Below, piece by piece: positions 1 through 64,000 of a stretch of DNA of 64,000 bases. Each line of letters starts with the position of its first letter. Positions within the stretch are counted from its first letter, which is position 1. Source of the DNA: Veillonellaceae bacterium (lineage in GTDB: Bacteria; Bacillota_C; Negativicutes; UBA1444); contig JAAZNU010000008.1 of NCBI GenBank assembly GCA_012798135.1, positions 36,785-100,784 of the forward strand, read 5' to 3'. Below the pieces are notes generated by a model that made no database searches, was not told where the DNA came from, and saw nothing but the letters and a program-made list of their open reading frames with translations. The position numbers and the translations under genes are program-made.

Positions 1-2095
1 CCAGCCCGTCCCAGACCAGAACATGGCCGCTGCCATGCTTGGTCTGCAGGCCCCGCTCGCGCAGCCGACTGATAAACGTTCGTTTGGTGACGGGATGTTC
101 GGCGGTTTGCTGACACCAAGCCTCATAGGCGCGGTAGGAGTCGGCGACCACTGTCGAAGCCAGCGGGTTCCGCACGCACCGCTGCGCGACAAAATCGCCC
201 AGGATGTCCATTTCACCACGGTACTCGTCGGTCGCGGCCACCACATCGCGGGGCGGGTTCAATCCCTCTTCGCGCCAGAGCCGGCAGCCGTCCGCCGCCC
301 AACGCAGGATGCCCGGCCATTCACTCTTCAGCTTCTCCGCCAGACAGCGGTCCCGCTCGCCGGCGGGGATGGTTACCGTGAACGGAATCAGCCGCACCCG
401 CCGCCAGATGGCTTCGTCGCAGCCCCGGATGACCGGTTTGTGGTTGGTGGCCAGCCACAGCTTGAACTGGGGCGCAAATTCGAACCATTCGCCATGCAAA
501 AATCTTGCGGCAATTTTGTCCTGTCCGGTCATTTGCTTAATCAGGCTTTCGGCCAAGCGTGCCCCGTCGTCGGCCTCCACCGCCGAAACGAACCGGACGC
601 CCCGGAGCGCGGCAATGTCGTTCGGAATCTGACGATTCGCATGGACCAGCAGCGAATCCATCGGCAGCTGCCGGGCGTAGGAATGCAGAATTCCCATGAT
701 CGTCGACAGGAATGTGCTTTTGCCGTTGGCGCCCTGCCCATACAGCAAAAATAGACACTGTTCGCTCGTATCGCCGGTCAACGAATAACCGACCGCTTTT
801 TGCAGATAGCGGATCAAATCCGCTCGGCCGTCCAGCACCCGGTTCAAAAAAGCATCCCAGGTCGGGCAGGCCGCGGCGGGATCATAGCCGACGGGCGCGA
901 GCTTCGTCACGAGTTGGTCCGGTTCATGGGACAGGACGCGATTCTGGCGCAGATCGAGCAGGCCGGTTTGCGTGTTGAACAGCCAGGGATCGGCGTCGAA
1001 ATCGTCGGCGACGGCGACCAGCGCCGGCTGCGTTTCCGCCAGCGCGAGCATACTGTGCAGCCGGGACGCGGATTCCGAGGCCCGGGCAAAGGCGGTCATC
1101 GCTTGCTGCTGTTTTGCATCCGGCAGACCGGCTGCCAGGGCCAGGATGTGCCGCACGGTTTCGGCAGCCCGTCGCTCCGCCTCGCCGGTGGCGTCAATTT
1201 TCCAGTGGCAGCCCGACCAAACCAGCCATTTTCCCCAGCTGCGGCAGTAACGAAGTTGTCCGGCCTGGCGCTGGGCAAACCGCTCGGCGTTGCCCAGATC
1301 GGTGAACGGAAACTCCTCCTGCGCCTGTTGCGCGGCTACCAGCCGCAGCAGTTTCTCCCGGTCGCCGCCGGCGGCCAGCCAGTCGGCGACATCGCCTTTT
1401 GCGGGCAGGCCGTCCAGTTCGATCCGGTGTACCTCGCAGCCCCGGTCCGCCAGTTTGCGGGACACCTGCACGGCATGGGCCCGTCCCGGTCGGTCGTTGT
1501 CGGCGAGGACGGCAATTTTGGCGCCGGCGGGAAAACGCCGGGAGCACGCGAGGGTCCATTTCCCCGCGCCGCCATGGTTAGTCGTGGCCGTCAGGCCGAG
1601 CGCGGCCAGCGCGTCGGCATCTTTTTCGCCCTCGACCACAAAGATCGTCTCGCCCGCCGCCAAAGCGGCCAGCAGTTCCGGCAGCCGGTACGGCAGGGCT
1701 TCGCAATCGCCCAGATTCCAGAGCCAGCGGCCGGGTCGGGCTGGGTCCGGCCGCCGGAGGCGAAAACTTTTCGGGATCAGCCGCACGACCTGGTAGCGCA
1801 GGCGGCCCGCTTCGTCGCGGTAATCGTAGGCCGCGGCGATTCGCAGCGGTTCACCGCCAGTCCCCGGCGCCGCGCCGGCGTCCGGCAGCGGCTGACCAGT
1901 CAGCTGGGCCAGTTTTTCCAGGCCGCCGCCGAGGTTTTCCTTATGGCAGAAGAAAATTCCCTTGGCGGCGTTGACCGAAAACGATGGATTGCGGTCGCGG
2001 CTGCCGTGCGTCGGCAGCGGACAGTGGCAGGTTCCTTCCGCGCCGCGCCAGCGGATTGGTCCGCAGACCGACTCCAGCCAGACGCGCGCGTTCAT
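1..2095 (-). CDS. Phage/plasmid-type primase-helicase (D5/P4 family), 3' end outside window
   Basis: The frame is open from an ATG at 2095 to the first base of the window (about 698 residues), so the C-terminus is missing. Order of parts: an N-terminal CHC2-like zinc region (cysteines and histidines around residues 20-45), a Toprim-type core with VVEGEKDADAL and VLADNDRPGRA, then an SF3 helicase with Walker A GQGANGKST and the D5-family sensor stretch LATNHKPVIRGCDEAIWRR. This is the layout of replication proteins that prime and unwind the DNA of phages, satellites and integrative elements. Its ATG overlaps the stop of the upstream 202-aa gene (ATGA), so the two are translationally coupled. 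Seen: domains and overlap. Inferred: this is the edge of a prophage or integrative element. Confidence 0.9.
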   Translation of the reverse strand, partial: MNARVWLESVCGPIRWRGAEGTCHCPLPTHGSRDRNPSFSVNAAKGIFFCHKENLGGGLEKLAQLTGQPLPDAGAAPGTGGEPLRIAAAYDYRDEAGRLRYQVVRLIPKSFRLRRPDPARPGRWLWNLGDCEALPYRLPELLAALAAGETIFVVEGEKDADALAALGLTATTNHGGAGKWTLACSRRFPAGAKIAVLADNDRPGRAHAVQVSRKLADRGCEVHRIELDGLPAKGDVADWLAAGGDREKLLRLVAAQQAQEEFPFTDLGNAERFAQRQAGQLRYCRSWGKWLVWSGCHWKIDATGEAERRAAETVRHILALAAGLPDAKQQQAMTAFARASESASRLHSMLALAETQPALVAVADDFDADPWLFNTQTGLLDLRQNRVLSHEPDQLVTKLAPVGYDPAAACPTWDAFLNRVLDGRADLIRYLQKAVGYSLTGDTSEQCLFLLYGQGANGKSTFLSTIMGILHSYARQLPMDSLLVHANRQIPNDIAALRGVRFVSAVEADDGARLAESLIKQMTGQDKIAARFLHGEWFEFAPQFKLWLATNHKPVIRGCDEAIWRRVRLIPFTVTIPAGERDRCLAEKLKSEWPGILRWAADGCRLWREEGLNPPRDVVAATDEYRGEMDILGDFVAQRCVRNPLASTVVADSYRAYEAWCQQTAEHPVTKRTFISRLRERGLQTKHGSGHVLVWDGL

Positions 2096-2700
2096 TTTGC
2101 CGCCTCCGGCAACCGGCCCAGACAGGTCAGCACACGGACCCCGTTTTCATACAGCAGGGCCAGCACATGATGGCCATCGCCCTTGCGGCGCAGCAGCACC
2201 ATGCCCCGGGCTTTTCCCCAATCCTCGTCCCCGGTCAGCGAGAAATCGTCATTGGGCAGGCTGGCCGGCTCCACTTGCCGAACGTAGTCGATGACCTGTT
2301 GCAGCCGCTCCAGCGGATAGAAGAACGCCAGATACTGGCCGGGAAACGCGAAGTTCATCAAGGCGAAATTATACAGCAACCCCCACAGCAGCGCTCCGCC
2401 CTCCACGAACAGATCGAGCGGCTGCCCGCCGATCAGTTCTTCGCCGCCGCTGAGCCAATGAAAGCGAAAAAAGCCGATATAGTCGAGGGAAAAGCCGAAG
2501 TCGCGGCTGGACAGGCGCTGGGCGGCATAAATTTCATAGGGCGTGCTGTCGCGATACTCGGAAACCTTGCCGACTTTGCGGCCAAGACTCTGCACCTTGG
2601 GCGGAAAGATCAGCACCCACTTTTTATAGTTGGCCAGCGTGCTCTGCGTGATGGGCGTGCCCAGTTCGGCGCACTTGGCAATCACTTCATGCGGTGTCAT
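2092..2700 (-). CDS. Hypothetical protein with MerR-like N-terminus, mobile-element operon
   Basis: 202 residues, ATG at 2700 with GGAGG seven bases upstream. Residues 1-60 (MTPHEVIAKCAELG, then ITQSTLANYKKW) look like a small winged-helix or MerR-type DNA-binding head that recognises a starting 'T-P-x-E' helix; the rest is a soluble domain I do not recognise. It is the first gene of the unit that continues into the primase-helicase with a 4-bp overlap. Its promoter is covered by a perfect palindrome (2721-2748), which fits autoregulation or control by an element-encoded repressor. A role in replication control is only a guess from position. Confidence 0.7.
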   Translation of the reverse strand: MTPHEVIAKCAELGTPITQSTLANYKKWVLIFPPKVQSLGRKVGKVSEYRDSTPYEIYAAQRLSSRDFGFSLDYIGFFRFHWLSGGEELIGGQPLDLFVEGGALLWGLLYNFALMNFAFPGQYLAFFYPLERLQQVIDYVRQVEPASLPNDDFSLTGDEDWGKARGMVLLRRKGDGHHVLALLYENGVRVLTCLGRLPEAAK

Positions 2701-2720
2701 GGCAACCTCCGTTTATTTTT

Positions 2721-2771
2721 TATATTAACAAATGCTATTGTTAATATAAATCTAAACGAAAATAATGTCAA
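2721..2771 (-). promoter_or_regulatory. Sigma-70 promoter overlapped by a perfect palindromic operator
   Basis: On the minus strand TTGACA (2766-2771) is followed after exactly 17 bases by TATATT (2743-2748). The -10 box forms one end of a perfect inverted repeat, TATATTAACAA, six bases, TTGTTAATATA (2721-2748). A repressor bound there would cover the -10 box and the start site. The target is the element operon beginning at 2700. Confidence 0.8.
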
Positions 2772-2786
2772 GAACAGTCGCTTGCG

Positions 2787-3863
2787 CTATTGGCCATTCC
2801 ATTTTTTGCGCTGGGACGCAAAGATCGTATCGGGATCGGTTGCCAGCGCCATCGCCGCGTCCATGTCGATCACGTCGAACATGCTGAGCATCTCCAGCGC
2901 CATGTCCATGGTCTGCATGCCGGCGCGGCCGCTCGTCTGCATGCTTGAGTTGATCTGATGGGTCTTGCCGGTCCGGATCATATTGCGCACCGCCGGGTTC
3001 AGCAGCAGAATTTCACAGGCGGCCACCCGCCCCTTGCCACCCTTGCGGGGCAGCAACTGCTGGGACACGACCCCCTGCAGGATCATGGACAGTTGCATGC
3101 GAATCTGCTGTTGTTGATGGGATGGAAATACGTCGATGATCCGATCGATCGTCTGCACCGCGTCGGTCGTGTGCAACGTGGCGAACACCAGGTGGCCGGT
3201 TTCCGCGGCCTGGATGGCGGTGGTCATCGTGCCCAGATCGCGCATTTCCCCCACGACGATGACGTCCGGGTCCTCGCGCAGGGCTGCCCGGAGACCCGAA
3301 GCGAAACTGTCGACATCCACGCCGATTTCCCGCTGGCTGATCAGGCTTTTTCGCTTTTGATACAGATATTCTACCGGGTCTTCCAGGGTGATGATGGTGC
3401 AGCGGCGTTCCAGGTTGATTTGATGGACCATGGAAGCGACCGTGGTCGATTTGCCGGAGCCGGTGGGACCGGTCACCAGCACCAGACCGCGCTGAAGGCG
3501 CGACAGCTGCAGCAGGACTGGCGGCATTTCCAGTTCCAGCAGCGTGGGAATCCGGCCGGGAATGACCCGGGCGGCGATGGCCACGGAGCGGCGCTGCCGG
3601 TAGATATTGATGCGGAAGCGTTCCTGCCCGGGCAGTTCGTAGGAGATGTCCACGTCGCCCCGTTTCCACAGCAGGCGTTTCTGCTCTTCGGTCGCGATTT
3701 CGTCCAGCAACGCCCGGGTGTCGGCATCGGTCAACGGCTCCGGATACAGATCGGTCAATGTACCATGCAGCCGGATGGTGACGGGATTGCCGACCAGGCA
3801 ATGCAGGTCCGAAGCGTGTAGCGCCGCCGCCTCGGCCAAAAGTTCCGCCATTCTTTTTTGCAT
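2787..3863 (-). CDS. Second PilT-family twitching ATPase (PilT/PilU-like)
   Basis: 358 residues. It carries the secretion-ATPase core: N-terminal ASDLHCLVG element, Walker A GPTGSGKST at residues 132-139, Walker B region EDPDVIVVGEMRD, His box ATLHTTDAVQTIDRIID, and the AVRNMIRTGK form of the PilT C-terminal AIRNLIRE motif. PilT proteins are cytoplasmic hexamers that depolymerise type IV pili. It differs from the other copy (8318-9367) in its C-terminal tail, as PilU-like accessory motors do. It is the last gene of the pilus run, 24 bases after the membrane protein gene. The ribosome site is weak. Which copy powers retraction cannot be told from sequence alone. Confidence 0.9.
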   Translation of the reverse strand: MQKRMAELLAEAAALHASDLHCLVGNPVTIRLHGTLTDLYPEPLTDADTRALLDEIATEEQKRLLWKRGDVDISYELPGQERFRINIYRQRRSVAIAARVIPGRIPTLLELEMPPVLLQLSRLQRGLVLVTGPTGSGKSTTVASMVHQINLERRCTIITLEDPVEYLYQKRKSLISQREIGVDVDSFASGLRAALREDPDVIVVGEMRDLGTMTTAIQAAETGHLVFATLHTTDAVQTIDRIIDVFPSHQQQQIRMQLSMILQGVVSQQLLPRKGGKGRVAACEILLLNPAVRNMIRTGKTHQINSSMQTSGRAGMQTMDMALEMLSMFDVIDMDAAMALATDPDTIFASQRKKWNGQ

Positions 3864-3887
3864 CGTCGCTCACTGTCCCTTTCTATT

Positions 3888-6371
3888 TCACTGTCGCCGC
3901 TTGTACACCGACAGGATCAATCCCTGCTCCACCAGCTCGTACTGGTCCTGCACCGTCGCGAACACCTTCTGCATCAGCTGCATCTGGGCGATTCGGTAAT
4001 GGGAATATCCGTGCAAAGCGCCCAATGGCGAATATCGGTGCACCATATCGGCGGCATAGTCCCGGCGAATATCCGTGTCCACGAACAGGTACTCGGGACG
4101 GTCCGTCAGTAATCTCTCTACGCACAGCGCCGTTTCCCGCGGCGAGATCAGGAACTTGCTCATTTCAAAGTAGGGCATGGCGCTGTAACGGCCGGCCAAA
4201 AACGGCAGGAAATTGTCGTATTTGGAGATGATGTGGACGCTTGGACCCTGCGAATACTTTTGAATCAGTTCGACGCCATTTTGAAAATAGCGTGGATCCA
4301 TCGTCGAAGAAAACTTGGCCCGTTCCAGATCCCACTCGTAGACTTGATGACTGTCCAGGACTCCCAGAAATTCGTTGCGGGTTCGTTCCTGATCCCAGCC
4401 ACCGGCCAGCAATACACCGAGGCCGATGATCACTAGCAAACCGGCCATCTGCTTGCGAAACCTCCGAAATACCGGTACCCTCTCCGCCAAATACCGGCAA
4501 AACGCCAAAGCCGCCAACACGTACAAGGGACCGGGAACCAGCAGATAGGTCGGTGAGCCGTTCCACAGCGAATAGGTCATCACCGCCGCCGTATACAGCA
4601 GTAGAAACAAACACAGATACGCCATTGGCCGCCGTGAATCGAACAGTTGCGCCAGCAGGGCACCGCCGAAGGCGAAAGCGATCAAAATCAATGGACCTTT
4701 CCAGATGCCGATCGGCATCGCGGCCGAACCGGCCAGATAATAGGCGGACAATGGATCGTTGCCGCCCCTCATCCATTGCACCAGCATCAGTGCGCCAATG
4801 AGACCGACCCCCAGCAAGAAATCGCCGGTCTTCCCATTCAAGGCACCCCGTTGCCAGCGCTGTACTCCCAGACAGACAACGGTAGCGCCCAGCGCCATCA
4901 GGCCGAACTGCCAGTTGTTCAGAATCGCCAGCCAGATACAGGCAAGCACAAGCAACAAATACCGTAACTGCGGCCGCTGCCAGTAAAGCCATAAGCCAGC
5001 GAGCAACGGCAGTTCAATAATGCGGCGGATTGGATTAATGCCTGGCGGTTCCAACAGCCATTGATATTCGATGAAGCTCAACAGCCCGACCGCCAGCATC
5101 GCTCCGGCGGCCAGATAGTCCCGACGCCGGAAGATCAGCCACAGTAGGCCGAAATATAACAGGTAGTAGAGATAGTAGTAGCAATACCAGATCCGGAAAT
5201 AATTCTGGATATTAATTCCGCCAAGAGTTTGCATCAACCCGTGGGTCAGCCAGAGGTTCAGCCAACCGTACTGGGCGAAGATCTCTGCCCGAGGTTTGCC
5301 GAGATCGTACTCGTTCAACGGATTCAGCATGAATCCATGATGATGGATGACCCCGTTGCCGGCAAACTGAAAGCCTAAGGTAAACTGGTTGACCCGGAAA
5401 AACTGCTTTTCGTCCTTACTCAAAACCCGGTCGCGCATCCGCTGGGCATAGTGGCTGACTGAGGCGAACCAGGCATCCAGTTTTTGCTGTTCCCACACAT
5501 CGGTCTGCAGACTTCGCAAACGCAGCCACTGTTCCGTTGTTATCGCGTCCACCGCACACAATCGTTGTTGTTGCGGATCATACAGCAAACTGGTTTTGTT
5601 GGCGTCTTCCTGCAACAATGTTTTCAAACCCGGTGCGGCCGGCGTGATGACGCATACTTCGTCATTGATCGGCGGCGTCCGACCGCGGTCCCGGTCCGGC
5701 GAGTAGCGCAGCGCCGGGCCCAGCAAGTGACGGTCGTCGAAAAATTTCTGATCGGTCAGGGTCTGGTTGGTTTCATACAGAAAGGTCGTCGCCGAAATTT
5801 CCAGATATTCGTTCAATAGCTGCAACCGCTGCAGGCCGAACGGCGCCAACACCCACAGAAGTTGTGCGCCAGCGACGAGAAACAACACCAAATAAACCCG
5901 AGCGGTGTTCGCTGGATTCCATTGACGCCGCCAATCAATCGCCCGGCACCATCGATGCAGCGTTGATCCATAAAATGGCGCGGCGGAAAACAATAGCCAC
6001 AGGATCCCGACAGCTGTCAAATACAGCCAGTCCAGCCCCGTCGCCGGCTTGGCCGGCTGCCACTGCAACAGCCAACCGTTATAAAACCCAACCGCCAGCA
6101 GCCAGACGGTCCAAACCTGGGGTCGCATTTGGGGCTGTTCCTTCCGGGATCGCAGCCAGGCTCGAATCCCAGCAAAATACACCGACAGGATCAATACGCC
6201 GCCGACATGCAGGATCAGGTCCAACGCCTTGGCCCGATTGAAGCCGACATGACCATAGGCACCCAGGCTCTCTGTCAGGAAAGGCAGGTCCATTCCCCAA
6301 AGGCGCTGAGCGATAGACATGACAGCGACCATTCCGATGGCGCTCAACAAAAAATGCGTTGCCTGGAACAA
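3888..6371 (-). CDS. Large multi-spanning membrane protein, GT-C glycosyltransferase-like, in pilus operon
   Basis: About 827 residues. The frame is open from 6389, but a TTG at 6371 lies seven bases after GGTGGAGG and is the likely start. There are about 12 or more hydrophobic segments (residues 1-620), a long periplasmic-type loop around residues 170-330, and a soluble C-terminal domain of about 190 residues. That plan is common to GT-C transferases and oligosaccharyl-transfer enzymes that use lipid-linked sugars. I recognise no family motif. Placement between the major pilin and a retraction ATPase suggests pilin modification or export of a pilus-linked glycan; this is inference. No similarity to pilus assembly scaffolds such as PilM/N/O is visible. 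Confidence 0.6.
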   Translation of the reverse strand: MFQATHFLLSAIGMVAVMSIAQRLWGMDLPFLTESLGAYGHVGFNRAKALDLILHVGGVLILSVYFAGIRAWLRSRKEQPQMRPQVWTVWLLAVGFYNGWLLQWQPAKPATGLDWLYLTAVGILWLLFSAAPFYGSTLHRWCRAIDWRRQWNPANTARVYLVLFLVAGAQLLWVLAPFGLQRLQLLNEYLEISATTFLYETNQTLTDQKFFDDRHLLGPALRYSPDRDRGRTPPINDEVCVITPAAPGLKTLLQEDANKTSLLYDPQQQRLCAVDAITTEQWLRLRSLQTDVWEQQKLDAWFASVSHYAQRMRDRVLSKDEKQFFRVNQFTLGFQFAGNGVIHHHGFMLNPLNEYDLGKPRAEIFAQYGWLNLWLTHGLMQTLGGINIQNYFRIWYCYYYLYYLLYFGLLWLIFRRRDYLAAGAMLAVGLLSFIEYQWLLEPPGINPIRRIIELPLLAGLWLYWQRPQLRYLLLVLACIWLAILNNWQFGLMALGATVVCLGVQRWQRGALNGKTGDFLLGVGLIGALMLVQWMRGGNDPLSAYYLAGSAAMPIGIWKGPLILIAFAFGGALLAQLFDSRRPMAYLCLFLLLYTAAVMTYSLWNGSPTYLLVPGPLYVLAALAFCRYLAERVPVFRRFRKQMAGLLVIIGLGVLLAGGWDQERTRNEFLGVLDSHQVYEWDLERAKFSSTMDPRYFQNGVELIQKYSQGPSVHIISKYDNFLPFLAGRYSAMPYFEMSKFLISPRETALCVERLLTDRPEYLFVDTDIRRDYAADMVHRYSPLGALHGYSHYRIAQMQLMQKVFATVQDQYELVEQGLILSVYKRRQ

Positions 6372-6391
6372 GCGCGTTCCTCCACCCAATC

Positions 6392-6428
6392 ATAAGAATA
6401 GGGCGGTATGTCACCGCCCCATTCTTAT
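6392..6428 (-). terminator. Hairpin after pilin gene, no U-tract
   Basis: A 16-bp stem with one wobble pair (ATAAGAATAGGGCGGT against ACCGCCCCATTCTTAT) and a five-base loop lies 20 bases after the pilin stop. No T-run follows on the minus strand, and the ribosome site of the next gene starts at once. It more likely stabilises the pilin message or lowers downstream expression than fully terminates. Confidence 0.6.
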
Positions 6429-6448
6429 ATGTGTTAAAGTTTCAAACG

Positions 6449-6829
6449 TTATTGAAGTTCTTCAACTTTTTTATCGGCAAATGTTGCACGGTCACCGGAC
6501 ATTGAATAAGAGCCACCTTTGCCAGCTGTACCCTTAGTTGCCCATTCAGCCGAAGCATCCAAATTTGCGGGCACAGTTGCAATGAAGTTAGGCGCCAAAG
6601 TAGCAAGTCCTCCAGGGTACGTGCCCGCCGACGCATTGTAGATTTGGATTGCGCTGTCTAATGTCCGCAAATCCGCCTGAATTTTGGCGCCGCGTGCCGT
6701 CTTGGTCGCGTCGGTGAATTTGGGAATCGCGATGGCCGACAGGATACCAATGATGGAAATAACCACGAGCAGTTCCACAAGAGTAAAGCCTTTCCGGTTG
6801 GACAGACGTTTTCTGAACAATTGAAGCAT
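6449..6829 (-). CDS. pilA: Type IV major pilin (prepilin)
   Basis: 126 residues from the ATG at 6829, which is preceded by AGGGAG; an upstream in-frame GTG at 6850 lacks a site. A short basic leader ends in the prepilin peptidase signal RKG|FTLVELLVV, with Glu at +5 of the mature protein, followed by the hydrophobic N-terminal helix and TDATKTARGAKIQADL. The mature protein is small and has a low-complexity C-terminal half rich in Gly, Ala and Thr with no cysteine pair. It has its own strong promoter 100 bases upstream even though it lies inside the pil gene run, as expected for a subunit needed in bulk. No minor pilin or prepilin peptidase gene is in this window. Confidence 0.93.
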   Translation of the reverse strand: MLQLFRKRLSNRKGFTLVELLVVISIIGILSAIAIPKFTDATKTARGAKIQADLRTLDSAIQIYNASAGTYPGGLATLAPNFIATVPANLDASAEWATKGTAGKGGSYSMSGDRATFADKKVEELQ

Positions 6830-6931
6830 TTTTTCTCCCTCTTTCTTCACTTTTCTTTGGGACTTCTTTGTCGAACGTTGATTTCACAGGGATTCCACAG
6901 TATTTGATAAAAATAATTCCCTACATATCGC

Positions 6932-6960
6932 ATTTTATTCTCTTGGTTCAATCTTGTCAA
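6932..6960 (-). promoter_or_regulatory. Strong sigma-70 promoter of the pilin gene
   Basis: TTGACA (6955-6960), 17 bases, TAAAAT (6932-6937) on the minus strand. The predicted start near 6925 leaves a leader of about 95 bases before the pilin ATG. Confidence 0.8.
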
Positions 6961-7019
6961 TATCCCGTTGGGATAATAGATTAAATTTTACTGAAAAATC
7001 GATCAACCTGACAAAGACC

Positions 7020-7038
7020 ATTATCACTGGTTGATAAT
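7020..7038. repeat. Short palindrome between pilC and pilA
   Basis: ATTATCA, five bases, TGATAAT lies 60 bases upstream of the pilin -35 box. It could be an operator for the pilin promoter. It has no T-run of a terminator. Confidence 0.35.
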
Positions 7039-7081
7039 ACTATCGGCAAAAATGGCCGGTTGGTTAAATTATCCCGCTGGT

Positions 7082-8305
7082 TCACATCACCCGGTTCAGG
7101 TTCGTGATCACATCGAACATCGGCAGCATGATGGCGATGATGATCGCACCGATCGTCAGACCCAGAAAGCCGAGCAGGAACGGTTCCAGCAGGCTGCTGA
7201 GCCGGCTGACGATGTCTTCGGCGTCCTCCTCGTAAAAGTCGGCCACCTTGTCCAGCATCTTGTCCAGCTCGCCGGCTTCCTCGCCGACCGACACCATCTG
7301 CACCACCATCGGCGGGAAAATCTTGCTCGCTCCCAGGCGGGATGATAGATCCGATCCTTCGATGAGGCTTTCCCGCGAATCCGACAGCGCCGCGGCGATG
7401 ATCACGTTGCCGGTGGCGTTCTTCACCACTTCCAACGCCGCCAAAAGCGGCACGCCGCCGCGAATCAGACTGGCCAGGGTCCGGGTGAACCGGGCCACGG
7501 CGATTTTGCGGGTCAGCAGGCCGAAGACCGGCATCCGCAGGACAAACCGGTCCCGCGCCGCTCTGGGTCCTGGGAACTGCAGCGCATGCCGGATTCCCCA
7601 AAACGCCGCAATCACAAATGCCAACAGCGGCAGCCAGTACCGGGTCAAAAATCCACTCACGGCGACCAGCCAGCGCGTGAGCAAGGGTAGTTCGACGTTC
7701 ATGGTCTGAAAGATGCCGATGAAGGTTGGCAACACAAAAGTGAGCACGAAGATGACGACCGCCACCGCCATCGACATCACGACGATCGGATAGGTCATGG
7801 CCGCCTTGACCTTTTCGTTCAGGCGGTGCTCCTTTTCAAAATGGATCGCCAGCCGCTGCATGACGACTTCCAGTACGCCGCCCAGCTCGCCGGCCGCCAC
7901 CATGCTGACCATGATGTCGGGGAAAACGCCGGGTACTTCCTTCAGCGCCTGGGCCAGGGCCGTTCCTTCCTGTACCCGCTTGTAGACGACTTTCAGCGTG
8001 TCGCGGAGCCGGGGATTCTCCGTCTGCTCCGCCAGCACATTCAGGCAGGTCAGGATCGGCAGGCCGGACTCGATCATCGTAGCAAACTGCCGGCAAAAAA
8101 TCGACAGGTCCCGGGTTTTGATCGGCCGCCGGTTGCGCAGCAAAACGCCGATGTCCTGACGGGACTTCGCTTCACGGACCTGCGTGACGAACAGGCCCTT
8201 ATTACGCACATGGCCGGCGGCGGATGCTTCGTCGTCGGCCAGCACCAGGCCCGTAAACAGCTGTCCTTTGATATCCCGCGCCCGATATTCATACTCTCGC
8301 GCCAT
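7082..8305 (-). CDS. pilC: Type IV pilus inner-membrane platform protein PilC
   Basis: 407 residues, the usual PilC/GspF size, with two repeated cytoplasmic T2SF domains (about residues 70-195 and 275-400) and three membrane segments (around residues 172-194, 220-243 and 376-398). Start MAREYEYRARDIKGQ is typical of the family. The platform transmits the movements of PilB and PilT to the growing pilus in the inner membrane. It follows pilT by 12 bases and is part of the pilB-pilT-pilC block. Confidence 0.95.
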   Translation of the reverse strand: MAREYEYRARDIKGQLFTGLVLADDEASAAGHVRNKGLFVTQVREAKSRQDIGVLLRNRRPIKTRDLSIFCRQFATMIESGLPILTCLNVLAEQTENPRLRDTLKVVYKRVQEGTALAQALKEVPGVFPDIMVSMVAAGELGGVLEVVMQRLAIHFEKEHRLNEKVKAAMTYPIVVMSMAVAVVIFVLTFVLPTFIGIFQTMNVELPLLTRWLVAVSGFLTRYWLPLLAFVIAAFWGIRHALQFPGPRAARDRFVLRMPVFGLLTRKIAVARFTRTLASLIRGGVPLLAALEVVKNATGNVIIAAALSDSRESLIEGSDLSSRLGASKIFPPMVVQMVSVGEEAGELDKMLDKVADFYEEDAEDIVSRLSSLLEPFLLGFLGLTIGAIIIAIMLPMFDVITNLNRVM

Positions 8306-8317
8306 GGTATTCCTCGC

Positions 8318-9367
8318 TTACCCCCGCCGCAGGCGGAGGAAATTATCCGGATCGCTCGCCCGCATTAGCGCTTCCTCGTCGGCCACGATGCCGGCCCGGC
8401 AAAGATCCCGGAGCGCCGCATCCATTGACTGCATGCCGGTTTTGGCGCCGGTCTGGATAACTGTGAGCAGTTGGTGGCTCTTGCCTTCGCGGACCAAATT
8501 GCGCACCGCCGGCGTCGCCACCAGAATTTCCACGGCCACAGCCCGGCCGGTCCCGCTCCGGCGTGGCAGCAACTGCTGCGAGATGATTCCCTGGAGGGTG
8601 AGTGACAGCTGTGTCCGAATCTGCTGCTGCTGGTAGGGCGGGAAAACGTCGATGATCCGGTCGATGGTCTGGGACGCGTCGCTGGTATGTAGGGTCGCCA
8701 GCACCAGATGGCCGGTCTCGGCCGCCCGCACCGCGATACTGATGGTGTCCATATCGCGCATCTCGCCGACCAGAATCACGTCGGGATCCTCGCGCAACGC
8801 GGCCCGCAGGCCGTTGGCGAAGCTGCGGGTATCGGCATTGACTTCGCGCTGGTTGATCAGGCTTTTCTTGTGTCGGTGCAAATATTCGATGGGATCTTCC
8901 AAGGTGATGATATTACAGGATTGCTCTTCGTTGATCAGATTGATCATGGCGGCCATGGTGGTCGACTTGCCGCTGCCGGTCGGCCCGGTCACCAGAATCA
9001 GCCCCCGCGGCTTGCGGGCCAGGTTGGCGACCACTTCCGGCAATTCCAGCTGCTCGAGGGTCGGCACCTGCTCCGGAATGAGCCGGACCGCAATCGCCAC
9101 CGAACCCCGTTGCCGGAAGGCATTCACGCGGAACCGGCTCAGGCCATGAATCGTGTGGGAAAAGTCCACTTCGCCGTTTTGCCGGAAAAAGGTCTGCCGC
9201 TCTTCCGGCGCGATGGATTCGAACAGACGCAGCGTATCGGCCGGGCCCAGCGGCGGCAGGTTCAGGCGGACCAACGCGCCGTTGATCCGCAGGGTCGGCG
9301 GCACGCCCACCGTCAGATGAATGTCCGAGGCGCGTCGTTCCACGGCTTCCCGCAAAAGTCGTTCCAA
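8318..9367 (-). CDS. pilT: Pilus retraction ATPase PilT
   Basis: 349 residues. ASDIHLTVG near the N-terminus, Walker A GPTGSGKST (residues 128-135), Walker B with EDPDVILVGEMRD, His box TLHTSDASQTIDRIID, and AVRNLVREGK, the PilT version of the AIRNLIRE retraction motif. Start is TTG at 9367; its ribosome site GGAGG lies inside the last codons of pilB, so expression is coupled to pilB. This is the canonical PilT of the operon; a diverged second copy lies at 2787-3863. Confidence 0.93.
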   Translation of the reverse strand: MERLLREAVERRASDIHLTVGVPPTLRINGALVRLNLPPLGPADTLRLFESIAPEERQTFFRQNGEVDFSHTIHGLSRFRVNAFRQRGSVAIAVRLIPEQVPTLEQLELPEVVANLARKPRGLILVTGPTGSGKSTTMAAMINLINEEQSCNIITLEDPIEYLHRHKKSLINQREVNADTRSFANGLRAALREDPDVILVGEMRDMDTISIAVRAAETGHLVLATLHTSDASQTIDRIIDVFPPYQQQQIRTQLSLTLQGIISQQLLPRRSGTGRAVAVEILVATPAVRNLVREGKSHQLLTVIQTGAKTGMQSMDAALRDLCRAGIVADEEALMRASDPDNFLRLRRG

Positions 9368-9373
9368 AATGTT

Positions 9374-11059
9374 TCAACCTCCATCTTCCTCATAAGCGAC
9401 CCGAATCACTTCGGAAATCGTGGTAAATCCCCTCAGGGCCTTGTCAATGCCGTCCTGTTGCATTGTCCGCATGCCTTCGGCGGCGGCGGCCCGTTCGATT
9501 TCGGCGGCGGAGTTGCGGTGAATCGTCAAATCCCGGAGCTTCGACGTCATCGGCATGACCTCGTGGATGGCAACCCGGCCCCGGAAGCCGGTGTTGCCGC
9601 AGTGAATGCAGCCCGTCCCCTTGTAAAGCATGCTGCAGACCGCGGTCGAATCGACGCCCTCCATCAAAACGCACTCCGGCGAGGTGACATCCGGCGTGTA
9701 GGAAGTCCGGCATTCGGGACAGACCCGGCGCACCAGCCGCTGGGCCACGCAGCCCAGAACGGAAGAAGCGACCAGAAACGGCTCGATGCCCATGTCGATC
9801 AGACGGGTCACCGCGCCGGCGGCGTCGTTGGTGTGCATCGTGCTCAGTACCAAGTGGCCGGTCAGGGCGGCGCGGATGGCGATTTCCGCCGTTTCCTTGT
9901 CCCGGATCTCGCCGACCATGATGATGTTCGGGTCCTGGCGCAGGATCGACCGCAAGCCGTTGGCAAAAGTCATGCCCGCCTTGTTGTTGACCTGGACCTG
10001 ATTGATCCCGGCCAGTCGGTATTCCACCGGATCCTCGATCGTGATAATGTTCTTCGCCACCGTGTTCAACTCGTTCAGCGTCGAATGCAGCGTAGTGGTT
10101 TTACCGGAACCGGTCGGCCCGGTGATCAGGATCATGCCGAAGCTGTGCCGGTACATGGCTTTGTATTTTTCCAGATTGTCCGGGGAAAATCCCAGGGCAT
10201 CCACATCCAAAATCGCCGACTTCTGGTCCAAAAGGCGCAACACGATCTTCTCACCATAAATGGTCGGCAGCGACGACGCCCGGATGTCGATCGGCCGATC
10301 CTCCTCCTGCACTTGCAGCCGTCCGTCCTGCGGCACCCGTTTTTCGGCAATATCCATGTTGCTGATGATTTTCACACGGGACACGATCGATCCCTGAATA
10401 TTCTTGGGAAACGAGGTCGCCTCCCGCAACACGCCATCGATGCGGAACCGGACGCGCAGGCCGTTCTCCATCGGCTCCAGATGGATGTCGCTGGCGCCGT
10501 TTTTCACCGCCTGGCTGATCAGCGAGTTGACGATGTTGATGACCGGCGCGTCTTCGGAAGTCTCGATTTCCGAGGCAAACAATGGCTCGTCCTTCTGCAG
10601 CTGGCTGACGGATTTCTCGACCAGATCGGTGACGGTGTAGGTCTGCTGGATCGCTCTCAGGATGTCCGCTTCCATGGTCATCACCGGCTCGATCTCGCAC
10701 TGGGTGACCATCCGCAGATCATCGATCGCAAAAAAGTTGGTGGGGTCGGTCATGGCCACCGTCAGGCGGTTACCTTTTTTCCGGATCGGGATCACCCCGT
10801 GCCGCTCGGCGAGGGACATGGGAATGAGACGGGCCGCCTCCTTGTCCGGTGGCGTGGCGGACAGATCGACCAGCGGGATTCCCAGGTTCTGCACCAGGAC
10901 TTCCAACAAGACCGGCTCGGTGATGGCCCCCTGCTTGATCAGCACCCGGCCCAACCGCTCCCCGCTGCGTTTTTGCGCCGCCAGCGCCTGGTCCAGTTGG
11001 TCCTGGGTGATTTTTTGCGTTTCCATGAGCAGTTCGCCCAGACGTTTGCGCCCTTTCAT
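9374..11059 (-). CDS. pilB: Pilus extension ATPase PilB
   Basis: 561 residues. N-terminal T2SSE_N domain (residues 1-150), then the motor domain with SDIHLEP, Walker A GPTGSGKT (314-321), EDPVEYRLAGINQVQVN, the Walker B region QDPNIIMVGEIRD and His box TMHTNDA. A tetracysteine zinc knuckle CPEC...CIHC sits near residues 460-505, as in PilB/GspE. It drives pilus polymerisation at the PilC platform. ATG at 11059 follows GGAGG. First gene of the pil operon. Confidence 0.95.
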   Translation of the reverse strand: MKGRKRLGELLMETQKITQDQLDQALAAQKRSGERLGRVLIKQGAITEPVLLEVLVQNLGIPLVDLSATPPDKEAARLIPMSLAERHGVIPIRKKGNRLTVAMTDPTNFFAIDDLRMVTQCEIEPVMTMEADILRAIQQTYTVTDLVEKSVSQLQKDEPLFASEIETSEDAPVINIVNSLISQAVKNGASDIHLEPMENGLRVRFRIDGVLREATSFPKNIQGSIVSRVKIISNMDIAEKRVPQDGRLQVQEEDRPIDIRASSLPTIYGEKIVLRLLDQKSAILDVDALGFSPDNLEKYKAMYRHSFGMILITGPTGSGKTTTLHSTLNELNTVAKNIITIEDPVEYRLAGINQVQVNNKAGMTFANGLRSILRQDPNIIMVGEIRDKETAEIAIRAALTGHLVLSTMHTNDAAGAVTRLIDMGIEPFLVASSVLGCVAQRLVRRVCPECRTSYTPDVTSPECVLMEGVDSTAVCSMLYKGTGCIHCGNTGFRGRVAIHEVMPMTSKLRDLTIHRNSAAEIERAAAAEGMRTMQQDGIDKALRGFTTISEVIRVAYEEDGG

Positions 11060-11145
11060 TCCGGTTCCTCCGTTTCCCCGCCGGCCGGTCGCGGCTCGGC
11101 CCCAGAAAATTCAACACAGCAGCAGATGGGCCTTTATCAACAGCC

Positions 11146-11173
11146 TGTATATTATTTTCCACAGCAACGGCAA
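11146..11173 (-). promoter_or_regulatory. Candidate promoter of pil operon
   Basis: TTGCCG (11168-11173), 16 bases, TATACA (11146-11151) on the minus strand, about 85 bases before the pilB ATG. Moderate match only. Confidence 0.4.
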
Positions 11174-11196
11174 TATCCCTTTTTTTAGTGCACCGA

Positions 11197-12657
11197 TTAC
11201 AGCGTGACGCCGCCCTTGAAGATGGTGAGATCGCGGAATCCCAGTTTTTCTGCCTTAGTGCGGTCGCCGGACGCGGTCGCCAGCAGCCGATGGAACAGAT
11301 CGTCCGCCAGTTGTTCCGGACTGCTGCCGCCGATCAGGCTGCCAGCGTTGAAATCCAGCCAGTTCCGCTTTTTGCGGAACAGCGGTTCGTTAGTCGCGAT
11401 CTTCAGGCAGGGTACAAGCGTCCCCAATGGCGTGCCACGGCCGGTCGTGAACAGAATCAGCTGACAGCCGGCGGCGGCCAGGGCCGTTATAGCCACCAGG
11501 TCATTGCCCGGCCCGGCCAGCAGCGTCAGCCCCGTCTTGCGTATCCGGCCGCCATACGGCAGCACATCGGTCACCGCTGAACCGCCGCCTTTCTGGATGC
11601 AGCCGAGGGATTTCTCCTCCAGAGTGGTGATGCCGCCCTGCTTGTTGCCGGGAGAAGGATTCTCGTAGATCACCTGGTGGTGCGACCGGAAATACAGCTT
11701 AAAATCGTTGATCATGGCGACAATACCGTCGAAGACTGCGCGATCGGCCGCCCGGGCCATCAGCAGCGTTTCCGCGCCGAACATTTCCGGCGTTTCGGTC
11801 AGCACCGCGCTGCCCCCCATCGCCGTCAGGCGGTCGGCGATGCGTCCCACCAACGGATTGGCGGTGATCCCGGAAAACGCATCCGAGCCGCCGCATTTCA
11901 AACCAATGCTCAGTTCGGCGACAGAGCATTCCGTCCGGGGCGTCCGGGAAGCGTGAACGGCCAGCTGCTCGACCGCGGCCACGCCGGCGGCGAGTTCGTC
12001 TTCGACCGCCTGGGTTTCGAGAAATTTCACCCGGTCGGCGTCCCAGCTCCCCAACACTTTCTGAAACTCGGCGATATTGTTGTTCTCGCAGCCCAGCCCG
12101 AGTACCAGCACGCCGCCGGCGTTCGGGTGATCCACCAGATTCGCCAGGATTTGCTGCGTCCGTCGATGGTCGTCACCCAACTGCGAACAGCCGTAGGGAT
12201 GCGGAAAAGCGTGAATCCCGTCCAGATTCGGTAAAATGCCGAATTCCCGGCCAGCCTCGGCGGCGATGAGCTCGGCGATCCGGTTCACGCAGCCCACCGT
12301 CGGCAGGATCCAGATCTCGTTGCGTATGCCAGCGCGGCCATCCGGCCGGCGATAGCCTCTGAATGAAGCCGGCGGCAACTTTTCCGGAGTCAGCGTCGCC
12401 GGCGCATATTCGTAGTCCAGCAGCTCGCCCAGGCTGGTCGCCAGGTTGTGGACATGCACCCACTCACCGGCAGCAATATCGGTCGTAGCGACACCGATCG
12501 GCTGACCGTATTTGATGACCGCCTCGCCGCGCCGGACCGGCCGGATAGCCAGCTTGTGCGCCGCCGGGATCGCCGCGGCGGCCCCTGCCTCGCCGATCGT
12601 CAGATCGGTCAGCGCCACCGCGACATTATCGTCCGGATGAATTTGCATCGTTTTCAT
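11197..12657 (-). CDS. uxaA: UxaA-family hydro-lyase (altronate/galactarate dehydratase type)
   Basis: About 486 residues. An N-terminal SAF-like domain (residues 1-95) is joined to the large UxaA/GarD domain, with GYRRPDGRAGIRNEIWILPTVGCVN, GCSQLGDDH, GLGCENN, and GLKCGGSDAFSGITANP, which are family hallmarks. The family dehydrates sugar acids (altronate to 2-keto-3-deoxygluconate) using Fe or Mn. The ATG at 12657 follows AGAGG; an upstream GTG at 12663 is possible. It stands alone here, but KDG kinase and KDPG aldolase genes at 61.6-63.3 kb would handle the product. Substrate (altronate or another aldarate) is not fixed by sequence. Confidence 0.85.
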   Translation of the reverse strand: MKTMQIHPDDNVAVALTDLTIGEAGAAAAIPAAHKLAIRPVRRGEAVIKYGQPIGVATTDIAAGEWVHVHNLATSLGELLDYEYAPATLTPEKLPPASFRGYRRPDGRAGIRNEIWILPTVGCVNRIAELIAAEAGREFGILPNLDGIHAFPHPYGCSQLGDDHRRTQQILANLVDHPNAGGVLVLGLGCENNNIAEFQKVLGSWDADRVKFLETQAVEDELAAGVAAVEQLAVHASRTPRTECSVAELSIGLKCGGSDAFSGITANPLVGRIADRLTAMGGSAVLTETPEMFGAETLLMARAADRAVFDGIVAMINDFKLYFRSHHQVIYENPSPGNKQGGITTLEEKSLGCIQKGGGSAVTDVLPYGGRIRKTGLTLLAGPGNDLVAITALAAAGCQLILFTTGRGTPLGTLVPCLKIATNEPLFRKKRNWLDFNAGSLIGGSSPEQLADDLFHRLLATASGDRTKAEKLGFRDLTIFKGGVTL

Positions 12658-12685
12658 CGTCACGCCTCTTTTCCTGCATTTCCCC

Positions 12686-12714
12686 TTACGTTTGCCGGCA
12701 AAACCGCTTATAAT
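12686..12714 (+). promoter_or_regulatory. Promoter of the 29-residue peptide
   Basis: TTACGT (12686-12691), 17 bases, perfect TATAAT (12709-12714) on the plus strand. It points to the small open frame at 12756. Confidence 0.5.
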
Positions 12715-12755
12715 GGTTACAGGCGACAGCCGGTCCGTAAAAAGGGGGAATCATC

Positions 12756-12845
12756 CTGGAACCTTATATTGGCGATGTCGGCATCCTATTCCTGCTCATC
12801 CTGGCTGTTCTGTACCATCAGTGGGACTCCCTGTTTCGCGAATGA
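12756..12845 (+). CDS. Candidate 29-residue single-pass membrane peptide with non-standard start
   Basis: The frame reads (L/M)EPYIGDVG, a 12-residue hydrophobic run ILFLLILAVLYH and the tail QWDSLFRE, then TGA. A good ribosome site AAGGGGG lies seven bases before a CTG. An in-frame TAA at 12738-12740 leaves only ATC, ATC and CTG as possible starts, so initiation would be non-standard. It has its own promoter upstream and a hairpin right after the stop, and it runs opposite to its neighbours. I do not recognise a family. The peptide-like composition (acidic head, membrane helix, polar tail) is the main argument that it is real. Confidence 0.45.
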   Translation: MEPYIGDVGILFLLILAVLYHQWDSLFRE

Positions 12846-12888
12846 CAAAGAGCTCTCCGCATCGACGACGATCGCAGGGAGCTCTTTG
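12846..12888. terminator. Hairpin between small peptide and HD gene
   Basis: CAAAGAGCTC pairs with GAGCTCTTTG around a 23-base loop with extra pairs. It lies downstream of both the peptide (plus) and the HD gene (minus). Neither side has a strong T-run, so termination strength is uncertain. Confidence 0.45.
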
Positions 12889-12910
12889 GCTTTACAGGAT
12901 GCCAGCGCTC

Positions 12911-13477
12911 TCAGAGCAGCGGAATCTCCTGATATTCCGGCTGTTTGACCGCCGTTGCCAGCGCCTGGGTCAGGAAGGCCACATGTTCGGCGAAATCGAC
13001 CCCCATGTCGGCGGCGCCGCCGGTCAGGGTGTCCCGGTTGACCGCCCGGGCGAAGGCCTTGTCCTTCATTTTCTTCAGGACCGATTTGACTTCCAGGTTG
13101 TCCAGGCTGCGGTCCGGCCGCACCAGCGCGCAGGCGATGATAAATCCGGTCATTTCATCCACGGCCAGCAGGGTCTTCTGGAGCTGGCTGCGTCCGCTCT
13201 CCCAAGTCCGGCAGTGTGATTCCACGTCGATAACCATGGCGTCGTCATAGCCCTCGGCCATCAGAATCTCCCGGGCATGATGGGGATGGTCGTGCGGGAA
13301 CTTTTCAAAATCCACGTCGTGGAGCAGGCCCACCGCCCCCCAATATTCGACGTCGCCGCCGAATTTCCCCGCATAGGCCCGCATGGCGATTTCCACGGCG
13401 AGACAATGCTTGAGCAAAACTTCGCTGCTCACATGTTTGCGCAGCACGGTCCAGGCCTTTTGCCTTGTTTCCGTCAT
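12911..13477 (-). CDS. HD-domain phosphohydrolase, HDIG type
   Basis: About 188 residues from the ATG at 13477 (GGAGG eight bases upstream; an in-frame ATG at 13504 lacks a site). Metal-binding pattern: H near residue 25 (LLKHCLAVE), HD in GLLHDVDFEKFP, HHAREIL, then D in LLAVDEMTGF. The family covers small cytoplasmic phosphohydrolases, often with nucleotide substrates; this uncharacterised subtype (TIGR00277-like) is widespread in anaerobes. It has its own unit between two hairpins. No substrate can be given. Confidence 0.8.
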   Translation of the reverse strand: MTETRQKAWTVLRKHVSSEVLLKHCLAVEIAMRAYAGKFGGDVEYWGAVGLLHDVDFEKFPHDHPHHAREILMAEGYDDAMVIDVESHCRTWESGRSQLQKTLLAVDEMTGFIIACALVRPDRSLDNLEVKSVLKKMKDKAFARAVNRDTLTGGAADMGVDFAEHVAFLTQALATAVKQPEYQEIPLL

Positions 13478-13507
13478 TTTTCCAACCTCCTTGCCTTTTC
13501 CCATGAA

Positions 13508-13532
13508 AAAAGACCGCCGGAAGCGGTCTTTT
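13508..13532 (-). terminator. Rho-independent terminator after the NlpC/P60 gene
   Basis: AAAAGACCGC, five bases, GCGGTCTTTT; on the minus strand the stem runs into a T-tract. It lies 14 bases after the wall hydrolase stop. Confidence 0.85.
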
Positions 13533-13545
13533 CGTTTGTTTGTGG

Positions 13546-14220
13546 TTACATGACCCGCCGGGCGCCGATGTACCGCTCACCCCAATAGTAACCGAACAGA
13601 TCGGCCACGACCACGCCCCGGCTCGAAGTGGCGCTGATGAACTGGCTGTTGCCGATGTAGATCCCGACATGGGACGGCCCCGGTTCGTAGGTTTCAAAGA
13701 ACACCAGATCGCCTGGCCGCAGTCGTTCCGTCGCGACCGGCTTGCCGACGGCGAATTGTCCGTCCGCCATCCGCGGCAGGTTGATCCCGACCTGCGAGAA
13801 AACGTACCGGGTAAACCCGGAGCAGTCGAACCCGCGGGGGGTCGTGCCGCCAAACCAATACGGCACGCCGACGTACTGAAAACTGGAGGAGATCAGACGC
13901 CGGACGGTGGCCGTCGAGGCACCGCGGCTGATCGGCAGATCCCGGCCAATCAAGGTCCGGTAGAGTTCCGGACTGACTTTGCCGTCCACCGACAGATTTT
14001 TTTCCTTTTGCATGGTTCGCACGGCCTCCGCCGTCACCTCGCCATACACGCCATCCATGGACCCGACCACGTATCCCATCTGGGACAACTTTTCCTGCAA
14101 CGCCAGCACTTCGTCGCCCTGGTCGCCGACCTGCAGGGGCTCTTCCGGCGCGGCCTGTGCAACCGGAATCAGACAGAACACCGAAAACAACAACACGAAC
14201 AGAAACCGTTGAAAACGCAA
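13546..14220 (-). CDS. Secreted NlpC/P60 peptidoglycan endopeptidase with PG-binding domain
   Basis: 224 residues. Signal peptide (1-23, ending VAQA), a PG_binding_1 domain (about 30-90: LQVGDQGDEVLALQEKLSQMGY), then an NlpC/P60 domain (about 105-224) with the catalytic Cys in RGFDCSGFTRYVF and the His in PSHVGIYIGN. Such enzymes cut stem peptides of peptidoglycan. The start is TTG at 14220, eight bases after GAGGAG. The leader is a c-di-AMP riboswitch, which in other Firmicutes controls just this type of wall hydrolase; hence expression should fall when c-di-AMP is high. Confidence 0.93.
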   Translation of the reverse strand: MRFQRFLFVLLFSVFCLIPVAQAAPEEPLQVGDQGDEVLALQEKLSQMGYVVGSMDGVYGEVTAEAVRTMQKEKNLSVDGKVSPELYRTLIGRDLPISRGASTATVRRLISSSFQYVGVPYWFGGTTPRGFDCSGFTRYVFSQVGINLPRMADGQFAVGKPVATERLRPGDLVFFETYEPGPSHVGIYIGNSQFISATSSRGVVVADLFGYYWGERYIGARRVM

Positions 14221-14232
14221 TAGAACTGCTCC

Positions 14233-14342
14233 TCTCTGTCGCCTCCGAGGTTAGCTGACGGGTTAGGGTTGAAGGCACCCCACTCGGCAAACCGAGTTTC
14301 ACCCCACTGATGGTTCCCCCGTACCTGAGCTGGATTCGGCTA
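14233..14342 (-). ncRNA. c-di-AMP riboswitch (ydaO-yuaA type)
   Basis: The minus-strand leader carries the conserved blocks of the ydaO class in order: GCCGAATCC near 14333-14341, GGTACGGGGGAACCA (about 14310-14325), GGGGTGAA, and the 3' block CAGCTAACCTCGGAGGCG (about 14241-14258), followed directly by the GAGGAG ribosome site. Known members bind two c-di-AMP molecules and turn off genes for wall remodelling and osmolyte handling. Here the regulated gene is the NlpC/P60 hydrolase 13 bases downstream. The overlap of the aptamer end with the ribosome site suggests control at translation or by a closely linked terminator; I did not fold it. Confidence 0.88.
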
Positions 14343-14400
14343 TTTAAAAGCTCACTTATTTTCTATTCTATGTATCGGCGAAAAATCCTGCCGACATCAC

Positions 14401-15345
14401 TTATTTTTTTCGCAAATCCTCCCGGATGAGATAGAGCGGGCGTTGCTTGACTTCTTCGAAAATCCGGCCCACATATTCGCCGACGATTCCCAGGCCGACC
14501 ATCTGCAGCCCGCCCAGAAGCACGATGCTTGCCGAAGTGGTGGCCCAGCCGGGAACGGCGTCCTCCGTGAACAGCTTGATGTACAGCACGTGCCCCAGCA
14601 AAACGAAACTGGCCAGGCCGAGCAGCAGACCCATGTAAAAGGCGATGCGCAGCGGCAGTTTGGAATAGCCGGTGATGCCGTCGAGCGCGAAATGCAACAT
14701 TTTTCCCAGGGAAAATTTCGATTTGCCCGCCCGGCGCGGCGGCGCCACGAACTCGAGATACTCCTGTTTGTAGCCGATCGAACTGATGATGCCCCGGATG
14801 AACTTCGCCCGCTCGCCGAACCTCCGGAACCCGAGGACCACCTTGCGGTCCAGTAGCCGGAAATCCGAGCCTCCCTCGACGATGTGGACCTTGGAGATCG
14901 CGTTGATCAACTGGTAGAAACCGCGGGAAGTCAGCTTTTTCAGCCAGGAAACCCCTTCGGTATCCTTGCGGATGGTCTGGACCACTTCGGCCCCCGCCTC
15001 CCAGCGGGCAATCAGCGTCGGCAACAATGCCGGCGGATGCTGCAGGTCGCCGTCCATAGTGATGACCGCGTCGCCCTCGGCGTTTTCCATGCCGCAGGTC
15101 AAGGCGGTCTGGAAACCGTAGTTGCGGGCCAAAATGAGTGCCCGGACGCGGGAATCCTGCTGGGACAGGCGGTCGAGAATCAGCGGCGTTGCATCCTTAG
15201 ACCCGTCGTCGATATAAATCAGTTCGAACCGGTAGGGCAACGGTTCCAGGTGCCGGACCACTTCGCGATAAAGAGCGTCGATGTTTTCCTGCTCGTTGTA
15301 GACCGGCACGGCGACCGAAATCAATTTTTGTTCCGTTTTATCCAT
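14401..15345 (-). CDS. Family 2 glycosyltransferase, polyprenyl-phosphate sugar synthase type
   Basis: 314 residues. GT-A fold with VAVPVYNEQENI, IDDGSKDAT, MDGDLQHPP (metal-binding DxD-like) in residues 8-110, and two C-terminal membrane helices (about 232-257 and 269-292). This is the DPM1/GtrB/ArnC group that loads a sugar onto undecaprenyl phosphate at the inner face of the membrane. It follows aroH by 17 bases on the same strand. A second member of the group (21406-22341) lies with a GtrA flippase, and this copy lacks such a partner nearby. Confidence 0.88.
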   Translation of the reverse strand: MDKTEQKLISVAVPVYNEQENIDALYREVVRHLEPLPYRFELIYIDDGSKDATPLILDRLSQQDSRVRALILARNYGFQTALTCGMENAEGDAVITMDGDLQHPPALLPTLIARWEAGAEVVQTIRKDTEGVSWLKKLTSRGFYQLINAISKVHIVEGGSDFRLLDRKVVLGFRRFGERAKFIRGIISSIGYKQEYLEFVAPPRRAGKSKFSLGKMLHFALDGITGYSKLPLRIAFYMGLLLGLASFVLLGHVLYIKLFTEDAVPGWATTSASIVLLGGLQMVGLGIVGEYVGRIFEEVKQRPLYLIREDLRKK

Positions 15346-15362
15346 CGTTATCGTCTATCTCC

Positions 15363-15740
15363 TCAATTCCGCCGTGGTTCCGCCGGATTCAGATCCGGTC
15401 GCAACACCACGGCGCCCCCCTGATAAATCGGCTGGATCTCATGCTGCGATTTATCGGTGTTGAGCAGGATCAATACCCGGATGCACAGCGAAATACCATC
15501 CGGGCAGTCGATTTCCTGTGTGCCGAACAGCGGCACCTCGGTCCAGCCCAGTTCCCGCGCCGCCGCCGCCGGGAACGAAGCATTCAGGTCCGGCGTGGAA
15601 CTAAAAATCACCGCGGCGATATCGTTGGGCTGCAAGGCGTTGGCTTTAGTCAGTGCCACCAGCAGGTTGCGGGTCGCGTCCCGGATCGCCGCCGGTTCGT
15701 TGGCAATTGCCGTGGTCGCGCCGCGGACTCCTCTCAACAT
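15363..15740 (-). CDS. aroH: Chorismate mutase, AroH class
   Basis: 125 residues, the size of monofunctional AroH enzymes. It begins MLRGVRGATTAI and contains the AroH-type active-site elements: Arg at position 6 or so in VRGATT, IFSSTPDLNASFPA, and the CIRVLI strand. It converts chorismate to prephenate for Phe and Tyr synthesis. ATG at 15740 lies after GGGAGGAG. The frame is open far upstream inside nirJ2, but that part is a shadow. It is the third gene after nirJ1 and nirJ2, 17 bases behind nirJ2. Confidence 0.92.
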   Translation of the reverse strand: MLRGVRGATTAIANEPAAIRDATRNLLVALTKANALQPNDIAAVIFSSTPDLNASFPAAAARELGWTEVPLFGTQEIDCPDGISLCIRVLILLNTDKSQHEIQPIYQGGAVVLRPDLNPAEPRRN

Positions 15741-15757
15741 ACGGTTTCTCCTCCCCT

Positions 15758-16744
15758 TCAGCGGCCGGAAAAAATACAGCTGGGATCTTCCGCCAGATAA
15801 TCGCCGGCCGACGCATGCCAGGCCCGGGCCCGACAGCCGCCGCAAATATTCTGGTAGCCGCAGGCGCCGCATTGCCCGCCCAGTTCGGCCCGACGCAGAT
15901 CCGCGAACAGCGGCGACTCCCGCCACAGCTTCGCGAAGCCGCCGTCCCGGATGTTGCCCGCCTTCAGCGGAAAATACGGGCAGGGCTGCAGATCGCCGTT
16001 GGGCAGAATCACGCAGTAAGCCGTGCCGGCGATGCAGCCTTTGCTGAACCGCATCGGAATGCCTTTTTCGGCGGCGATCCGCATGAACTGCGGTGCGCAG
16101 GTCGGCTTTAATTCGATGGACACCTGGCGCTGCTTCTCCAGGATTTTCTGGAGCAGGGCCTCCTGGCGCTCGACCGGCAGACTGCGGTCCTTGATGTTGT
16201 CGCCGCGTCCTGTCGGCACCAAAAAGAAAATGTGATGGGCCACCGCGCCCCACTCGACGGCCAGATCGGTGATTGCCAGCGTTTCCGCCTCGTTCCAGTC
16301 CATCACCGTGGTATGGACCTGGAACGGCAGGCCTCCTTCGCGACAGGCTTTCATTCCAGCGACAGTGGCCGCCCAGGCCCCTGCCGACTGACGGAACCAG
16401 TCGTGCCGGCCGGCGTCGACGCTGTCGATACTGATGCCCGCCGCCGCCAAACCCGCTTCCTTCAGTTCCGCCACCTTGGCCGGCGTCAGCAGAATGCCGT
16501 TTGTGCCCAGCACCGGCCGCAGTTTTTTCGACCGGGCATAGGCGATCAGTTCCGTCAGGTCCGGCCGCAGCAGCGGCTCGCCGCCGGAAAAAACGAAAAT
16601 CCGAAATCCGCAGTCCGCCGCCTCGTCGAGCAACCGCTTGCCTTCGGCCGTCGTCAGTTCGTCCCGCAGACAATCCCCCGCATCGCGATAACAATGCAGG
16701 CAGTTGATATTGCAGGCTTGGGTCGTATTCCAGGAAATCAGCAT
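15758..16744 (-). CDS. nirJ2: Radical SAM haem-pathway protein NirJ2 (AhbD-like)
   Basis: 328 residues. The ATG lies in ATGCTGA, overlapping the nirJ1 stop. Radical SAM motif CNINCLHC near residues 10-17, GGEPLLRPDL for SAM binding, and a C-terminal SPASM-type set of cysteines (CPYFPLKAGN, CGACGYQNICGGCRARA, SCIF). NirJ2/AhbD proteins act in the siroheme-derived haem route found in anaerobes, where AhbD decarboxylates Fe-coproporphyrin to haem b. The pairing with NirJ1 is typical of Negativicutes and Heliobacteria. Other ahb genes are not in the window. Confidence 0.88.
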   Translation of the reverse strand: MLISWNTTQACNINCLHCYRDAGDCLRDELTTAEGKRLLDEAADCGFRIFVFSGGEPLLRPDLTELIAYARSKKLRPVLGTNGILLTPAKVAELKEAGLAAAGISIDSVDAGRHDWFRQSAGAWAATVAGMKACREGGLPFQVHTTVMDWNEAETLAITDLAVEWGAVAHHIFFLVPTGRGDNIKDRSLPVERQEALLQKILEKQRQVSIELKPTCAPQFMRIAAEKGIPMRFSKGCIAGTAYCVILPNGDLQPCPYFPLKAGNIRDGGFAKLWRESPLFADLRRAELGGQCGACGYQNICGGCRARAWHASAGDYLAEDPSCIFSGR

Positions 16745-17931
16745 TTCTTCGCTTCTTTCGCCACATCCGTCCAGAAACAGGCGGGATCGTCGCCCCAGAT
16801 GTCCCCATCCACCGACGCCCGGATCCGGCAGCCGCCACACAGCCGGTTTTGCGAACACTTGCCGCACTGGGCGTTCAGCTGCGCCGGTTTGGTCCGTAGC
16901 CGGGCCAGGATGCCGTCATTGGCCTCCAGGTCGTTCCAGATCTCGCTGAACTTGCGCTCCCGGACATTGCCCAACGTCAGATCGCTCCAGAACTGGCAGG
17001 GATGTACGTTGCCGAGATAATCGACATCCGCCATGCGGTCGCCGGCCGAACAGCCGCCGTGCAACTCCAGCAGCTGGCGGACTTCCGGCACGCGGGCGGG
17101 ATTTGTTTTGGCGATGTAATCCAGCAGATACAGGCCGTCGGCATGGTTGTCGGTCGTCAATATCTCGAGCTCGACGCCGCGCCGGTCGAAATCCAGCGCC
17201 TTGTCGATCAGCAGCTGGGCCACCTCGCGTTTTTCGTCCAGCGTCACATCCAGGTTCTTCATATCGCCGCCCCGGCCGGCGTAGACCAGGTGATACATGC
17301 AGAACCGGTCGATTTTTTCCTGTTCGATCAGATCCAGAACCGCCGGCAGATCCCGTTTGTTCAGACTGTTGAGTGTAAACCGGACCCCGGTGCGGTTACC
17401 CGCCGCCTTGGCCGCCCGGATGCCGGCGATGGCCGCCGCAAAGGCGCCCTTCTCGCCCCGGAACATATCATGGGTCTCTTCGCAGCCGTCGATGCTGACG
17501 CCGACGTACTGGAAGCCCGCGTCTTTGATCAGCTGCGCCGTGAAATCGTCGATCAGCGTCCCGTTGGTGGACAGAACGATCCGCAGTCCCTTTTCCACCG
17601 CGTAGGCCGCCAACTCGAACAAATCCGGCCGTACCAGTGGTTCGCCGCCCGAAAACATCAGTACCGGCACTTTCATTTCCGCCAGGTCGTCGATGAACGC
17701 CATCCCGTCGGCAGTCGTCATCTCGTTGTCCTTGGCCGCCTCGGTGGCTTCGATGTAGCAATGCCGGCATTTGAGATTGCACTGGGAAGTGATGTTCCAG
17801 ACCACGACCGGCGACCGCTCGGATGAGAACTGCAACAGATTGGCCGGCATGGCGCCGTGGCCGTGACGCTGCCGCATCACGTCGGAAATGGTGGCTGTAC
17901 CGCACAACAATTTGGTGAACCCTATCAACAA
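16738..17931 (-). CDS. nirJ1: Radical SAM haem-pathway protein NirJ1 (AhbC-like)
   Basis: 397 residues. N-terminal IGFTKLLCGTATISD is the hallmark head of the AhbC/NirJ1 group; radical SAM motif CNLKCRHC near residues 52-59, GGEPLVRPDL, then SPASM cysteines (HPCQFWSDLTLGN, CGKCSQNRLCGGCRIRA, CFW). AhbC removes two acetate side chains of 12,18-didecarboxysiroheme to give Fe-coproporphyrin. Starts with TTG at 17931 or 17928 after GGGAGG. First gene of nirJ1-nirJ2-aroH-GT2. Confidence 0.88.
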   Translation of the reverse strand: MLIGFTKLLCGTATISDVMRQRHGHGAMPANLLQFSSERSPVVVWNITSQCNLKCRHCYIEATEAAKDNEMTTADGMAFIDDLAEMKVPVLMFSGGEPLVRPDLFELAAYAVEKGLRIVLSTNGTLIDDFTAQLIKDAGFQYVGVSIDGCEETHDMFRGEKGAFAAAIAGIRAAKAAGNRTGVRFTLNSLNKRDLPAVLDLIEQEKIDRFCMYHLVYAGRGGDMKNLDVTLDEKREVAQLLIDKALDFDRRGVELEILTTDNHADGLYLLDYIAKTNPARVPEVRQLLELHGGCSAGDRMADVDYLGNVHPCQFWSDLTLGNVRERKFSEIWNDLEANDGILARLRTKPAQLNAQCGKCSQNRLCGGCRIRASVDGDIWGDDPACFWTDVAKEAKKC

Positions 17932-17946
17932 TATTCCTCCCTACTA

Positions 17947-19512
17947 TCAACCCTTCGTCGTCAACGCCGGAAACCGGATGGTAAAGGTCGTGCCGGCGCC
18001 CGTCGTACTGGCGACGTCAACCTGCGCGTGGTGGCGGTCGATGATTTCCCGGGCGATCGACAGTCCCAGGCCGGTGCCGTGATTTTCCCGCGTATGGGCT
18101 TTGTCCACTTTGTAGAAGCGTTCCCAGATCAGCGGCAGATCGTCCGTCGGAATTCCGGCGCCCGTATCGGCCACGGTCAGGATCACCTGCTGTGGCGCCG
18201 GCTTCAGAGAAACGGTGATTTTCCCATCGGCCGGCGTATATTTCAGGGCATTGTCCAACAGTATCAATAATAATTGTACCAGACGATCGCCATTTCCGCG
18301 AATCATCGCCGTTGATTTTTTTCCCTGCCATGACAGGGCAACCCCATTCGCCTCCGCTTTGCCGCGCAACATGCCCACCACGCTGTCGACGATTTCCGGC
18401 AGCGGGATCGGTTCCAGCTCCATCTCGTACTGCTGCGCCTGCAGACGGCTCAGATCCAGCAGGTCGGCGATCAAACGCTCCAGTCGCTCGGTCTCGCTGA
18501 CGATCAGCTGATGAAATCGCGCCGTTTTCTCCGGATCCGTCACCGTACCGTCGCGCAGCGCTTCCGTATAGCCCCGGATGATTGTCAATGGCGTGCGCAG
18601 CTCGTGCGACACATTGGCCACGAAATCCCGGCGAAGCTTTTCCATCTGCTCGGTGCGGGCCACAAAGTTCGCCAGCTCCTGCGCCAACGTATTGAACGAG
18701 GCGCCCAGCTGCCCCACCTCATCCTGCGTCGTGACCTCCACCCGCCGGTCGTAACAACCCTGCGCCATCGCCGCCGCGGTTTCCTCCATCGACCGCAACG
18801 GCCGGACAATGCCCCCGGACAGACGCCGCACGATAAACACCGTCAGCGCCAGCGCCAACAGGCCGGTCAGCGCAATCGCCCAGTAAATCTGCGTCAGGAA
18901 AGCATTCATTCCCTGCACCGGCGCATTCAGAATGATCGCACCATCGATCGCTCCGTTCCCATTCGGAATCGGCACGGCCACGATCATCATATCTTCTCCA
19001 TAATAGGGGTGAAAAAACGTCCGTGTCAAGACTTGCCCCTGAAAAACCGGGCCCATGTCCTTCAATAAACTGCGGATGGTCGCCGAGGTACGCACACCGC
19101 TTCCCTGGCTTCTCCCCTGACCGCCGCCCGGTCCATTGCCCCTTCCCTGCTGCATGCCGAAACCCGGACCCATGTCCTGGGCGGGGCCCATCTCTTGGCG
19201 ATGTCTTAATCCTCGCCGGGGTGCGGACATGACGATCACCCGGCCGGCGCCGTCAACGGCCCAGATTCGGGCATCCAGAAATTCATCGATGCGATCCACC
19301 AATTCCACCAACTGCGACGCCGTTAATTTCCCGGACAAAAAATCGTTCAGCACCAGGCCCATTTCCTGGCCCTTGCCCACCAGTTCCTGCTGCTTGGCCG
19401 ACAAAAAATACTGCCGCACCAGCGCGGACGCCCCCACGGCAAAGCCGGCCAGAATCAGGGATACCACAATCATGAAGCTGACAAACAGCTTCGTTTGCAG
19501 CGACTGTTTCAC
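17947..19512 (-). CDS. Membrane sensor histidine kinase
   Basis: 521 residues. Membrane helix about 9-31, an external sensor of about 150 residues that contains a Gly/Gln/Met-rich stretch (about 118-145), second helix about 188-210, HAMP (about 211-265), HisKA with SHELRTPLTIIRGY, and HATPase with the N box LDNALKYT, DTGAGIP and GTGLGLSIA. Its start overlaps the stop of the response regulator gene by 4 bp. The signal is unknown; the Gly/Met-rich loop could be flexible or metal-binding, which is a guess. Confidence 0.92.
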   Translation of the reverse strand: MKQSLQTKLFVSFMIVVSLILAGFAVGASALVRQYFLSAKQQELVGKGQEMGLVLNDFLSGKLTASQLVELVDRIDEFLDARIWAVDGAGRVIVMSAPRRGLRHRQEMGPAQDMGPGFGMQQGRGNGPGGGQGRSQGSGVRTSATIRSLLKDMGPVFQGQVLTRTFFHPYYGEDMMIVAVPIPNGNGAIDGAIILNAPVQGMNAFLTQIYWAIALTGLLALALTVFIVRRLSGGIVRPLRSMEETAAAMAQGCYDRRVEVTTQDEVGQLGASFNTLAQELANFVARTEQMEKLRRDFVANVSHELRTPLTIIRGYTEALRDGTVTDPEKTARFHQLIVSETERLERLIADLLDLSRLQAQQYEMELEPIPLPEIVDSVVGMLRGKAEANGVALSWQGKKSTAMIRGNGDRLVQLLLILLDNALKYTPADGKITVSLKPAPQQVILTVADTGAGIPTDDLPLIWERFYKVDKAHTRENHGTGLGLSIAREIIDRHHAQVDVASTTGAGTTFTIRFPALTTKG

Positions 19513-20207
19513 GAACGCACCTCGAACTTATAACCGATGCCCCAGACCGTCTTGATGTCCCAGGGCCCGTCCTCCTGCACGCCCAGTTTGTGCCGGATGC
19601 GTTTGATGTGGGTGTCCACGGTGCGGGTATCGCCGAAATACTCGTAGCCCCAGACCGATTCCAGCAGCTGCTCACGGGAAAACACCCGCCCGGGATGTGA
19701 AGCCATGTGCCAGAGCAGGTCCATTTCCTTCGCCGTCAGTTGCACGGTGTTGCCGCCGGCCGTCGCCGCATATTCCTGGCGGTTGATCAGTAAATTGGGG
19801 AATTTCAGCACATCGTTTCCCGCCGCTGGCGCCTCGGCAACCTGCACCCGTCGCAGCACCGCCTTGACCCGGGCCACCAGCTCCCGCGGATTGAAGGGCT
19901 TGCCGACATAATCGTCCGCCCCCAGTTCCAGTCCGAGGATGCGGTCGTCATCCTCCACCCGGGCCGTCAGCATGATCACCGGCACCCGGGAAAACTTCCG
20001 AACCTGCCGACATACCTCCATGCCGTCGAGGACAGGCATCATGACATCCAGCACGATCAAATCGGGTTTCAGCTGCTGCGCCTTGAGAATCGCCTCCGCA
20101 CCGTCGGCGGCCTGCTCGACCGCAAACCCCTCTTTGGTCAAATATAGCTCCAGCAGTTCCCGAATCTTGGCGTCATCATCCGCAATCAACACTGTCTGCG
20201 CCGACAT
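19509..20207 (-). CDS. OmpR-family response regulator
   Basis: 232 residues from ATG at 20207 (GGGAG upstream). Receiver domain with DDD at residues 10-12, phospho-acceptor Asp in LIVLDVMMP, Lys in VGKPFNPREL; then a Trans_reg_C winged helix (about 135-230) with VWGYEYFGDTRTVDTHIKRIRHKL. Pairs with the kinase encoded directly downstream. Targets are not evident; no repeated motif was found near neighbouring promoters. Confidence 0.93.
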   Translation of the reverse strand: MSAQTVLIADDDAKIRELLELYLTKEGFAVEQAADGAEAILKAQQLKPDLIVLDVMMPVLDGMEVCRQVRKFSRVPVIMLTARVEDDDRILGLELGADDYVGKPFNPRELVARVKAVLRRVQVAEAPAAGNDVLKFPNLLINRQEYAATAGGNTVQLTAKEMDLLWHMASHPGRVFSREQLLESVWGYEYFGDTRTVDTHIKRIRHKLGVQEDGPWDIKTVWGIGYKFEVRS

Positions 20208-20237
20208 TTTCCACACTCCCCGCCTGCGGCTTGCAAA

Positions 20238-20266
20238 AAAACTCCCGGAGAAGATCCGGGAGTTTT
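20238..20266 (-). terminator. Rho-independent terminator after trxA
   Basis: An 11-bp stem AAAACTCCCGG / CCGGGAGTTTT with a seven-base loop, followed on the minus strand by seven Ts. Confidence 0.9.
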
Positions 20267-20279
20267 GCCTTCACTTCAT

Positions 20280-20600
20280 TTATATATTTTCCAAAGCGGC
20301 CAATAAATCCTTCCTGGTTTTGTACCCGGTGAAGCGGTTTATTTCCTTACCGCCCTTAAAGACGATGAAAGTGGGTACCGCTTTCACGTTGTAACGGGAT
20401 GTGAGGTCCGGCAGTTCGTCGATATTGACTTTCGCCACCACCGCCTTGTCCGCCACCGCCGCTTCGACCGCTTCCACCTCCGGGCCGGCCATCTTGCAAG
20501 GGCCGCACCAAGACGCCCAGAAGTCCACCAATACCGGCCGATCGGTCTTCAAAATCTTTTCGTCAAAAGTCGTTTCATTTCCCACATTAATTACAGCCAT
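20280..20600 (-). CDS. trxA: Thioredoxin
   Basis: 106 residues from the ATG at 20600 (GAGG eight bases upstream). Active site WASWCGPCKM at about residues 27-36, cis-Pro in AVPTFIVFKGG. A cytoplasmic disulfide reductase. It is a single-gene unit with its own promoter and a strong terminator, and it shares an intergenic region with the divergent nitroreductase gene. Confidence 0.95.
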   Translation of the reverse strand: MAVINVGNETTFDEKILKTDRPVLVDFWASWCGPCKMAGPEVEAVEAAVADKAVVAKVNIDELPDLTSRYNVKAVPTFIVFKGGKEINRFTGYKTRKDLLAALENI

Positions 20601-20648
20601 TTCTGACACCTCGCTTTATTTTACCCCCTCCCCCGGGGGCCTAGTTAT

Positions 20649-20677
20649 ATTTTAAAAAAAATTTGCGGAAAAGTCAA
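20649..20677 (-). promoter_or_regulatory. trxA promoter
   Basis: TTGACT (20672-20677), 17 bases, TAAAAT (20649-20654) on the minus strand. It overlaps the -35 part of the divergent nitroreductase promoter, so the two probably compete or are co-regulated. Confidence 0.7.
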
Positions 20678-20690
20678 TGTCGATTATAAT
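20663..20690 (+). promoter_or_regulatory. Nitroreductase promoter
   Basis: TTGCGG (20663-20668), 16 bases, TATAAT (20685-20690), 54 bases before the ATG. Confidence 0.65.
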
Positions 20691-20743
20691 ATAGAAAACA
20701 AATTCGCCGATGCGGCGTGAAGAGAAGAAAGGATTGACCAGAT

Positions 20744-21301
20744 ATGGATCTGATACAGGCGCTCGAAACCCGACGCTCCATCCGCCGCTATGCGGAGCAG
20801 GGCGTGGACCGCGCCCTCATCGAAAAACTCATCGCCCTGGCGACGCAGGCACCCAGCGCCATGAACGCCCAACCCTGGGCCTTCGCCGTCATCACCGACA
20901 GACAGAAGCTGCAGGAATATTCGACCCGGGCCAAGGAACTGCTGCTGGCCACGATGGACCAGCACCCCCTGTTTCAGCGTTACCGGGCGGCGTTGTCCCG
21001 CAAGGCTTTCAACATTTTTTACAACGCGCCGGTGCTGATCGTCATCTACGCCAAGCCGGAAGGACCGGTCCCTGAAGCGGACGCCTGCCTGGCGGCGCAG
21101 AACCTGATGCTGGCCGCGCACAACGAAGGGCTGGGCACCTGCTGGATCGGCTTTTCGCGGGATTTTCTCAACACCAGCGAGCTGAAGGACGAACTGGGAA
21201 TTCCCGACGAATACACCGCCGCTGCGCCGCTGGTGCTTGGCTACGCCGCCGTCGAGCATCCGGCCGTACCAAGAAAAGAGCCGGAAATCTACTTCTTCTG
21301 A
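20744..21301 (+). CDS. Nitroreductase-family flavoprotein
   Basis: 185 residues. Typical N-terminal RRSIRRYAEQGVD (FMN phosphate contact), APSAMNAQPWAFAV, and C-terminal GLGTCWIGF. Family members are FMN-dependent NAD(P)H oxidoreductases. AAAGGA precedes the ATG. Single gene between its own promoter and terminator, divergent from trxA, which suggests a shared redox theme. Substrate unknown. Confidence 0.9.
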   Translation: MDLIQALETRRSIRRYAEQGVDRALIEKLIALATQAPSAMNAQPWAFAVITDRQKLQEYSTRAKELLLATMDQHPLFQRYRAALSRKAFNIFYNAPVLIVIYAKPEGPVPEADACLAAQNLMLAAHNEGLGTCWIGFSRDFLNTSELKDELGIPDEYTAAAPLVLGYAAVEHPAVPRKEPEIYFF

Positions 21302-21338
21302 GCCAACGGCAGTGGCAAGAATAAACCAAAATAAACGA

Positions 21339-21385
21339 AGGGGCGTCACCCATTAACCGGAGTTATGGGATGGCGCTCCTTTTTT
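21339..21385 (+). terminator. Terminator after nitroreductase
   Basis: Imperfect stem AGGGGCGTCACCCAT with ATGGGATGGCGCTCCT followed by a T-run on the plus strand. Confidence 0.75.
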
Positions 21386-21405
21386 CTGTGCGTTCATCTG
21401 TGCGA

Positions 21406-22341
21406 TCAGTCGAAATTGATCCGTTCTTTTTCCACCACCAACGGTCGCTTTTGCACCTGGGTATAGATCGCGCCGATGTATTCCCCAATAATGCCAATAA
21501 AAAACAGTTGTACCGAACCGAGAAAGAACAGGCCAATGATGAGGGGCGCGGTCCCCAGCGAAAACTGCTCCCAAAAAATCAACTTGGCCACCAGATACCC
21601 CATGGCAATCAGAAAGCTGGCGATGGCCATCGCGAACCCCAGCATGGTGGCCAGCCGCAGGGGCACCTTGGAGTGATTGGTGATTCCCAGCATGGCAATA
21701 TCATACAATGTGTAAAAATTATTTTTGCTGATTCCCCGTTTGCGCGTGGGCTGCGTGTATTCGATTTCGTGGCTGGGAAAGCCGATGTCGGACACCAGCC
21801 CCCGAAAATACGGGTACGGATCATCGATCTTGCGCAACTCCTCGATGACGCAGCGGTCATACAGACCGAACCCCGTGCTGTTCTTGAGCAGCTTGATATC
21901 GGAAACCCGGTTGACGAAATTGTAGTACATCTTGCGGATGGCAAACATCAGGGCCGATTCTTCGCTCTGGCTCTTCACGCCGCGCACCATCTTGAAGCCC
22001 TGCTCCCACCACTTCAGGAATTCCGGGATCAGCGACGGCGGTTCCTGCAGGTCCGAAGCCAGACAGATGACGGCCGCGCCGCCCGCCTGCAAAATCCCAT
22101 GGTAAGGGGAACGGATATGGCCGAAATTCCGGGTGTTGACGATGATCTTCAACCGTCGGTCCTCTGCGGCCAACCTTTTGAGGATATCGACCGTCTGATC
22201 GGTCGACGCATTGTCGATAAAAATATGTTCGTAGTCATACTGCGGCAGATTCTCAAAAATGCGCCGCACTTCCCGGTATGCCTGTTCCACATTCTCGGCC
22301 TCATTGTAACAGGGCATCATCACGCTGATCAGCTTTTTCAC
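21406..22341 (-). CDS. Family 2 glycosyltransferase (GtrB/DPM-like)
   Basis: 311 residues. GT-A domain with VMMPCYNEAENV, IDNASTDQT and LASDLQEPP, and two C-terminal membrane helices (about 228-251 and 262-284). Members make undecaprenyl-phosphate-linked sugars. Its start overlaps the stop of the GtrA-like gene by 4 bp; together they form the classical GtrB-GtrA pair that makes and flips a lipid-linked sugar for periplasmic decoration of O-antigen or wall polymer. Last gene of the twelve-gene glycan run. Confidence 0.88.
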   Translation of the reverse strand: MKKLISVMMPCYNEAENVEQAYREVRRIFENLPQYDYEHIFIDNASTDQTVDILKRLAAEDRRLKIIVNTRNFGHIRSPYHGILQAGGAAVICLASDLQEPPSLIPEFLKWWEQGFKMVRGVKSQSEESALMFAIRKMYYNFVNRVSDIKLLKNSTGFGLYDRCVIEELRKIDDPYPYFRGLVSDIGFPSHEIEYTQPTRKRGISKNNFYTLYDIAMLGITNHSKVPLRLATMLGFAMAIASFLIAMGYLVAKLIFWEQFSLGTAPLIIGLFFLGSVQLFFIGIIGEYIGAIYTQVQKRPLVVEKERINFD

Positions 22342-22727
22342 TCTACCCCTCCAAACACGAACCGGCGATTGAGCAGATAGCCTAATACGGCAGCTGGCGG
22401 GATCAGCAGCAGGCCGGCCAGATAAAGGTCGATCCGCAGGTGATCGAAAATCGCCAGCCCCATTACGTTAAAGAGATATACTACGCCGTACACCAAAAAG
22501 AACCGACCGATCCGGCGATAATCCGTGTTGCGGAAAACGATTCGGCCAGTCGTGAAAAAATTGAACAGAATGCCCAACACTGTGGATAGGAACGAAGCCC
22601 AAGCAAAATGCATGCCGATATACAGGAACAGCGCATAGACGCCATAGCCGAATGCCGTATTCAGCAGGCCTACCAAAATGAACCGAACAAATTTCTTTCC
22701 CTCAAGCGCTAACGTTTGACGATGCAT
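22338..22727 (-). CDS. GtrA-family membrane flippase
   Basis: 129 residues with four membrane helices, starting KFVRFILVGLLNTAFGYGVYA, which is the GtrA signature. It is thought to flip undecaprenyl-phosphate sugars across the inner membrane. It overlaps the epimerase gene upstream and the GT2 gene downstream, so all three are coupled. Confidence 0.9.
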   Translation of the reverse strand: MHRQTLALEGKKFVRFILVGLLNTAFGYGVYALFLYIGMHFAWASFLSTVLGILFNFFTTGRIVFRNTDYRRIGRFFLVYGVVYLFNVMGLAIFDHLRIDLYLAGLLLIPPAAVLGYLLNRRFVFGGVE

Positions 22728-23632
22728 TTGTCGAGGAAGGGATCGGCCCGCACGACATCAAGGTCGAGGCTGTCCCAGACAGATTGATAATAGGCCGCCA
22801 ACTCACGGATTCCCTCGCGGTAGGACGTGAAATCGAACGGACCGACGACTTCCAGCAGCCTTCGGTTGTCGCCAGTATACTCGGTGTTCCAGCCCGGATT
22901 CAGCACGGTAATCCCCGCCTTGTTGCCGGTCACCTCATTGATGATTTCCGCCAGGGAGACGAGAGCGATGGATTGGGTCGGCGTGATATTCATGTGCCGG
23001 TAAGGCCAGTCGCATTCCAACAGTTTTTCCACCAACCGAACAAAATCCGCAATGTACAGATAGTCGAATACCACATTTTGGGCGATGGTAATCGGCAAGC
23101 CGAGCAGGGCCTTGACGATCGCGTTGGAAATGAATTTGTAGCGGTAATCCTCATCCTTTCCATAGGCGCCAAAAACCCTTAAGCACATAACGTTGTTGGT
23201 CTTCGAAATAATCTTGGATATGATTGTTTTAGAAAACCCATAAGAATCGGCTGGAACATATTGATCGAAATAGGTTTCTTTTACCTTAGGCGGCATTCTG
23301 TTCCGATCATATTCAGCTCCGCTGCCGAAATGAATCATTTTTTGATCTTCGCGCAAGCAACGGAACAAGTTGAAAAACATCCGTAAATTTTGCTCCACGA
23401 CGTCAGTTCGCGAGTCGTCATAATTGGTTGTTCGTCTTCCCCCTGTCGTCGCACAATGAATGACGAATTCTATCTCCGGATGACGGTTCAAAAATTCCTC
23501 TACTGCCAGAGAATCCAACAAGTTCAGATCATGACGCGAACAGGCATACACACGATGCCGCAAAGACAAAGAATCAACCAAATGTCTCGCTAAAAAACCA
23601 GAAGCCCCTGTAACAAGGATTGTGGCAGCCAT
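22709..23632 (-). CDS. NAD-dependent sugar epimerase/dehydratase (SDR)
   Basis: 307 residues. Rossmann motif TGASGFLARHL at the N-terminus, catalytic Tyr in SYGFSKTIISKI (Y-x3-K type), and FGAYGKDEDYRYKFI. It acts on a nucleotide sugar, with GDP- or CDP-linked 4-keto sugars being likely. Position inside the glycan operon suggests the 4-ketoreduction or epimerisation step of the CDP-deoxysugar made by rfbF-G-H, but sequence does not prove this. Confidence 0.85.
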   Translation of the reverse strand: MAATILVTGASGFLARHLVDSLSLRHRVYACSRHDLNLLDSLAVEEFLNRHPEIEFVIHCATTGGRRTTNYDDSRTDVVEQNLRMFFNLFRCLREDQKMIHFGSGAEYDRNRMPPKVKETYFDQYVPADSYGFSKTIISKIISKTNNVMCLRVFGAYGKDEDYRYKFISNAIVKALLGLPITIAQNVVFDYLYIADFVRLVEKLLECDWPYRHMNITPTQSIALVSLAEIINEVTGNKAGITVLNPGWNTEYTGDNRRLLEVVGPFDFTSYREGIRELAAYYQSVWDSLDLDVVRADPFLDKCIVKR

Positions 23633-23655
23633 AATAACTCCCTCTAGGACTCAGC

Positions 23656-24720
23656 CTAAAAATAGTCTTCGTCGGAAAACACTTCAGAGACCGGAACCGG
23701 CGTTGATTTACCATAAATTTTATTGACAACATATTTGTCGATAAAAAACCGATTCTCGCCGATAAGACAGGTGTCAATGTGTTTGCCAAAACAACGAATT
23801 CTCATTCCCCGTTCAACAATATCTTTTAATGGTTCATCGAAAAAATTGCCCAGAGTTGTATGGATATATGGGCATGGCATGACGTCGCCATATTTGGTGA
23901 CGGAGATCATTCTTTTTACTGCAATGCAGCCCAAATCCAATCCGTATGATGGTGTCAAATGAGTAAACACATTATATTTTTTCTCCAATTCGCGAATATA
24001 ATCCATATCGTCGCGAGTAACCAACGCGTCAAAATTCCCTTCCCAAGCGCCGACCGGTTTTGCATAGGTAACAAATACACCGACATTTTTTGTTTTTGCG
24101 AACTCTAAAAACTCAATGAACTCCTCTGACCGCACCCTTTGCTTAGTTACTACGGTCGACAAAATAATATTCAGCCCCGCGTTCAGCGATGCGTCAATCG
24201 CTTTCATCGCCCGCGCATGCGATCCCTTCGCATTGCGAAATTGATCATGTTCAGCAGCCGAAAGGCTATCTAAGCTCAACTGAATTTTATCGACGCCGAT
24301 CTGCTTCAGATGTTTTGCCCTTTTATCATCCAGGAGCCAACCATTTGTGTCGGATGTTATATAGAACTTTTGTGGGTCAATGGCAGCTACGAGTTCGTCA
24401 AAGTCTGGAAACACCAATGGTTCTCCGCCGGTAATGACCCAATGGGCCAATCCCATTTCATCCGCCTGTCTGGATAACTCTTTGACATCTTCAATCCGAA
24501 AGAACCGATCCTTTTTTTGCTCTTGAAATTTTTTGATACAACAATGCTCGCAGGCAAAATTGCAACGGTAATCATATTGAAACTGGATAATGGCGATACT
24601 CTCTCCGCGGTTAACCTTATCCGCGTACTGCATAATTTTTTCAAAGGCATACGGTTTATTGTGCTTTAATTGATTTCTTTTTTCCATTTCAGCGTGACTG
24701 AGTTTCTCGTTTTCAGGCAT
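23656..24720 (-). CDS. Radical SAM/SPASM-like enzyme in glycan operon
   Basis: 354 residues from the ATG at 24720, which lies eight bases after GGAGG and overlaps the methyltransferase stop by 8 bp; a longer frame from 24759 exists but lacks a site. Radical SAM motif CNFACEHC (C-x3-C-x2-C), GGEPLVFPDFDEL, SDTNGWLL, SLDSLSAAEHD. C-terminal cysteines (DLGCIAVKRM, MPCPYIHTTLGNF, CFGKHIDTC) suggest an auxiliary cluster. Radical SAM enzymes in sugar clusters do dehydrations, epimerisations or C-C chemistry. No family assignment is possible. Confidence 0.8.
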   Translation of the reverse strand: MPENEKLSHAEMEKRNQLKHNKPYAFEKIMQYADKVNRGESIAIIQFQYDYRCNFACEHCCIKKFQEQKKDRFFRIEDVKELSRQADEMGLAHWVITGGEPLVFPDFDELVAAIDPQKFYITSDTNGWLLDDKRAKHLKQIGVDKIQLSLDSLSAAEHDQFRNAKGSHARAMKAIDASLNAGLNIILSTVVTKQRVRSEEFIEFLEFAKTKNVGVFVTYAKPVGAWEGNFDALVTRDDMDYIRELEKKYNVFTHLTPSYGLDLGCIAVKRMISVTKYGDVMPCPYIHTTLGNFFDEPLKDIVERGMRIRCFGKHIDTCLIGENRFFIDKYVVNKIYGKSTPVPVSEVFSDEDYF

Positions 24721-25867
24721 TTGAACGTCCTCCGTCAAAAGTAACTTCTTCCAGTCCATTCTCCCGCAGTATTGCGCAACAAATGTGGGGGGCTATGTTC
24801 CGTAAAATTTTCGCAATCTCGTCCGAATAACCAGCAGCCATTATAATGACTGCATCCATCGGATCGCTTTGTAGCCGCTCAGGAGCCACAATAGGGATAT
24901 GCGTCGCCGGCGTGAATTTCATTTGCTTAAATTTTGCCGAATCAACAACATATTTTATTCTTCCGCTCAGGTTCACCAATGCCAATACAGCCAGTGCCTG
25001 ATGACCCGCTCCCCAAACAGCCACTTTATTATCTCCAAAGCGAGAAACGAATTTCTCTATTTCGCAGGTAATCCTTGCTCTATTCTGAAGAAAAGCAGAA
25101 AGTTCCAGCTGCTTTCGCTTGCGTACAACAGCAGAAAGAATGTAATCATGCCACACAGTGCCAATCTCTGCCACTTCAAAACCATTCAGATTTAATACCG
25201 TAGTTAACGAGTCACGTGAAAAATACAACAAATGATCCGCCGTAAACTCTGAAAACAGATTTTTCTGCAACATCATGTCAAAATTAGGTACTTCAATTAG
25301 TCCAACGCCATCCGCCGTAAGAAGATGAGAAATTCCCCGGAGAACAGTGTTGGGGTGTGGCAGATGTTCAAAAAAACTCAACATATAAAAAGCGTCGAAG
25401 GGAGCTGTTGGCAATGAATATCTGTCCTGATTCACAAACCCTTGGATTGCATTGAGTCCTGCGCCCGCACACGCTTTTACCGATTCCGCGGAACTTTCCA
25501 ATCCATAGGCATCCACCGGAAATTGATTCATGACCTGCAAGTATTCACCGCGGCCACAGCCTATTTCAATTATTTTTTTACCCTTCAGGGCATATTTTTC
25601 TATAAAATCCTCAAATTGTCTTTTTCGAAAACCAATCATTTCATCAGAAATTGCCGCAGCCCGTATAACTTCCTTGTAATATGGCACCGCTTTGCTGGTT
25701 AGCTGTAGAAGACCACAACCTTCACACTGAAACACATTCAAACTAATGCCCCGATCTTTTTTTAGAGAACTGGCATCAGGGAAATATTGCGCCACGCTTG
25801 GCATGTTTTCAAATTCAATTATTGGTTTGAGGGGCAATTCGCGCTTGCAAACCTTACATTTATTCAA
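24713..25867 (-). CDS. Sugar C-methyltransferase-like SAM enzyme
   Basis: 384 residues. Three parts: a zinc-binding head with CKVC and CEGC (residues 4-52), a class I SAM domain with IIEIGCGRGEYL (about 96-108), and a C-terminal Rossmann-like C-methyltransf_2 region with VAVWGAGHQALAVL. This arrangement matches TylC3/NovU-type C-methyltransferases that act on 4-keto NDP-deoxysugars. The cluster makes a CDP-4-keto-deoxysugar, so a C-methylated branch is plausible. More A+T-rich than the flanks. Confidence 0.82.
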   Translation of the reverse strand: MNKCKVCKRELPLKPIIEFENMPSVAQYFPDASSLKKDRGISLNVFQCEGCGLLQLTSKAVPYYKEVIRAAAISDEMIGFRKRQFEDFIEKYALKGKKIIEIGCGRGEYLQVMNQFPVDAYGLESSAESVKACAGAGLNAIQGFVNQDRYSLPTAPFDAFYMLSFFEHLPHPNTVLRGISHLLTADGVGLIEVPNFDMMLQKNLFSEFTADHLLYFSRDSLTTVLNLNGFEVAEIGTVWHDYILSAVVRKRKQLELSAFLQNRARITCEIEKFVSRFGDNKVAVWGAGHQALAVLALVNLSGRIKYVVDSAKFKQMKFTPATHIPIVAPERLQSDPMDAVIIMAAGYSDEIAKILRNIAPHICCAILRENGLEEVTFDGGRSNA

Positions 25868-25887
25868 AAGCCTCGCCCCTTATCCCC

Positions 25888-26379
25888 TCAAATAAATTTC
25901 CGGTACATTTCATGAACAGCAATCAGATTATCCGGACAACACGAATGCCATGCCCATTCGCCGGAGTTGGGCTTTCCATCTATATACATCATTTTCCCGT
26001 CCAGTGAGCTGATAAGAGAACATGTATATAACAACGAAATAAAATGCCCGCGAATCTTTCGGTCAGGGTGAATCACCTCATTCAGCGCCAGCGGGACGGG
26101 TTGGTATTTCACTTTGGAACCAAGCTCATTTAATGCCACCGCGCAAATTCTTTCGTCAATAGTCTCCTTATATCGAATGATTCCGCCCGGAATATGCCAC
26201 CCTGGTGGAAAGAATCCATCGTCCCGCCACGTTAATAGAGTTTTTCCCTGTTCGTCTTTGATCAGCAAATCCACATTGATCATCGGCGTAATGCTACTGA
26301 CGAAGAGAAATACATCTTCCGGCAATCCTTTGGTGGGGTCTTCAATACGGTGGGCCAGCAAATGGATCGCTTGTTTCAT
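25888..26379 (-). CDS. Nudix hydrolase, GDP-mannose mannosyl hydrolase-like
   Basis: 163 residues. Central Nudix stretch PPGWHIPGGIIRYKETIDER followed by AVALNELG: the glycine-rich start is intact, but the usual RE..EE catalytic segment is altered, as in GDP-mannose hydrolases (Gmm), which also lack the standard motif. Begins MKQAIHLLAHRIEDPTKGLPEDVFLFVSSITPMINVDLL, like Gmm. Likely releases or edits a nucleotide sugar in this pathway. Confidence 0.72.
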   Translation of the reverse strand: MKQAIHLLAHRIEDPTKGLPEDVFLFVSSITPMINVDLLIKDEQGKTLLTWRDDGFFPPGWHIPGGIIRYKETIDERICAVALNELGSKVKYQPVPLALNEVIHPDRKIRGHFISLLYTCSLISSLDGKMMYIDGKPNSGEWAWHSCCPDNLIAVHEMYRKFI

Positions 26380-26397
26380 AGAATTATTAGCCTCAAG

Positions 26398-28188
26398 TTA
26401 TTGTAAATTTTCATCAATCTCCGGCCATAAATCTTCCATTCCCGTGGTTTCCATCCCGCCGCCGCTCTTTTGCCGGGACATGACCCGGGGTGCTGTCGGC
26501 AAGTCCGGCGGGGTCACGACATCGACAATGCAAGGGCCCGGTTCATTTAGAATTTTTGCCGTTTCGCTTCGCATTGCAGCATTGCCGTGCAAGCGGTAAT
26601 TGGTTATTCCATAACCTGCCGCCACTTTTATCATATCCGGCAAATAGAGTCCTGATTCCTCATTACTGCACACATAACGGCCATCGAAGTAATTACGTTG
26701 AGTATTACGGATGGACCCATAACCTTGATTATTCAGTATGAAAAGCTTTATAGGCAGATTAAGCCGTTTCATGGTGGCTAATTCTTGAATGTTCAACTGT
26801 ATCCCGCCATCACCGGCAATACAAACGACTCGCTTGCCGTTGCTGGCTACCGCCGCTCCCAGGGCCATCGGCAGATCGAAACCCATTGCCCCCAGCCCGG
26901 GGCAATTCAGAACCCTTTGTCCCGCTTTGAATCGGAACGCCTGCATGGTAATTTCGGCGCAGGCGCCCGAACTGCCTGGAACAAGAATGTCACCTTCATC
27001 CATTAGCTCGGACAGTCTGTCGATCAGGCAATAAGTATTGACCCCTTGTTCCTGACTCGCCCAATATTCGGGCAAAATAACCGGATATTGTTTTTTCCAG
27101 GCCAAGGTCTGGTTCAGCCAGTTTTGTTGGCACAATTGATTAGGATTTGATTTTTGCCAATGCTGTTCCTGCAATTTTGCATGCAACGCGCAAATATACT
27201 CTTTCGCATCCGCCTCAACGGATAAGGAAAAGGGCATGTCCAGCTTGCCGATTTCATTGGCGTCAATATCGACGATTATTTTTTTTGCCTTTGGAGCAAA
27301 TTGCCGATGATTGTAAGCAGTTTGCGGCAAATCCAACCGAGCTCCAATGATAAGCAATAGATCCGCCCTCTGTTGGGTATAATTAGCGCCTCGCTGGGCG
27401 ATGCTGCCGGGTCGCCCGGCAAAACAAGGGTGATTGTCGGGAATGAGATCCGCAGCCCGCCACGTAGTAAGAACCGGAATTTGCAGTAAATCAATCAGCG
27501 CGTTGAATTCTGCCTCGCCGCCCGCTTTTCTGATGCCACACCCAGCCAGTAACACCGGGCATTGCGCCTGCTTCAGAAAATCAACCGTCGCGTCCGCAAC
27601 TTTCGCCAACTCGTCTGCTCTCATAACGGCATCTGGCGAAAAACTTTCTAATCTATCTTCGTCGATAACAGCGGCCTGCACATCCAGAGGAATGTCCAGC
27701 CAAACCGGCCCCTGTCTACCGGTCAAGGCCGCCTGGACAGCTTTTTCAAGATGATACCGGATTGAGTTCGGTTCAGAAATTGTGACCGCATATTTTGTGA
27801 CCGGTTTGATGATGGACACGATGTCGACTTCCTGGTTTCCCATCTGCCTTACGCCACGCCCGCTCATTAAATCGGCTCGCTTCACTTGTCCGGAAATCAC
27901 AAGGACAGGAGTGGAGTCGATCCACGAAGCGCAAACGCCGGTAATCGCATTGGTCCCACCCGGTCCGGTCGTCACCAGGCATACACCAAACCCTCCCCGG
28001 TATTGGGCATAGGCGTCGGCCGCAATGGCGGCGGCCTGCTCATGCAGCATGCACACGTGATTCAGTTCAGGAGTTCGCCCCAAAGAGTCCGTCAGGTGCA
28101 TGCAACCACCGCCCGGCAATGTAAAAACGTCACGCACTCCCCGGGCGGCAAGATATTGCATTACATAGTCAGACAGTTTCATCAGCAT
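26398..28188 (-). CDS. ThDP-dependent acetolactate synthase-like enzyme in glycan operon
   Basis: 596 residues, full three-domain ThDP enzyme: N-terminal PYR domain with the catalytic Glu in MLHEQAAAIAADAY, middle domain, and PP domain with GDGGIQLNIQEL to LNN (the GDG-N motif). It sits in a sugar cluster rather than with valine or leucine genes, and there is no small regulatory subunit. YerE-type enzymes of this family add an acetyl branch from pyruvate to a CDP-3,6-dideoxy-4-keto sugar made by RfbF-G-H homologues. The same three genes start this operon, so a YerE-like role is an attractive inference. Sequence alone cannot exclude a different decarboxylase or synthase. Confidence 0.82.
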   Translation of the reverse strand: MLMKLSDYVMQYLAARGVRDVFTLPGGGCMHLTDSLGRTPELNHVCMLHEQAAAIAADAYAQYRGGFGVCLVTTGPGGTNAITGVCASWIDSTPVLVISGQVKRADLMSGRGVRQMGNQEVDIVSIIKPVTKYAVTISEPNSIRYHLEKAVQAALTGRQGPVWLDIPLDVQAAVIDEDRLESFSPDAVMRADELAKVADATVDFLKQAQCPVLLAGCGIRKAGGEAEFNALIDLLQIPVLTTWRAADLIPDNHPCFAGRPGSIAQRGANYTQQRADLLLIIGARLDLPQTAYNHRQFAPKAKKIIVDIDANEIGKLDMPFSLSVEADAKEYICALHAKLQEQHWQKSNPNQLCQQNWLNQTLAWKKQYPVILPEYWASQEQGVNTYCLIDRLSELMDEGDILVPGSSGACAEITMQAFRFKAGQRVLNCPGLGAMGFDLPMALGAAVASNGKRVVCIAGDGGIQLNIQELATMKRLNLPIKLFILNNQGYGSIRNTQRNYFDGRYVCSNEESGLYLPDMIKVAAGYGITNYRLHGNAAMRSETAKILNEPGPCIVDVVTPPDLPTAPRVMSRQKSGGGMETTGMEDLWPEIDENLQ

Positions 28189-28792
28189 TCAGTCTTATCT
28201 CCTTCAAGCGTCCAAGCTTCTCGAAGACAACATCCCATCCGTCGCCAGAAGCTGACCAAGGCTTTTTTAACAAAATCGATTCAATATGGCAGCCTCTCGC
28301 TTGCTGCACATTGCTTGCCGAGTCGTCAATAAAAAGGTCCGGCTGAATCCAAGTTTCGAAAATATCTCTTTTGTTCGCCGGATAACCGGGAAACAGAACC
28401 TCGGCGCGTGGGGACGGGGCCAAGAAAAAGCCTCGAATCCACTGTCCAAAATGTTGGAACACCCATTTCGCCGAAAGTGATGCGGTTAAAAGGGGAACCG
28501 CCGTAACAACGATATGCCGAAATGCGGCGCCGTTGGTTTCGAACCACTTCAACAAAATCGGGTTGGGTTCCAAGGCAAGATATTTCCCCATTCGATATTC
28601 ATCCAAAGACTGCAGGTAATCGTCCAAAGGCACTCCCAGCTGGTTATGTGGTGGATTCTCGACTAGTTCCTCATACTTCAAACCGCACTCCGGATGGGTC
28701 GGCAACCATCGGTCCTCAAACCATCTTCGCAGCAAGTCATTCATCACATCATCAACGTCCCAGGCAATCAAAGGCAGTCGCACTTGGCTCAT
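28169..28792 (-). CDS. HAD-like phosphatase
   Basis: 207 residues. Motif I is LIAWDVDDVMNDL (DxD), with a later Asp pair in DLFIDDSASNVQQA (motif IV). Its stop overlaps the start of the ThDP gene, and it begins two bases after the NeuB-cupin gene. NeuB-type synthases produce 9-phosphate sugars when given phosphorylated substrates, and a HAD partner then removes the phosphate; the gene order fits this but does not prove it. Confidence 0.75.
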   Translation of the reverse strand: MSQVRLPLIAWDVDDVMNDLLRRWFEDRWLPTHPECGLKYEELVENPPHNQLGVPLDDYLQSLDEYRMGKYLALEPNPILLKWFETNGAAFRHIVVTAVPLLTASLSAKWVFQHFGQWIRGFFLAPSPRAEVLFPGYPANKRDIFETWIQPDLFIDDSASNVQQARGCHIESILLKKPWSASGDGWDVVFEKLGRLKEIRLNADETV

Positions 28793-28794
28793 TT

Positions 28795-30315
28795 CTATTC
28801 GCCGTCCACAAAAAAGAGCGTAAACCGGGTTTTCCGCTTCTCCGCCTCCACAATTCGCGGATCATCATAATAGGAATCGCCCACAATATGAGTTGTAGAA
28901 ACTTCTTCCATGATCGCGCCGGTTTCGGACCAAAAGCCATGGGAACTGCCCCGCTCAACCAATACGGAATCCCCGGGTTCGTACTCTTTGACGACCCCAT
29001 TTAAATCAACCATTACCTGTCCGTACAAAATGCAAAAAGTCTCTTCTTTTTGCCGGTGGACATGGATCGGATGTCTCTGACCCGGTAGTATCACAATCAA
29101 TTTACGGCAATATTCCCGATTCAGGCAATCAATAATAGTTGCACCAAATTGCAGGAATGAATCCAACCCATAATGGTGTGATAATTCAAAGCCAACTCCT
29201 TTGGGAACTGTTACTCCGGATCCTTTCACAAAGAAACGAACCCGTTCGACATATCCGGCAACTTGTTGGCGGATATCTTGCATCTCGACATCCTCCCACA
29301 GCACAGCGGAATTTGGCGTAATATCCTTGTTAGCCGTCATTCGGCGATACTTTGACATATCGTTGGCGACAATTTGACCCTCTTGGCAAGGCATCGCCAA
29401 AAAAATCGAACTGGAATCCAGGAATTCTCCCGCCTTGATCAGTGCCTTGGCAAAGGCCCCTCTTTGCAGTGAACGTAAATCGGCTTTTTCTTTTTCGCTT
29501 ACTGGATGGCGGCCCGTATCAATTCCGCATATGTCGAAAGCCTGCTTGGCAGCGGCCAACCACTGGCCGACCTGTTCAGGGGTTGCCGAATAGGCATTGA
29601 TATCGGTTCCGCGATAGGGAATCCCCACGTGCTTTTCAAAAATGCGAGCTCCCTTTGCCACCGCCATTTGAACGACGGCCGGATGCCCTGGCTGTTCATG
29701 CGTGGAAAAACCGATCGTCAGTTTAGGATACCGGCGACGAAAAAGATCAATTTGATTCAGTTCCATATGGTTGAAGGGAGTAGGGTATTCAGCAACACAA
29801 TGCATCAATGCCAATGGCATATTTCTATGCTGAAAAAACGCCGCAACATTGTCGATTTCCACTAAGGAAATTCCTGCTGTGGACGCGATGACTTTCAGCA
29901 TTCGATGCTGAGCAATGGCTTCCAACAACGGCCAGTCGTTGATCGAACAACTGGCGATCTTGATGAAATCATAATGATGCCTGACGACCTTTTCAACTGA
30001 CTCCTCATCAAAAGCTGTACAAATTGATAAAAATCCCAGCGGAGACAATTCACTCTTCAATTTCAGGAATTGATCTTCGGAAAGCTCAGTGTCCAAAAAA
30101 CGCTTGATATGCTTATTGGTTGCAGTGTTTCGATAGTCTGGATGAATAAATGTCGGCAAATTTCTGTATTGAAACTTGAAAGCAAAATCAAATATTTCCT
30201 GGAATGGCTGGCAAACCTTTGCGATCGAGTGAATGATCCTTTTACCGTGCTCGACATCCCCTTGATGATTGTTCGCCATCTCAAAAACAAATAGAGGCTT
30301 CCTTATAAATGACAT
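28795..30315 (-). CDS. NeuB-family synthase fused to a C-terminal cupin
   Basis: About 506 residues from ATG at 30315 (GGTGGTGAG seven bases upstream; a longer GTG start is possible). Residues 10-290 form a NeuB TIM barrel: FEMANNHQGDVEHG, IKIASCSINDWPLLE, STAGISLVEIDN, CVAEYPTPFNHMELN, GFSTHEQPGHPAV, and KHVGIPYRGTDINAYS. The usual C-terminal antifreeze-like SAF domain is replaced: a region of about 80 residues with a reduced SAF-like part is followed by a cupin (about 395-480) with HPIHVHRQKEETFCILYG. NeuB enzymes condense phosphoenolpyruvate with an aldose or a 2-acetamido sugar. The cupin may isomerise or bind the sugar substrate. Product unknown. Confidence 0.82.
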   Translation of the reverse strand: MSFIRKPLFVFEMANNHQGDVEHGKRIIHSIAKVCQPFQEIFDFAFKFQYRNLPTFIHPDYRNTATNKHIKRFLDTELSEDQFLKLKSELSPLGFLSICTAFDEESVEKVVRHHYDFIKIASCSINDWPLLEAIAQHRMLKVIASTAGISLVEIDNVAAFFQHRNMPLALMHCVAEYPTPFNHMELNQIDLFRRRYPKLTIGFSTHEQPGHPAVVQMAVAKGARIFEKHVGIPYRGTDINAYSATPEQVGQWLAAAKQAFDICGIDTGRHPVSEKEKADLRSLQRGAFAKALIKAGEFLDSSSIFLAMPCQEGQIVANDMSKYRRMTANKDITPNSAVLWEDVEMQDIRQQVAGYVERVRFFVKGSGVTVPKGVGFELSHHYGLDSFLQFGATIIDCLNREYCRKLIVILPGQRHPIHVHRQKEETFCILYGQVMVDLNGVVKEYEPGDSVLVERGSSHGFWSETGAIMEEVSTTHIVGDSYYDDPRIVEAEKRKTRFTLFFVDGE

Positions 30316-30316
30316 A

Positions 30317-31678
30317 TTATTGCTCACCACCCTGTTTTACAATAAACGTGTGAATTACTTGAGCAATGCCGGCAATTTCCTTTTCCCCCAGGCCCGGATA
30401 CACCCCGACCCAGAAGGTATTGCGCATGACGAGGTCCGTGACCCGCAGGTCGCCGGCAATCCGGTAGCCGCCGTCGGGTTGGCGCATCTCGTCGAAACAC
30501 GGATGTTTGGTCAAATTTCCGGCAAACAGCATCCGGGTCTGGATTCCGCGCCCCTCCAGAAACTGAACGACTTGATCCCGGGTAAACGGCGCGTCCGGTT
30601 TCACCGTCAACAAAAAGCCGAACCAGCTGGGATCGGCGTCGGGCGTCGGCTCCGGCAAGACGAAAATTTGTTCCAGGTCCTGCAGCCCGTCGCGCAACAG
30701 CCGCCAGTTGCGCCGGCGTTTTTCGACAAACTCCGGCAGCTTGTGCAGCTGGGCGCAGCCGATGGCCGCCTGCATATCGGTGACTTTGAGATTGTAGCCG
30801 AAATGGGAATACACATATTTATGGTCATAACCGGACGGCAATTCGCCGAACTGGCGGTCGAACCGATGGCCGCACCAGTTATCTTTTCCCGGCGGACAGC
30901 AACAATCCCTGCCCCAGTCCCGCAATGAACGCAAAATTTTATGCAAGCTGGCATTGTTGGTATAAACAGCCCCGCCCTCGCCCATCGTGATGTGATGGGG
31001 CGGATAAAAGCTGGAAGTGCCGATATCGCCGACAGCGCCGGTATATTGCCAGCTGCCGTCCGCCATGCGGAACCGGGCCCCCAGGGCATCGCAATTATCT
31101 TCGATCAGCCACAAGCTATGCCGGTCGCAAAATGCCTTCACTGTTTGCAGATCAAAAGGATTACCGAGGGTATGAGCGATCATCACGGCTTTTGTTTTTT
31201 TCGACAAGGCCTCGGCCAGCCGAGCGCAATCGATGTTGTAGGTTGGCAGCGATACGTCCACGAACACCGGCGTCGCTCCAAACTGCACGATGGGCGCCAC
31301 AGTGGTGGGAAAGCCGCAGGCCACGGTGATGACTTCGTCGCCGCGCCGGATCCGTCGCTCCCCCAATTCCGGCGCGGTCAGCGCCATGAACGCCAACAGG
31401 TTGGCGGAAGAGCCGGAGTTGACCAGCGAGCAGAACCGGACGCCCAAAATATCAGCCAGTTCCTGCTCGAACCGTTCCGCATAGCGGCCGGCGGTCAGCC
31501 AAAAATCCAGGGATGCGTCGACCAGATACGTCAGCTCCGTTTCGTCGAACACCCGCCCGGCATAGGAAATACGACCGTCGCCGCCCCGGCTGGTATTGCC
31601 GAATTCGGCCCGATAGTATTCGCGCACCTTGTCGAGGATCTCTTTCCGCAGACGTTGCGGGTCCTTTTGTTCATTCAC
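30317..31678 (-). CDS. rfbH: CDP-4-keto-6-deoxyglucose-3-dehydrase (RfbH/E1 type)
   Basis: 453 residues. DegT/DnrJ/EryC1 fold but with His in [14 protein letters not shown] where aminotransferases have the PLP-binding Lys; this is the signature of E1/RfbH, the PMP- and [2Fe-2S]-dependent 3-dehydrase. Cysteines for the cluster lie in [21 protein letters not shown]. It removes the C3 hydroxyl of CDP-4-keto-6-deoxyglucose to open the 3,6-dideoxyhexose route. GTG start overlaps the rfbG stop (GTGA). Confidence 0.93.
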
Positions 31679-32763
31679 GGTTGCTCTGCCGCCTGTCGTT
31701 CATATTCATGGATCTGGTCCAGCGTCATTTGCTGCAGATCCGCATTCCGTCGGAAAGCCTTCGTCCAGTCCACGGCCGCCTTGACCGCCTGACGGGTCGA
31801 CCAGCGCGGTCGCCAGCCCAGTTTTAGCCGGGACTTTGCGGCGTCCAGCCGCAGATACCGGGTCTCATTGGGTTGATGCATGGCGGCTTCGGTGATCTCA
31901 AAGTCCGCATCTTCGCCCCAAAACTCGCACAATGTTTTGACCACCGCCGCCACGGATTGGGCGTCTTCCGCCGCCGGCCCGAAATTCCAGGCGCCGGCGA
32001 ATTCGTCGCCATGCTGCGCCAATCCCTCCGCCAGCGTCAGATACCCGTACAATGGTTCCAGCACGTGCTGCCAGGGCCGGATGCTGCCGGGATTGCGCAG
32101 CCGGATTTTTTCCCCGGCCAATAGCGCCCGGAAACAGTCCGCCAGTAGACGGTCTGTCGCCCAGTCGCCACCGCCGATGACATTGCCGGCTCGTGCCGTC
32201 GCCACCGCCGGTCGGTGGTCCGCTCCCGCAAAAAAGGACTGCCGGTAGGCGGCGGTCACCAATTCCGAGCAGGCCTTGCTGCTGGAATAGGGGTCGGCGC
32301 CGCCCAACCGGTCGTTCTCGCGGTATCCCCATATCCATTCCTGATTTTCATAGCATTTATCGGTCGTGACATTCACCACGGCCCGGACCGCCGGACACCG
32401 CCGCACCGCCTCCAGCAGGTTGACCGTCCCCATCACGTTGATTTCATAGGTTTCGGCGGGATTGCGATAGGAATCCAGCACCAGCGGTTGCGCGGCCAGA
32501 TGGATGACTATGTCGGGTTCGGCCTCCTGCATGGCTTCGTGCAGCTTTTTCCGGTCGCGGATGTCGGCGGTGACCGTCCGCACCTTGTCGGCGATACCGG
32601 CCAGTTCGTAAAGATTCGGTTGGGTCGGCGGCCGCAGGGCATAGCCGGTGACTCTCGCTCCCATGTCCGCCAGCCAGAGGGAAAGCCAGGCGCCTTTGAA
32701 CCCGGTATGACCCGTTACGAAGACCTTTCGGTCCCGCCAAAAATCCCGGTTCAATCCGCCCAC
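31675..32763 (-). CDS. rfbG: CDP-glucose 4,6-dehydratase
   Basis: 362 residues. SDR with [15 protein letters not shown] at the N-terminus, [22 protein letters not shown] and [13 protein letters not shown] (Tyr replaced region with S-x-K typical of RfbG). Produces CDP-4-keto-6-deoxyglucose. Start is GTG at 32763 or, better spaced after AAGGTG, TTG at 32754; it overlaps the end of rfbF. Confidence 0.93.
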
Positions 32764-33530
32764 ACCTTCCAGGGAGCGTTGCCGCTCTGCCAGTATTTCT
32801 CCAGTGCGACCTTATCCCGCAGTGTGTCCATCGGCTGCCAAAAGCCGCGATGCTTGAAGGCAACCAGTTGCCCGTCCGCAGCCAGCCTTTCCAAGGGCTC
32901 CCGCTCCAATATGGTCGAGTCCCCGTCGATATAATCGAAGACTGCCGGTTCCATCACAAAAAATCCGGCATTGACCCACGCGCCGTCTCCCTGGGGCTTT
33001 TCCTGAAAATCCGTCACCAGGTCCCGATAGCCGAGCCCCAGCGCGCCATAACGTCCGGTCGGCTGGGTGGCCGTGACTGTTGCATATTTGCCGTGCTGTC
33101 GGTGAAATTCGAGGCTGGCCCGGATATCGACATCGCTCAGGCCATCGCCGTAGGTCAGCAAAAAAGGTTCATTGCCCACATATTTTTGGATGCGTTTGAT
33201 CCGGCCGCCGGTCATAGTGTCGATCCCCGTGTTGACCAGCGTGACCCGCCACGGCTCAGCTTGGTGCGTATGGATGATCTGCTGGTTTTCACAGCGAAAA
33301 TCAAACGTCACGTCGGATTCGTACAAATAATAATGGGCAAAGTACTCCTTAATGCAGTAGCCTTTATAACCCAGGCAGACGATAAAATCGTCAAACCCAT
33401 AATGGGAGTATGTTTTCATGATATGCCAAAGAATCGGCCGTTCGCCGATTTCAATCATCGGTTTCGGCTTCAGATGCGATTCTTCGCTGATTCGGGTGCC
33501 GAATCCGCCGGCCAGGATCACGACCCGCAC
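32751..33530 (-). CDS. rfbF: Glucose-1-phosphate cytidylyltransferase
   Basis: 259 residues. VVILAGGFGTRISEES, KPKPMIEIGERPILWHIMK and VCLGYKGYCIKEYF are signatures of RfbF. It makes CDP-glucose, the first step of the CDP-deoxysugar route. GTG start after GAGGGG. First gene of the glycan operon. The 5' region (33531-33640) is A+T-rich, but I could not settle on a single promoter. Confidence 0.94.
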   Translation of the reverse strand: MRVVILAGGFGTRISEESHLKPKPMIEIGERPILWHIMKTYSHYGFDDFIVCLGYKGYCIKEYFAHYYLYESDVTFDFRCENQQIIHTHQAEPWRVTLVNTGIDTMTGGRIKRIQKYVGNEPFLLTYGDGLSDVDIRASLEFHRQHGKYATVTATQPTGRYGALGLGYRDLVTDFQEKPQGDGAWVNAGFFVMEPAVFDYIDGDSTILEREPLERLAADGQLVAFKHRGFWQPMDTLRDKVALEKYWQSGNAPWKVWAD

Positions 33531-33646
33531 AGGAATCCCCTCTTTCTGCGCTATTACTGAGCCTATATTACATTATTCCTATGTATTATTCCACACGAGT
33601 TTAAAAATCCATGCCAAATTTTCGCAGTCGAAAAAATAAATAAAAA

Positions 33647-33689
33647 GAACTGCCTCACGACCGGTAGAAAACCTGAAGTGAGACAGCTC
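33647..33689 (-). terminator. Terminator after RNase P RNA
   Basis: Stem GAACTGCCTCAC / GTGAGACAGCTC with one mismatch or wobble; the minus strand continues into TTTTTATTTATTTTTT. Confidence 0.85.
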
Positions 33690-33698
33690 TATTTTTTT

Positions 33699-34062
33699 GG
33701 CTGTGAGTGATCAATAAGCCGGGTCCTGTGCCGCTTGCGCGGTGGCGATCATCTATCTGGGCCGGCGGTTGCCCGACGGCTCTAGCGACGCAACCCGGAA
33801 GGTTCAGCGGGCCGCTTCATCCCTTCCCTATTCGGTCTTGCTCCGGGTGGGGTTTACCTAGCCGGCCGGTCACCCGGCCGCTGGTGCGCTCTTACCGCAC
33901 CGTTGCATCCTTACCGGCCCGAAAGCCGGCGGTCTTCATTTCTGTGGCACTGGCCCTAAGGTCGCCCTCGCTGGACGTTATCCAGCACCCTGCCCTATGG
34001 AGCCCGGACTTTCCTCGACCGCCTCATGCGTGCGGCCGCGATCGCCTTTCCCACTCACAGCC
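33699..34062 (-). ncRNA. rnpB: RNase P RNA (class A)
   Basis: The minus strand has all core blocks of bacterial class A RNase P RNA: the P1 helix GGCTGTGAGTG / CACTCACAGCC closing both ends, GAGGAAAGTCCGGGCTCC near 34002-34020, the CR-II/III ACAGAAA, the GGTAAGGATG-type block, GGTAAACCCC, and the 3' AGATAGATGATCGCC. Length about 364 bases. It is the catalytic RNA that trims tRNA 5' ends. Class A type (not Bacillus class B) fits Negativicutes and Clostridia. Its promoter lies over the yhaM stop codon. Confidence 0.97.
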
Positions 34063-34083
34063 AAACTCTATGATCGGGGTTAT

Positions 34084-34112
34084 AGCATACCATACCCGTC
34101 GGTTCCGGTCAA
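34084..34112 (-). promoter_or_regulatory. rnpB promoter
   Basis: TTGACC (34107-34112), 17 bases, TATGCT (34084-34089). The -35 box lies inside the last codons of yhaM. Confidence 0.6.
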
Positions 34113-35074
34113 ACCCGGATCATGTACCCCAGCATCTTGTTAAAACTCCAGCCCTGCGCGTCCTTGTCCGTGGTTTCGTCGAACTGCTGCAACACCGCGT
34201 TGATTTCATCCGCGTAATGCACAATCACCGCTTCGCGGGTAGCACAGCAGACAGGGGAGCCCTTTTCCCGATCACCGTGATGTGACAGGATGATGTGGAT
34301 CAAGCTTTTGCGGTCGGCCTCGGAAAAATACTGCACCTGCCGCGCCGCATCCTCGACCAGCAGCACGCCGGCGGTGATATGTCCCATCAAATGTCCCGAA
34401 TCCGTATAGGAAAAACCGATCTCCGAGGAAATCTCTTCGGTCTTGCCAAGGTCATGCAATAGCGCTCCGGCAATCACCATGTCGCGATCGATGTCCGGCA
34501 TGGAAGCTACAATCGCCAGCGCGGTTTCGGCAACATCCACCGTATGTTCCAGCAAACCGCCGATATACGCATGATGGAAGCGTTTGGCGGCGGGATTCCG
34601 GACAAAACTCTCCCAACGTTCGCCGCTGAATATTTCGCCGAGCAGTTCACGCAACGGCGGTTTCTTCACCTGCGCCACCAGTTTGATGAATTTCTTTTTA
34701 TATTCTTCGATGTCCTTCGTCGTCGTCGGCAACAGATGGGACACATCCTTGCCCGGGGCGATCAGATCGATGAAGTCTGCCAACAGTTGCAGCTTGCCGT
34801 CCTGACTGTAACGGTCGGCCTGAATCTGGCCGCTGACCACCACCGGCACAGCGGACGTCAGATCCTTCACCCGCGCCACCGACTCGGCGTTGAAGCAAAT
34901 AAAGCCCATCGATCCGCTCGGGTCTTCGACGAGTCCCCGCACGAACCACGACCCGTTCGCCGATTGCGAACTCTTCTGCACCCACAGGATCATCTCCTGT
35001 CGCTCCACTCTGTTTCCCACCCGTAACTCGGCCAATTTCAAAAGGATCACCATCCGTTTCTGTATTCCAATCAT
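34109..35074 (-). CDS. yhaM: YhaM-family 3'-5' exoribonuclease
   Basis: 321 residues by the longest frame; a TTG at 35041 after GGATGGTGATCC is an equally likely start, since family members begin close to that point. N-terminal OB fold (about 15-105), then an HD domain with H in HHAYIGGLLEHTVDVA, HD in AGALLHDLGKTEEI, and HH in ILSHHGDREKGSP, as in YhaM. The enzyme trims RNA 3' ends in Firmicutes. A hairpin sits between its promoter and its start (see separate entry). rnpB follows directly. Confidence 0.9.
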   Translation of the reverse strand: MIGIQKRMVILLKLAELRVGNRVERQEMILWVQKSSQSANGSWFVRGLVEDPSGSMGFICFNAESVARVKDLTSAVPVVVSGQIQADRYSQDGKLQLLADFIDLIAPGKDVSHLLPTTTKDIEEYKKKFIKLVAQVKKPPLRELLGEIFSGERWESFVRNPAAKRFHHAYIGGLLEHTVDVAETALAIVASMPDIDRDMVIAGALLHDLGKTEEISSEIGFSYTDSGHLMGHITAGVLLVEDAARQVQYFSEADRKSLIHIILSHHGDREKGSPVCCATREAVIVHYADEINAVLQQFDETTDKDAQGWSFNKMLGYMIRV

Positions 35075-35078
35075 GAAG

Positions 35079-35111
35079 AAAAGCGCGACTGAAAGGCTCA
35101 GAACGCGCTTT
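35079..35111 (-). terminator. Hairpin between glycerate kinase and yhaM (terminator or leader attenuator)
   Basis: AAAAGCGCG pairs with CGCGCTTT around a 16-base loop; the minus strand goes on with TTTTCTTC. It could end transcripts from glycerate kinase, but it lies downstream of the yhaM promoter at 35129-35157, so it would also sit in the yhaM leader. Confidence 0.6.
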
Positions 35112-35128
35112 ACGCCATTTCTGCGTTT

Positions 35129-35157
35129 ATTGTACCATATCCGGGTCGGTTTGTGAC
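35129..35157 (-). promoter_or_regulatory. Candidate yhaM promoter
   Basis: GTCACA (35152-35157), 17 bases, TACAAT (35129-35134). Confidence 0.5.
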
Positions 35158-35176
35158 CTATCCGGGGAAAACCAGA

Positions 35177-36316
35177 TCAGGCTCGGACTTTCGCCTGCAA
35201 AATCCGACACAGCCGGGTCGCCGCCTCTTCGATCAGCGTCGTGCCGTCCCGCATGCACTCGTCGAGCGACAATGGCCGCGAGCAGATACTCATCACCGCG
35301 TCGATCCCCTGGGCCAGCACATCGTCGGCGCCGTCGCCCAGACCGCCGGAAATGCAGAATACCGGCACGCCAAACTGTTTGGCGACTTTGGCCACGCCGA
35401 CCGGCGCCTTGCCATAGGCCGTCTGAAAATCCGTCCGTCCCTCGCCGGTGATGACGAAAGCAGCGTCCTTGACGATATCCGCGAACTTCACGGCTTCCAG
35501 CACGATTTCCACGCCGGGGCGCAGTTTCGCCGGCGTGAAGAACAGCAGTCCGGCGCCAAGGCCGCCGGCCGCGCCGGCGCCCGCCATTTCCGCAATGTCC
35601 CGGCCGGTCGCCGTCCGGGCGCACTCGGCAAAGTTCGCCAACGCCGCGTCCAGTTCGGCCACCATGGCCGGCGTCGCGCCCTTCTGCGGCCCGAAGACCG
35701 CCGACGCTCCGCGCGCACCGCACAAGGGATTGTCCACATCACAGGCCACGGTAATCTCGGTTTCCGCCAGGCGCGGGTCCAGCCCCGACAAATCCATCGC
35801 CTTCAGCTTACCCAATGCACCGCCCCCCGGCGCCAACTCCGAACGATCTGTCGCCAGGAATTTCGCGCCGAGCGCCTGGGTCATGCCGGTCCCGCCGTCA
35901 TTGGTGGCGCTGCCGCCGATGCCGATGATAATGCGACGCAGTCCCGCATCCAAAGCCGCCCGAATCAGTTCGCCGGTGCCGTAGGTCGTGGTGATCCGGG
36001 GATCCCGTCGGTCCGGCGGGACCAGCGGCAGACCCGAAGCGGCGGCCATTTCGATCACGGCCGTTTGTCCATCACCCAGGATGCCCCAGCAGGCGTCGAC
36101 CGCCTCGCCCAACGGCCCCCGGACCCGTTCTTGCCTCATCTGGCCGCCGGTGGCGGTCACCAGCGCCTCCACCGTTCCCTCGCCACCGTCGGCGATCGGG
36201 ATCTTGCGCACTTCCGCCTGCGGAAACACCCGCAGCACTCCCCGTTCCATTGCCGCCGCCACGTCGACAGCCGACACGCTCCCCTTGTACGAATCCGGCG
36301 CCACTACCACATGCAT
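35177..36316 (-). CDS. Glycerate 2-kinase (GlxK/GarK family)
   Basis: 379 residues. Type I glycerate kinase: MHVVVAPDSYKGSVSAVDVA, IADGGEGTVEALV, GIGGSATNDGGTGMTQALG, CDVDNPLCG, and GEGRTDFQTAYGKAP. It phosphorylates D-glycerate to 2-phosphoglycerate. ATG after GGAGGG. Single gene; it could serve sugar-acid or glyoxylate breakdown, including tartronate semialdehyde from aldarates handled with the UxaA-type enzyme. Confidence 0.92.
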   Translation of the reverse strand: MHVVVAPDSYKGSVSAVDVAAAMERGVLRVFPQAEVRKIPIADGGEGTVEALVTATGGQMRQERVRGPLGEAVDACWGILGDGQTAVIEMAAASGLPLVPPDRRDPRITTTYGTGELIRAALDAGLRRIIIGIGGSATNDGGTGMTQALGAKFLATDRSELAPGGGALGKLKAMDLSGLDPRLAETEITVACDVDNPLCGARGASAVFGPQKGATPAMVAELDAALANFAECARTATGRDIAEMAGAGAAGGLGAGLLFFTPAKLRPGVEIVLEAVKFADIVKDAAFVITGEGRTDFQTAYGKAPVGVAKVAKQFGVPVFCISGGLGDGADDVLAQGIDAVMSICSRPLSLDECMRDGTTLIEEAATRLCRILQAKVRA

Positions 36317-36581
36317 GCAGAACCCTCCATTTGTATTGAACTTAAAAAAGTCTGCAGATTGATTTGTTCCGGCTATATGGATTCGCCATGGCCACGCCGA
36401 ATGCCTGCAACCCGTGAAACTTTCTGGGTGAAGTGATCATTTTCTACGCGGCAACTGCTCAGATTTCGCATGATTCGTTGAATATTTGCGACGAAAGATT
36501 CAAGCCACAGGCTCCGATCAACGGCATTGCTATATATTGCGTTTATATTTTTTGTCGACCATATGTTGTGTTAATACGTTG
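36317..36581. other. 265 bases without a gene at the edge of an A+T-rich island
   Basis: I see no coding frame, RNA or clear repeat. The base composition changes here from GC-rich (glycerate kinase side) to A+T-rich (36.6-42.4 kb), so it marks one edge of the probable acquired island. Confidence 0.5.
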
Positions 36582-37562
36582 CTACGTGCGTGGCATGCCT
36601 AAAAAAATTTCATTAACCACATAATTTAGTGGCTTTCCTGCTGCTAAAAGTTTTACATTTTCAATCAACATTGGAATAATCGCATCGGCAATATCTGTTA
36701 CGCCCCCGCCTACATGCGGAGTAACAATGATATTGGAATTTGCCAGCAACGGATCATCTTTCTCTAGCGGTTCACGCTCCAAGCAATCCAAGCCGGCCCC
36801 TGCCAATTTACCGCTATTCACAGCATCCAGCAAAGCAGCATCATCTACAATGCCACCGCGTGCTGTGTTAATGAGAATAGCGCCATCTTTCATGATGGTC
36901 AAACGTCTAGCGTCAAGCAAATGTTTAGTGGAATCTATAAGTGGAATATGTAGAGTTACAACATCCGAAGTACGAAGTAACTGATCCAAATCAACATATT
37001 CCATCTGATGCTCCTTCTCCACTTCCGATTTGAGACGGAACGCATCATAATACTGCACTTTAGCCCCAAAAGGCCGAACCTTCTGAGCTACCTGGCGTCC
37101 AATATTACCGCCGCCGATAACACCTACTAATTTATTATTCAAGGTAAAGCTTTGATCTAGAAAGATATTTTTGCTCCACACGCCATTATGCAGACTGCGG
37201 TCATGACATATAAGCTTGCGGCCAACGGCCAACATCAGCAGCACTGCCAGTTCACTAACCGCGTAAGCGTTAGCGCCAGGCGTATTGCACACTGCAATGC
37301 CCTTTTTCCCGGCAGTTTCAATATCTACAGAATCAAAACCTGCGCCCCAACGCATAATCAGCTTCAAACGAGGAGTAAAACGCTCAATTACCGATTTGGG
37401 CATTTGCAATACGCGCAGAATAACCGCATCCACATCACTTATAGTGTCAAAGGTTTCCTGAGTGGCGGCTTCAATCAACTCTATATTTGTTCCTGCTAAC
37501 GACTTTTGTATTCGCAAAAAAGCGCCTGTCGGATACGGACCAGCTAAAACCACCTTCATCAT
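36582..37562 (-). CDS. D-isomer-specific 2-hydroxyacid dehydrogenase
   Basis: About 326 residues; ATG at 37562 or 37559 after GAGGAGG. NAD-binding GVIGGGNIGRQVA, then the catalytic Arg in INTARGGIVDDAAL, Glu in LDCLEREP and His in VTPHVGG: all three catalytic residues of the family are present. Reduces a 2-keto acid or oxidises a D-2-hydroxy acid. It follows the HMGL-type aldolase with 11 bases between and is under the same promoter, so it probably reduces or supplies the keto acid made by that aldolase. Codon use is A+T-rich. Confidence 0.88.
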   Translation of the reverse strand: MMKVVLAGPYPTGAFLRIQKSLAGTNIELIEAATQETFDTISDVDAVILRVLQMPKSVIERFTPRLKLIMRWGAGFDSVDIETAGKKGIAVCNTPGANAYAVSELAVLLMLAVGRKLICHDRSLHNGVWSKNIFLDQSFTLNNKLVGVIGGGNIGRQVAQKVRPFGAKVQYYDAFRLKSEVEKEHQMEYVDLDQLLRTSDVVTLHIPLIDSTKHLLDARRLTIMKDGAILINTARGGIVDDAALLDAVNSGKLAGAGLDCLEREPLEKDDPLLANSNIIVTPHVGGGVTDIADAIIPMLIENVKLLAAGKPLNYVVNEIFLGMPRT

Positions 37563-37573
37563 GCTTCCTCCTC

Positions 37574-38578
37574 TCATGCCTTGACCAGCCGAGCCGCTAC
37601 ACTACGCATCAAGTCTTGTGAAGGTTCCTTTCGGTTTTCCACAGAAACTTCCGCAATCAACTGATACAGGTTTACGCCGGTTTCCTGCGCTACCTGGCGA
37701 AACAATTTACCAAAGCTGGAATGGGCGCCGCTAATACCCAGCATCAAATCCAAAGGCATGATAGGATTACGATAATCGTGCTGTTCACGCATAGCGGGTT
37801 CCAGTTTCTTATCAATGAAATCTAACATCGTATACAAATCGACATGCTTTAATTCTCCATATTTCTGCATCAAGGCTACGGCCGCTTCAGTCGGCAGATT
37901 TCCGGCACTGCGGGCCATCCCCATCAGTCCGCAATCTAGGACAGCAGCGCCGTTGTTATATGCAGCCAAAGCATTGCCGGCGGACAACGCCAGATTGTTG
38001 TGACAATGAAAGGCCACTGGAATCTTAGATTTTTTTACAATGGCTTCCGTCATCTTAGCCACATCTTCCGGCAACATGCAACCAGCAGAGTCCATGATGG
38101 TAAATTCGTCCAATCCAATATCTTCCAACATTTTTGCTGTTTCAGCAATTGCGTCTGGCTCCAGAAGGTAAGCCTTCATGGCGGCGAAAAAGGCTTTCAT
38201 TCCATTTGCCTTAATCGCTTTGATCGGCTCTATCGCTAAATTGCACTCATCAGCATCAACACCTACGCGCAAAAAGGACAAACCTCTCTCCGCAGCCAGC
38301 TTCACATATTTTTCGCTATACCGTTTAGCGTTTAAGAACATGCCGATTTGAGATTTTTGCAGATAGGGATTGGCCAGCTCAAGATACTTCTCGTCAGTCT
38401 CCGCCTTGGTAAAGCCAGCTATTTCATATGCGCCAATACCGCCAGCATTGCCCATTTCAATATAATCCACACCACTCATGGTTAACCCTTCGAGCATCAT
38501 AATTGTCAGTTCAGCATTAAACCCCTTCCCAACAACATTCGCGCCATCTCTCAAAGTGCAATCCATTAACTTCAACAC
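37574..38578 (-). CDS. HMGL-like aldolase (4-hydroxy-2-oxovalerate aldolase-type)
   Basis: 334 residues. TIM-barrel HMGL signature MDCTLRDGANVVG at the N-terminus, IMDSAGCMLPEDV, and metal ligands in AFHCHNNLALSAGN. In this family a divalent metal supports aldol cleavage or condensation; closest in layout to MhpE/DmpG (4-hydroxy-2-oxovalerate aldolase), but no acylating aldehyde dehydrogenase partner is nearby. GTG start nine bases after GGAGG. Divergent from the LysR gene. Confidence 0.82.
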   Translation of the reverse strand: MLKLMDCTLRDGANVVGKGFNAELTIMMLEGLTMSGVDYIEMGNAGGIGAYEIAGFTKAETDEKYLELANPYLQKSQIGMFLNAKRYSEKYVKLAAERGLSFLRVGVDADECNLAIEPIKAIKANGMKAFFAAMKAYLLEPDAIAETAKMLEDIGLDEFTIMDSAGCMLPEDVAKMTEAIVKKSKIPVAFHCHNNLALSAGNALAAYNNGAAVLDCGLMGMARSAGNLPTEAAVALMQKYGELKHVDLYTMLDFIDKKLEPAMREQHDYRNPIMPLDLMLGISGAHSSFGKLFRQVAQETGVNLYQLIAEVSVENRKEPSQDLMRSVAARLVKA

Positions 38579-38703
38579 AATCTTGATCCTCCGTTCATAA
38601 CTCAGCTTTAATCGTTTGTATTTTTAAAATATTTGACATTTGTTTGTAGTTCATAGTACCATGAGGAACACAACTAAACAAACTGTTGTTTTTCTGATAT
38701 TCA

Positions 38704-38719
38704 ACAATATTTTTATTGT
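38704..38719. promoter_or_regulatory. Operator-like 16-bp palindrome, copy 1
   Basis: ACAATA, TTTT, TATTGT: a perfect inverted repeat just before the ribosome site of the LysR gene and in the region shared with the divergent aldolase operon. The same 16 bases occur at 42501-42516. Confidence 0.65.
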
Positions 38720-38729
38720 GGAGGTTGAG

Positions 38730-39707
38730 ATGCACATTCAAGGTTTTGAATACTTTCTCGTAGCCGCCGAAGAGCTAAACATCACTAAGGCTGCAGCCAA
38801 GCTTTACATCAGCCAACAATATCTCAGCGCTCATATTCATCGTCTGGAGGAACAATATGGTGTTGAATTGTTCCAACGCAGGCCGACTTTACAGTTGACA
38901 TTGGCCGGCAAGGCAATGGTATTTTATGCCTGGCAAATGTTAAATGCTGAAAATGCCATGAAAGCAAAGTTTGCCGATCTAGCAGAAAACTGCGCTGGTC
39001 ACTTAAAACTCGGTATGTCCCGGCAGCGTACCCAAGTCTTCTTCGGTAACATTTGGGATGAATACCAGCCCCAACATCCCAACATCTCAATTACGCTGGA
39101 AGAAAACAACACCGAAAGCTTATTGCAGCAACTACGAGCCAATAAATTGGATGTGTGTGTATGCGTTAACGTCCCGCCCACCCACGACTTAGAAATTATT
39201 CCAATGGTTACCGAACAACTCTGCTGTTCGGTAAGTACCGCTTTGCTCCAGGCTTATCATCCTGAAACCTGGGAAATTGACCGAGCCAGATTTCAAAAAG
39301 AAGGTGTAGATTTATTATCCATTCAGGATTTGCCTTTCTATTTGCTTCCCCCCCAAAATCGTATCCGCGTCAACCTGGATCATCTCTTTTCCGTCAACAA
39401 TATGTATCCTCATGCAACTTTAGAAACCAACAATCAAGAATTAATGCTTAGATTGGCTGACGATGGCGTGGGGATCATTTCACCCATGTACTTATACCAG
39501 TATTGGCAAAACAACACCGTCTCCTCCACGCCTCCACAAGTATTTCCAGTCAAAAATGACATTTCAACTAACAACATCAGCTTAGTTTGCCGTAAAGGTC
39601 AACCTTTGCCCAAATACGTTGAAGATCTAAAATTGGTAATCCGAGCTGAAATGAACCGTTATCGTTCCATTGTGAATAAGATGAATGCTTTCGAATTGAT
39701 TATCTAG
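38730..39707 (+). CDS. LysR-family transcriptional regulator
   Basis: 325 residues from ATG at 38730, seven bases after GGAGG; the longer frame from 38640 has no site. N-terminal helix-turn-helix (FLVAAEELNITKAAAKLYISQQYLSAHIHRLEEQYG) and a C-terminal periplasmic-binding-like effector domain. It lies between the aldolase-dehydrogenase pair and the gltS-amidohydrolase pair, and the palindrome that precedes its own gene also precedes the other operon. It probably controls both. Confidence 0.9.
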   Translation: MHIQGFEYFLVAAEELNITKAAAKLYISQQYLSAHIHRLEEQYGVELFQRRPTLQLTLAGKAMVFYAWQMLNAENAMKAKFADLAENCAGHLKLGMSRQRTQVFFGNIWDEYQPQHPNISITLEENNTESLLQQLRANKLDVCVCVNVPPTHDLEIIPMVTEQLCCSVSTALLQAYHPETWEIDRARFQKEGVDLLSIQDLPFYLLPPQNRIRVNLDHLFSVNNMYPHATLETNNQELMLRLADDGVGIISPMYLYQYWQNNTVSSTPPQVFPVKNDISTNNISLVCRKGQPLPKYVEDLKLVIRAEMNRYRSIVNKMNAFELII

Positions 39708-39713
39708 TAACAA

Positions 39714-39745
39714 AAAATCCGGTTGCCAGAATAGAACCGGATTTT
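39714..39745. terminator. Terminator after LysR gene
   Basis: AAAATCCGGTT / AACCGGATTTT with a ten-base loop and T-runs on both sides; it can also serve the convergent gltS-like gene at 39824. Confidence 0.85.
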
Positions 39746-39823
39746 TATCTGTCCTTTATATCGCAAAACGCTCTTCCAGTTTCTTTTGGCATTCACCCAG
39801 CAAAATTACCCACTTGCTTCGCA

Positions 39824-41212
39824 TCAACCTTGAGCTCTGGGAGCACTGCTTTCAGCAGTCAAAATATCGCTAAACTTATGGCTTGACTGCCAGAAAAATT
39901 TCCTGGCGATAATATAAAATGCAATCCAAAGCACAGCGCTAATCCCAACAATGCTCCAAGGAGAGAGTGCAACGGAAAGTGCCGGCATAAACATAATATA
40001 AGGCAGCGACCACGGATAGCAAAGTGCCGCTGAAGAAGCTGCCGATTCCTGGCCTGTCGTTTCAAACTGAGGATCCACAACGCGTAAAAGCATCAGGCCC
40101 GTGGCTAAAACGCCACTTTCCAGTCCATAGCTTCCCATAGCCCGTTCGAACCAGTCCACGTCAAACAATTTCCAGGCAAAATAGAAATTAGCCATCAGAT
40201 TAAAAATAATTATTGCACCAATAGTTACCACTAGCGGTACAAAATACAATGCAAATATTTTTACTGATATGGTTGCAATGGCCGAACAAACTAAAAAGTC
40301 CAAAGCCACACCTGCAATACGGTTAATGGTAGGTCTATCAATATAACCGCTCATATTGAATTTTTTCAGTATATACGACAGCAGGGCGCCAGATACCATT
40401 GCGCAAGCAAACAAAGGTATTTCTTTTAAGAGTGGATGTACCCAGATAAGGCTCTTGGAAAGTATGCTGGCCATACCTAATATTATACCGACAAAGGATA
40501 ACTGGCATGCAAGCGGATCCAATGCGTCATTATAAGTTACACCTTTGCCTATAGCCACCCGTTTTTCAGCCGGTACAATACCCTCACGAATATCCGCAGG
40601 AATATCCTGCGGTTTAGAAACCTTTTTGGCATACCCGCGCCGCACGCCAATATTAATAATCAACATACCGATTATAATGCCTGACAGTAGCCCGGCCGTA
40701 GCCATCGTGTTGGCTACGGCCACACCATCCGCCCAACCAGCATTCGCCAGAGCAACACCGGCAGCATTAGCCGTGCCATGTCCACCGTGAAATCCGTACA
40801 CAGGAGTTAACCCAAACGCCAAAGGAAGTTTCGGAAAGAATGGCATCATCAACATCGTCACGCCAAGCCCTACAAGTACTTGGGTCTGATGAATCAATCC
40901 CCCATGCGTAACCGCCGACAGCGCAACTTTGCCGAAATTATTGGAAGAGCTGGCGCCAAAGAATGAAAGGCCTAAAACTACATTAACCAAAATTCCCGGC
41001 CATTGCGAAATAGTTTTCCCAATGGGCAACGAAAACGGTGTAAACCACCCTAGAACCTGCGGTCCCAGGCACAAACCTACAATGCCGGCGATCAGTGAAG
41101 CGGGGATATACAAGTTTTGGATGAACCTAACCTTTTTACGTAATGCTAGGCCAATAAGCATTAACAAACTCAAAACCGCTAAATCACTAAAAACAACAGC
41201 TATAGTATTCAT
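39824..41212 (-). CDS. GltS-family sodium:glutamate symporter-like carrier
   Basis: 462 residues, about 11-12 membrane helices. Family motifs: GFHGGHGTANAAG (first re-entrant loop) and GLESGVLATGLMLLRVVDP. GltS members import glutamate or related acidic compounds with Na+. It follows the amidohydrolase by 16 bases, so the imported compound may be an N-acyl or cyclic derivative opened by that enzyme. Substrate not provable from sequence. Confidence 0.87.
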   Translation of the reverse strand: MNTIAVVFSDLAVLSLLMLIGLALRKKVRFIQNLYIPASLIAGIVGLCLGPQVLGWFTPFSLPIGKTISQWPGILVNVVLGLSFFGASSSNNFGKVALSAVTHGGLIHQTQVLVGLGVTMLMMPFFPKLPLAFGLTPVYGFHGGHGTANAAGVALANAGWADGVAVANTMATAGLLSGIIIGMLIINIGVRRGYAKKVSKPQDIPADIREGIVPAEKRVAIGKGVTYNDALDPLACQLSFVGIILGMASILSKSLIWVHPLLKEIPLFACAMVSGALLSYILKKFNMSGYIDRPTINRIAGVALDFLVCSAIATISVKIFALYFVPLVVTIGAIIIFNLMANFYFAWKLFDVDWFERAMGSYGLESGVLATGLMLLRVVDPQFETTGQESAASSAALCYPWSLPYIMFMPALSVALSPWSIVGISAVLWIAFYIIARKFFWQSSHKFSDILTAESSAPRAQG

Positions 41213-41228
41213 GTTTTCCTCCCCAATT

Positions 41229-42371
41229 TTAAAAATCGAATTGCCTAAAAACCACTTTCCCGCCCAATACCGTACACTGAGGTAAGAATAATTTATGTAA
41301 AATTACACTACTGCCTAACCGGTCCGTCATGGGCGAAGCGGCCTCTACGAGCTTAAATATTGCCAGATCCGCACACGCGCCTGCTTGTAAAGTACCCAAT
41401 TTACCTTTTTGGTTAAGTATTTCCGCCGGACGTTCGGTAACAGCTCGAACCACCTCCATAATTGGCATTCCAAGCTCCAAGTATTTAGCCATTACTCGTG
41501 GCAAGCCAAAAACACCCTGCCTAAAACAACTTCCCTGAACAAGGTCCGTACTAATAGTGTCAGGATAAAATTTTTCTGCCAAGGCTTCCCTGATTACTGG
41601 ATACAGATAATGAACGCGGGCATCGGCTGAATCAAAAATCACCCCCCGTTTACGTGCTGCCAATACTTCAGGACAAATTTTCCCATCTTCGTTTAGAATG
41701 CTATAGCCACGTTGCTGAAAGGTATGAGCATATATGTCATCTTTACGAAAAAGATTAATAAAATCAGGTACAGGAACGGGTGGATTGGTAGTATGAACCG
41801 CAATTCTAGTGCCAATTTTCTCTGAAACAGCTATCGCATTTTCCAAGGGCTTTAGTCCTAAATCACCTACCAACTCTTTGCTAATTCTTACTTTAATGCC
41901 GCACAAAACATTTCCATAACAGGCAAAAAGGCGTTGCATAGCATTTATATTAGTAAAAGTGGGACCCAAATTTTCAGGATAAGTACTGGTAATCAGACCT
42001 TGTGTCGACAAATTTAAAGTAGCAAAAATATGAACTTTGCTTCTCGCAATAATAGCATCATAAAAGAGCTCAAAGTTTCCGGAGCCAGCACTTCCTTGAT
42101 CAATGCCTGCTGTCACTCCCATTGGCAACAATGTCGTATCCGGATCAATGCCATTTTCCGTTCCTTTATAAAACATATGCATATGGCAATCTATTAGGCC
42201 CGGTGTTACAACACAACCTCTAGCATCAATCACCTCAGCGGATTCCGGCTCCCTACCCTCTTCACAAATGCCAACAAAGTTACCGTTATCTATCAGAACG
42301 CTAGCCACTGTTTGGGTTCCCGAAGCTGGATCTACTACCAACCCCCCACGAATTACAAGACTTACGGACAT
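41229..42371 (-). CDS. Amidohydrolase/deacetylase-family metallohydrolase
   Basis: About 380 residues from ATG at 42371 (AAGGAG nine bases upstream). Metal-dependent amidohydrolase barrel: VVTPGLIDCHMHMFY (first His pair), GIKVRISKELV with the likely carbamylated Lys, AVHTTNP, AHTFQQ, FDSADARVH, ending with AGACADLAIFKL. Related to the EF_0837/AHA_3915 group, which has no agreed natural substrate. First gene of the operon with the GltS-like carrier. Confidence 0.87.
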   Translation of the reverse strand: MSVSLVIRGGLVVDPASGTQTVASVLIDNGNFVGICEEGREPESAEVIDARGCVVTPGLIDCHMHMFYKGTENGIDPDTTLLPMGVTAGIDQGSAGSGNFELFYDAIIARSKVHIFATLNLSTQGLITSTYPENLGPTFTNINAMQRLFACYGNVLCGIKVRISKELVGDLGLKPLENAIAVSEKIGTRIAVHTTNPPVPVPDFINLFRKDDIYAHTFQQRGYSILNEDGKICPEVLAARKRGVIFDSADARVHYLYPVIREALAEKFYPDTISTDLVQGSCFRQGVFGLPRVMAKYLELGMPIMEVVRAVTERPAEILNQKGKLGTLQAGACADLAIFKLVEAASPMTDRLGSSVILHKLFLPQCTVLGGKVVFRQFDF

Positions 42372-42500
42372 ATGCTTCAACTCCTTTTCCAAAACGCGAA
42401 CTTGAATCGCAAGATGATTTTTAAATATTTTGCATTTTTATTGTTTTTTATCATATCATAGTCAAAACAACAAGAAAAACAGCTAATCCCTCTGAAATCC

Positions 42501-42516
42501 ACAATATTTTTATTGT
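42501..42516. promoter_or_regulatory. Operator-like 16-bp palindrome, copy 2
   Basis: Same ACAATA-TTTT-TATTGT sequence as at 38704-38719, about 130 bases upstream of the amidohydrolase ATG. It ties the two operons of the island to one regulator. Confidence 0.65.
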
Positions 42517-42616
42517 TGATTTGGTTAAAACTAGAGAATTGTGTACGGCATTCCCCCAATGCAACCGATTATGTCACCCCAATAGCGGCATTGTATCGAT
42601 TCTTCTTCATAAAAAA

Positions 42617-42638
42617 GGCCTCCCGTATCAGGGAGGTC
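42617..42638 (-). terminator. Rho-independent terminator
   Basis: GGCCTCCC, six bases, GGGAGGTC; the minus strand continues with TTTTTT. It closes the unit that contains the chemotaxis receptor and the small reading fragment before it. Confidence 0.8.
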
Positions 42639-42783
42639 ATGAAAATATTAAATTTTTCCAGACATCAACCGCATTTCCTTTGATGCCATAACTAGAGATA
42701 CCTTTAAAAGATAGCTTGTCCAGCCCCAGATTGAATTGGCTCACGGCGCAGCTGTCCTGCCCCGGATTTTTAGGCTGAAATTT
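42637..42783 (-). pseudogene. Possible gene scrap without start codon
   Basis: A minus-strand frame of 48 codons after an in-frame stop reads KFQPKNPGQDSCAVSQ, then FNLGLDKLSFKGISSYGIKG and ends NLIFS at the terminator. Composition looks protein-like and the stop touches a terminator, which suggests the 3' end of a former gene. No start codon and no recognised family. Confidence 0.35.
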
Positions 42784-42865
42784 TTAGTTCGACTGCAACA
42801 AGCGACGAATTGAATCAAACACTATTTATAGCACCTTGTTTGTCTCAGCATTATGAGCGAGCCGT

Positions 42866-44410
42866 CTACAGCCGAAACTTGCTGACCGCCTCGATCAGTT
42901 CTTCCGCCATCTTGGCCAAGGCCTGGCTAGAGGCGGCGATTTCCTGCATGGTGGCCGACTGTTCCTGCGTGGCGGCGGATACGGTCTGGGTCTGACTCGA
43001 AGTTTCCTTGCTGACCGCGTCGATATCCTGAACCGCCTGCACGATCTGTTGGCTGCCGCCGGCCAGTTCCTGAATCGAGCCGGATATCTCGCCGATCTGG
43101 CGGGAAACGGCGTTGACCGCGCCAAAGATATCCTGGAACGCCTGGCCGGCATGTGTCACCACTTCCGCACCGGTTCGGACTTCCCGGGTTCCTTCGTGCA
43201 TCGCCGCCACCGCCTGGTCGGTGTCCTGCCGAATTTCGCCGATCAGGTCGGCTATTTGCTTCGCCGCTTCCTGCGACTGTTCCGCCAGCTTGCGGACTTC
43301 TTCGGCGACCACGGCGAAACCGCGCCCTTGCTCACCAGCCCGGGCCGCTTCAATGGCCGCGTTCAAGGCCAGCAAGTTGGTCTGACCGGCAATACCGGCG
43401 ATCACTTCCACAATATGACCGATTTCTTTGGATCGTTCTCCCAGTTTGGCGACGACTTCAGCCGATTTGACCACGGTCTTTTCAATAACATCCATCTGCC
43501 CGATCGATTTTTCGATGGATTGACTGCCCGTTGCCGCTATTTCGGCGGAGTTCGCGGAAGCTGCCGCGACAGCCTTGGCGTTGTCGGCGATTTGCCGAAT
43601 CCCGGCCGACATTTGCTCCACTGTGGCCGCCGTATGTTCCACCGCCTTCTGCTGTTTTTCCGCGCCGGCCGCGACTTCGGTGATGACCTGGGCGATTTGC
43701 GTCGCCGCCTGGGCGGACTGTTCCGCGCTGGCGTTGAGTTCCTCGGCGGATGCGGCGACCTGATCTGTGGAACCGCCAACTTTTCGGATAAGATTCCGCA
43801 AGTTTTCCGCCATCTGCTCAAAAGCACTGCCTAATCGGCCAATTTCATCATTCGACTGGATATCCAACTGGTTGGCGGAAATGTCGCCGGCGGCAATCCG
43901 CGCCGCCGCGGTTTCGATCTGTCGGATCGGCCGGGCGATCCGGCGGGCGAACAGGATCACCACCATCGAGGCAAGTACCAGGACCACCGCAATGGTGGCC
44001 AGCGAAATCACAGTCAGCGACGACAATACTTCCGTGATTTCCGCCACTGGCGCGGTCAACGCCAACGACCAGCGGGAGTTGGGAACGGGCGCAAACGCCA
44101 CCATTTTGTCGGTTCCATTATAACTATACCGGGTCAAGCCGTGTTCGCCCTTCACCATTTTTTCCGTGGTTTGCTTCAGTTCCCGGGGCGCATTGGGGTT
44201 CTGCAAAATGTTGTCCTTCATCACCATGGCCCGGTCCGGATGCACGATCGTCAGGCCGTCACTCTGAACCATGTAGGCGTAGCCGCTTTTACCGATCTTG
44301 ATATTTAAGACCTTGCGGGATAATTCTTCCATACTGATCGCCCCAAAAAGTACGCCGGCGTTTTTTCCTGCCGTCTTCACCGGAACCGCATGCTTAGCCC
44401 AGCCTCCTTG
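42866..44410 (-). pseudogene. Methyl-accepting chemotaxis protein lacking its N-terminus
   Basis: Present: the membrane-proximal half of a dCache sensor ([35 protein letters not shown]), one membrane helix, HAMP, and the full signalling rod with hairpin tip [20 protein letters not shown]. Missing: the first membrane helix and the distal dCache half. Upstream of about 44410 the frame stays open but overlaps the DUF4125 gene in another register and no longer looks like protein. There is no ATG/GTG with a ribosome site at the junction. I take this as a 5'-deleted receptor. Confidence 0.7.
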
Positions 44411-44523
44411 CTTTTGTTGTTTCCGTGTCGATAAGAATTCAATAATTATGCACACAGAAAAACGGGACCCCGGCCGGAGCCCCGCAGTCTTCAAAAAATC
44501 GCTCTGCAAGCATTCCGAGTCTG

Positions 44524-45062
44524 TCAGTTCGCCGCCTTCGCTTCCAGCTCCGCCAGCGAGCCTTGGCCCATGCGCCGTACAGGTTGTTGTAGCGTTCTTC
44601 CGGCAAATTCCGGCGTTCGCGCAATGCGGCGCAAACATCCCGATGGTACAGCTCAATGGAAGTATCCGACCACGTTTCCAGTTCGCAGGCGGCATATTTT
44701 TCGAACAGTGCCGCATCGTCGGCCTGCCGCCGGATCATTTGGGGATAGCGGTCATGCAGTTCTTCCATCCAGCGCACTTCCGCAGCCACGATTTCACCAA
44801 TCCGCGGATTGTTTTTGATGGGGGGTATCAGGTTATCGATCCGGGCATACTTTTCCGTCAGCACATTCCGGCCCGTCTGCCGGGCCGCCTGCAAATCAGC
44901 CAACCAGGACGCCAGCGTATCATCGGCCAATACGGAGTAGGTCATCCAGCGCATCAGGCGAAATGGCCTGATCCGGTCCTCCGGCATCGGTTCGCCGATA
45001 TTCAGGCTTCGGAACATAGCCGTTTCCAGGTCGATAATGTCCCGCAAAATCTGCTCGCGCAT
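44524..45062 (-). pseudogene. DUF4125-family gene with a C-terminal frameshift
   Basis: Starts MREQILRDIIDLETAMF at 45062 and shows the family core GRNVLTEKYARIDNLIPPI and [17 protein letters not shown]. Around 44577-44580 the reading frame slips: in the annotated frame it runs on into a foreign tail to 44439, whereas in the +1 frame it gives [17 protein letters not shown] and stops at 44524-44526, which lines up with the C-terminus of the neighbour (SLGFASLAEVEQRAQ). One missing C explains it. DUF4125 has no known function. Confidence 0.75.
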
Positions 45063-45078
45063 GAACCTATCCAACCTT

Positions 45079-45639
45079 TCAGTGCGCGGCGGTTTGCGCG
45101 CGTTGTTCCACTTCGGCCAGTGAAGCGAAGCCGAGGCTTTTGTACAGGTATTCGTAACGCTCTTCGACCAGATTCCGGCCAGCTTCAACGGCCGACTCCA
45201 CATCCCGGAAATATAGCTCCAGGGTCTGGTCCGAATACGTCTCCAGCTCGCCGAGCGCGTACACTTCGAACCGTCCGTCGCAGCGAACGGCCAGCGGGAA
45301 TCGTTCATGCAGGTCGCGCAGCCAGAAACTCTCCAACGCCACGATGCTCTTGATCAGCGGATTCCGGTTGATCGGCGGGATCAGGTTATCCATCCGGGCG
45401 TATTTTTCCGTGATCAAATTGCGTCCCTGGGTCACCGCCGATTGCAGATCCCGCAAGTAGGATTCCAGAGTGTCCGTCGACAACGCGGAATGGCTCATCC
45501 GGCGCATGGTCCGGAAGGTTTCCGGCATCTGCTGGCACGCCGCCGGCTCCGCCGCCTTCACCCGCGAAAACATGGCCAGTTCGATGTTGACAATCCGCCC
45601 GATCAATTCTTCCTTATCCGCCAATGCAGTCATCATCAT
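45079..45639 (-). CDS. DUF4125-family protein
   Basis: 186 residues from ATG at 45639 (three ATGs in a row after GGGAGGAAAC). All-helical protein with the family's repeated pattern: IVNIELAMFSRVKA, LESYLRDLQSAVTQGRNLITEKYARMDNLI, and ELETYSDQTLELYFRDVESAVEAGRNLVEERYEYLY. Function unknown. It overlaps the SGNH hydrolase gene by 26 bases and is followed 16 bases later by its damaged paralogue, so the pair arose by tandem duplication. No catalytic motif is visible. Confidence 0.8.
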   Translation of the reverse strand: MMMTALADKEELIGRIVNIELAMFSRVKAAEPAACQQMPETFRTMRRMSHSALSTDTLESYLRDLQSAVTQGRNLITEKYARMDNLIPPINRNPLIKSIVALESFWLRDLHERFPLAVRCDGRFEVYALGELETYSDQTLELYFRDVESAVEAGRNLVEERYEYLYKSLGFASLAEVEQRAQTAAH

Positions 45640-46330
45640 GTTTCCTCCCGTCTCGTTCCGTCGCAGCTCCGGCAGATTCGTCCAGCAACCTCGCCAATGT
45701 TTCGACAATTATCTCCGCCAGCCGCCGGGAGCATTGCGCTGTCGGGTGAATCCCGTCGCTACCCGTCGCGGCCTCGCCCAGCTCCGCAAACATCGCCTGG
45801 GCGTCAACCAGGGCCAGGCGGGGATTCGGCGTCAACTGCGCCAACCGCCGGTTATACCGTTCGGTCCGTTCCCATGCTCCCGGATGCTGCCGGTATTGGC
45901 GGTCATGACAGCGAGGAATATTGACGACAATGACCCGGCACGTCGGCTGCGACAGGCAAAAGGCCACGAATCGTTCCATGTTCTGCGTAAACTCGCTTTC
46001 GTCAACCCAAGGATCCTTGCCGGCCAGTTCCGCCAGTGTCGGCGGAATCGAGCGGCCGGCGGCCGGCCACAGGTCAGCCATTCCCAGTTGCAGGACCACG
46101 GCATCGGGTTGCAAAAAACAAACATCGTTAGCCGCTCCCCGCAACAAATGCAGCGAAGTATGGGCATGTTGGCAAGCATTCACCAGCAAAACATCCTCGT
46201 CGGCGAACCGCCGTAGCGCCAATTTACGTACCCATTCCGGATAGGTATCCTCATAATAGAGTTCCACTTCCGCCATATGTTTTGCAAACCGCGGCAGGCC
46301 AATGCTGTCGCCGATCACCAGAATTTTCAC
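45614..46330 (-). CDS. SGNH/GDSL-type hydrolase
   Basis: 238 residues. MKILVIGDSIGLPR holds the GDS nucleophile at residue 9, block III-like QPDAVVLQLGMADL (G-x-x-D in place of GxND), and the DxxH-type end GSDGIHPTAQCSRRLAEII. Family members are esterases or deacylases; no signal peptide, so cytoplasmic. GTG start overlaps the stop of the broken frame upstream (GTGA), a sign of former translational coupling. Confidence 0.82.
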   Translation of the reverse strand: MKILVIGDSIGLPRFAKHMAEVELYYEDTYPEWVRKLALRRFADEDVLLVNACQHAHTSLHLLRGAANDVCFLQPDAVVLQLGMADLWPAAGRSIPPTLAELAGKDPWVDESEFTQNMERFVAFCLSQPTCRVIVVNIPRCHDRQYRQHPGAWERTERYNRRLAQLTPNPRLALVDAQAMFAELGEAATGSDGIHPTAQCSRRLAEIIVETLARLLDESAGAATERDGRKHDDDCIGG

Positions 46331-46525
46331 CGTTGCACCTGCTCACATCTCGACCCGGGCAATCCGCTTTCATAGTCCGGCGCAACCAGGCATCGCTCCC
46401 CACGGAACACCCAGTCCCGCCGGTATTGGCCATGCCATTCTGTCTGACGCCGTTATTTCAGCGCATTTCACGCCGAAATCCATGAAAGGATCACTGCTGT
46501 CATCGGTAAATCCACACACTCTCAT
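46331..46525 (-). pseudogene. Broken small reading frame before the SGNH gene
   Basis: From ATG at 46525 the frame reads MRVCGFTDDSSDPFMDFGVK and stops at 46370. A second frame (in phase with a stop at 46327-46329 that overlaps the SGNH start) reads EWHGQYRRDWVFRGERC then LVAPDYESGLPGSRCEQ. Both look protein-like; a single frameshift around 46450-46470 would join them into a protein of about 65 residues coupled to the SGNH gene. No family recognised. Confidence 0.35.
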
Positions 46526-46544
46526 TCCGCATCATAGTCTTGAC

Positions 46545-46609
46545 CGGAGCCGGAGCATGAGAAAAGCGGAGGTTAAGCGAAGCGTCGAAGCGTTCTCATC
46601 TCCGGCTCC
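46545..46609. repeat. Long hairpin between hpdA and the SGNH region
   Basis: GGAGCCGGAG-CATGAGAA pairs with TTCTCAT-CTCCGGCTCC (17 pairs, one bulge) around a loop with a doubled GAAGCG pattern. A T-run (46619-46628) follows on the plus strand, where no gene ends; on the minus strand after hpdA there is none. May be a weak terminator, an mRNA-processing site or a small palindromic mobile repeat. Confidence 0.5.
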
Positions 46610-46636
46610 CGCTCTGGACTCTTTTTTTGAGTTTTT

Positions 46637-47587
46637 CTAAAACGGCGTGTCCGACCCCGTATAACAAATCAGCCCCTGCGCCTGAATGAGCTTCTGGATA
46701 TGCTCCATCTGCTCCGGCTCCGGCGATTCCTGTTCACGGTAGGGGTAAACCATGCCGCACTGTTTCCACTTCGAATCGCCCAGGCGGTGGAACGGCAACA
46801 CATTGATTTCGGACAAACCGGCGTCTTTCACAAACTTCGCCGTCGCCACGATATTTTCGTCGTTATCGTTATAACCGGGAATAATCGGGATGCGAATGAT
46901 CAGGCGGCCCGGCCATGAATCCTGGGCCAGCGCCTTGACGTTTTTAAGGATCTGTTCATTGGAAACACCGGTTTGTTCCTGGTGTTTCGCCGCGTCCATG
47001 TGTTTGATGTCCACAAAGGCGAAATTGACGTATTGCAGAACAGACAAGAACTGTTCCTGCGGGAAACAGGCGCTCGTTTCGATCGCCGTATGGATATAGG
47101 CTTCCTGACAGCGTTTCAGCAACGCCCGCGTAAAATCTTTCTGGGCCACGGCATCGCCGCCGCTCAGGGTAACGCCGCCGGTATGGCCCCAATAGTGGCG
47201 ATCCCGCTCGAATATTTTCATCAATGCGGGGATGGTATACCATTTGCCGCATAGAACCATGGCCTCTTTCAGGCAGGCCTGCGTACACTCGAATGTTTCG
47301 CAGGTCTTGCATTTTTCCCAGTCGATCTCCAGCGGTCCTTTGCCGTCCGCACCGGCACTGACGGCCTGGTACGGGCAGCGTTTGACGCAGCGGATGCAAC
47401 CTTCCTTGTCATGCACGCATTTTGTCATCCGATACATCATGCGCTGCTTGGCCTGCCAACCTTCCGGATTGGCGCACCACTCGCAGCGTAGCGGACAACC
47501 CATAAAAAAAACGGTAGTTCTGCACCCCGGCCCATCGTGTACGGAATAACTCTGAATATCAAAAATCAGACCTTTTAGCTCATCCAA
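46637..47587 (-). CDS. hpdA: 4-hydroxyphenylacetate decarboxylase activating enzyme
   Basis: 316 residues from TTG at 47587, seven bases after GGGAGG; this length equals that of clostridial HpdA. Radical SAM motif GCPLRCEWC (Cys 31, 35, 38), two ferredoxin-like sets (TKCVHDKEGCIRCVKRCPY; CKTCETFECTQAC), then GGVTLSGGD. It makes the glycyl radical on HpdB with SAM and reduced Fe-S clusters. It is separated from hpdB-hpdC by the transporter gene. Confidence 0.92.
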   Translation of the reverse strand: MDELKGLIFDIQSYSVHDGPGCRTTVFFMGCPLRCEWCANPEGWQAKQRMMYRMTKCVHDKEGCIRCVKRCPYQAVSAGADGKGPLEIDWEKCKTCETFECTQACLKEAMVLCGKWYTIPALMKIFERDRHYWGHTGGVTLSGGDAVAQKDFTRALLKRCQEAYIHTAIETSACFPQEQFLSVLQYVNFAFVDIKHMDAAKHQEQTGVSNEQILKNVKALAQDSWPGRLIIRIPIIPGYNDNDENIVATAKFVKDAGLSEINVLPFHRLGDSKWKQCGMVYPYREQESPEPEQMEHIQKLIQAQGLICYTGSDTPF

Positions 47588-47697
47588 GACTTTCCCTCCC
47601 ACCGCTGCTATGCCAGGGAGAGGAACGACGGCATGGTAGCGCCGCACGTTCCCTCTCCCCCATCACTGTTGCAAAATTGCTGATTGGTTAATTCCGG

Positions 47698-49011
47698 TCA
47701 GTCGTCGCCGGAGACCGGTTTACTGAGATCCAACGCCGCTTCCTTCGCCGTCGCCTGCAGCGGCAGCAGGAATGCCACGATGGCCGACAGGGCGAACGCG
47801 CCCATGGCGAACTGGATCGAAGCCGTGAAATTACCGGAGGTATCGGCCAGATAGCCACCCATGAAGCTGCCCAGGGCGGGACCGATCCCCATGACGATCA
47901 ATGTAGCCGTCCCCCAGATTTTTCCCAGGCTGACCCGACCGTACACCGCGCCGGCGTAACCGACCACCCCGCCCGGTTCAATGGCCCAGTAAACGGCGAA
48001 CAGGATACATACGACCACGCCGAGCAGGAAGGATTTTGCGTTCATCATCAGCAGCAGGACGCAGGCGACCAAGCCGACCAGCGGCGCCGCCACCAACATG
48101 ATTTTCCGGCCTTTCACTTCATTGCCGATGGAGGTGACAACCTTGTCGGCAACAACGCCCATCAGCGGCATCGTGAAGATACCGGCGACGCCGATGGCCA
48201 CATACAGGTTCGTGGCGGTATCCAGCGGCATCTGCAGATCTTTTGTCCAGTAACGGACGACCTGCGTCCAGATCAGGAATTCGGCGACCATACTGGTCAG
48301 GAATGCAATGACTGCACCCCAGATGGCGGCAGTGCCGAAGGCTTCGCCGACACTCCAGATATGCTCTTTCTTGGCGGCGGTTCCCGGCGCCGCCGGCATG
48401 GAGCCGAAGGGCTGAATTCCGTATTGTTCGGGATTTTTCTTCGCCAGCGCCGAAGCAATCAGCAACATGACCAACATAATCCAGGCAAGGTAATTCATGG
48501 CATCACGCCATTGCGCCGCATTCTGCACCAGCAAAGGCTTGACGCCCAGGCTCAGAAGCACTTGCGCCATCGGTGCACCGGCAAAGGCGATGCCCCACAT
48601 TTTGGCGTAGTATTTGCCGATGAACCATTTGCGGACGGAGATGGTCGACGACACCCACAGCATGCCGGTGCCGATCCCGGCGCAGATTGCATAACAGGCA
48701 TAGTAGGCGTAGAGAGTTTCCACCCGGCTGGTCAGATAAAAGCCGAGCATCCCGAACACCGCCGCAATCGCGTAAACCGGCTTGGTTCCCCACTTATCAA
48801 GAATCATACCACTGAAAAAGGCGGTGATGGCGTAAATGGTCATCATCAGGGAATAGCCCAGGGATACTTGCGCTCCCGTCCATTTCATGGTCTGCGCCAT
48901 GGGTCCGGACAGAACCGCGAACGTGGCCCGGTAGCCGAACAGGCAGAACACGGCCAGCCAGGCGGCGGCAATTACACTGTAGGACATACGCTTGGCGTTG
49001 TTTTCGTCCAT
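47698..49011 (-). CDS. OFA-type major facilitator transporter in hpd cluster
   Basis: 437 residues, 12 membrane helices, with the MFS loop motif DKWGTKPVYA between helices 2 and 3. It is of the oxalate/formate antiporter-like group, as found for carboxylate uptake. Lying between hpdC and hpdA, it is the obvious candidate for uptake of 4-hydroxyphenylacetate (or exchange for p-cresol or bicarbonate); that substrate is inference. A strong hairpin precedes it. Confidence 0.85.
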   Translation of the reverse strand: MDENNAKRMSYSVIAAAWLAVFCLFGYRATFAVLSGPMAQTMKWTGAQVSLGYSLMMTIYAITAFFSGMILDKWGTKPVYAIAAVFGMLGFYLTSRVETLYAYYACYAICAGIGTGMLWVSSTISVRKWFIGKYYAKMWGIAFAGAPMAQVLLSLGVKPLLVQNAAQWRDAMNYLAWIMLVMLLIASALAKKNPEQYGIQPFGSMPAAPGTAAKKEHIWSVGEAFGTAAIWGAVIAFLTSMVAEFLIWTQVVRYWTKDLQMPLDTATNLYVAIGVAGIFTMPLMGVVADKVVTSIGNEVKGRKIMLVAAPLVGLVACVLLLMMNAKSFLLGVVVCILFAVYWAIEPGGVVGYAGAVYGRVSLGKIWGTATLIVMGIGPALGSFMGGYLADTSGNFTASIQFAMGAFALSAIVAFLLPLQATAKEAALDLSKPVSGDD

Positions 49012-49069
49012 GATGTCCCCTCCTATTTAAATCATATTTGCCGAAAATTATTATTTATTTGCTCTTCCA

Positions 49070-49106
49070 TTCAAAAAGGGTGCAAAAACCTTGCACCCTT
49101 TTTGAA
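49070..49106 (-). terminator. Perfect 16-bp terminator stem after hpdC
   Basis: TTCAAAAAGGGTGCAA pairs exactly with TTGCACCCTTTTTGAA around five bases. It probably gives more hpdBC than transporter-hpdA message, which fits the need for catalytic amounts of activase. Confidence 0.85.
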
Positions 49107-49117
49107 TCGGTAGGGGT

Positions 49118-49381
49118 CTATTTGGTCTGGAACATTTCGCAGTTAACCGCTTTCATTTCGCCATAGGCCCAGTATTCATCCTTGAAGCCACCGCACTGGC
49201 CGATTCCCTTTTCATCGGGGCAGCCGAATTTGGAGCAGCCTTTGCATTTGGCGACTTGGGCGAATTTCGGGCAAACCGGAGTATCGATCACGACATTGGC
49301 TTTCAGCATTCTGCAGTAGCCTTTTGCCACGTCGATCGGAATGAAATTCTGGCAATCGCTGTGATTCACATTGTTCTTCAT
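49118..49381 (-). CDS. hpdC: 4-hydroxyphenylacetate decarboxylase small subunit
   Basis: 87 residues, cysteine-rich, close to clostridial HpdC in length and pattern. HSDC (His 7, Cys 10), GYCR (Cys 23) and PVCP (Cys 37) match the first [4Fe-4S] site, and CKGC (46, 49), GQCGGF (63) and NCEMF (81) the second, with one extra Cys at 54. HpdC is unique to the hydroxyarylacetate decarboxylases and helps assemble and tune the large subunit. It begins four bases after hpdB. Confidence 0.93.
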   Translation of the reverse strand: MKNNVNHSDCQNFIPIDVAKGYCRMLKANVVIDTPVCPKFAQVAKCKGCSKFGCPDEKGIGQCGGFKDEYWAYGEMKAVNCEMFQTK

Positions 49382-49385
49382 CGCA

Positions 49386-52097
49386 TTACACCCCTTCGTA
49401 CTCAGTTCTGGAAATAACTTCGTCTTGAATCGGTTTGCCGATTTCCACCCAATATTGGGTGAATCCGGCCACGCGGACCATCAGATCACGATATTCGTCC
49501 GGGTTGGCCTGCGCTTCGACCAAAACCTTGGAGTCGACGATGTTGTACTGGATGTGGTAGCCGCCACGCCGCATATAGGCCCGGGTCAGGTCGAGCAGTT
49601 TCTTGGCGCCTTCGACGCCTTTGACCGCATTCGGATGAACTTTCAGGTTCATCTGCGAGTTCTGGGATTGGGAATGATCCCAGCAGGTCGCGGATTCGAA
49701 CAGAGCGAACGGACCGTTGCGGTCGGTGCCGGGATAGGCCGACATCGAGCCGTCGGCGTAGGTAGTGCCGGACAGGCGGCCGTCGGCAGTGGCCAGAGTG
49801 GCAGCACCTTGCGCGCCATGGGTGGAAACGGAAATCTGGCAGCTGTACATCGGTTTGCCGAACAGGGATTCGGCGCCGTGGCACATTTCGCAGAACCATT
49901 CTTCATATTCGCGCAGGATCGAGTCGGCATATTCGTCGTCGTTGCCATATTTCGGCGCTTTCAGGCAGTCGCTGTGGATTTCGTCGTAGGTATCGCTTTC
50001 GTCGCGTTTTTCCTGCGCCGCCAGCGAGAAGCTGCCGATTTCCGCCGCATTTTTGAAACCGAAATTGTTCTTGATGGCATCCCGCATTTGCTCCAGCGTG
50101 TATTTTTTCTCGTCGTAGACCAGCTTCTTCATCGCCGCCAGGGCGTTGACCATCGTGATCTGGCCGCAGCTTTCCACATTGAATGTGGCATTGTAGCGAT
50201 AGCCCATGTTGCCGATATGCTGGCCCTTTTCCAGGCAATCCGGCTTCAGCAGGGAGTTGAAGAGAGCCATGTTCTGCTTGCGCCAGATGTCGTGCTGCAG
50301 GTTGTTGGTGGTCGCCAGGCAGTCCACGATGATTTCATAGTAGTGTTTGTAAACTTCCCACATTTCCTCATAGGTTTCGAGTTTCTTGTTGTGGGCCGGC
50401 ACGACCTGTTTTTTAGTCCGCTGGTCATAGCCATTGAATAGTACCAACTCGAGAACCTTGGGATTGGCGATGAAGTGGACGCCGACGCTGGTCGGAGTGC
50501 CGGAACCGCCGGGAATCCAGTATTTCTTGCCGTTCAGGGTCAGTTCTTTCCAGGAACCGGGCGACGTTTCGAGGCAGCCGCCGATAGCCACGGCGCGGGA
50601 TTCTTCCAGGTTCATCCCTTCGGCGCCATACTGTTTCATCATGAACTCCATCGCGCCGCGATTGTTCATCCAGGCCGGATAGCCGGTCCCGGTCTTGTCG
50701 CATTCGATGCATTTCAGGAGGAATTCCTCCGGCAGTTTTTCGTCATACAGCACGGACAGGGTCGGCTGCGGCGTCGGGCACTTGATGCCGGCTTCGACGA
50801 TCAGCATTTCCAGACGGTTGGCGGCCGATTGGCCATTCCGTTGCAATCCGCCCATTGTCAGGTTGTTGAAGGTATTGCCGGACAGCACGCCGCCGACAAC
50901 GCCCATGGAGGCGAAGCAGTCGATGCAGGTCATCTTGACCCGGTGGCATTCCAGCAGTTCGGTGACTTCCTCTTCCGTGGTGCGGCCGGCGGCAATGTCC
51001 TGCTCGAACCAGGGCCAGAGCACCTGGCCGACACGGCCGGGGGACATGCCGGAAATCGCGTCTTCGTTGACCACGCCGATGTGGATCATGTAGATCATTT
51101 GCAGCGCTTCGCGGAAGGTACGCGGTTGTTTGTGGGCGATCCACTCCATGGTGTCCGCCATTTCTTCGTATTCGCGTTTCTGGGCGGGATCGGTCTCCGT
51201 GGCTGCCAGACGTTTCGCTTCCTTGGCATAGTTCAGGTGCCAGGCCTGGATGCCTTCCAGTACCAGGCGCGCCGCTTCGTAGAAATACAGGCGGCCCGTG
51301 CCGGTGATGCCGTCGCCGTCGGCCCGGCCGGCAACCCGATCCTTGCCTTTTTTGGCCATTTCGATCAGGCCGTCATAGCCATATTGCAGCGGGAAGTAGT
51401 AGTTGATGACTTCACGGCCCTGCGGCAGGGTGTAGCCGGAGTCGAACATGCAGATGACGCTGCGCATGACTTCTTCTTTGATCTGATATTCCGGAACCAT
51501 CTGCTCGTATTTGTGGCCCAGATCATCAACGGATTTATTCACCCAGGCTTTGGCCAGTTTCAGCAGCGCGGGAACTTCTTCCGCCCGAATGCCGAATTTC
51601 CCGGCGATCGATACGACGTTGCCGACGCTCTTGGTCACGTTGCCGCCGCCGGCGCCAAACTTGCTGACTTCGTCGGCGCTGGCGCCGCCTTTGGCCAAAG
51701 CTGCCTGGTACAGTTCATCTTCCTTGGCCATGAAGAAACCTTCGGACAGCCAGGGCATCGGGAATGAACCGCGATAGTAGGCCGCTTTGCCGCCGATCAG
51801 TTTCTCGCCGGGCCAGATCGTGGTGGAAATATGGGAGAAAGCATGGTTCAGAGCCATGGCCCGCCGCACTTCGGGAACCTCATACTCCATCTCCTGATAT
51901 TTCCGGGTGTACCAGTACGGGAACTCCACGTTGACCGAAGATAATGTTCCGAGGTATAAGTCCATCAATTTTTTGGTCCGGGGAAACGGCTCCTTGTGTA
52001 CCTCACGGTCCACCAAGTTTTCCGGCGCGTCCCCGCCGTACTGCAGATTGAGGGACATGCCTTTTTCCGCCAGAATGTCGACCAACTTCTTAGCCAT
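49386..52097 (-). CDS. hpdB: 4-hydroxyphenylacetate decarboxylase, glycyl radical subunit
   Basis: 903 residues from ATG at 52097 (GGAGG seven bases upstream; the frame is open further but without a site). Glycyl radical loop RVAGFTQYW with Gly 878, thiyl Cys 508 and Glu 510 in GGCLETSPG. The residues that hold 4-hydroxyphenylacetate in the clostridial enzyme are all present: Ser 349 (DAISGM), His 541 (GVHFIAN) and Glu 642 (NVESCG). With HpdC it decarboxylates 4-hydroxyphenylacetate, from tyrosine breakdown, to p-cresol. Indoleacetate decarboxylases lack HpdC, which argues against that activity. Confidence 0.93.
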
Positions 52098-52250
52098 GTA
52101 CAATCCTCCTCGTATTTTCTGACTATGCATCGAATCTGGAAGGCGTATCGTCTGCGTACCCGCCTCCGTATGCACAACTTCATTCTACTTTCGGGCGACA
52201 TTCGCCGCCATTGACCGCGAGTCGGATTATCGGCCGATTTATTCGGCGTA

Positions 52251-52265
52251 AACTTTCTGAAAGTT
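52251..52265. promoter_or_regulatory. Palindrome upstream of hpdB, candidate activator site
   Basis: AACTTTC-T-GAAAGTT is a perfect inverted repeat about 155 bases before the hpdB ATG. Ten bases of it (TCTGAAAGTT) recur at 56218-56229, just upstream of the PocR-LuxR gene, which suggests the regulator acts at both places. Confidence 0.5.
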
Positions 52266-52369
52266 GTAGAAAAGTATGAGTTCGGCTATTCAAGGGCAAT
52301 TTAGGTCGTAAAGGTCTTATTCTTTACAGCCAAAACGGGGTCGGCTTTTTCGCCGAGCAAAAAAAAAAA

Positions 52370-52402
52370 TCGCTGCCCGACCATGATAGCCGTCAGCAGC
52401 GA
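52370..52402 (-). terminator. Terminator after the regulator operon
   Basis: TCGCTGC pairs with GCAGCGA; the minus strand ends in a run of 11 Ts. It separates the regulator genes from hpdB. Confidence 0.75.
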
Positions 52403-52440
52403 CTGAACGCATTGAACAATATTTACGCAACCGTCTTGGG

Positions 52441-53358
52441 TTACCGGCCGTACTGCATGGCCTGGATGAAAGTCTCATCCTTGCGCAGTTGCAACAAGGC
52501 CTCCACGGTTTTGGCATCCCACTCGCCCGTTCGGGCCTCATCCCGCAAAATGGACAGGCATTCATCCTTGTCCGCATGGTTTTGTCGCAATTCCAGAAAG
52601 CGGTTGACAGTATTCATGATCCGCAATTCCGGCAACACATCCTGCTCGGCCGCCGCGTCCCGAGGAAAGTCCGGGCTGTTCACCTTCGTATGATGCCAAC
52701 GGACAAACAGGGTCAACCATTCCCCCATTTTCAACGGCCGCACGATGTCTTCCCCCACGACTACATGATCCGGGTCCGTCAACGGCCGGATGACCGCGCC
52801 GATTTCGCACAAGCAGGCCGCCGCCACGAGCCGGTCCAGCTGCGTTTCCAACAAGCCCAACAACCGCCCGACTTTCTCGCAAAGCTGACTCCGCTGAATG
52901 GCCTGCTGATAAAGCAGCTCGTCTTTGGCCCGCATCAGGACCAGAAAGGCATTGCACAAGGGCCGTCGGGATTCCATGCTGTCAAATACCTGCTTGCGTT
53001 GCAGGCAGGACGAAATCACATACTTTAACTCGTTGTAATTCGGCGGTTTGGAGATGAAACTGCTGGCGCCGACCTTGAATCCGCGGATCCTGTCTTCTAC
53101 ATCGTTGAGCGCCGTCAGCATGATGACCGGAATATATTCCGTCTTCGGATTGCGTTTCAGTTCGCGGCAGACCTCGAACCCGTTCATTCCCGGCAGCATC
53201 ACATCCAGCAGGATCAGATGTGGTGGCGTGCTCCGCGCATACTCCAGCGCATCCATCCCTTGGAACACCTTGTCGACCTCATAACCCCAGGAGGAGATTA
53301 CGTCCCGCATCAATTCACAATTTTGCTCGTTGTCGTCCACGATCAGGATTTTAGCCAA
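52441..53358 (-). CDS. Response regulator with degenerate HD-GYP-like output domain
   Basis: 305 residues, TTG start after AAGGA. Receiver domain (1-120) with DD at 8-9, phospho-acceptor Asp 52 and Lys in FISKPPN. The C-terminal half has the helix pattern of HD-GYP domains, but the metal site is gone: ACLCEIGAVIRP stands where AALLHDIG is expected, and WHHTKVNSPDFPRD replaces HH-GYP. So it is unlikely to cleave c-di-GMP and may bind a ligand or partner. Last gene of the trio LuxR-kinase-regulator, 4 bases behind the kinase. Confidence 0.8.
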   Translation of the reverse strand: MAKILIVDDNEQNCELMRDVISSWGYEVDKVFQGMDALEYARSTPPHLILLDVMLPGMNGFEVCRELKRNPKTEYIPVIMLTALNDVEDRIRGFKVGASSFISKPPNYNELKYVISSCLQRKQVFDSMESRRPLCNAFLVLMRAKDELLYQQAIQRSQLCEKVGRLLGLLETQLDRLVAAACLCEIGAVIRPLTDPDHVVVGEDIVRPLKMGEWLTLFVRWHHTKVNSPDFPRDAAAEQDVLPELRIMNTVNRFLELRQNHADKDECLSILRDEARTGEWDAKTVEALLQLRKDETFIQAMQYGR

Positions 53359-53362
53359 TGTT

Positions 53363-55444
53363 CTAGTCCTTCCCTATGCTTTCGGAATCCGCATCGCCGC
53401 CCCCCGGCAGCGGCAAGGTAAACACCACTTCCGTGCCGATGCCTTCCTTGCTGATCAGAAAGATTTGACCGCCATGCATCTCCACCAATTTTTTGGTGAG
53501 CGGCAAACCCAGCCCGGTTCCTTCGTAAAGCCGCTGATACGAATTGTCAACCTGCTCGAATTCCACGAACACCCGCTCCTGATCCTCGTCCCGGATGCCG
53601 ATCCCGTTGTCGCGGATACGGAACTGAGCGAAATGCTCCTGTCGGAAGGCCTCGACTTCAACCTTGCCATTATCCGGGGTAAACTTGACGGCATTGGACA
53701 AAAGATTGTACAGAATCTGCTTGACCTTGACCGCATCCGCCCGGACTATGAAATCCGGCGGTTCCATCCGCACACTGAGCTCAATGTTTTTGCGGCTGGC
53801 GATGCTGCGGACCACGGCGCAACTGTTCTCGATGATCTCCGCGATATAAAAATCATTCAGCGTCAGATTCATCTTGCCGGCTTCGATTTTGCAAATGTCG
53901 AGGATGTCGTTAATGAGTTGCAACAAATGGTTGCCATTATTCAGCGCATTTTGAATATGCTTCTCCTGTTTTTCCGTCAGCGGCCCGAATACCCGGCCGA
54001 TCAACGCCTCCGCGCTGCTAATGATGGCCGACAATGGCGTCCGGAGTTCGTGACTCATATTGGCCAAAAACTGCGATTTGACGCCGTTGGCTTTTTTCAG
54101 CGCCTCGACCGCCTGGACCAGCTCCAACGTCCGGGCAACGACTTTGCCCTCCAATTCGTCATTCATTTCCTGCAGCTGCCGGGATAAGGCCACCTGCTTC
54201 TGATGTTCCTGCCGAAGCCGTTCCAGATATTCTTCGTTCGTTTTTTCGCTGGCCTCCAGCGAAGCCGCCATTTTTTGAAAAGTAGTCAGCAAAATGCCGG
54301 TTTCACTGTGAGGATTCTCGACCCACTCCGGTTGCAACACCAGATTGCGTTCGCCCTGCGCCAATTTTTCGGCGAATCGGGTGGCCGCCATGATTGGCTC
54401 GGTAATCACTCCGGCAAAATAACGGCCGATGATCAGCATCACGGTCAGGCCCAGGATCGTCACCGCCACAATCAGATATTGATTGGTCGACAGAATGACA
54501 GCAAATTTTTCCTCGGGAATGCCGACCCCCAAGGCGGCGGTGACTTCCCCTTTGTGATTGATGATCGGCTCGTCCAAAAACACGTGAACCTCATCATTGA
54601 AGTCGACCCGGCCAAAAAAGTATTGTTTGGGGCCGTCCAACGTTTTGTTGGTTATGGGAATCCGACTGCCGATGTAGTTTTCCTTCGTGGGCGTCTGGAT
54701 ATTGGAAGACACGCGAATCCCGTCGGTAGATATGGCCAAAAAGGAATTTTCGACCTGGCGGCTGTAGAAAGCCGGAAAATACGAATCGTTGTTGACCGCG
54801 TCGCCCACCACGAGATAGCCGATCAGCTGATCGGCGCGAACCTCGTCAAAGATCGGGATCACAGCCAAGCCGATCTGGCACTTGGTCAAATATTCCTGAT
54901 TGCCGGCTGAATCCCAGCGATTGGCGATCGGGATCTTAAACCGCTCATAACTGGCGGAATTCGAAAAAAACAAATCGCCCAGGGGCAGGGCTTCCTCCGA
55001 AGTAATGGAGCGGCCCTGTTCCGATACGGTCTGAACCAGCCCGTCGAGGTCCCAGGGCATGTCGTCGCGCAAATCGTAGGATACGCGGGCGATCGGCCAC
55101 CGTTCGGCGTTCAGGACGGCCGCGACATCCAGATAGTCATAGATTTGCCGCAACTTGATCAGTTCCTCCACCAGCAATTTTTCGTTGCCGGCCCTTACGC
55201 CAATTCGGAAAGCCGGATTCTGCGCCAGCCGCTGGCCGCCTTTTTCCATTTCCGCCTTGCGCATCAGCATCTGGGTTCGGGCAATCTTTAGCGCACTCTG
55301 CAAATACAGCAGTTCGCTCTCCTTTTTTTGCTTGTCCATGATGATGGTGGACGAAACGAACAGGGCAACCATAGGCACGGTTACGGCCACGAACACGAAC
55401 AGCAGCAGTTTTTTACGGATTGACAGATTGTAGAGCCTACTCAC
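53363..55444 (-). CDS. dCache sensor histidine kinase, probable hpd regulator
   Basis: 693 residues. Membrane helix 11-36, a large external dCache-like sensor (37-320), second helix 323-345, HAMP, coiled coil (395-450), HisKA with phospho-acceptor His 465 (NMSHELRTP), and HATPase with NLLSNAVKFT, DNGIGI and GTGLGLPL. No receiver domain. GTG start overlaps the LuxR gene stop. Cache domains often bind amino acids and carboxylates; 4-hydroxyphenylacetate or an aromatic acid as signal is inferred only from the neighbouring hpd genes. Confidence 0.88.
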   Translation of the reverse strand: MSRLYNLSIRKKLLLFVFVAVTVPMVALFVSSTIIMDKQKKESELLYLQSALKIARTQMLMRKAEMEKGGQRLAQNPAFRIGVRAGNEKLLVEELIKLRQIYDYLDVAAVLNAERWPIARVSYDLRDDMPWDLDGLVQTVSEQGRSITSEEALPLGDLFFSNSASYERFKIPIANRWDSAGNQEYLTKCQIGLAVIPIFDEVRADQLIGYLVVGDAVNNDSYFPAFYSRQVENSFLAISTDGIRVSSNIQTPTKENYIGSRIPITNKTLDGPKQYFFGRVDFNDEVHVFLDEPIINHKGEVTAALGVGIPEEKFAVILSTNQYLIVAVTILGLTVMLIIGRYFAGVITEPIMAATRFAEKLAQGERNLVLQPEWVENPHSETGILLTTFQKMAASLEASEKTNEEYLERLRQEHQKQVALSRQLQEMNDELEGKVVARTLELVQAVEALKKANGVKSQFLANMSHELRTPLSAIISSAEALIGRVFGPLTEKQEKHIQNALNNGNHLLQLINDILDICKIEAGKMNLTLNDFYIAEIIENSCAVVRSIASRKNIELSVRMEPPDFIVRADAVKVKQILYNLLSNAVKFTPDNGKVEVEAFRQEHFAQFRIRDNGIGIRDEDQERVFVEFEQVDNSYQRLYEGTGLGLPLTKKLVEMHGGQIFLISKEGIGTEVVFTLPLPGGGDADSESIGKD

Positions 55445-56168
55445 GGTTGTGTTCCTTGCAGAACATTACCAGTTGCATCCGGTCTTTCATGCCCGTCTTG
55501 GCCAAAATATTGCTGATGTGGGATTTCACGGTTGTTTCACTGATATATAATTTTTCGCCGATTTGTTTGTTGCTCAGGCAGGCGCATACCTCCCGGGCGA
55601 TATCCATCTCCCGGCGGCTGAGCTGGTGTTTCAGAAAGAACAGATCCACGGCCGATTGGTTGGCTGTCTCGGTATCCGACGCGGATTCGATCTCGGCGGC
55701 TGCATCAAAATTGAGCAACTCCAGCGTGTTTTGCAATAGCTCCAACATATCGCCGAACTGTTGCTCCGACATGACGGTGACATTTTCCGCCAGCTTATTG
55801 TCCAGGCACACTTTGTCGCCCTCTAGTCGCACGCCGCCGCCATAGGCCACGCAGACAAGCTTGTCCCGAAAGTAGACCGGCGAGATGAAAAAAGTCAACC
55901 CCATATAGCATTTGAAGGCACGGGTCATCCCCTGCGCCAGCACTGATTTTGCGGCGGATTCCCGTTCCTGGAGGCAGCGGCTCCGGTTATTCTTCATCAT
56001 ATAGTAACAAAACAACGAAGAATTCGACCAGATAGTGTGTGTCTTTCCCTCCAGCGACAACAAACACAGACTGATTCCAAACGTCCGGGCAAACGAATCC
56101 TGATAAGCTTGCAGCTTGCCCTTGCCAATCCGTCTGACCCAGTCCAAAAACAAACCGTATTCGTTCAA
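55437..56168 (-). CDS. PocR-domain LuxR-type transcription factor
   Basis: 243 residues. Residues about 8-150 form a PocR sensory domain: QDSFARTFGISLCLLSLEG, NRSRCLQERESAA, and CYMGLTFFISPVYFRDKLV. A GerE/LuxR helix-turn-helix follows (LSRREMDIAREVCACLSNKQ, ISETTVKSHISNIL). PocR domains bind small molecules such as diols or hydrocarbons. No receiver domain, so it may act in parallel with the kinase pair. First gene of the operon before hpdB. Confidence 0.85.
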   Translation of the reverse strand: MNEYGLFLDWVRRIGKGKLQAYQDSFARTFGISLCLLSLEGKTHTIWSNSSLFCYYMMKNNRSRCLQERESAAKSVLAQGMTRAFKCYMGLTFFISPVYFRDKLVCVAYGGGVRLEGDKVCLDNKLAENVTVMSEQQFGDMLELLQNTLELLNFDAAAEIESASDTETANQSAVDLFFLKHQLSRREMDIAREVCACLSNKQIGEKLYISETTVKSHISNILAKTGMKDRMQLVMFCKEHNRE

Positions 56169-56436
56169 ATCATCGCCTCATTTCTCGCGACGGTATCCGA
56201 CCAATATTCCGGATACCGTCTGAAAGTTTACCATGTACATGTTCGCTGCCGTTTCACATCTTCCTGCCTGAACTGGCTCCGTCGTCTGGCGTTTCCGGCG
56301 GAAACCGCCGGACTACACAGCATTTATACACTTTCTTTATTCCCTCCGCAAGTTTCCTGACGCCTTTTTGACGGGTGACTGTGTTAAGATGGGAACAGAC
56401 AATTTTACAGACTTAGAGACAAAGGAGGCATCGACC

Positions 56437-56562
56437 ATGAGCGGCGAAGGAGCGGCGACGTTTCCGCTGTTGACCTTTTTTATCGGCTTTGGGGTTGGAT
56501 TGCTACTGTACCCGAAATTGATCGGCTTTCCCAGTGGTACTCCCAAAGACCGACAAAACTGA
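56437..56562 (+). CDS. 41-residue single-pass membrane protein
   Basis: MSGEGAATFPLL, then a membrane helix TFFIGFGVGLLLYPKL and a polar tail with GTPKDRQN. ATG follows AAAGGAGG with nine bases between, an excellent site. Divergent from the hpd regulator operon; upstream the sequence TTGACG and TAAGAT are seen but badly spaced. Function unknown; small helices with Gly-x3-Gly spacing often join larger membrane complexes. Confidence 0.7.
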   Translation: MSGEGAATFPLLTFFIGFGVGLLLYPKLIGFPSGTPKDRQN

Positions 56563-56795
56563 CGCAACGCCGGACTGCTGTTCGTTCTGAACTATCCCCC
56601 AATCAGACAGATAGGTGAAAAAGATAAATTGCGAAGAAAATGGATGCCGGAAGGTGTCCATTTTCATTTGGATCAGACAGCAAAGCAACGGCTTTGCGCT
56701 GGACTAGGTGCGGACAGCCGCGTCGCAAAAAAACGAACGCCAAACAATCCCTATGTTGTCTTCAACCGGCAAGTGTCCTTTTTTACGCAAAAAAG
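56563..56795. other. Intergenic stretch with no supported gene
   Basis: Frames on the plus strand here are short and without ribosome sites. I see nothing convincing besides the terminator that follows. Confidence 0.4.
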
Positions 56796-56850
56796 GCTCC
56801 CTTCAAAGTTTTCAGATGTGTTTATTGCATCTGTCTACTTTAAAGGGAGC
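56796..56850 (-). terminator. Terminator after the YfcC-family gene
   Basis: GCTCCCTTCAAAG...CAGATG pairs with CATCTG...CTTTAAAGGGAGC; the minus strand ends in TTTTTT. Confidence 0.85.
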
Positions 56851-56896
56851 ATATCAGTTCGCACTATACGGACGGGTCAACAGGCGACCACTCCCC

Positions 56897-58294
56897 CTAT
56901 GCCGGACCCCATTTCATAATTTGCAAAATTGTAATGGCGACAAACGCCAAACCGAGTTGGGTGACGAGGAACGGCCAGAACCAGCCGACATATTTTTCAT
57001 AGGAAATATTAGAAATGCCGAGACAGCCCATGACCACGCCCGCAGTCGGAATGATGCAGTTGGTGAAGCCATCGCCGAACTGGAAGGCCTGCGTGGCTAC
57101 CTGCCGCGTGATCCCCGTCAAATCCGCCAGAGGAACCATGATCGGCATTACGGTAACAGCCTGTCCCGAGCCGGAAGGAATAAAGAAGTTGATAACGATG
57201 TTGGCGGCCAGCATCAGGTTGGCGCCCAGCACCGGCCCCGCCTGGGCGATGGGCAGTGACAGCCAGTTGACGATCGTATCAATGATCTTGCCGTCGGTCA
57301 TGACCACGGAAATCGCTCTGGCCATTCCAATGACAAAACCGGCGTAAACCATCGTCCCGCAGCCCTTAACAAAAGAATTGGCCGTACCGGTGATCCCCAG
57401 CCCACCGACGAGTCCGCTGAATACCGCCATCATAATGAATACCACCGAGTAATGCTGAATTCCCCAGTTCAAGCGGATGGATCCGTAAATGATCGCCGCG
57501 AAGGAAAGGAAGGCAATCAGCAAACAGAGAATCTGGCGCGTAGTCAATTTTTCGTCCTTGTCATGTTCTGCCGCTTCCGCCGCCTGAACTTTGTTGGGAT
57601 CATACGTCAGGCTCTTGGTCGGATCCGCCTTGATTTTTTTGATATACATGGCCACAAATCCGAAGGTCATGACCAAGTTGACGACATGGAACAACACCCG
57701 AACGCCCATGCCGGAAAACATCGGTAACTCGGCGATGCTGTGGGCAATGCCGACGGTGAAGACGTTGCCCCAGCCCACATTGAAGCCGGCGTAGGAGCCG
57801 AGATAAATCATCCCGAACCCCACCACTTCATCATAACCAAGCGCCTTGGACAGCATCAAACCAATGGGCATCAGCGCCACGACCGGATTGGCAAACACAC
57901 CGGTAGCTCCGCCAATGGACATAATTGTCATTACAATTCCTACCGCATATAGTTCCTTGCCTTTCAGGCCCCTGACCACTTTTGCCAGACCAACCCGGAT
58001 TGCGCCGGTTTGCTCCAAGGTCGTGATCGCCGCACCTACAAAAAACACCATGAAAATCATCACCGCCGACTGCTGCCAGCCTTTGGCGACGGACTCAAAC
58101 ACCTGCCAGAATCCTTGGGGCTGCGACTTTACCAAATGATAAGAGCCGGCGACAACTTTGGTGATCGCGCCCTGTTTCACCCGGGTAAATTCGCCGGCCG
58201 GGACAATCCACGTCAAAATTGCCATAAAAATTGTAATCATAAACATAAGCGCAAAAACATGAGGAAATTTAAATTTTGTCTTTCTCTCCGTCAC
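56897..58294 (-). CDS. YfcC-family (DcuC/AbgT-like) carrier
   Basis: 465 residues, about 11-13 membrane helices, beginning with a short basic tail and FPHVFALMFMITIFMAILTWIVPAGEF, the family signature; GGATGVFANPVVALMPIGLML and INFFIPSGSGQAVTVMPIMVPL are the paired re-entrant regions. Relatives carry C4-dicarboxylates, aminoacyl compounds or arginine/ornithine. The upstream inverted repeat and the nearby LysR gene suggest regulated uptake. Substrate open. Confidence 0.85.
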   Translation of the reverse strand: MTERKTKFKFPHVFALMFMITIFMAILTWIVPAGEFTRVKQGAITKVVAGSYHLVKSQPQGFWQVFESVAKGWQQSAVMIFMVFFVGAAITTLEQTGAIRVGLAKVVRGLKGKELYAVGIVMTIMSIGGATGVFANPVVALMPIGLMLSKALGYDEVVGFGMIYLGSYAGFNVGWGNVFTVGIAHSIAELPMFSGMGVRVLFHVVNLVMTFGFVAMYIKKIKADPTKSLTYDPNKVQAAEAAEHDKDEKLTTRQILCLLIAFLSFAAIIYGSIRLNWGIQHYSVVFIMMAVFSGLVGGLGITGTANSFVKGCGTMVYAGFVIGMARAISVVMTDGKIIDTIVNWLSLPIAQAGPVLGANLMLAANIVINFFIPSGSGQAVTVMPIMVPLADLTGITRQVATQAFQFGDGFTNCIIPTAGVVMGCLGISNISYEKYVGWFWPFLVTQLGLAFVAITILQIMKWGPA

Positions 58295-58372
58295 ACCACA
58301 GCACCTCTTTCGTTCATTTTTAGTGTAATATTCGCAGCGGCCAGACGAAATACCTGCTAATATTCTTCAATG

Positions 58373-58393
58373 TTGTCAACAAAATTTTGACAA
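58373..58393. promoter_or_regulatory. Inverted repeat upstream of the carrier
   Basis: TTGTCAA, seven bases, TTGACAA about 80 bases before the start of the YfcC-family gene. Could be an operator, perhaps for the LysR protein encoded at 58934; one arm also resembles a -35 box. Confidence 0.45.
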
Positions 58394-58499
58394 GTCAAGA
58401 ATTGTATCAAAATCAGAGACTTCGTCCGAACTACATAACATAATTCGGCACGCAACTCAAATTTCGCAGTTAGCGTCCCGATGGCCATGAAAAACATTG

Positions 58500-58541
58500 G
58501 CAGGGGCTGCGTCAAAACCCAAGGTTTGGCACAGCCCCTGC
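58500..58541 (-). terminator. Hairpin after the 70-residue gene
   Basis: GCAGGGGCTG pairs with CAGCCCCTGC; TGTTTTTC follows on the minus strand. Confidence 0.65.
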
Positions 58542-58601
58542 TTCGCACTAAAACACATATGGAATAAATTCTGCGCCGGGAAAAATTTCGGGCATGGCTC
58601 G

Positions 58602-58814
58602 CTAGTCCAAAACCTTATGTGAACATTCTTTTTCCAGCTCTGCCAGATAGCCGTCACTTTTCTCATGACCCCACCGATTGCCTGAAGACTGGGCCTTGGC
58701 CCTGTAATACCCCGACAGCTCCTGATAAGCCTCTTCTACCAGCCGATCGCGAGTTGAGACTACCGCTACGTTTTCCATCCCATTCAACATTTCAAATGCA
58801 CCGGTCCTTCCCAT
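58602..58814 (-). CDS. Small soluble protein of unknown function
   Basis: 70 residues by the longest frame; a start at MENVAVVSTRD (58778) would give 58. The mature part reads EEAYQELSGYYRAKAQSSGN then RWGHEKSDGYLAELEKEC, a charged helical composition that looks coded. A terminator-like hairpin follows. The ribosome site is poor, so I am only moderately confident. Confidence 0.45.
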   Translation of the reverse strand: MGRTGAFEMLNGMENVAVVSTRDRLVEEAYQELSGYYRAKAQSSGNRWGHEKSDGYLAELEKECSHKVLD

Positions 58815-58933
58815 TCATTTTTCGTTTTCAGAGAATTTTAATTTGTTTTAATTATAGTTGTGTTTTGCCCATAATTGAAATATCATATACTCATCCGGCA
58901 ATAACTAAAAGTTATTGTATTTGGAGGTGAAAA

Positions 58934-59818
58934 ATGGATTTACGGGACTTAGAATATTTCGTGGTGATTTGCGACGAAAAAAACTTTACAGCAGCCGCTG
59001 AACGGCTCTATATTTCTCAACCCGCGATCTCCAAAACGCTCAACAAATTGGAAGCCGAATTGGGACTACGCCTCGTTGACCGCAATCAAAAACCGATTTC
59101 GCCTACTACGGAAGGCGAAGTTCTGTTAAAGCTGGCCCGTGAGATCCTCGCTCAATTTCAGGCTGCCCAAGCGACTATGGCCGAATATCGAAATCTGAAA
59201 CGCGGCAGCTTCACCATTGCCGTGCCGCCGATGACCGGCGCCTATTTTTTTCCGCCATTGTTTGCCGGCTTCAAAAAAAAGCACCCCTCGCTCGATATGC
59301 GGATTATCGATGGAGGGTCATTCGCCTCGTTGGAATCGGTTCGAAAAGAAAAAATCCACACCGGCCTGATCATCTTTCCGCTGCAAGAGATGGCTGGTGT
59401 GAGCAGTCTACCCGTCACACAACAAGAGTTGGTCGTCTGCCTGCCGGCTGACCATCCACTGTCCGGTCAGGCATTTCTGACGCTGAAGCAGCTGGAAGCT
59501 GAACCAGTCGTGCTGTATAACGAGGGGTTCGTCCTGCGCTCCATCATTTTGAATGCCTATGCCGAGACTGGCCTGACTCCCAAAATCGAGATATCCACCA
59601 ATCAATTTCTGACCATCAAAGCCTTGGTCGCCAAGGGGGCAGGCATTTCTTTTCTGCCCGCCATAGCGGTGAACGACACGGACGCCATCGTTACCGTACC
59701 GCTCGAACCGCGAATCCACGTGACCATCGGCTTGGTCTGGAATCCCAATAACTATCTTCCACCGGCCTGCAAAGCGTTTATCGAATTTGTTAGGGAATAT
59801 TGCTTTAGCAATCAATAA
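58934..59818 (+). CDS. LysR-family transcriptional regulator
   Basis: 294 residues, ATG five bases after GGAGGTG. Helix-turn-helix (FVVICDEKNFTAAAERLYISQPAISKTLNKLEAELG) and CynR/CidR-like effector domain. It points away from the small gene and the YfcC-family carrier, the usual arrangement for a LysR regulator and its target. Confidence 0.9.
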   Translation: MDLRDLEYFVVICDEKNFTAAAERLYISQPAISKTLNKLEAELGLRLVDRNQKPISPTTEGEVLLKLAREILAQFQAAQATMAEYRNLKRGSFTIAVPPMTGAYFFPPLFAGFKKKHPSLDMRIIDGGSFASLESVRKEKIHTGLIIFPLQEMAGVSSLPVTQQELVVCLPADHPLSGQAFLTLKQLEAEPVVLYNEGFVLRSIILNAYAETGLTPKIEISTNQFLTIKALVAKGAGISFLPAIAVNDTDAIVTVPLEPRIHVTIGLVWNPNNYLPPACKAFIEFVREYCFSNQ

Positions 59819-59947
59819 CCAGCAATTTATTTTCAATGAAAACTTTAATCAAACTATTTTTTAAATTTTCACAAATTATTAAAGGATTTATCGTCCTCAG
59901 GTAGAATATTCCCGCATGGAGGTTGGTAAATATAACGAGGTGGTTTC

Positions 59948-60145
59948 GTGTCCGATAAGCTCGATGTCTCCTGCCCGAAATGTGATCATCAGAAGCTGAT
60001 TTCCATCGAAGAACTTCGGAGAAATCCCACGTTTATCTGTTGCAAATGCGGGGCGCGGATCACAATCGATGCGGGGAAATTTTTCGCCGTACTTAATGAA
60101 CGGTCACCGGTTCCTCAAAAGCAGAAGAAGATTGGCAACCTCTAA
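59948..60145 (+). CDS. Small zinc-ribbon protein
   Basis: 65 residues, GTG start after GAGGTGG. One zinc ribbon: CPKC (residues 9-12) and CCKC (31-34). The rest is short and basic. A perfect terminator follows. Function unknown; a second cysteine-pair protein is encoded 200 bases on. Confidence 0.75.
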   Translation: MSDKLDVSCPKCDHQKLISIEELRRNPTFICCKCGARITIDAGKFFAVLNERSPVPQKQKKIGNL

Positions 60146-60195
60146 CGTCGATAGCGCTCACCTAATGTGAGGTCCCACTCCAGCCTCCATCTTGC

Positions 60196-60234
60196 TCTCG
60201 CTGATTTCGTCCCGGAAATCAGCGAGATTTTTTT
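60196..60234 (+). terminator. Rho-independent terminator after zinc-ribbon gene
   Basis: TCTCGCTGATTT / AAATCAGCGAGA with an eight-base loop and a run of seven Ts. Confidence 0.92.
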
Positions 60235-60341
60235 GTCCATGTTAAAGAATGTAAAAATTATTTCGCACAAATTCAGGCATGCAGAAGGACACCCTTGCTT
60301 CATGTGGAATACTGTTAAGATATACAATCCAACGGAAGCGG

Positions 60342-60665
60342 GTGACAATTTTGGATTTCTTTGATTTTAGGTGCGGCCATTGCGGCACAGTTTTCTCCGT
60401 AAAACTTTCGGAATACCGAAAACGCATTGATCACATCGAGAATCCAATGCGTCTGATCCGGTGCCCCAGTTGTTGCTCCATTCTCCCCCCGTTTCTCCGC
60501 GATTACGTGAAGCAACTCATCGACGCCGATTCTCGCGTCTTTGAAAACTGGAAGTTCGGAACCCGTCTCCATGAAACCCATCGTTGTATCAATCAGGAAT
60601 ATTCCGAGTATAACAACGCCGCCCGATTATTGACGCGCGAATTCCAGTTTCCGCGCAATCGTTGA
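60342..60665 (+). CDS. Small cysteine-rich protein, zinc-ribbon-like
   Basis: 104-107 residues; start GTG at 60342 or TTG at 60351. CGHC near the N-terminus and CPSC about 35 residues later make one zinc site; the C-terminal half is basic and polar (ENWKFGTRLHETHRCINQEY). It is related in layout but not in sequence to the ribbon protein upstream. No known function. Confidence 0.6.
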   Translation: MTILDFFDFRCGHCGTVFSVKLSEYRKRIDHIENPMRLIRCPSCCSILPPFLRDYVKQLIDADSRVFENWKFGTRLHETHRCINQEYSEYNNAARLLTREFQFPRNR

Positions 60666-60731
60666 AAGCTGCGGCACAGCCGAGACAAATCAGGCCAGCC
60701 GGGCATACATCTTATCACTTGCTGCCCCAGT

Positions 60732-61367
60732 TCATCCCTGCCGGCCGAGGGAAGCCATCAGCCGCTCATAATACATCGGTTGTTGTTCTTTGTGCAGGCC
60801 GTACCACGCCGCCAGTGTCGCCGGTGCAAACACGTCCAGCCGTTCGAAAATATGGCGGGCGAATTCCAGCGGCGCCGTCCCGGCGGCCGTAATCAGATCG
60901 CCGTCGCGGACAGCCGGCTGCTGCTCGTACAAATTCTGCCCCATGTAGGAATCGCCGCAGATCAGCCGCAAAAATTCCAGATCGTTGCTCGTATGACGTC
61001 GGCAATTGAGCAACCCCGCCTTCCCCAGGGCCACCGTAGACGCACAAATCGCCGCCACCGGGATCCCGGCCGCCAAAAAATCAGCGGCCTTCTCTAAAAT
61101 CATTTCATGCTGCAGCGTCAGCCAGGTGTCGCTCCCCGGCAGAATCAACAGCGCCGCTTCCGACCGGCAGATCTCGTCGACCGTAAGGTCCGGCAAAATT
61201 CGCAAACCGCCCATGGTCCAGACTGGCTCACGCGACAATGCGCAGGTTTTTATGGTCAATGGTTCCGCCGCCTGTCGGAAGAAACGGCCCGAATGCAACT
61301 CGGCCACAGCATAACCGACCTCCCAGTCCGCCAAAGTATCCTGTACGTATACAAAAACCGTCTTCAT
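60732..61367 (-). CDS. DJ-1/PfpI-family protein
   Basis: 211 residues. Nucleophile-elbow Cys in AAICASTVALGKAGLL, Glu early in the fold (ADWEVGYAVAEL), and LILPGSDTW. Similar to YdeA/DJ-1-type glutamine amidotransferase-like proteins, which act in stress response or glyoxal removal. It stands alone. The catalytic Cys is present, but no third residue can be assigned with certainty. Confidence 0.83.
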   Translation of the reverse strand: MKTVFVYVQDTLADWEVGYAVAELHSGRFFRQAAEPLTIKTCALSREPVWTMGGLRILPDLTVDEICRSEAALLILPGSDTWLTLQHEMILEKAADFLAAGIPVAAICASTVALGKAGLLNCRRHTSNDLEFLRLICGDSYMGQNLYEQQPAVRDGDLITAAGTAPLEFARHIFERLDVFAPATLAAWYGLHKEQQPMYYERLMASLGRQG

Positions 61368-61514
61368 CGCTCACATCGGCTCCCTTCCTGTAATCGCCCA
61401 TTTACCAAGGCCCCGGCCAAAACAGAACATTTGTTCTTGTACGTAGTATAGCCGATTCCACAGGCGATGTAAAGGAAAAAACCTGCAATCGCCGAACAAG
61501 CTTTTTAAAAAATG

Positions 61515-61539
61515 GCCCTGAGACATTGCGTCCCAGGGC
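61515..61539 (-). terminator. Terminator after the KDG kinase gene
   Basis: GCCCTG / CAGGGC with inner pairs and a T-run on the minus strand, about 95 bases after the kinase stop. Confidence 0.6.
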
Positions 61540-61632
61540 TAACTTTTTATGAATGGCAAAGTAACCATCTATTGATAAACTCCACCACCTTGCACCGCTC
61601 GGTGAATTGCGCCACCTGAAATCGTTAGTACA

Positions 61633-62664
61633 TTACCTTTGCACCCGCCCCGAACCGTCGCCCTTCATCAGTCCTTCCACCTCGGCGACGCTGACCAGGT
61701 TGAAATCGCCGGGGATCGTATGCTTTAGGCAGGAAGCGGCCACCGCGAACTCGATGGTCCGCTGGTTGCCCATGCCCGTCAGGAAACCGTGGAGCAAGCC
61801 ACCGCCGAAGGAATCGCCGCCGCCGACCCGGTCGACGATATGAATGTCGTATTTGCGCGACCTGAAAAACTCGTTCAGCGCTGAATCGAACAGGATGGCC
61901 GACCAGCCGTTGTCGGACGCTGAATAGCTTTCCCGCAGTGTGATCGCCACTTTTTTGAAACCGAAGCGTTCCACCAGTTTGCGGCAAACTGTCTGGTAGC
62001 CGCTGTCGTCGATTTTTCCGGCCTGCACCTCGGAATTGTCCGCCTTGATCCCAAAGACCTTTTCCGCATCTTCTTCGTTGGCGATGGCGATATCGACGAA
62101 CGGCATCAGTGTGCTCATGACCTCATTGGCTTTGGCCGAACTCCAGAGATTCTTCCGGAAGTTCAGGTCGCAGCTCACGGTCACTCCGGCCTGCTTCGCT
62201 GCCTTCACTGCCTCCAGGCTCACCGCCGCCGCGCTGTCGCCGAGCGCCGGGGTGATCCCCGTAATGTGGAAAAATTCCGTGCCGCTGAAGATTGCCGGCC
62301 AGTCGAATTCCCCTGGCTGCGCGTTGGCAATCGCCGAATCCTTGCGGTCGTAAATCACCTTGGAGGCTCGCTGGGAAGCACCGGTCTCCAGATAATAAAC
62401 CCCCAACCGGCTGCCCTCCATTTTGATGTAGTCCGTTTTGATGCCATACTTTTGCAGAAAGCACCGGCAAGCCTGACCGATCTCATGCGGCGGCAGTTTG
62501 GTCACAAAGTAGGCGTCATGGCCGTATTGTGCCAGGGACGCCGCTACATTCGCCTCACCGCCGGCATAGGTTGCGTCAAATGAGTTGGCCTGCAAGAAAC
62601 GTTGATAGCCGGGCGGCGCCAAACGCATCATAACCTCGCCGAAAGTAACGATCTTCTTGCCCAC
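61633..62664 (-). CDS. kdgK: PfkB-family sugar kinase, 2-keto-3-deoxygluconate kinase type
   Basis: 343 residues. PfkB signature 1 region GGEANVAASLAQYGHDAYFVTKLPPHEIG and signature 2 near VDRVGGGDSFGGGLLHGFL with the catalytic Asp in GGGDSF. Next to KDPG aldolase, so the substrate is most likely 2-keto-3-deoxygluconate, giving KDPG. GTG start after GGGGAGGG. Confidence 0.87.
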   Translation of the reverse strand: MGKKIVTFGEVMMRLAPPGYQRFLQANSFDATYAGGEANVAASLAQYGHDAYFVTKLPPHEIGQACRCFLQKYGIKTDYIKMEGSRLGVYYLETGASQRASKVIYDRKDSAIANAQPGEFDWPAIFSGTEFFHITGITPALGDSAAAVSLEAVKAAKQAGVTVSCDLNFRKNLWSSAKANEVMSTLMPFVDIAIANEEDAEKVFGIKADNSEVQAGKIDDSGYQTVCRKLVERFGFKKVAITLRESYSASDNGWSAILFDSALNEFFRSRKYDIHIVDRVGGGDSFGGGLLHGFLTGMGNQRTIEFAVAASCLKHTIPGDFNLVSVAEVEGLMKGDGSGRVQR

Positions 62665-62687
62665 ACTGATCCCTCCCCTATCGCCGA

Positions 62688-63332
62688 TTACAGATTGCGC
62701 GCTTCGCGTATTTTTTCCACGAACAACTTCGCCGCTGCCGTTACCGCTGCATAATCACCGGTTTTGGCCCCGGCAGTCAGGGACCCGCCGACACCGAGAG
62801 CCACCGCGCCCGCTGCCAGCCAGTCCTTGACATTATCTGCCGTCACGCCGCCGGTCGGCATCAGCGGCGCTTGGGGAATCGGCCCGTGAACGGCCTTGAT
62901 GAACTGCGGCCCCAATAATTCTCCGGGAAAGACTTTCACGATATCAGCCCCCGCCTCCAGCGCCTCGACTACTTCCCGGACACTCATGGCGCCGGGCATA
63001 CTGGGCACCTGGTAGCGGTTGCACAACTTGATGACGTCCGGATTCAGGCACGGAGTGACCACGTATTCCGCCCCGGCTAGAATGGCAGACCGGGCCGTTT
63101 CCGGATCCAACACCGACCCGACGCCGAGTGTAATCCCTGTCTGCGCGCAGTAGCCTGACAATTCCCGGATTACTTCAATCGCTCCTGGTACTGACATGGT
63201 GACCTCGATCACCTTGATCCCGCCGGCGCTGATTGCCTCCACTATTTTTTTGGCTTTTTCAGCATTGTCCGTCCGGACGATGGCTACAATACCGCTTTGC
63301 AGCACTTTATTTATTACATCAAGCTTTGCCAT
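62688..63332 (-). CDS. eda: KDPG/KHG aldolase
   Basis: 214 residues from ATG at 63332 (GGAGGG seven bases upstream). TIM barrel with Glu in GIKVIEVTMSVPGA, Schiff-base Lys in GADIVKVFPGELLGPQF, and GVTADNVKDWLAAGAVALGVGG. Splits KDPG to pyruvate and glyceraldehyde-3-phosphate. Precedes the KDG kinase gene by 23 bases. Completes a lower Entner-Doudoroff branch for sugar acids. Confidence 0.92.
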   Translation of the reverse strand: MAKLDVINKVLQSGIVAIVRTDNAEKAKKIVEAISAGGIKVIEVTMSVPGAIEVIRELSGYCAQTGITLGVGSVLDPETARSAILAGAEYVVTPCLNPDVIKLCNRYQVPSMPGAMSVREVVEALEAGADIVKVFPGELLGPQFIKAVHGPIPQAPLMPTGGVTADNVKDWLAAGAVALGVGGSLTAGAKTGDYAAVTAAAKLFVEKIREARNL

Positions 63333-63356
63333 CTTCGTCCCTCCAAGCAACCTTCT

Positions 63357-63515
63357 TTATTTCCACTCGGCGATTGAACCATCTTCATTGCGCCATATAG
63401 GATATTCCCAATTGTACCCATTGCGCGCGGCTTCTCGAATCTTTTCCTCATCGTTCTCAATTCCCAACCCCGCTTTTGTCATCAGGTTAACAGGTCCGTT
63501 TGGGATCAAAACAAG
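63357..63515 (-). pseudogene. C-terminal remnant of an enolase-superfamily sugar-acid dehydratase
   Basis: A 52-codon frame after an in-frame stop reads PNGPVNLMTKAGLGIEND, then EEKIREAARNGYNWEYPIWR and ends NEDGSIAEWK. The G-L-G-I-E-x-D-E-E and W-R-x-E-D-G-S-x-A-E-W elements match the C-termini of DgoD/RspA-type dehydratases of the mandelate racemase group. The first 300-plus residues are missing. The remnant abuts eda, so the operon once carried its own dehydratase. Confidence 0.72.
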
Positions 63516-63615
63516 TTAATGAAGCAATTGAGATGGGAACAGAAGTACGGTTCCTCCCGACATAACCGTATATCCACGACAAATGCCGGGCAAATTCGGG
63601 TCACTCGACTTATTA

Positions 63616-64000
63616 TCAGTTCTTCTCTTTGGCGGGAATCCCGGCGATCGTCTTGGCCAGTTCTTTTTTCTTCTCCAGATTGCCCTGGCGGGAAATCATG
63701 ATTCGCTGGGCCTGCGGCGACCCCGCCCCATGCATCGACTCCGTCCGGTAGCCGACAGCCGCCGTGCCCAGGGTCAGGTTCTCGATCAGGCGCAGAATCC
63801 GCATCCGGTATTCCGTCGGCACCGACTCAATCCCCTTGAAATATTTTTCCACGACCGGGCCGATTTCCGGATTGCGCAGATCCTTCTCCGACGGCATGGT
63901 CACCATCAGCCCGCCGGCGATGTCTTCGGCCAACCGGGCGATTTCGTACGGGAATCGCGTCACGTTCTGCTTGCAGACATTGGCCAGCATCAGATCGATC
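63616..64000 (-). CDS. 4-hydroxybutyryl-CoA dehydratase-family protein, 5' part outside window
   Basis: The 3' 128 codons of a gene that continues beyond 64000. It ends YRMRILRLIENLTLGTAAVG, then YRTESMHGAGSPQAQRIMIS, KELAKTIAGI, as do AbfD proteins (4-hydroxyphenylacetate 3-hydroxylase fold, FAD and [4Fe-4S]). AbfD dehydrates 4-hydroxybutyryl-CoA to crotonyl-CoA in fermenters. One of the cluster ligands lies in this part (a Cys in MLANVCKQNVTRFPYEIARL). Confirming the assignment needs the N-terminus. Confidence 0.82.
   Translation of the reverse strand, partial: IDLMLANVCKQNVTRFPYEIARLAEDIAGGLMVTMPSEKDLRNPEIGPVVEKYFKGIESVPTEYRMRILRLIENLTLGTAAVGYRTESMHGAGSPQAQRIMISRQGNLEKKKELAKTIAGIPAKEKN

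Follow-up and report, generated by a model that had tools for sequence, protein, structure and literature searches.

A compact regulatory cassette, encoding a PocR-LuxR transcription factor, a membrane histidine kinase, and a response regulator with an eroded HD-GYP part, precedes the 4-hydroxyphenylacetate decarboxylase (HPAD) genes in the window, the whole 64,000-nucleotide stretch of DNA analysed here, and recurs beside arylacetate decarboxylase genes in other genomes. The regulator may pass the kinase signal to transcription by binding the LuxR protein.

Results

Gene layout and domains

The genes of the trio and of the hpd cluster are as follows.

55437..56168, minus strand: PocR-LuxR transcription factor (luxR), 243 aa, TTG start
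53363..55444, minus strand: membrane histidine kinase, 693 aa, GTG start
52441..53358, minus strand: response regulator, 305 aa
52357..52404, minus strand: predicted intrinsic terminator between the trio and hpdB; hairpin of -20.3 kcal/mol, z -4.2, then a T-run
49386..52097, minus strand: hpdB, HPAD large subunit; ATG at 52097 after AGGAGG
49118..49381, minus strand: hpdC, small Fe-S subunit (NCBIfam)
47698..49011, minus strand: MFS transporter, putative arylacetate importer (Pfam and neighbourhood)
46637..47647, minus strand: hpdA, radical-SAM activase (NCBIfam)

As a preliminary description of this DNA had stated, the three regulatory genes form one tight run before hpdB, hpdC, the MFS gene, and hpdA, and they overlap or nearly touch: the luxR and kinase ORFs of the window share 8 nt, and the regulator starts 4 nt past the kinase. 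The trio does point towards the hpd genes, as that description has it; nonetheless, because a predicted terminator (52404-52357) lies between the regulator and hpdB, the trio is predicted to be its own transcription unit. All five type-A hpd loci (defined below), the window among them, have predicted terminators between the trio and the hpd genes. The list from a simple terminator scan of the window did not contain the 52404-52357 hairpin and T-run. A search of Rfam over 52000-56800 gave no match up to E 0.5. All three hpd products passed the NCBIfam equivalog cut-offs for 4-hydroxyphenylacetate decarboxylase (hpdB, 1676.9 against 1150; hpdC, 101.5 against 50; hpdA, 468.9 against 420), an enzyme whose product is p-cresol.

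The LuxR protein consists of a PocR sensory domain (about residues 17-130; 60.8 bits, Pfam cut-off 23.9) and a GerE helix-turn-helix (182-236; 60.6 bits, cut-off 23.5), both over their cut-offs. Its AF2 model has a mean pLDDT of 79, and Foldseek matched this model to LuxR-type receptors, including RhlR-PqsE entries, with whole-chain TM scores of 0.2-0.36 that denote likeness at the domain level only. RhlR itself binds an acyl-homoserine lactone. By sequence, no PocR relative of known structure was found, the matches spanning the HTH part. Three PocR cysteines (C54, C65, and C87, in 38, 39, and 38 of 39 rows) were considered as a special feature and ruled out, as unrelated PocR proteins share them.

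The kinase carries an extracellular Cache sensor (sCache_3_3, 30.3 bits, cut-off 28.8) followed by HisKA, with the motif HELRTP, and HATPase_c. The preliminary description had paired a cytoplasmic PocR sensor with an extracellular double Cache. PocR and one Cache unit hold; a single Cache unit exceeded the cut-off, and about 290 aa lie, by eye, between two hydrophobic stretches, a length that fits a putative double Cache.

The response regulator

The regulator comprises a receiver (residues 1-121; Response_reg, 97.1 bits), an HD-GYP-derived helical domain (about 146-270), and a conserved C-terminal helix. The receiver is intact (D8, D9, D52, T82, and K104), and D52, T82, and K104 do not vary across the clade of 24 to which the window protein belongs when gapped rows are set aside. 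Mean pairwise identity within this clade is 83% for the receiver and 53% for the HD-like part, with invariant residues in both. The AF2 model (mean pLDDT 93) shows an all-helical second domain; the PDB matches displayed cover the receiver, and a PDB search aimed at the second domain likewise listed receivers.

Aligned to a canonical HD-GYP domain, the window protein has Q152 in place of H, C184 E185 for the HD dyad, A188 for K, D230 F231 P232 for GYP, and N252 for the last D, which agrees with the reported loss of the HD and GYP residues; three metal-site histidines, H198, H222, and H223, are the only ligands retained. Its HD_5 score of 23.2 bits falls below the Pfam cut-off of 27.2, and those of L121 (51.1) and L122 (46.0) lie above it. 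The trio orthologues L001, L002, L121, L122, and L169 keep the HD dyad and the following Lys in the alignment, and four of these five, with L002 as the exception, have GFP or GYP. In the remaining four type-A hpd trios, the ligand set is complete in L121 and short of the last D alone in L001 and L122; L002 has eroded at different positions. A Thermosyntropha orthologue retains the complete set, and outside the clade of the window so do 7 of the 49 rows. An intact metal site, which the preliminary description had set against its reading, is thus present in an orthologue (L121) but absent from the window's own clade. Because type-A orthologues range from intact to eroded, the dead metal site is not a system-wide property; and since the site has eroded in the window while an orthologue keeps it complete, catalysis seems dispensable for the regulator and a protein-binding role is likely.

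The absence of a DNA-binding domain, also described before, was borne out: Pfam found none on the regulators of the window, L121, L122, L132, and L170, and none was apparent elsewhere by alignment or length. Judging from these domain assignments, the PocR-LuxR protein is thus the sole DNA-binding member of the cassette.

The nearest named relative of the regulator is the Negativicutes MAG protein P0018 (61%). A contig search with the regulator drew mostly generic receivers and gave, among the matches listed (80 loci), full-length identity above 40% for L001 and L002 only; L003, in the same set, matched over residues 4-289 at 31%. Five relatives on viral contigs matched in the receiver part only. 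When the HD-like part was compared with 398 genomes (best 7 or 8 matches per genome), the four strong matches were all type-A hpd loci; these four are rows of the query alignment, and the informative result is the absence of others.

Recurrence beside arylacetate decarboxylase genes

The same gene order was sought beside other glycyl radical decarboxylases. Thirteen loci, the window included, hold a PocR-LuxR gene with a kinase gene; 11 adjoin HPAD genes, 1 adjoins an indoleacetate decarboxylase (IAD) gene, and 1 adjoins neither. Trios confined to places far from arylacetate decarboxylases, the finding named as contrary to the preliminary description, were therefore not what emerged, as 12 of 13 adjoin one and L169 alone does not. 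Two cassette types were distinguished, type A being co-directional and type B divergent. The kinase has a receiver gene as its neighbour in all 11 loci where it is whole and the contig extends far enough; L171 and L131 are truncated by contig ends, and L124 and L125 are near-copies.

At least 12 of 398 genomes carry hpdB-like genes (10 over the cut-off, 1 just below it, and 1 split over two contigs), a count based on the best 2 candidates per genome, while the PocR-LuxR searches used the best 7 or 8. The PocR-LuxR and kinase pair stands beside hpdB in 8 of these at least 12 genomes and is missing there in 4 of 12; among the matches listed, the other 386 genomes yielded no more two-domain PocR-LuxR proteins. 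The linkage of hpdB with PocR-LuxR gave a Fisher P of 3.4e-14 in a test that ignores kinship, and all nine strong PocR-LuxR matches in the 398 genomes were already rows of the query alignment. The sole clear IAD among those candidates (NF033718, 1576 bits) adjoins a PocR-LuxR gene and the start of a kinase gene, and the G289 protein (L129) falls just under the HPAD cut-off, with an IAD score of 885 against 1100. Of three further loci in other groups, two lie beside hpdB and one does not. L169 is a trio in a genome whose best glycyl-radical match scores 164.5 bits; hpdB was not found in this possibly incomplete assembly. Relatives of the LuxR protein and the regulator in a protein database share four matching contig sizes (13508, 13729, 202643, and 11481), which suggests that the two are linked there as well. 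The sample sets (398, 21, 22, 394, 63, and 20 genomes) overlap, and some genomes are fragmented; LpxC occurred in 0 of 14 genomes checked, and no Negativicutes genome was knowingly sampled.

The MFS homologue adjoins hpd in each HPAD genome where the cassette was seen. Within the fetched regions, all 8 cassette-bearing hpdB genomes had it, and the 4 lacking the cassette did not.

Co-variation of the cassette proteins

Pairwise distances of the LuxR protein and the kinase correlated at r 0.97 over nine hpd loci, compared with r 0.05-0.33 against hpdB, hpdA, and the MFS protein, a difference due largely to the split between types A and B. For the five taxa of type A, the correlation was 0.96 for LuxR-kinase and 0.75 for kinase-regulator, and all three cassette proteins gave r -0.14 to 0.22 against the hpd genes; LuxR-regulator distances correlated at 0.81-0.86 (0.81 within these five taxa). 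In type B (four taxa), cassette and hpd genes were not separated (r 0.52-0.95). L125 was excluded from the motif search and distance analyses, and L132, L131, and L169 from the hpd correlations. Furthermore, in 11 of 11 loci measured, the luxR ORF either overlaps the kinase ORF or is separated from it by at most 19 nt, with starts taken from the longest ORFs. Since LuxR and kinase distances co-vary with each other but, type B apart, not with the hpd genes, the cassette has the look of a unit that was recruited to the hpd operon. The correlations may also arise from linked inheritance alone, type A resting on five or six taxa. Each cassette type may have a single origin, which is compatible with the hpdB tree.

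Candidate operator

Two sites in the window were considered.

52248..52265, minus strand: candidate operator upstream of hpdB, a perfect palindrome AACTTTCAGAAAGTT with one arm extended to GTAAACTTTC; weak alone
56219..56231, minus strand: matching half-site GTAAACTTTCAGA upstream of luxR, the only other copy in the window

In a shuffle test, 16 of 200 shuffled pairs equalled the window's repeated 13-mer, which is not significant, and GTAAACTTTCNGA of the window occurred in 0 of 197 loci; the operator is thus a candidate only. An EM search for a common operator in 10 hpd upstream regions was rejected, as it returned Shine-Dalgarno-like words (log-likelihood ratio 56.1 against 37.8-52.5 in six controls at width 16; 66.8 against 51.5-60.4 at width 20). 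The palindromic model scored 28.3 against 22.1-31.4 at width 16 and, at width 18, 31.8 against 26.9-30.7, slightly over all six controls with scattered site positions. For the longest words common to hpd and luxR upstream regions, between 36 and 187 of the 200 shuffles did as well in the five type-A hpd loci (36 for the window). By eye, no resemblance to the C. difficile repeat AAAAAG-N13-CTTTTT was seen.

Discussion

Because the regulator lacks DNA binding and its enzyme domain has decayed, the outside signal probably passes by protein-protein contact, and we infer that the contact is with the LuxR protein. In the mechanism that we propose, PocR-LuxR would bind DNA and activate the hpd operon, with its PocR domain sensing an arylacetate inside the cell, probably 4-hydroxyphenylacetate to judge from the gene neighbourhood. 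The Cache kinase would detect an outside signal, probably the same compound or one accompanying it, and phosphorylate the receiver of the third protein. The regulator, phosphorylated or unphosphorylated, would bind PocR-LuxR and tune its activity, and the transporter and decarboxylase would be produced only if inside and outside signals agree. The ligand specificities of PocR and Cache are assumed from the gene neighbourhood; we infer the ligands, the operator, and the sign of the regulator-LuxR contact. That the trio is a self-contained cassette for the use of outside arylacetates, with the LuxR protein set by regulator binding, we regard as evenly balanced. More tentatively, and somewhat short of even confidence, we suggest a two-signal gate for radical decarboxylation in which ligand-bound LuxR inside the cell is licensed by a phosphorylated, non-DNA-binding, catalytically dead HD-GYP-derived co-activator that takes its input from the outside sensor, the cassette having been recruited to arylacetate decarboxylases. 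A two-component system would in that case have a one-component receptor as its end point.

A regulator without a DNA-binding domain and descended from HD-GYP enzymes could also belong to a co-inherited, non-transcriptional branch (for instance one that targets the transporter or second messengers, or that soaks up phosphate), with PocR-LuxR alone inducing hpd. Relatives with all ligands (L121 and the 7 of 49 rows outside the clade) could still be hydrolases, and type B loci also have a separate receiver, like sinks or relays. We nevertheless consider this reading rather unlikely, given the LuxR-kinase (r 0.96-0.97) and LuxR-regulator (r 0.81-0.86) correlations, which have no parallel among the hpd genes of type A, and the overlapping or nearly touching luxR and kinase ORFs at 11 of 11 loci. 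The strength of the LuxR-kinase co-variation (r 0.96), the strongest observed, and the tight coupling of their ORFs would equally suit a kinase that binds the LuxR protein directly, holding or releasing it, while the receiver protein merely drains phosphate or resets the kinase; that the make-up of the regulator differs between types A and B points the same way. However, the HisKA/HATPase_c core of the kinase is of the ordinary kind, with an HExxT motif, its partner receiver is intact, and direct binding of a LuxR-type protein by a kinase of this sort is not known to us, which leaves such binding improbable.

Cross-talk occurs in two-component systems, and the kinase could also phosphorylate a DNA-binding response regulator encoded elsewhere that acts on hpd, but the adjoining receiver gene in all 11 loci that can show it makes this very unlikely. 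Least credible is that the trio lies beside the hpd genes but has nothing to do with them. Its predicted separate transcription unit and the L169 trio without hpdB would fit; recurrence beside arylacetate decarboxylases at 12 of 13 loci, in two arrangements, nearly refutes it.

If it holds, regulation through the regulator-LuxR contact would clearly exemplify how a receiver protein can use an eroded enzyme domain to control a one-component receptor, and the puzzle is narrowed to that single contact. The relatives form a graded series, from intact to dead metal site, that can be used for study. In Clostridioides difficile, the regulator that induces the decarboxylase genes was termed unknown in a 2020 account (PMC7925072); the present work names a conserved candidate regulatory cassette for HPAD genes in Firmicutes other than this species. 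The cassette accompanies operons holding a putative arylacetate importer, and arylacetate import by an MFS transporter is raised as a hypothesis in PMC6181972.

Parts of this arrangement have counterparts. In PDU1D microcompartment loci and the Clostridium butyricum 1,3-propanediol operon, as outlined in PMC4207490, PocR and a two-component system likewise accompany a substrate operon; in PDU1D PocR lies within the kinase, whereas the trio has it in a separate LuxR protein and has a regulator without a DNA-binding part. In Acetobacterium woodii, the catabolic pdu cluster is likewise preceded by genes for a kinase and a regulator, but the response regulator there binds the pdu promoter region itself, according to the account in PMC7593272. 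PhcS-PhcQ-PhcA of Ralstonia similarly leads from a two-component pair to the activation of a separate transcription factor, as sketched in PMC12993560; its target is LysR-type and its signal is quorum.

The preliminary description had placed the path from kinase to transcription outside known schemes, and that wording is not supported, since PqsE-RhlR and HnoD, as presented in PMC8754118 and PMC6335343, are precedents. In Pseudomonas aeruginosa, the enzyme-fold protein PqsE raises the DNA affinity of RhlR, and catalysis is unneeded (PMC8754118); as proposed here, a LuxR-type factor that binds a small molecule is controlled by an enzyme-fold partner, although PqsE has no receiver domain and no kinase input. 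HnoD, of the HnoK/HnoD/HnoB system of Shewanella oneidensis, is a regulator that receives its input from a kinase, carries a degenerate HD-GYP domain, and acts through direct protein contact (PMC6335343). In that account, HnoD suppresses HnoB, a c-di-GMP phosphodiesterase, and there is a further regulator, HnoC, that does bind DNA, whereas in the trio the only neighbour on which the regulator could act is a LuxR-type transcription factor.

Genes of the window locus

The unit at 52441 to 56168 and the 4-hydroxyphenylacetate decarboxylase (HPAD) genes that it precedes are organized as follows.

Minus strand, first of the trio reading toward hpdB: PocR-LuxR protein, 243 aa; 8-nt overlap with the kinase gene
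Minus strand, second of the trio: membrane kinase, 693 aa; 4 nt from the response regulator gene
Minus strand, third of the trio, nearest hpdB: response regulator, 305 aa
Downstream of the trio, in this order: hpdB, hpdC, MFS transporter gene, hpdA

The three decarboxylase proteins exceed the NCBIfam equivalog cut-offs. Within the trio, PocR, GerE, one Cache unit, HisKA, HATPase_c, and Response_reg lie above the Pfam cut-off, and the HD_5 match of the regulator lies below it. Upstream of luxR, and codirectional with it, is a DcuC/YfcC-type carrier gene (56897 to 58294); BLAST comparison of the loci revealed no homologue of it beside other cassettes. Elsewhere in the window (15758 to 17931), two neighbouring radical-SAM-like proteins have cysteine-rich C-termini that appear SPASM-like by eye.

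The cassette recurs beside arylacetate decarboxylase genes

The preliminary description tied the trio to arylacetate decarboxylases, and a search for the same gene order elsewhere bears this out: 12 of 13 loci with PocR-LuxR and kinase genes, the window included, adjoin such a decarboxylase. Among the matches listed in a genome scan, Caproiciproducens galactitolivorans (L001) and Clostridiales DTU086 (L002) carry LuxR, kinase, and regulator genes in the same order before hpd genes. We searched 398 genomes of their phylum with an hpdB model and found HPAD-like proteins in 12 (10 above the cut-off, one at 1117.7 bits, and one divided between two contigs). In the fetched regions, the cassette adjoins hpdB in eight of these 12 genomes, and the other four (L126 to L129) have no cassette beside hpdB. 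Type A loci (the window, L001, L002, L121, and L122) are codirectional with hpd and encode a receiver-HD regulator; type B loci (L123, L124, L125, and L132) are divergent from hpdB and encode a shorter PocR-LuxR, a kinase, and a separate receiver. A receiver-HD protein is present in three of the four type B loci, while L123 has instead a second receiver of 136 aa. One genome (G033) also encodes indoleacetate decarboxylase (1576 bits versus a cut-off of 1100), around which a PocR-LuxR gene, a kinase start, and a receiver gene are found (L131).

Searches of other taxonomic groups gave three new loci: L170 and L171, which adjoin hpdB, and L169, with a full type A trio (6612 to 10279); the further groups of genomes searched added no cassette locus. 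hpdB was searched for and not found in the L169 genome: the operon may have been lost, the assembly may be incomplete, or this trio may serve another target. When a LuxR profile was run against the same 398 genomes (at most the best seven candidates per genome), nine two-domain matches were obtained (240 to 343 bits), all at cassette loci; the next matches reached only 99 bits, over the HTH part. Since the query profile itself contains these nine proteins, what is new is the absence of others. As the preliminary description stated for the window, no DNA-binding domain was found in any response regulator seen at these loci; at L131, with its truncated kinase, and L171, whose contig stops past the kinase gene, the regulators could be seen only in part or not at all.

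In the fetched regions, every one of the eight hpdB genomes that carry the cassette has an MFS homologue, and the four cassette-free genomes have none; another MFS protein near L126 does not match this homologue. According to passages of PMC6181972, the transporter is found in the gene clusters of an organism whose cresol and skatole derive solely from arylacetates; the clusters of an organism making both from amino acids lack it, and a role in import is proposed. Import of arylacetates fits with sensing on both sides of the membrane, outside by the Cache kinase and inside by PocR. The main text of that paper does not use the words regulator, sensor, or kinase.

At the cassette-free loci, a divergent PAS-sigma-54 activator accompanies hpdBCA (L126:8257-9753): HPAD regulators may differ among lineages. 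Two hpdB loci (L127:14450-15490 and L128:10741-13503) stand among genes that by eye resemble what we take to be MtaA/corrinoid methyltransferase components. A second glycyl radical enzyme and an activase are encoded immediately downstream of hpdBCA at L128:3546-6735.

Erosion of the HD-GYP domain is graded

Aligned with the canonical HD-GYP protein L132:5879-6835, the window regulator shows Q, C-E, A, H, HH, D-F-P, and N versus H, H-D, K, H, HH, G-Y-P, and D. The HD and GYP residues are thus gone in the window, as originally described; the importance given to this loss was overstated, since the trio orthologue of Thermosyntropha lipolytica (L121) keeps all metal ligands. Three other orthologues (L001, L122, and L169) lack the last D alone, and that of L002 is eroded at other positions. 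In an alignment of regulator relatives (A6), the HD histidine is gone in all 24 rows of the window's clade (C in 23, Y in 1). Among the 49 rows outside this clade, H, HD, K, H, and HH are all kept in 28, the last ligand position is N in 34, and every ligand is intact in seven. These ligand counts indicate a graded, lineage-dependent erosion. Within the window's clade, mean identity is 83% in the receiver and 53% in the HD-like part, with invariant residues in both, and the AlphaFold model of the regulator is confident (pLDDT 93). An eroded domain that is predicted to fold and is constrained, yet is probably noncatalytic, suggests a binding role.

Covariation and history of the cassette

Across the nine hpd loci, the LuxR and kinase distance matrices correlated strongly (r = 0.97), as did those of hpdB, hpdA, and MFS among themselves (r = 0.74 to 0.82), versus r = 0.05 to 0.33 between the two sets, a contrast for much of which the A/B split accounts. 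Within type A (five taxa), correlations were 0.96 for LuxR-kinase, 0.81 for LuxR-regulator, and 0.75 for kinase-regulator, and each of the three gave r = −0.14 to 0.22 against the hpd genes. With the orphan L169 added, the LuxR-regulator value was 0.86, reached by 1 of 720 permutations, which is the identity itself. Such correlation could come from linked inheritance, without contact. Because the type B cassette (four taxa) does correlate with hpd genes (r = 0.52 to 0.95), decoupling is limited to the between-type contrast and to type A. In the analysis of hpdB, no branch set either type apart from all other loci, whether in the best tree or in any of 200 bootstrap trees; only four of 11 inner branches were well supported, and these are compatible with a single origin per type.

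Putative transcription units and operator candidates

Fold prediction placed a hairpin with a T-run between the window regulator and hpdB (−20.3 kcal/mol, z = −4.2), and terminator-like hairpins also lie 3′ of the regulator at L001 (z = −8.1), L002 (z = −5.8), L121 (z = −3.6), and L122 (z = −5.3). Since one follows the regulator at every type A hpd locus, the trio and the hpd genes are predicted to be transcribed separately in all five.

The candidate operator GTAAACTTTCNGA has exactly two copies in the window, one ahead of hpdB and one ahead of luxR; this repeat was not significant in a fair shuffle test, and no copy is common to the other loci compared. An 11-bp inverted repeat, GACGGTATCCG ... 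CGGATACCGTC (56189 to 56220), lies between the luxR half-site, which it abuts, and the luxR start codon. A motif search detected an extra GGGAGGTGA-like Shine-Dalgarno word, beyond the proper one, about 70 to 110 nt 5′ of the hpdB start in four of 10 regions (L002, L123, L132, and L171), possibly marking a leader peptide or an RNA element. By eye, the window has a second such word, GGAGG, upstream of hpdB (about 52163 to 52167).

Proposed signaling route and known systems

As the sole DNA-binding protein of the unit, PocR-LuxR very probably acts on hpd; the earlier suggestion that the regulator may bind it names the likely target. Most likely, the kinase signal would pass to the receiver-HD protein and from there to LuxR.

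The titles and abstract openings listed from the open-access literature yielded no account of the cassette; one may exist in print. For open-access work on p-cresol, hydroxyphenylacetate, or skatole, the 12 papers listed out of 452 matches contain no mention of PocR; no paper was found on "PocR domain" with LuxR or on indoleacetate decarboxylase with a response regulator. A 2026 paper on HPAD gene clusters (PMC13285125) does not contain the words regulator or two-component. The regulator of Clostridioides difficile hpdBCA is given as unknown in a passage of PMC7925072. HPAD regulators may differ among lineages.

The cassette is real and conserved, with known parts in an unusual arrangement. 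The preliminary description, which saw no known scheme for such signaling, overstated the lack of precedent: in HnoD a degenerate HD-GYP regulator works through contact with a protein, and in PqsE-RhlR an enzyme-fold partner controls a LuxR-type receptor. With these two precedents, the proposed route is ordinary in principle.
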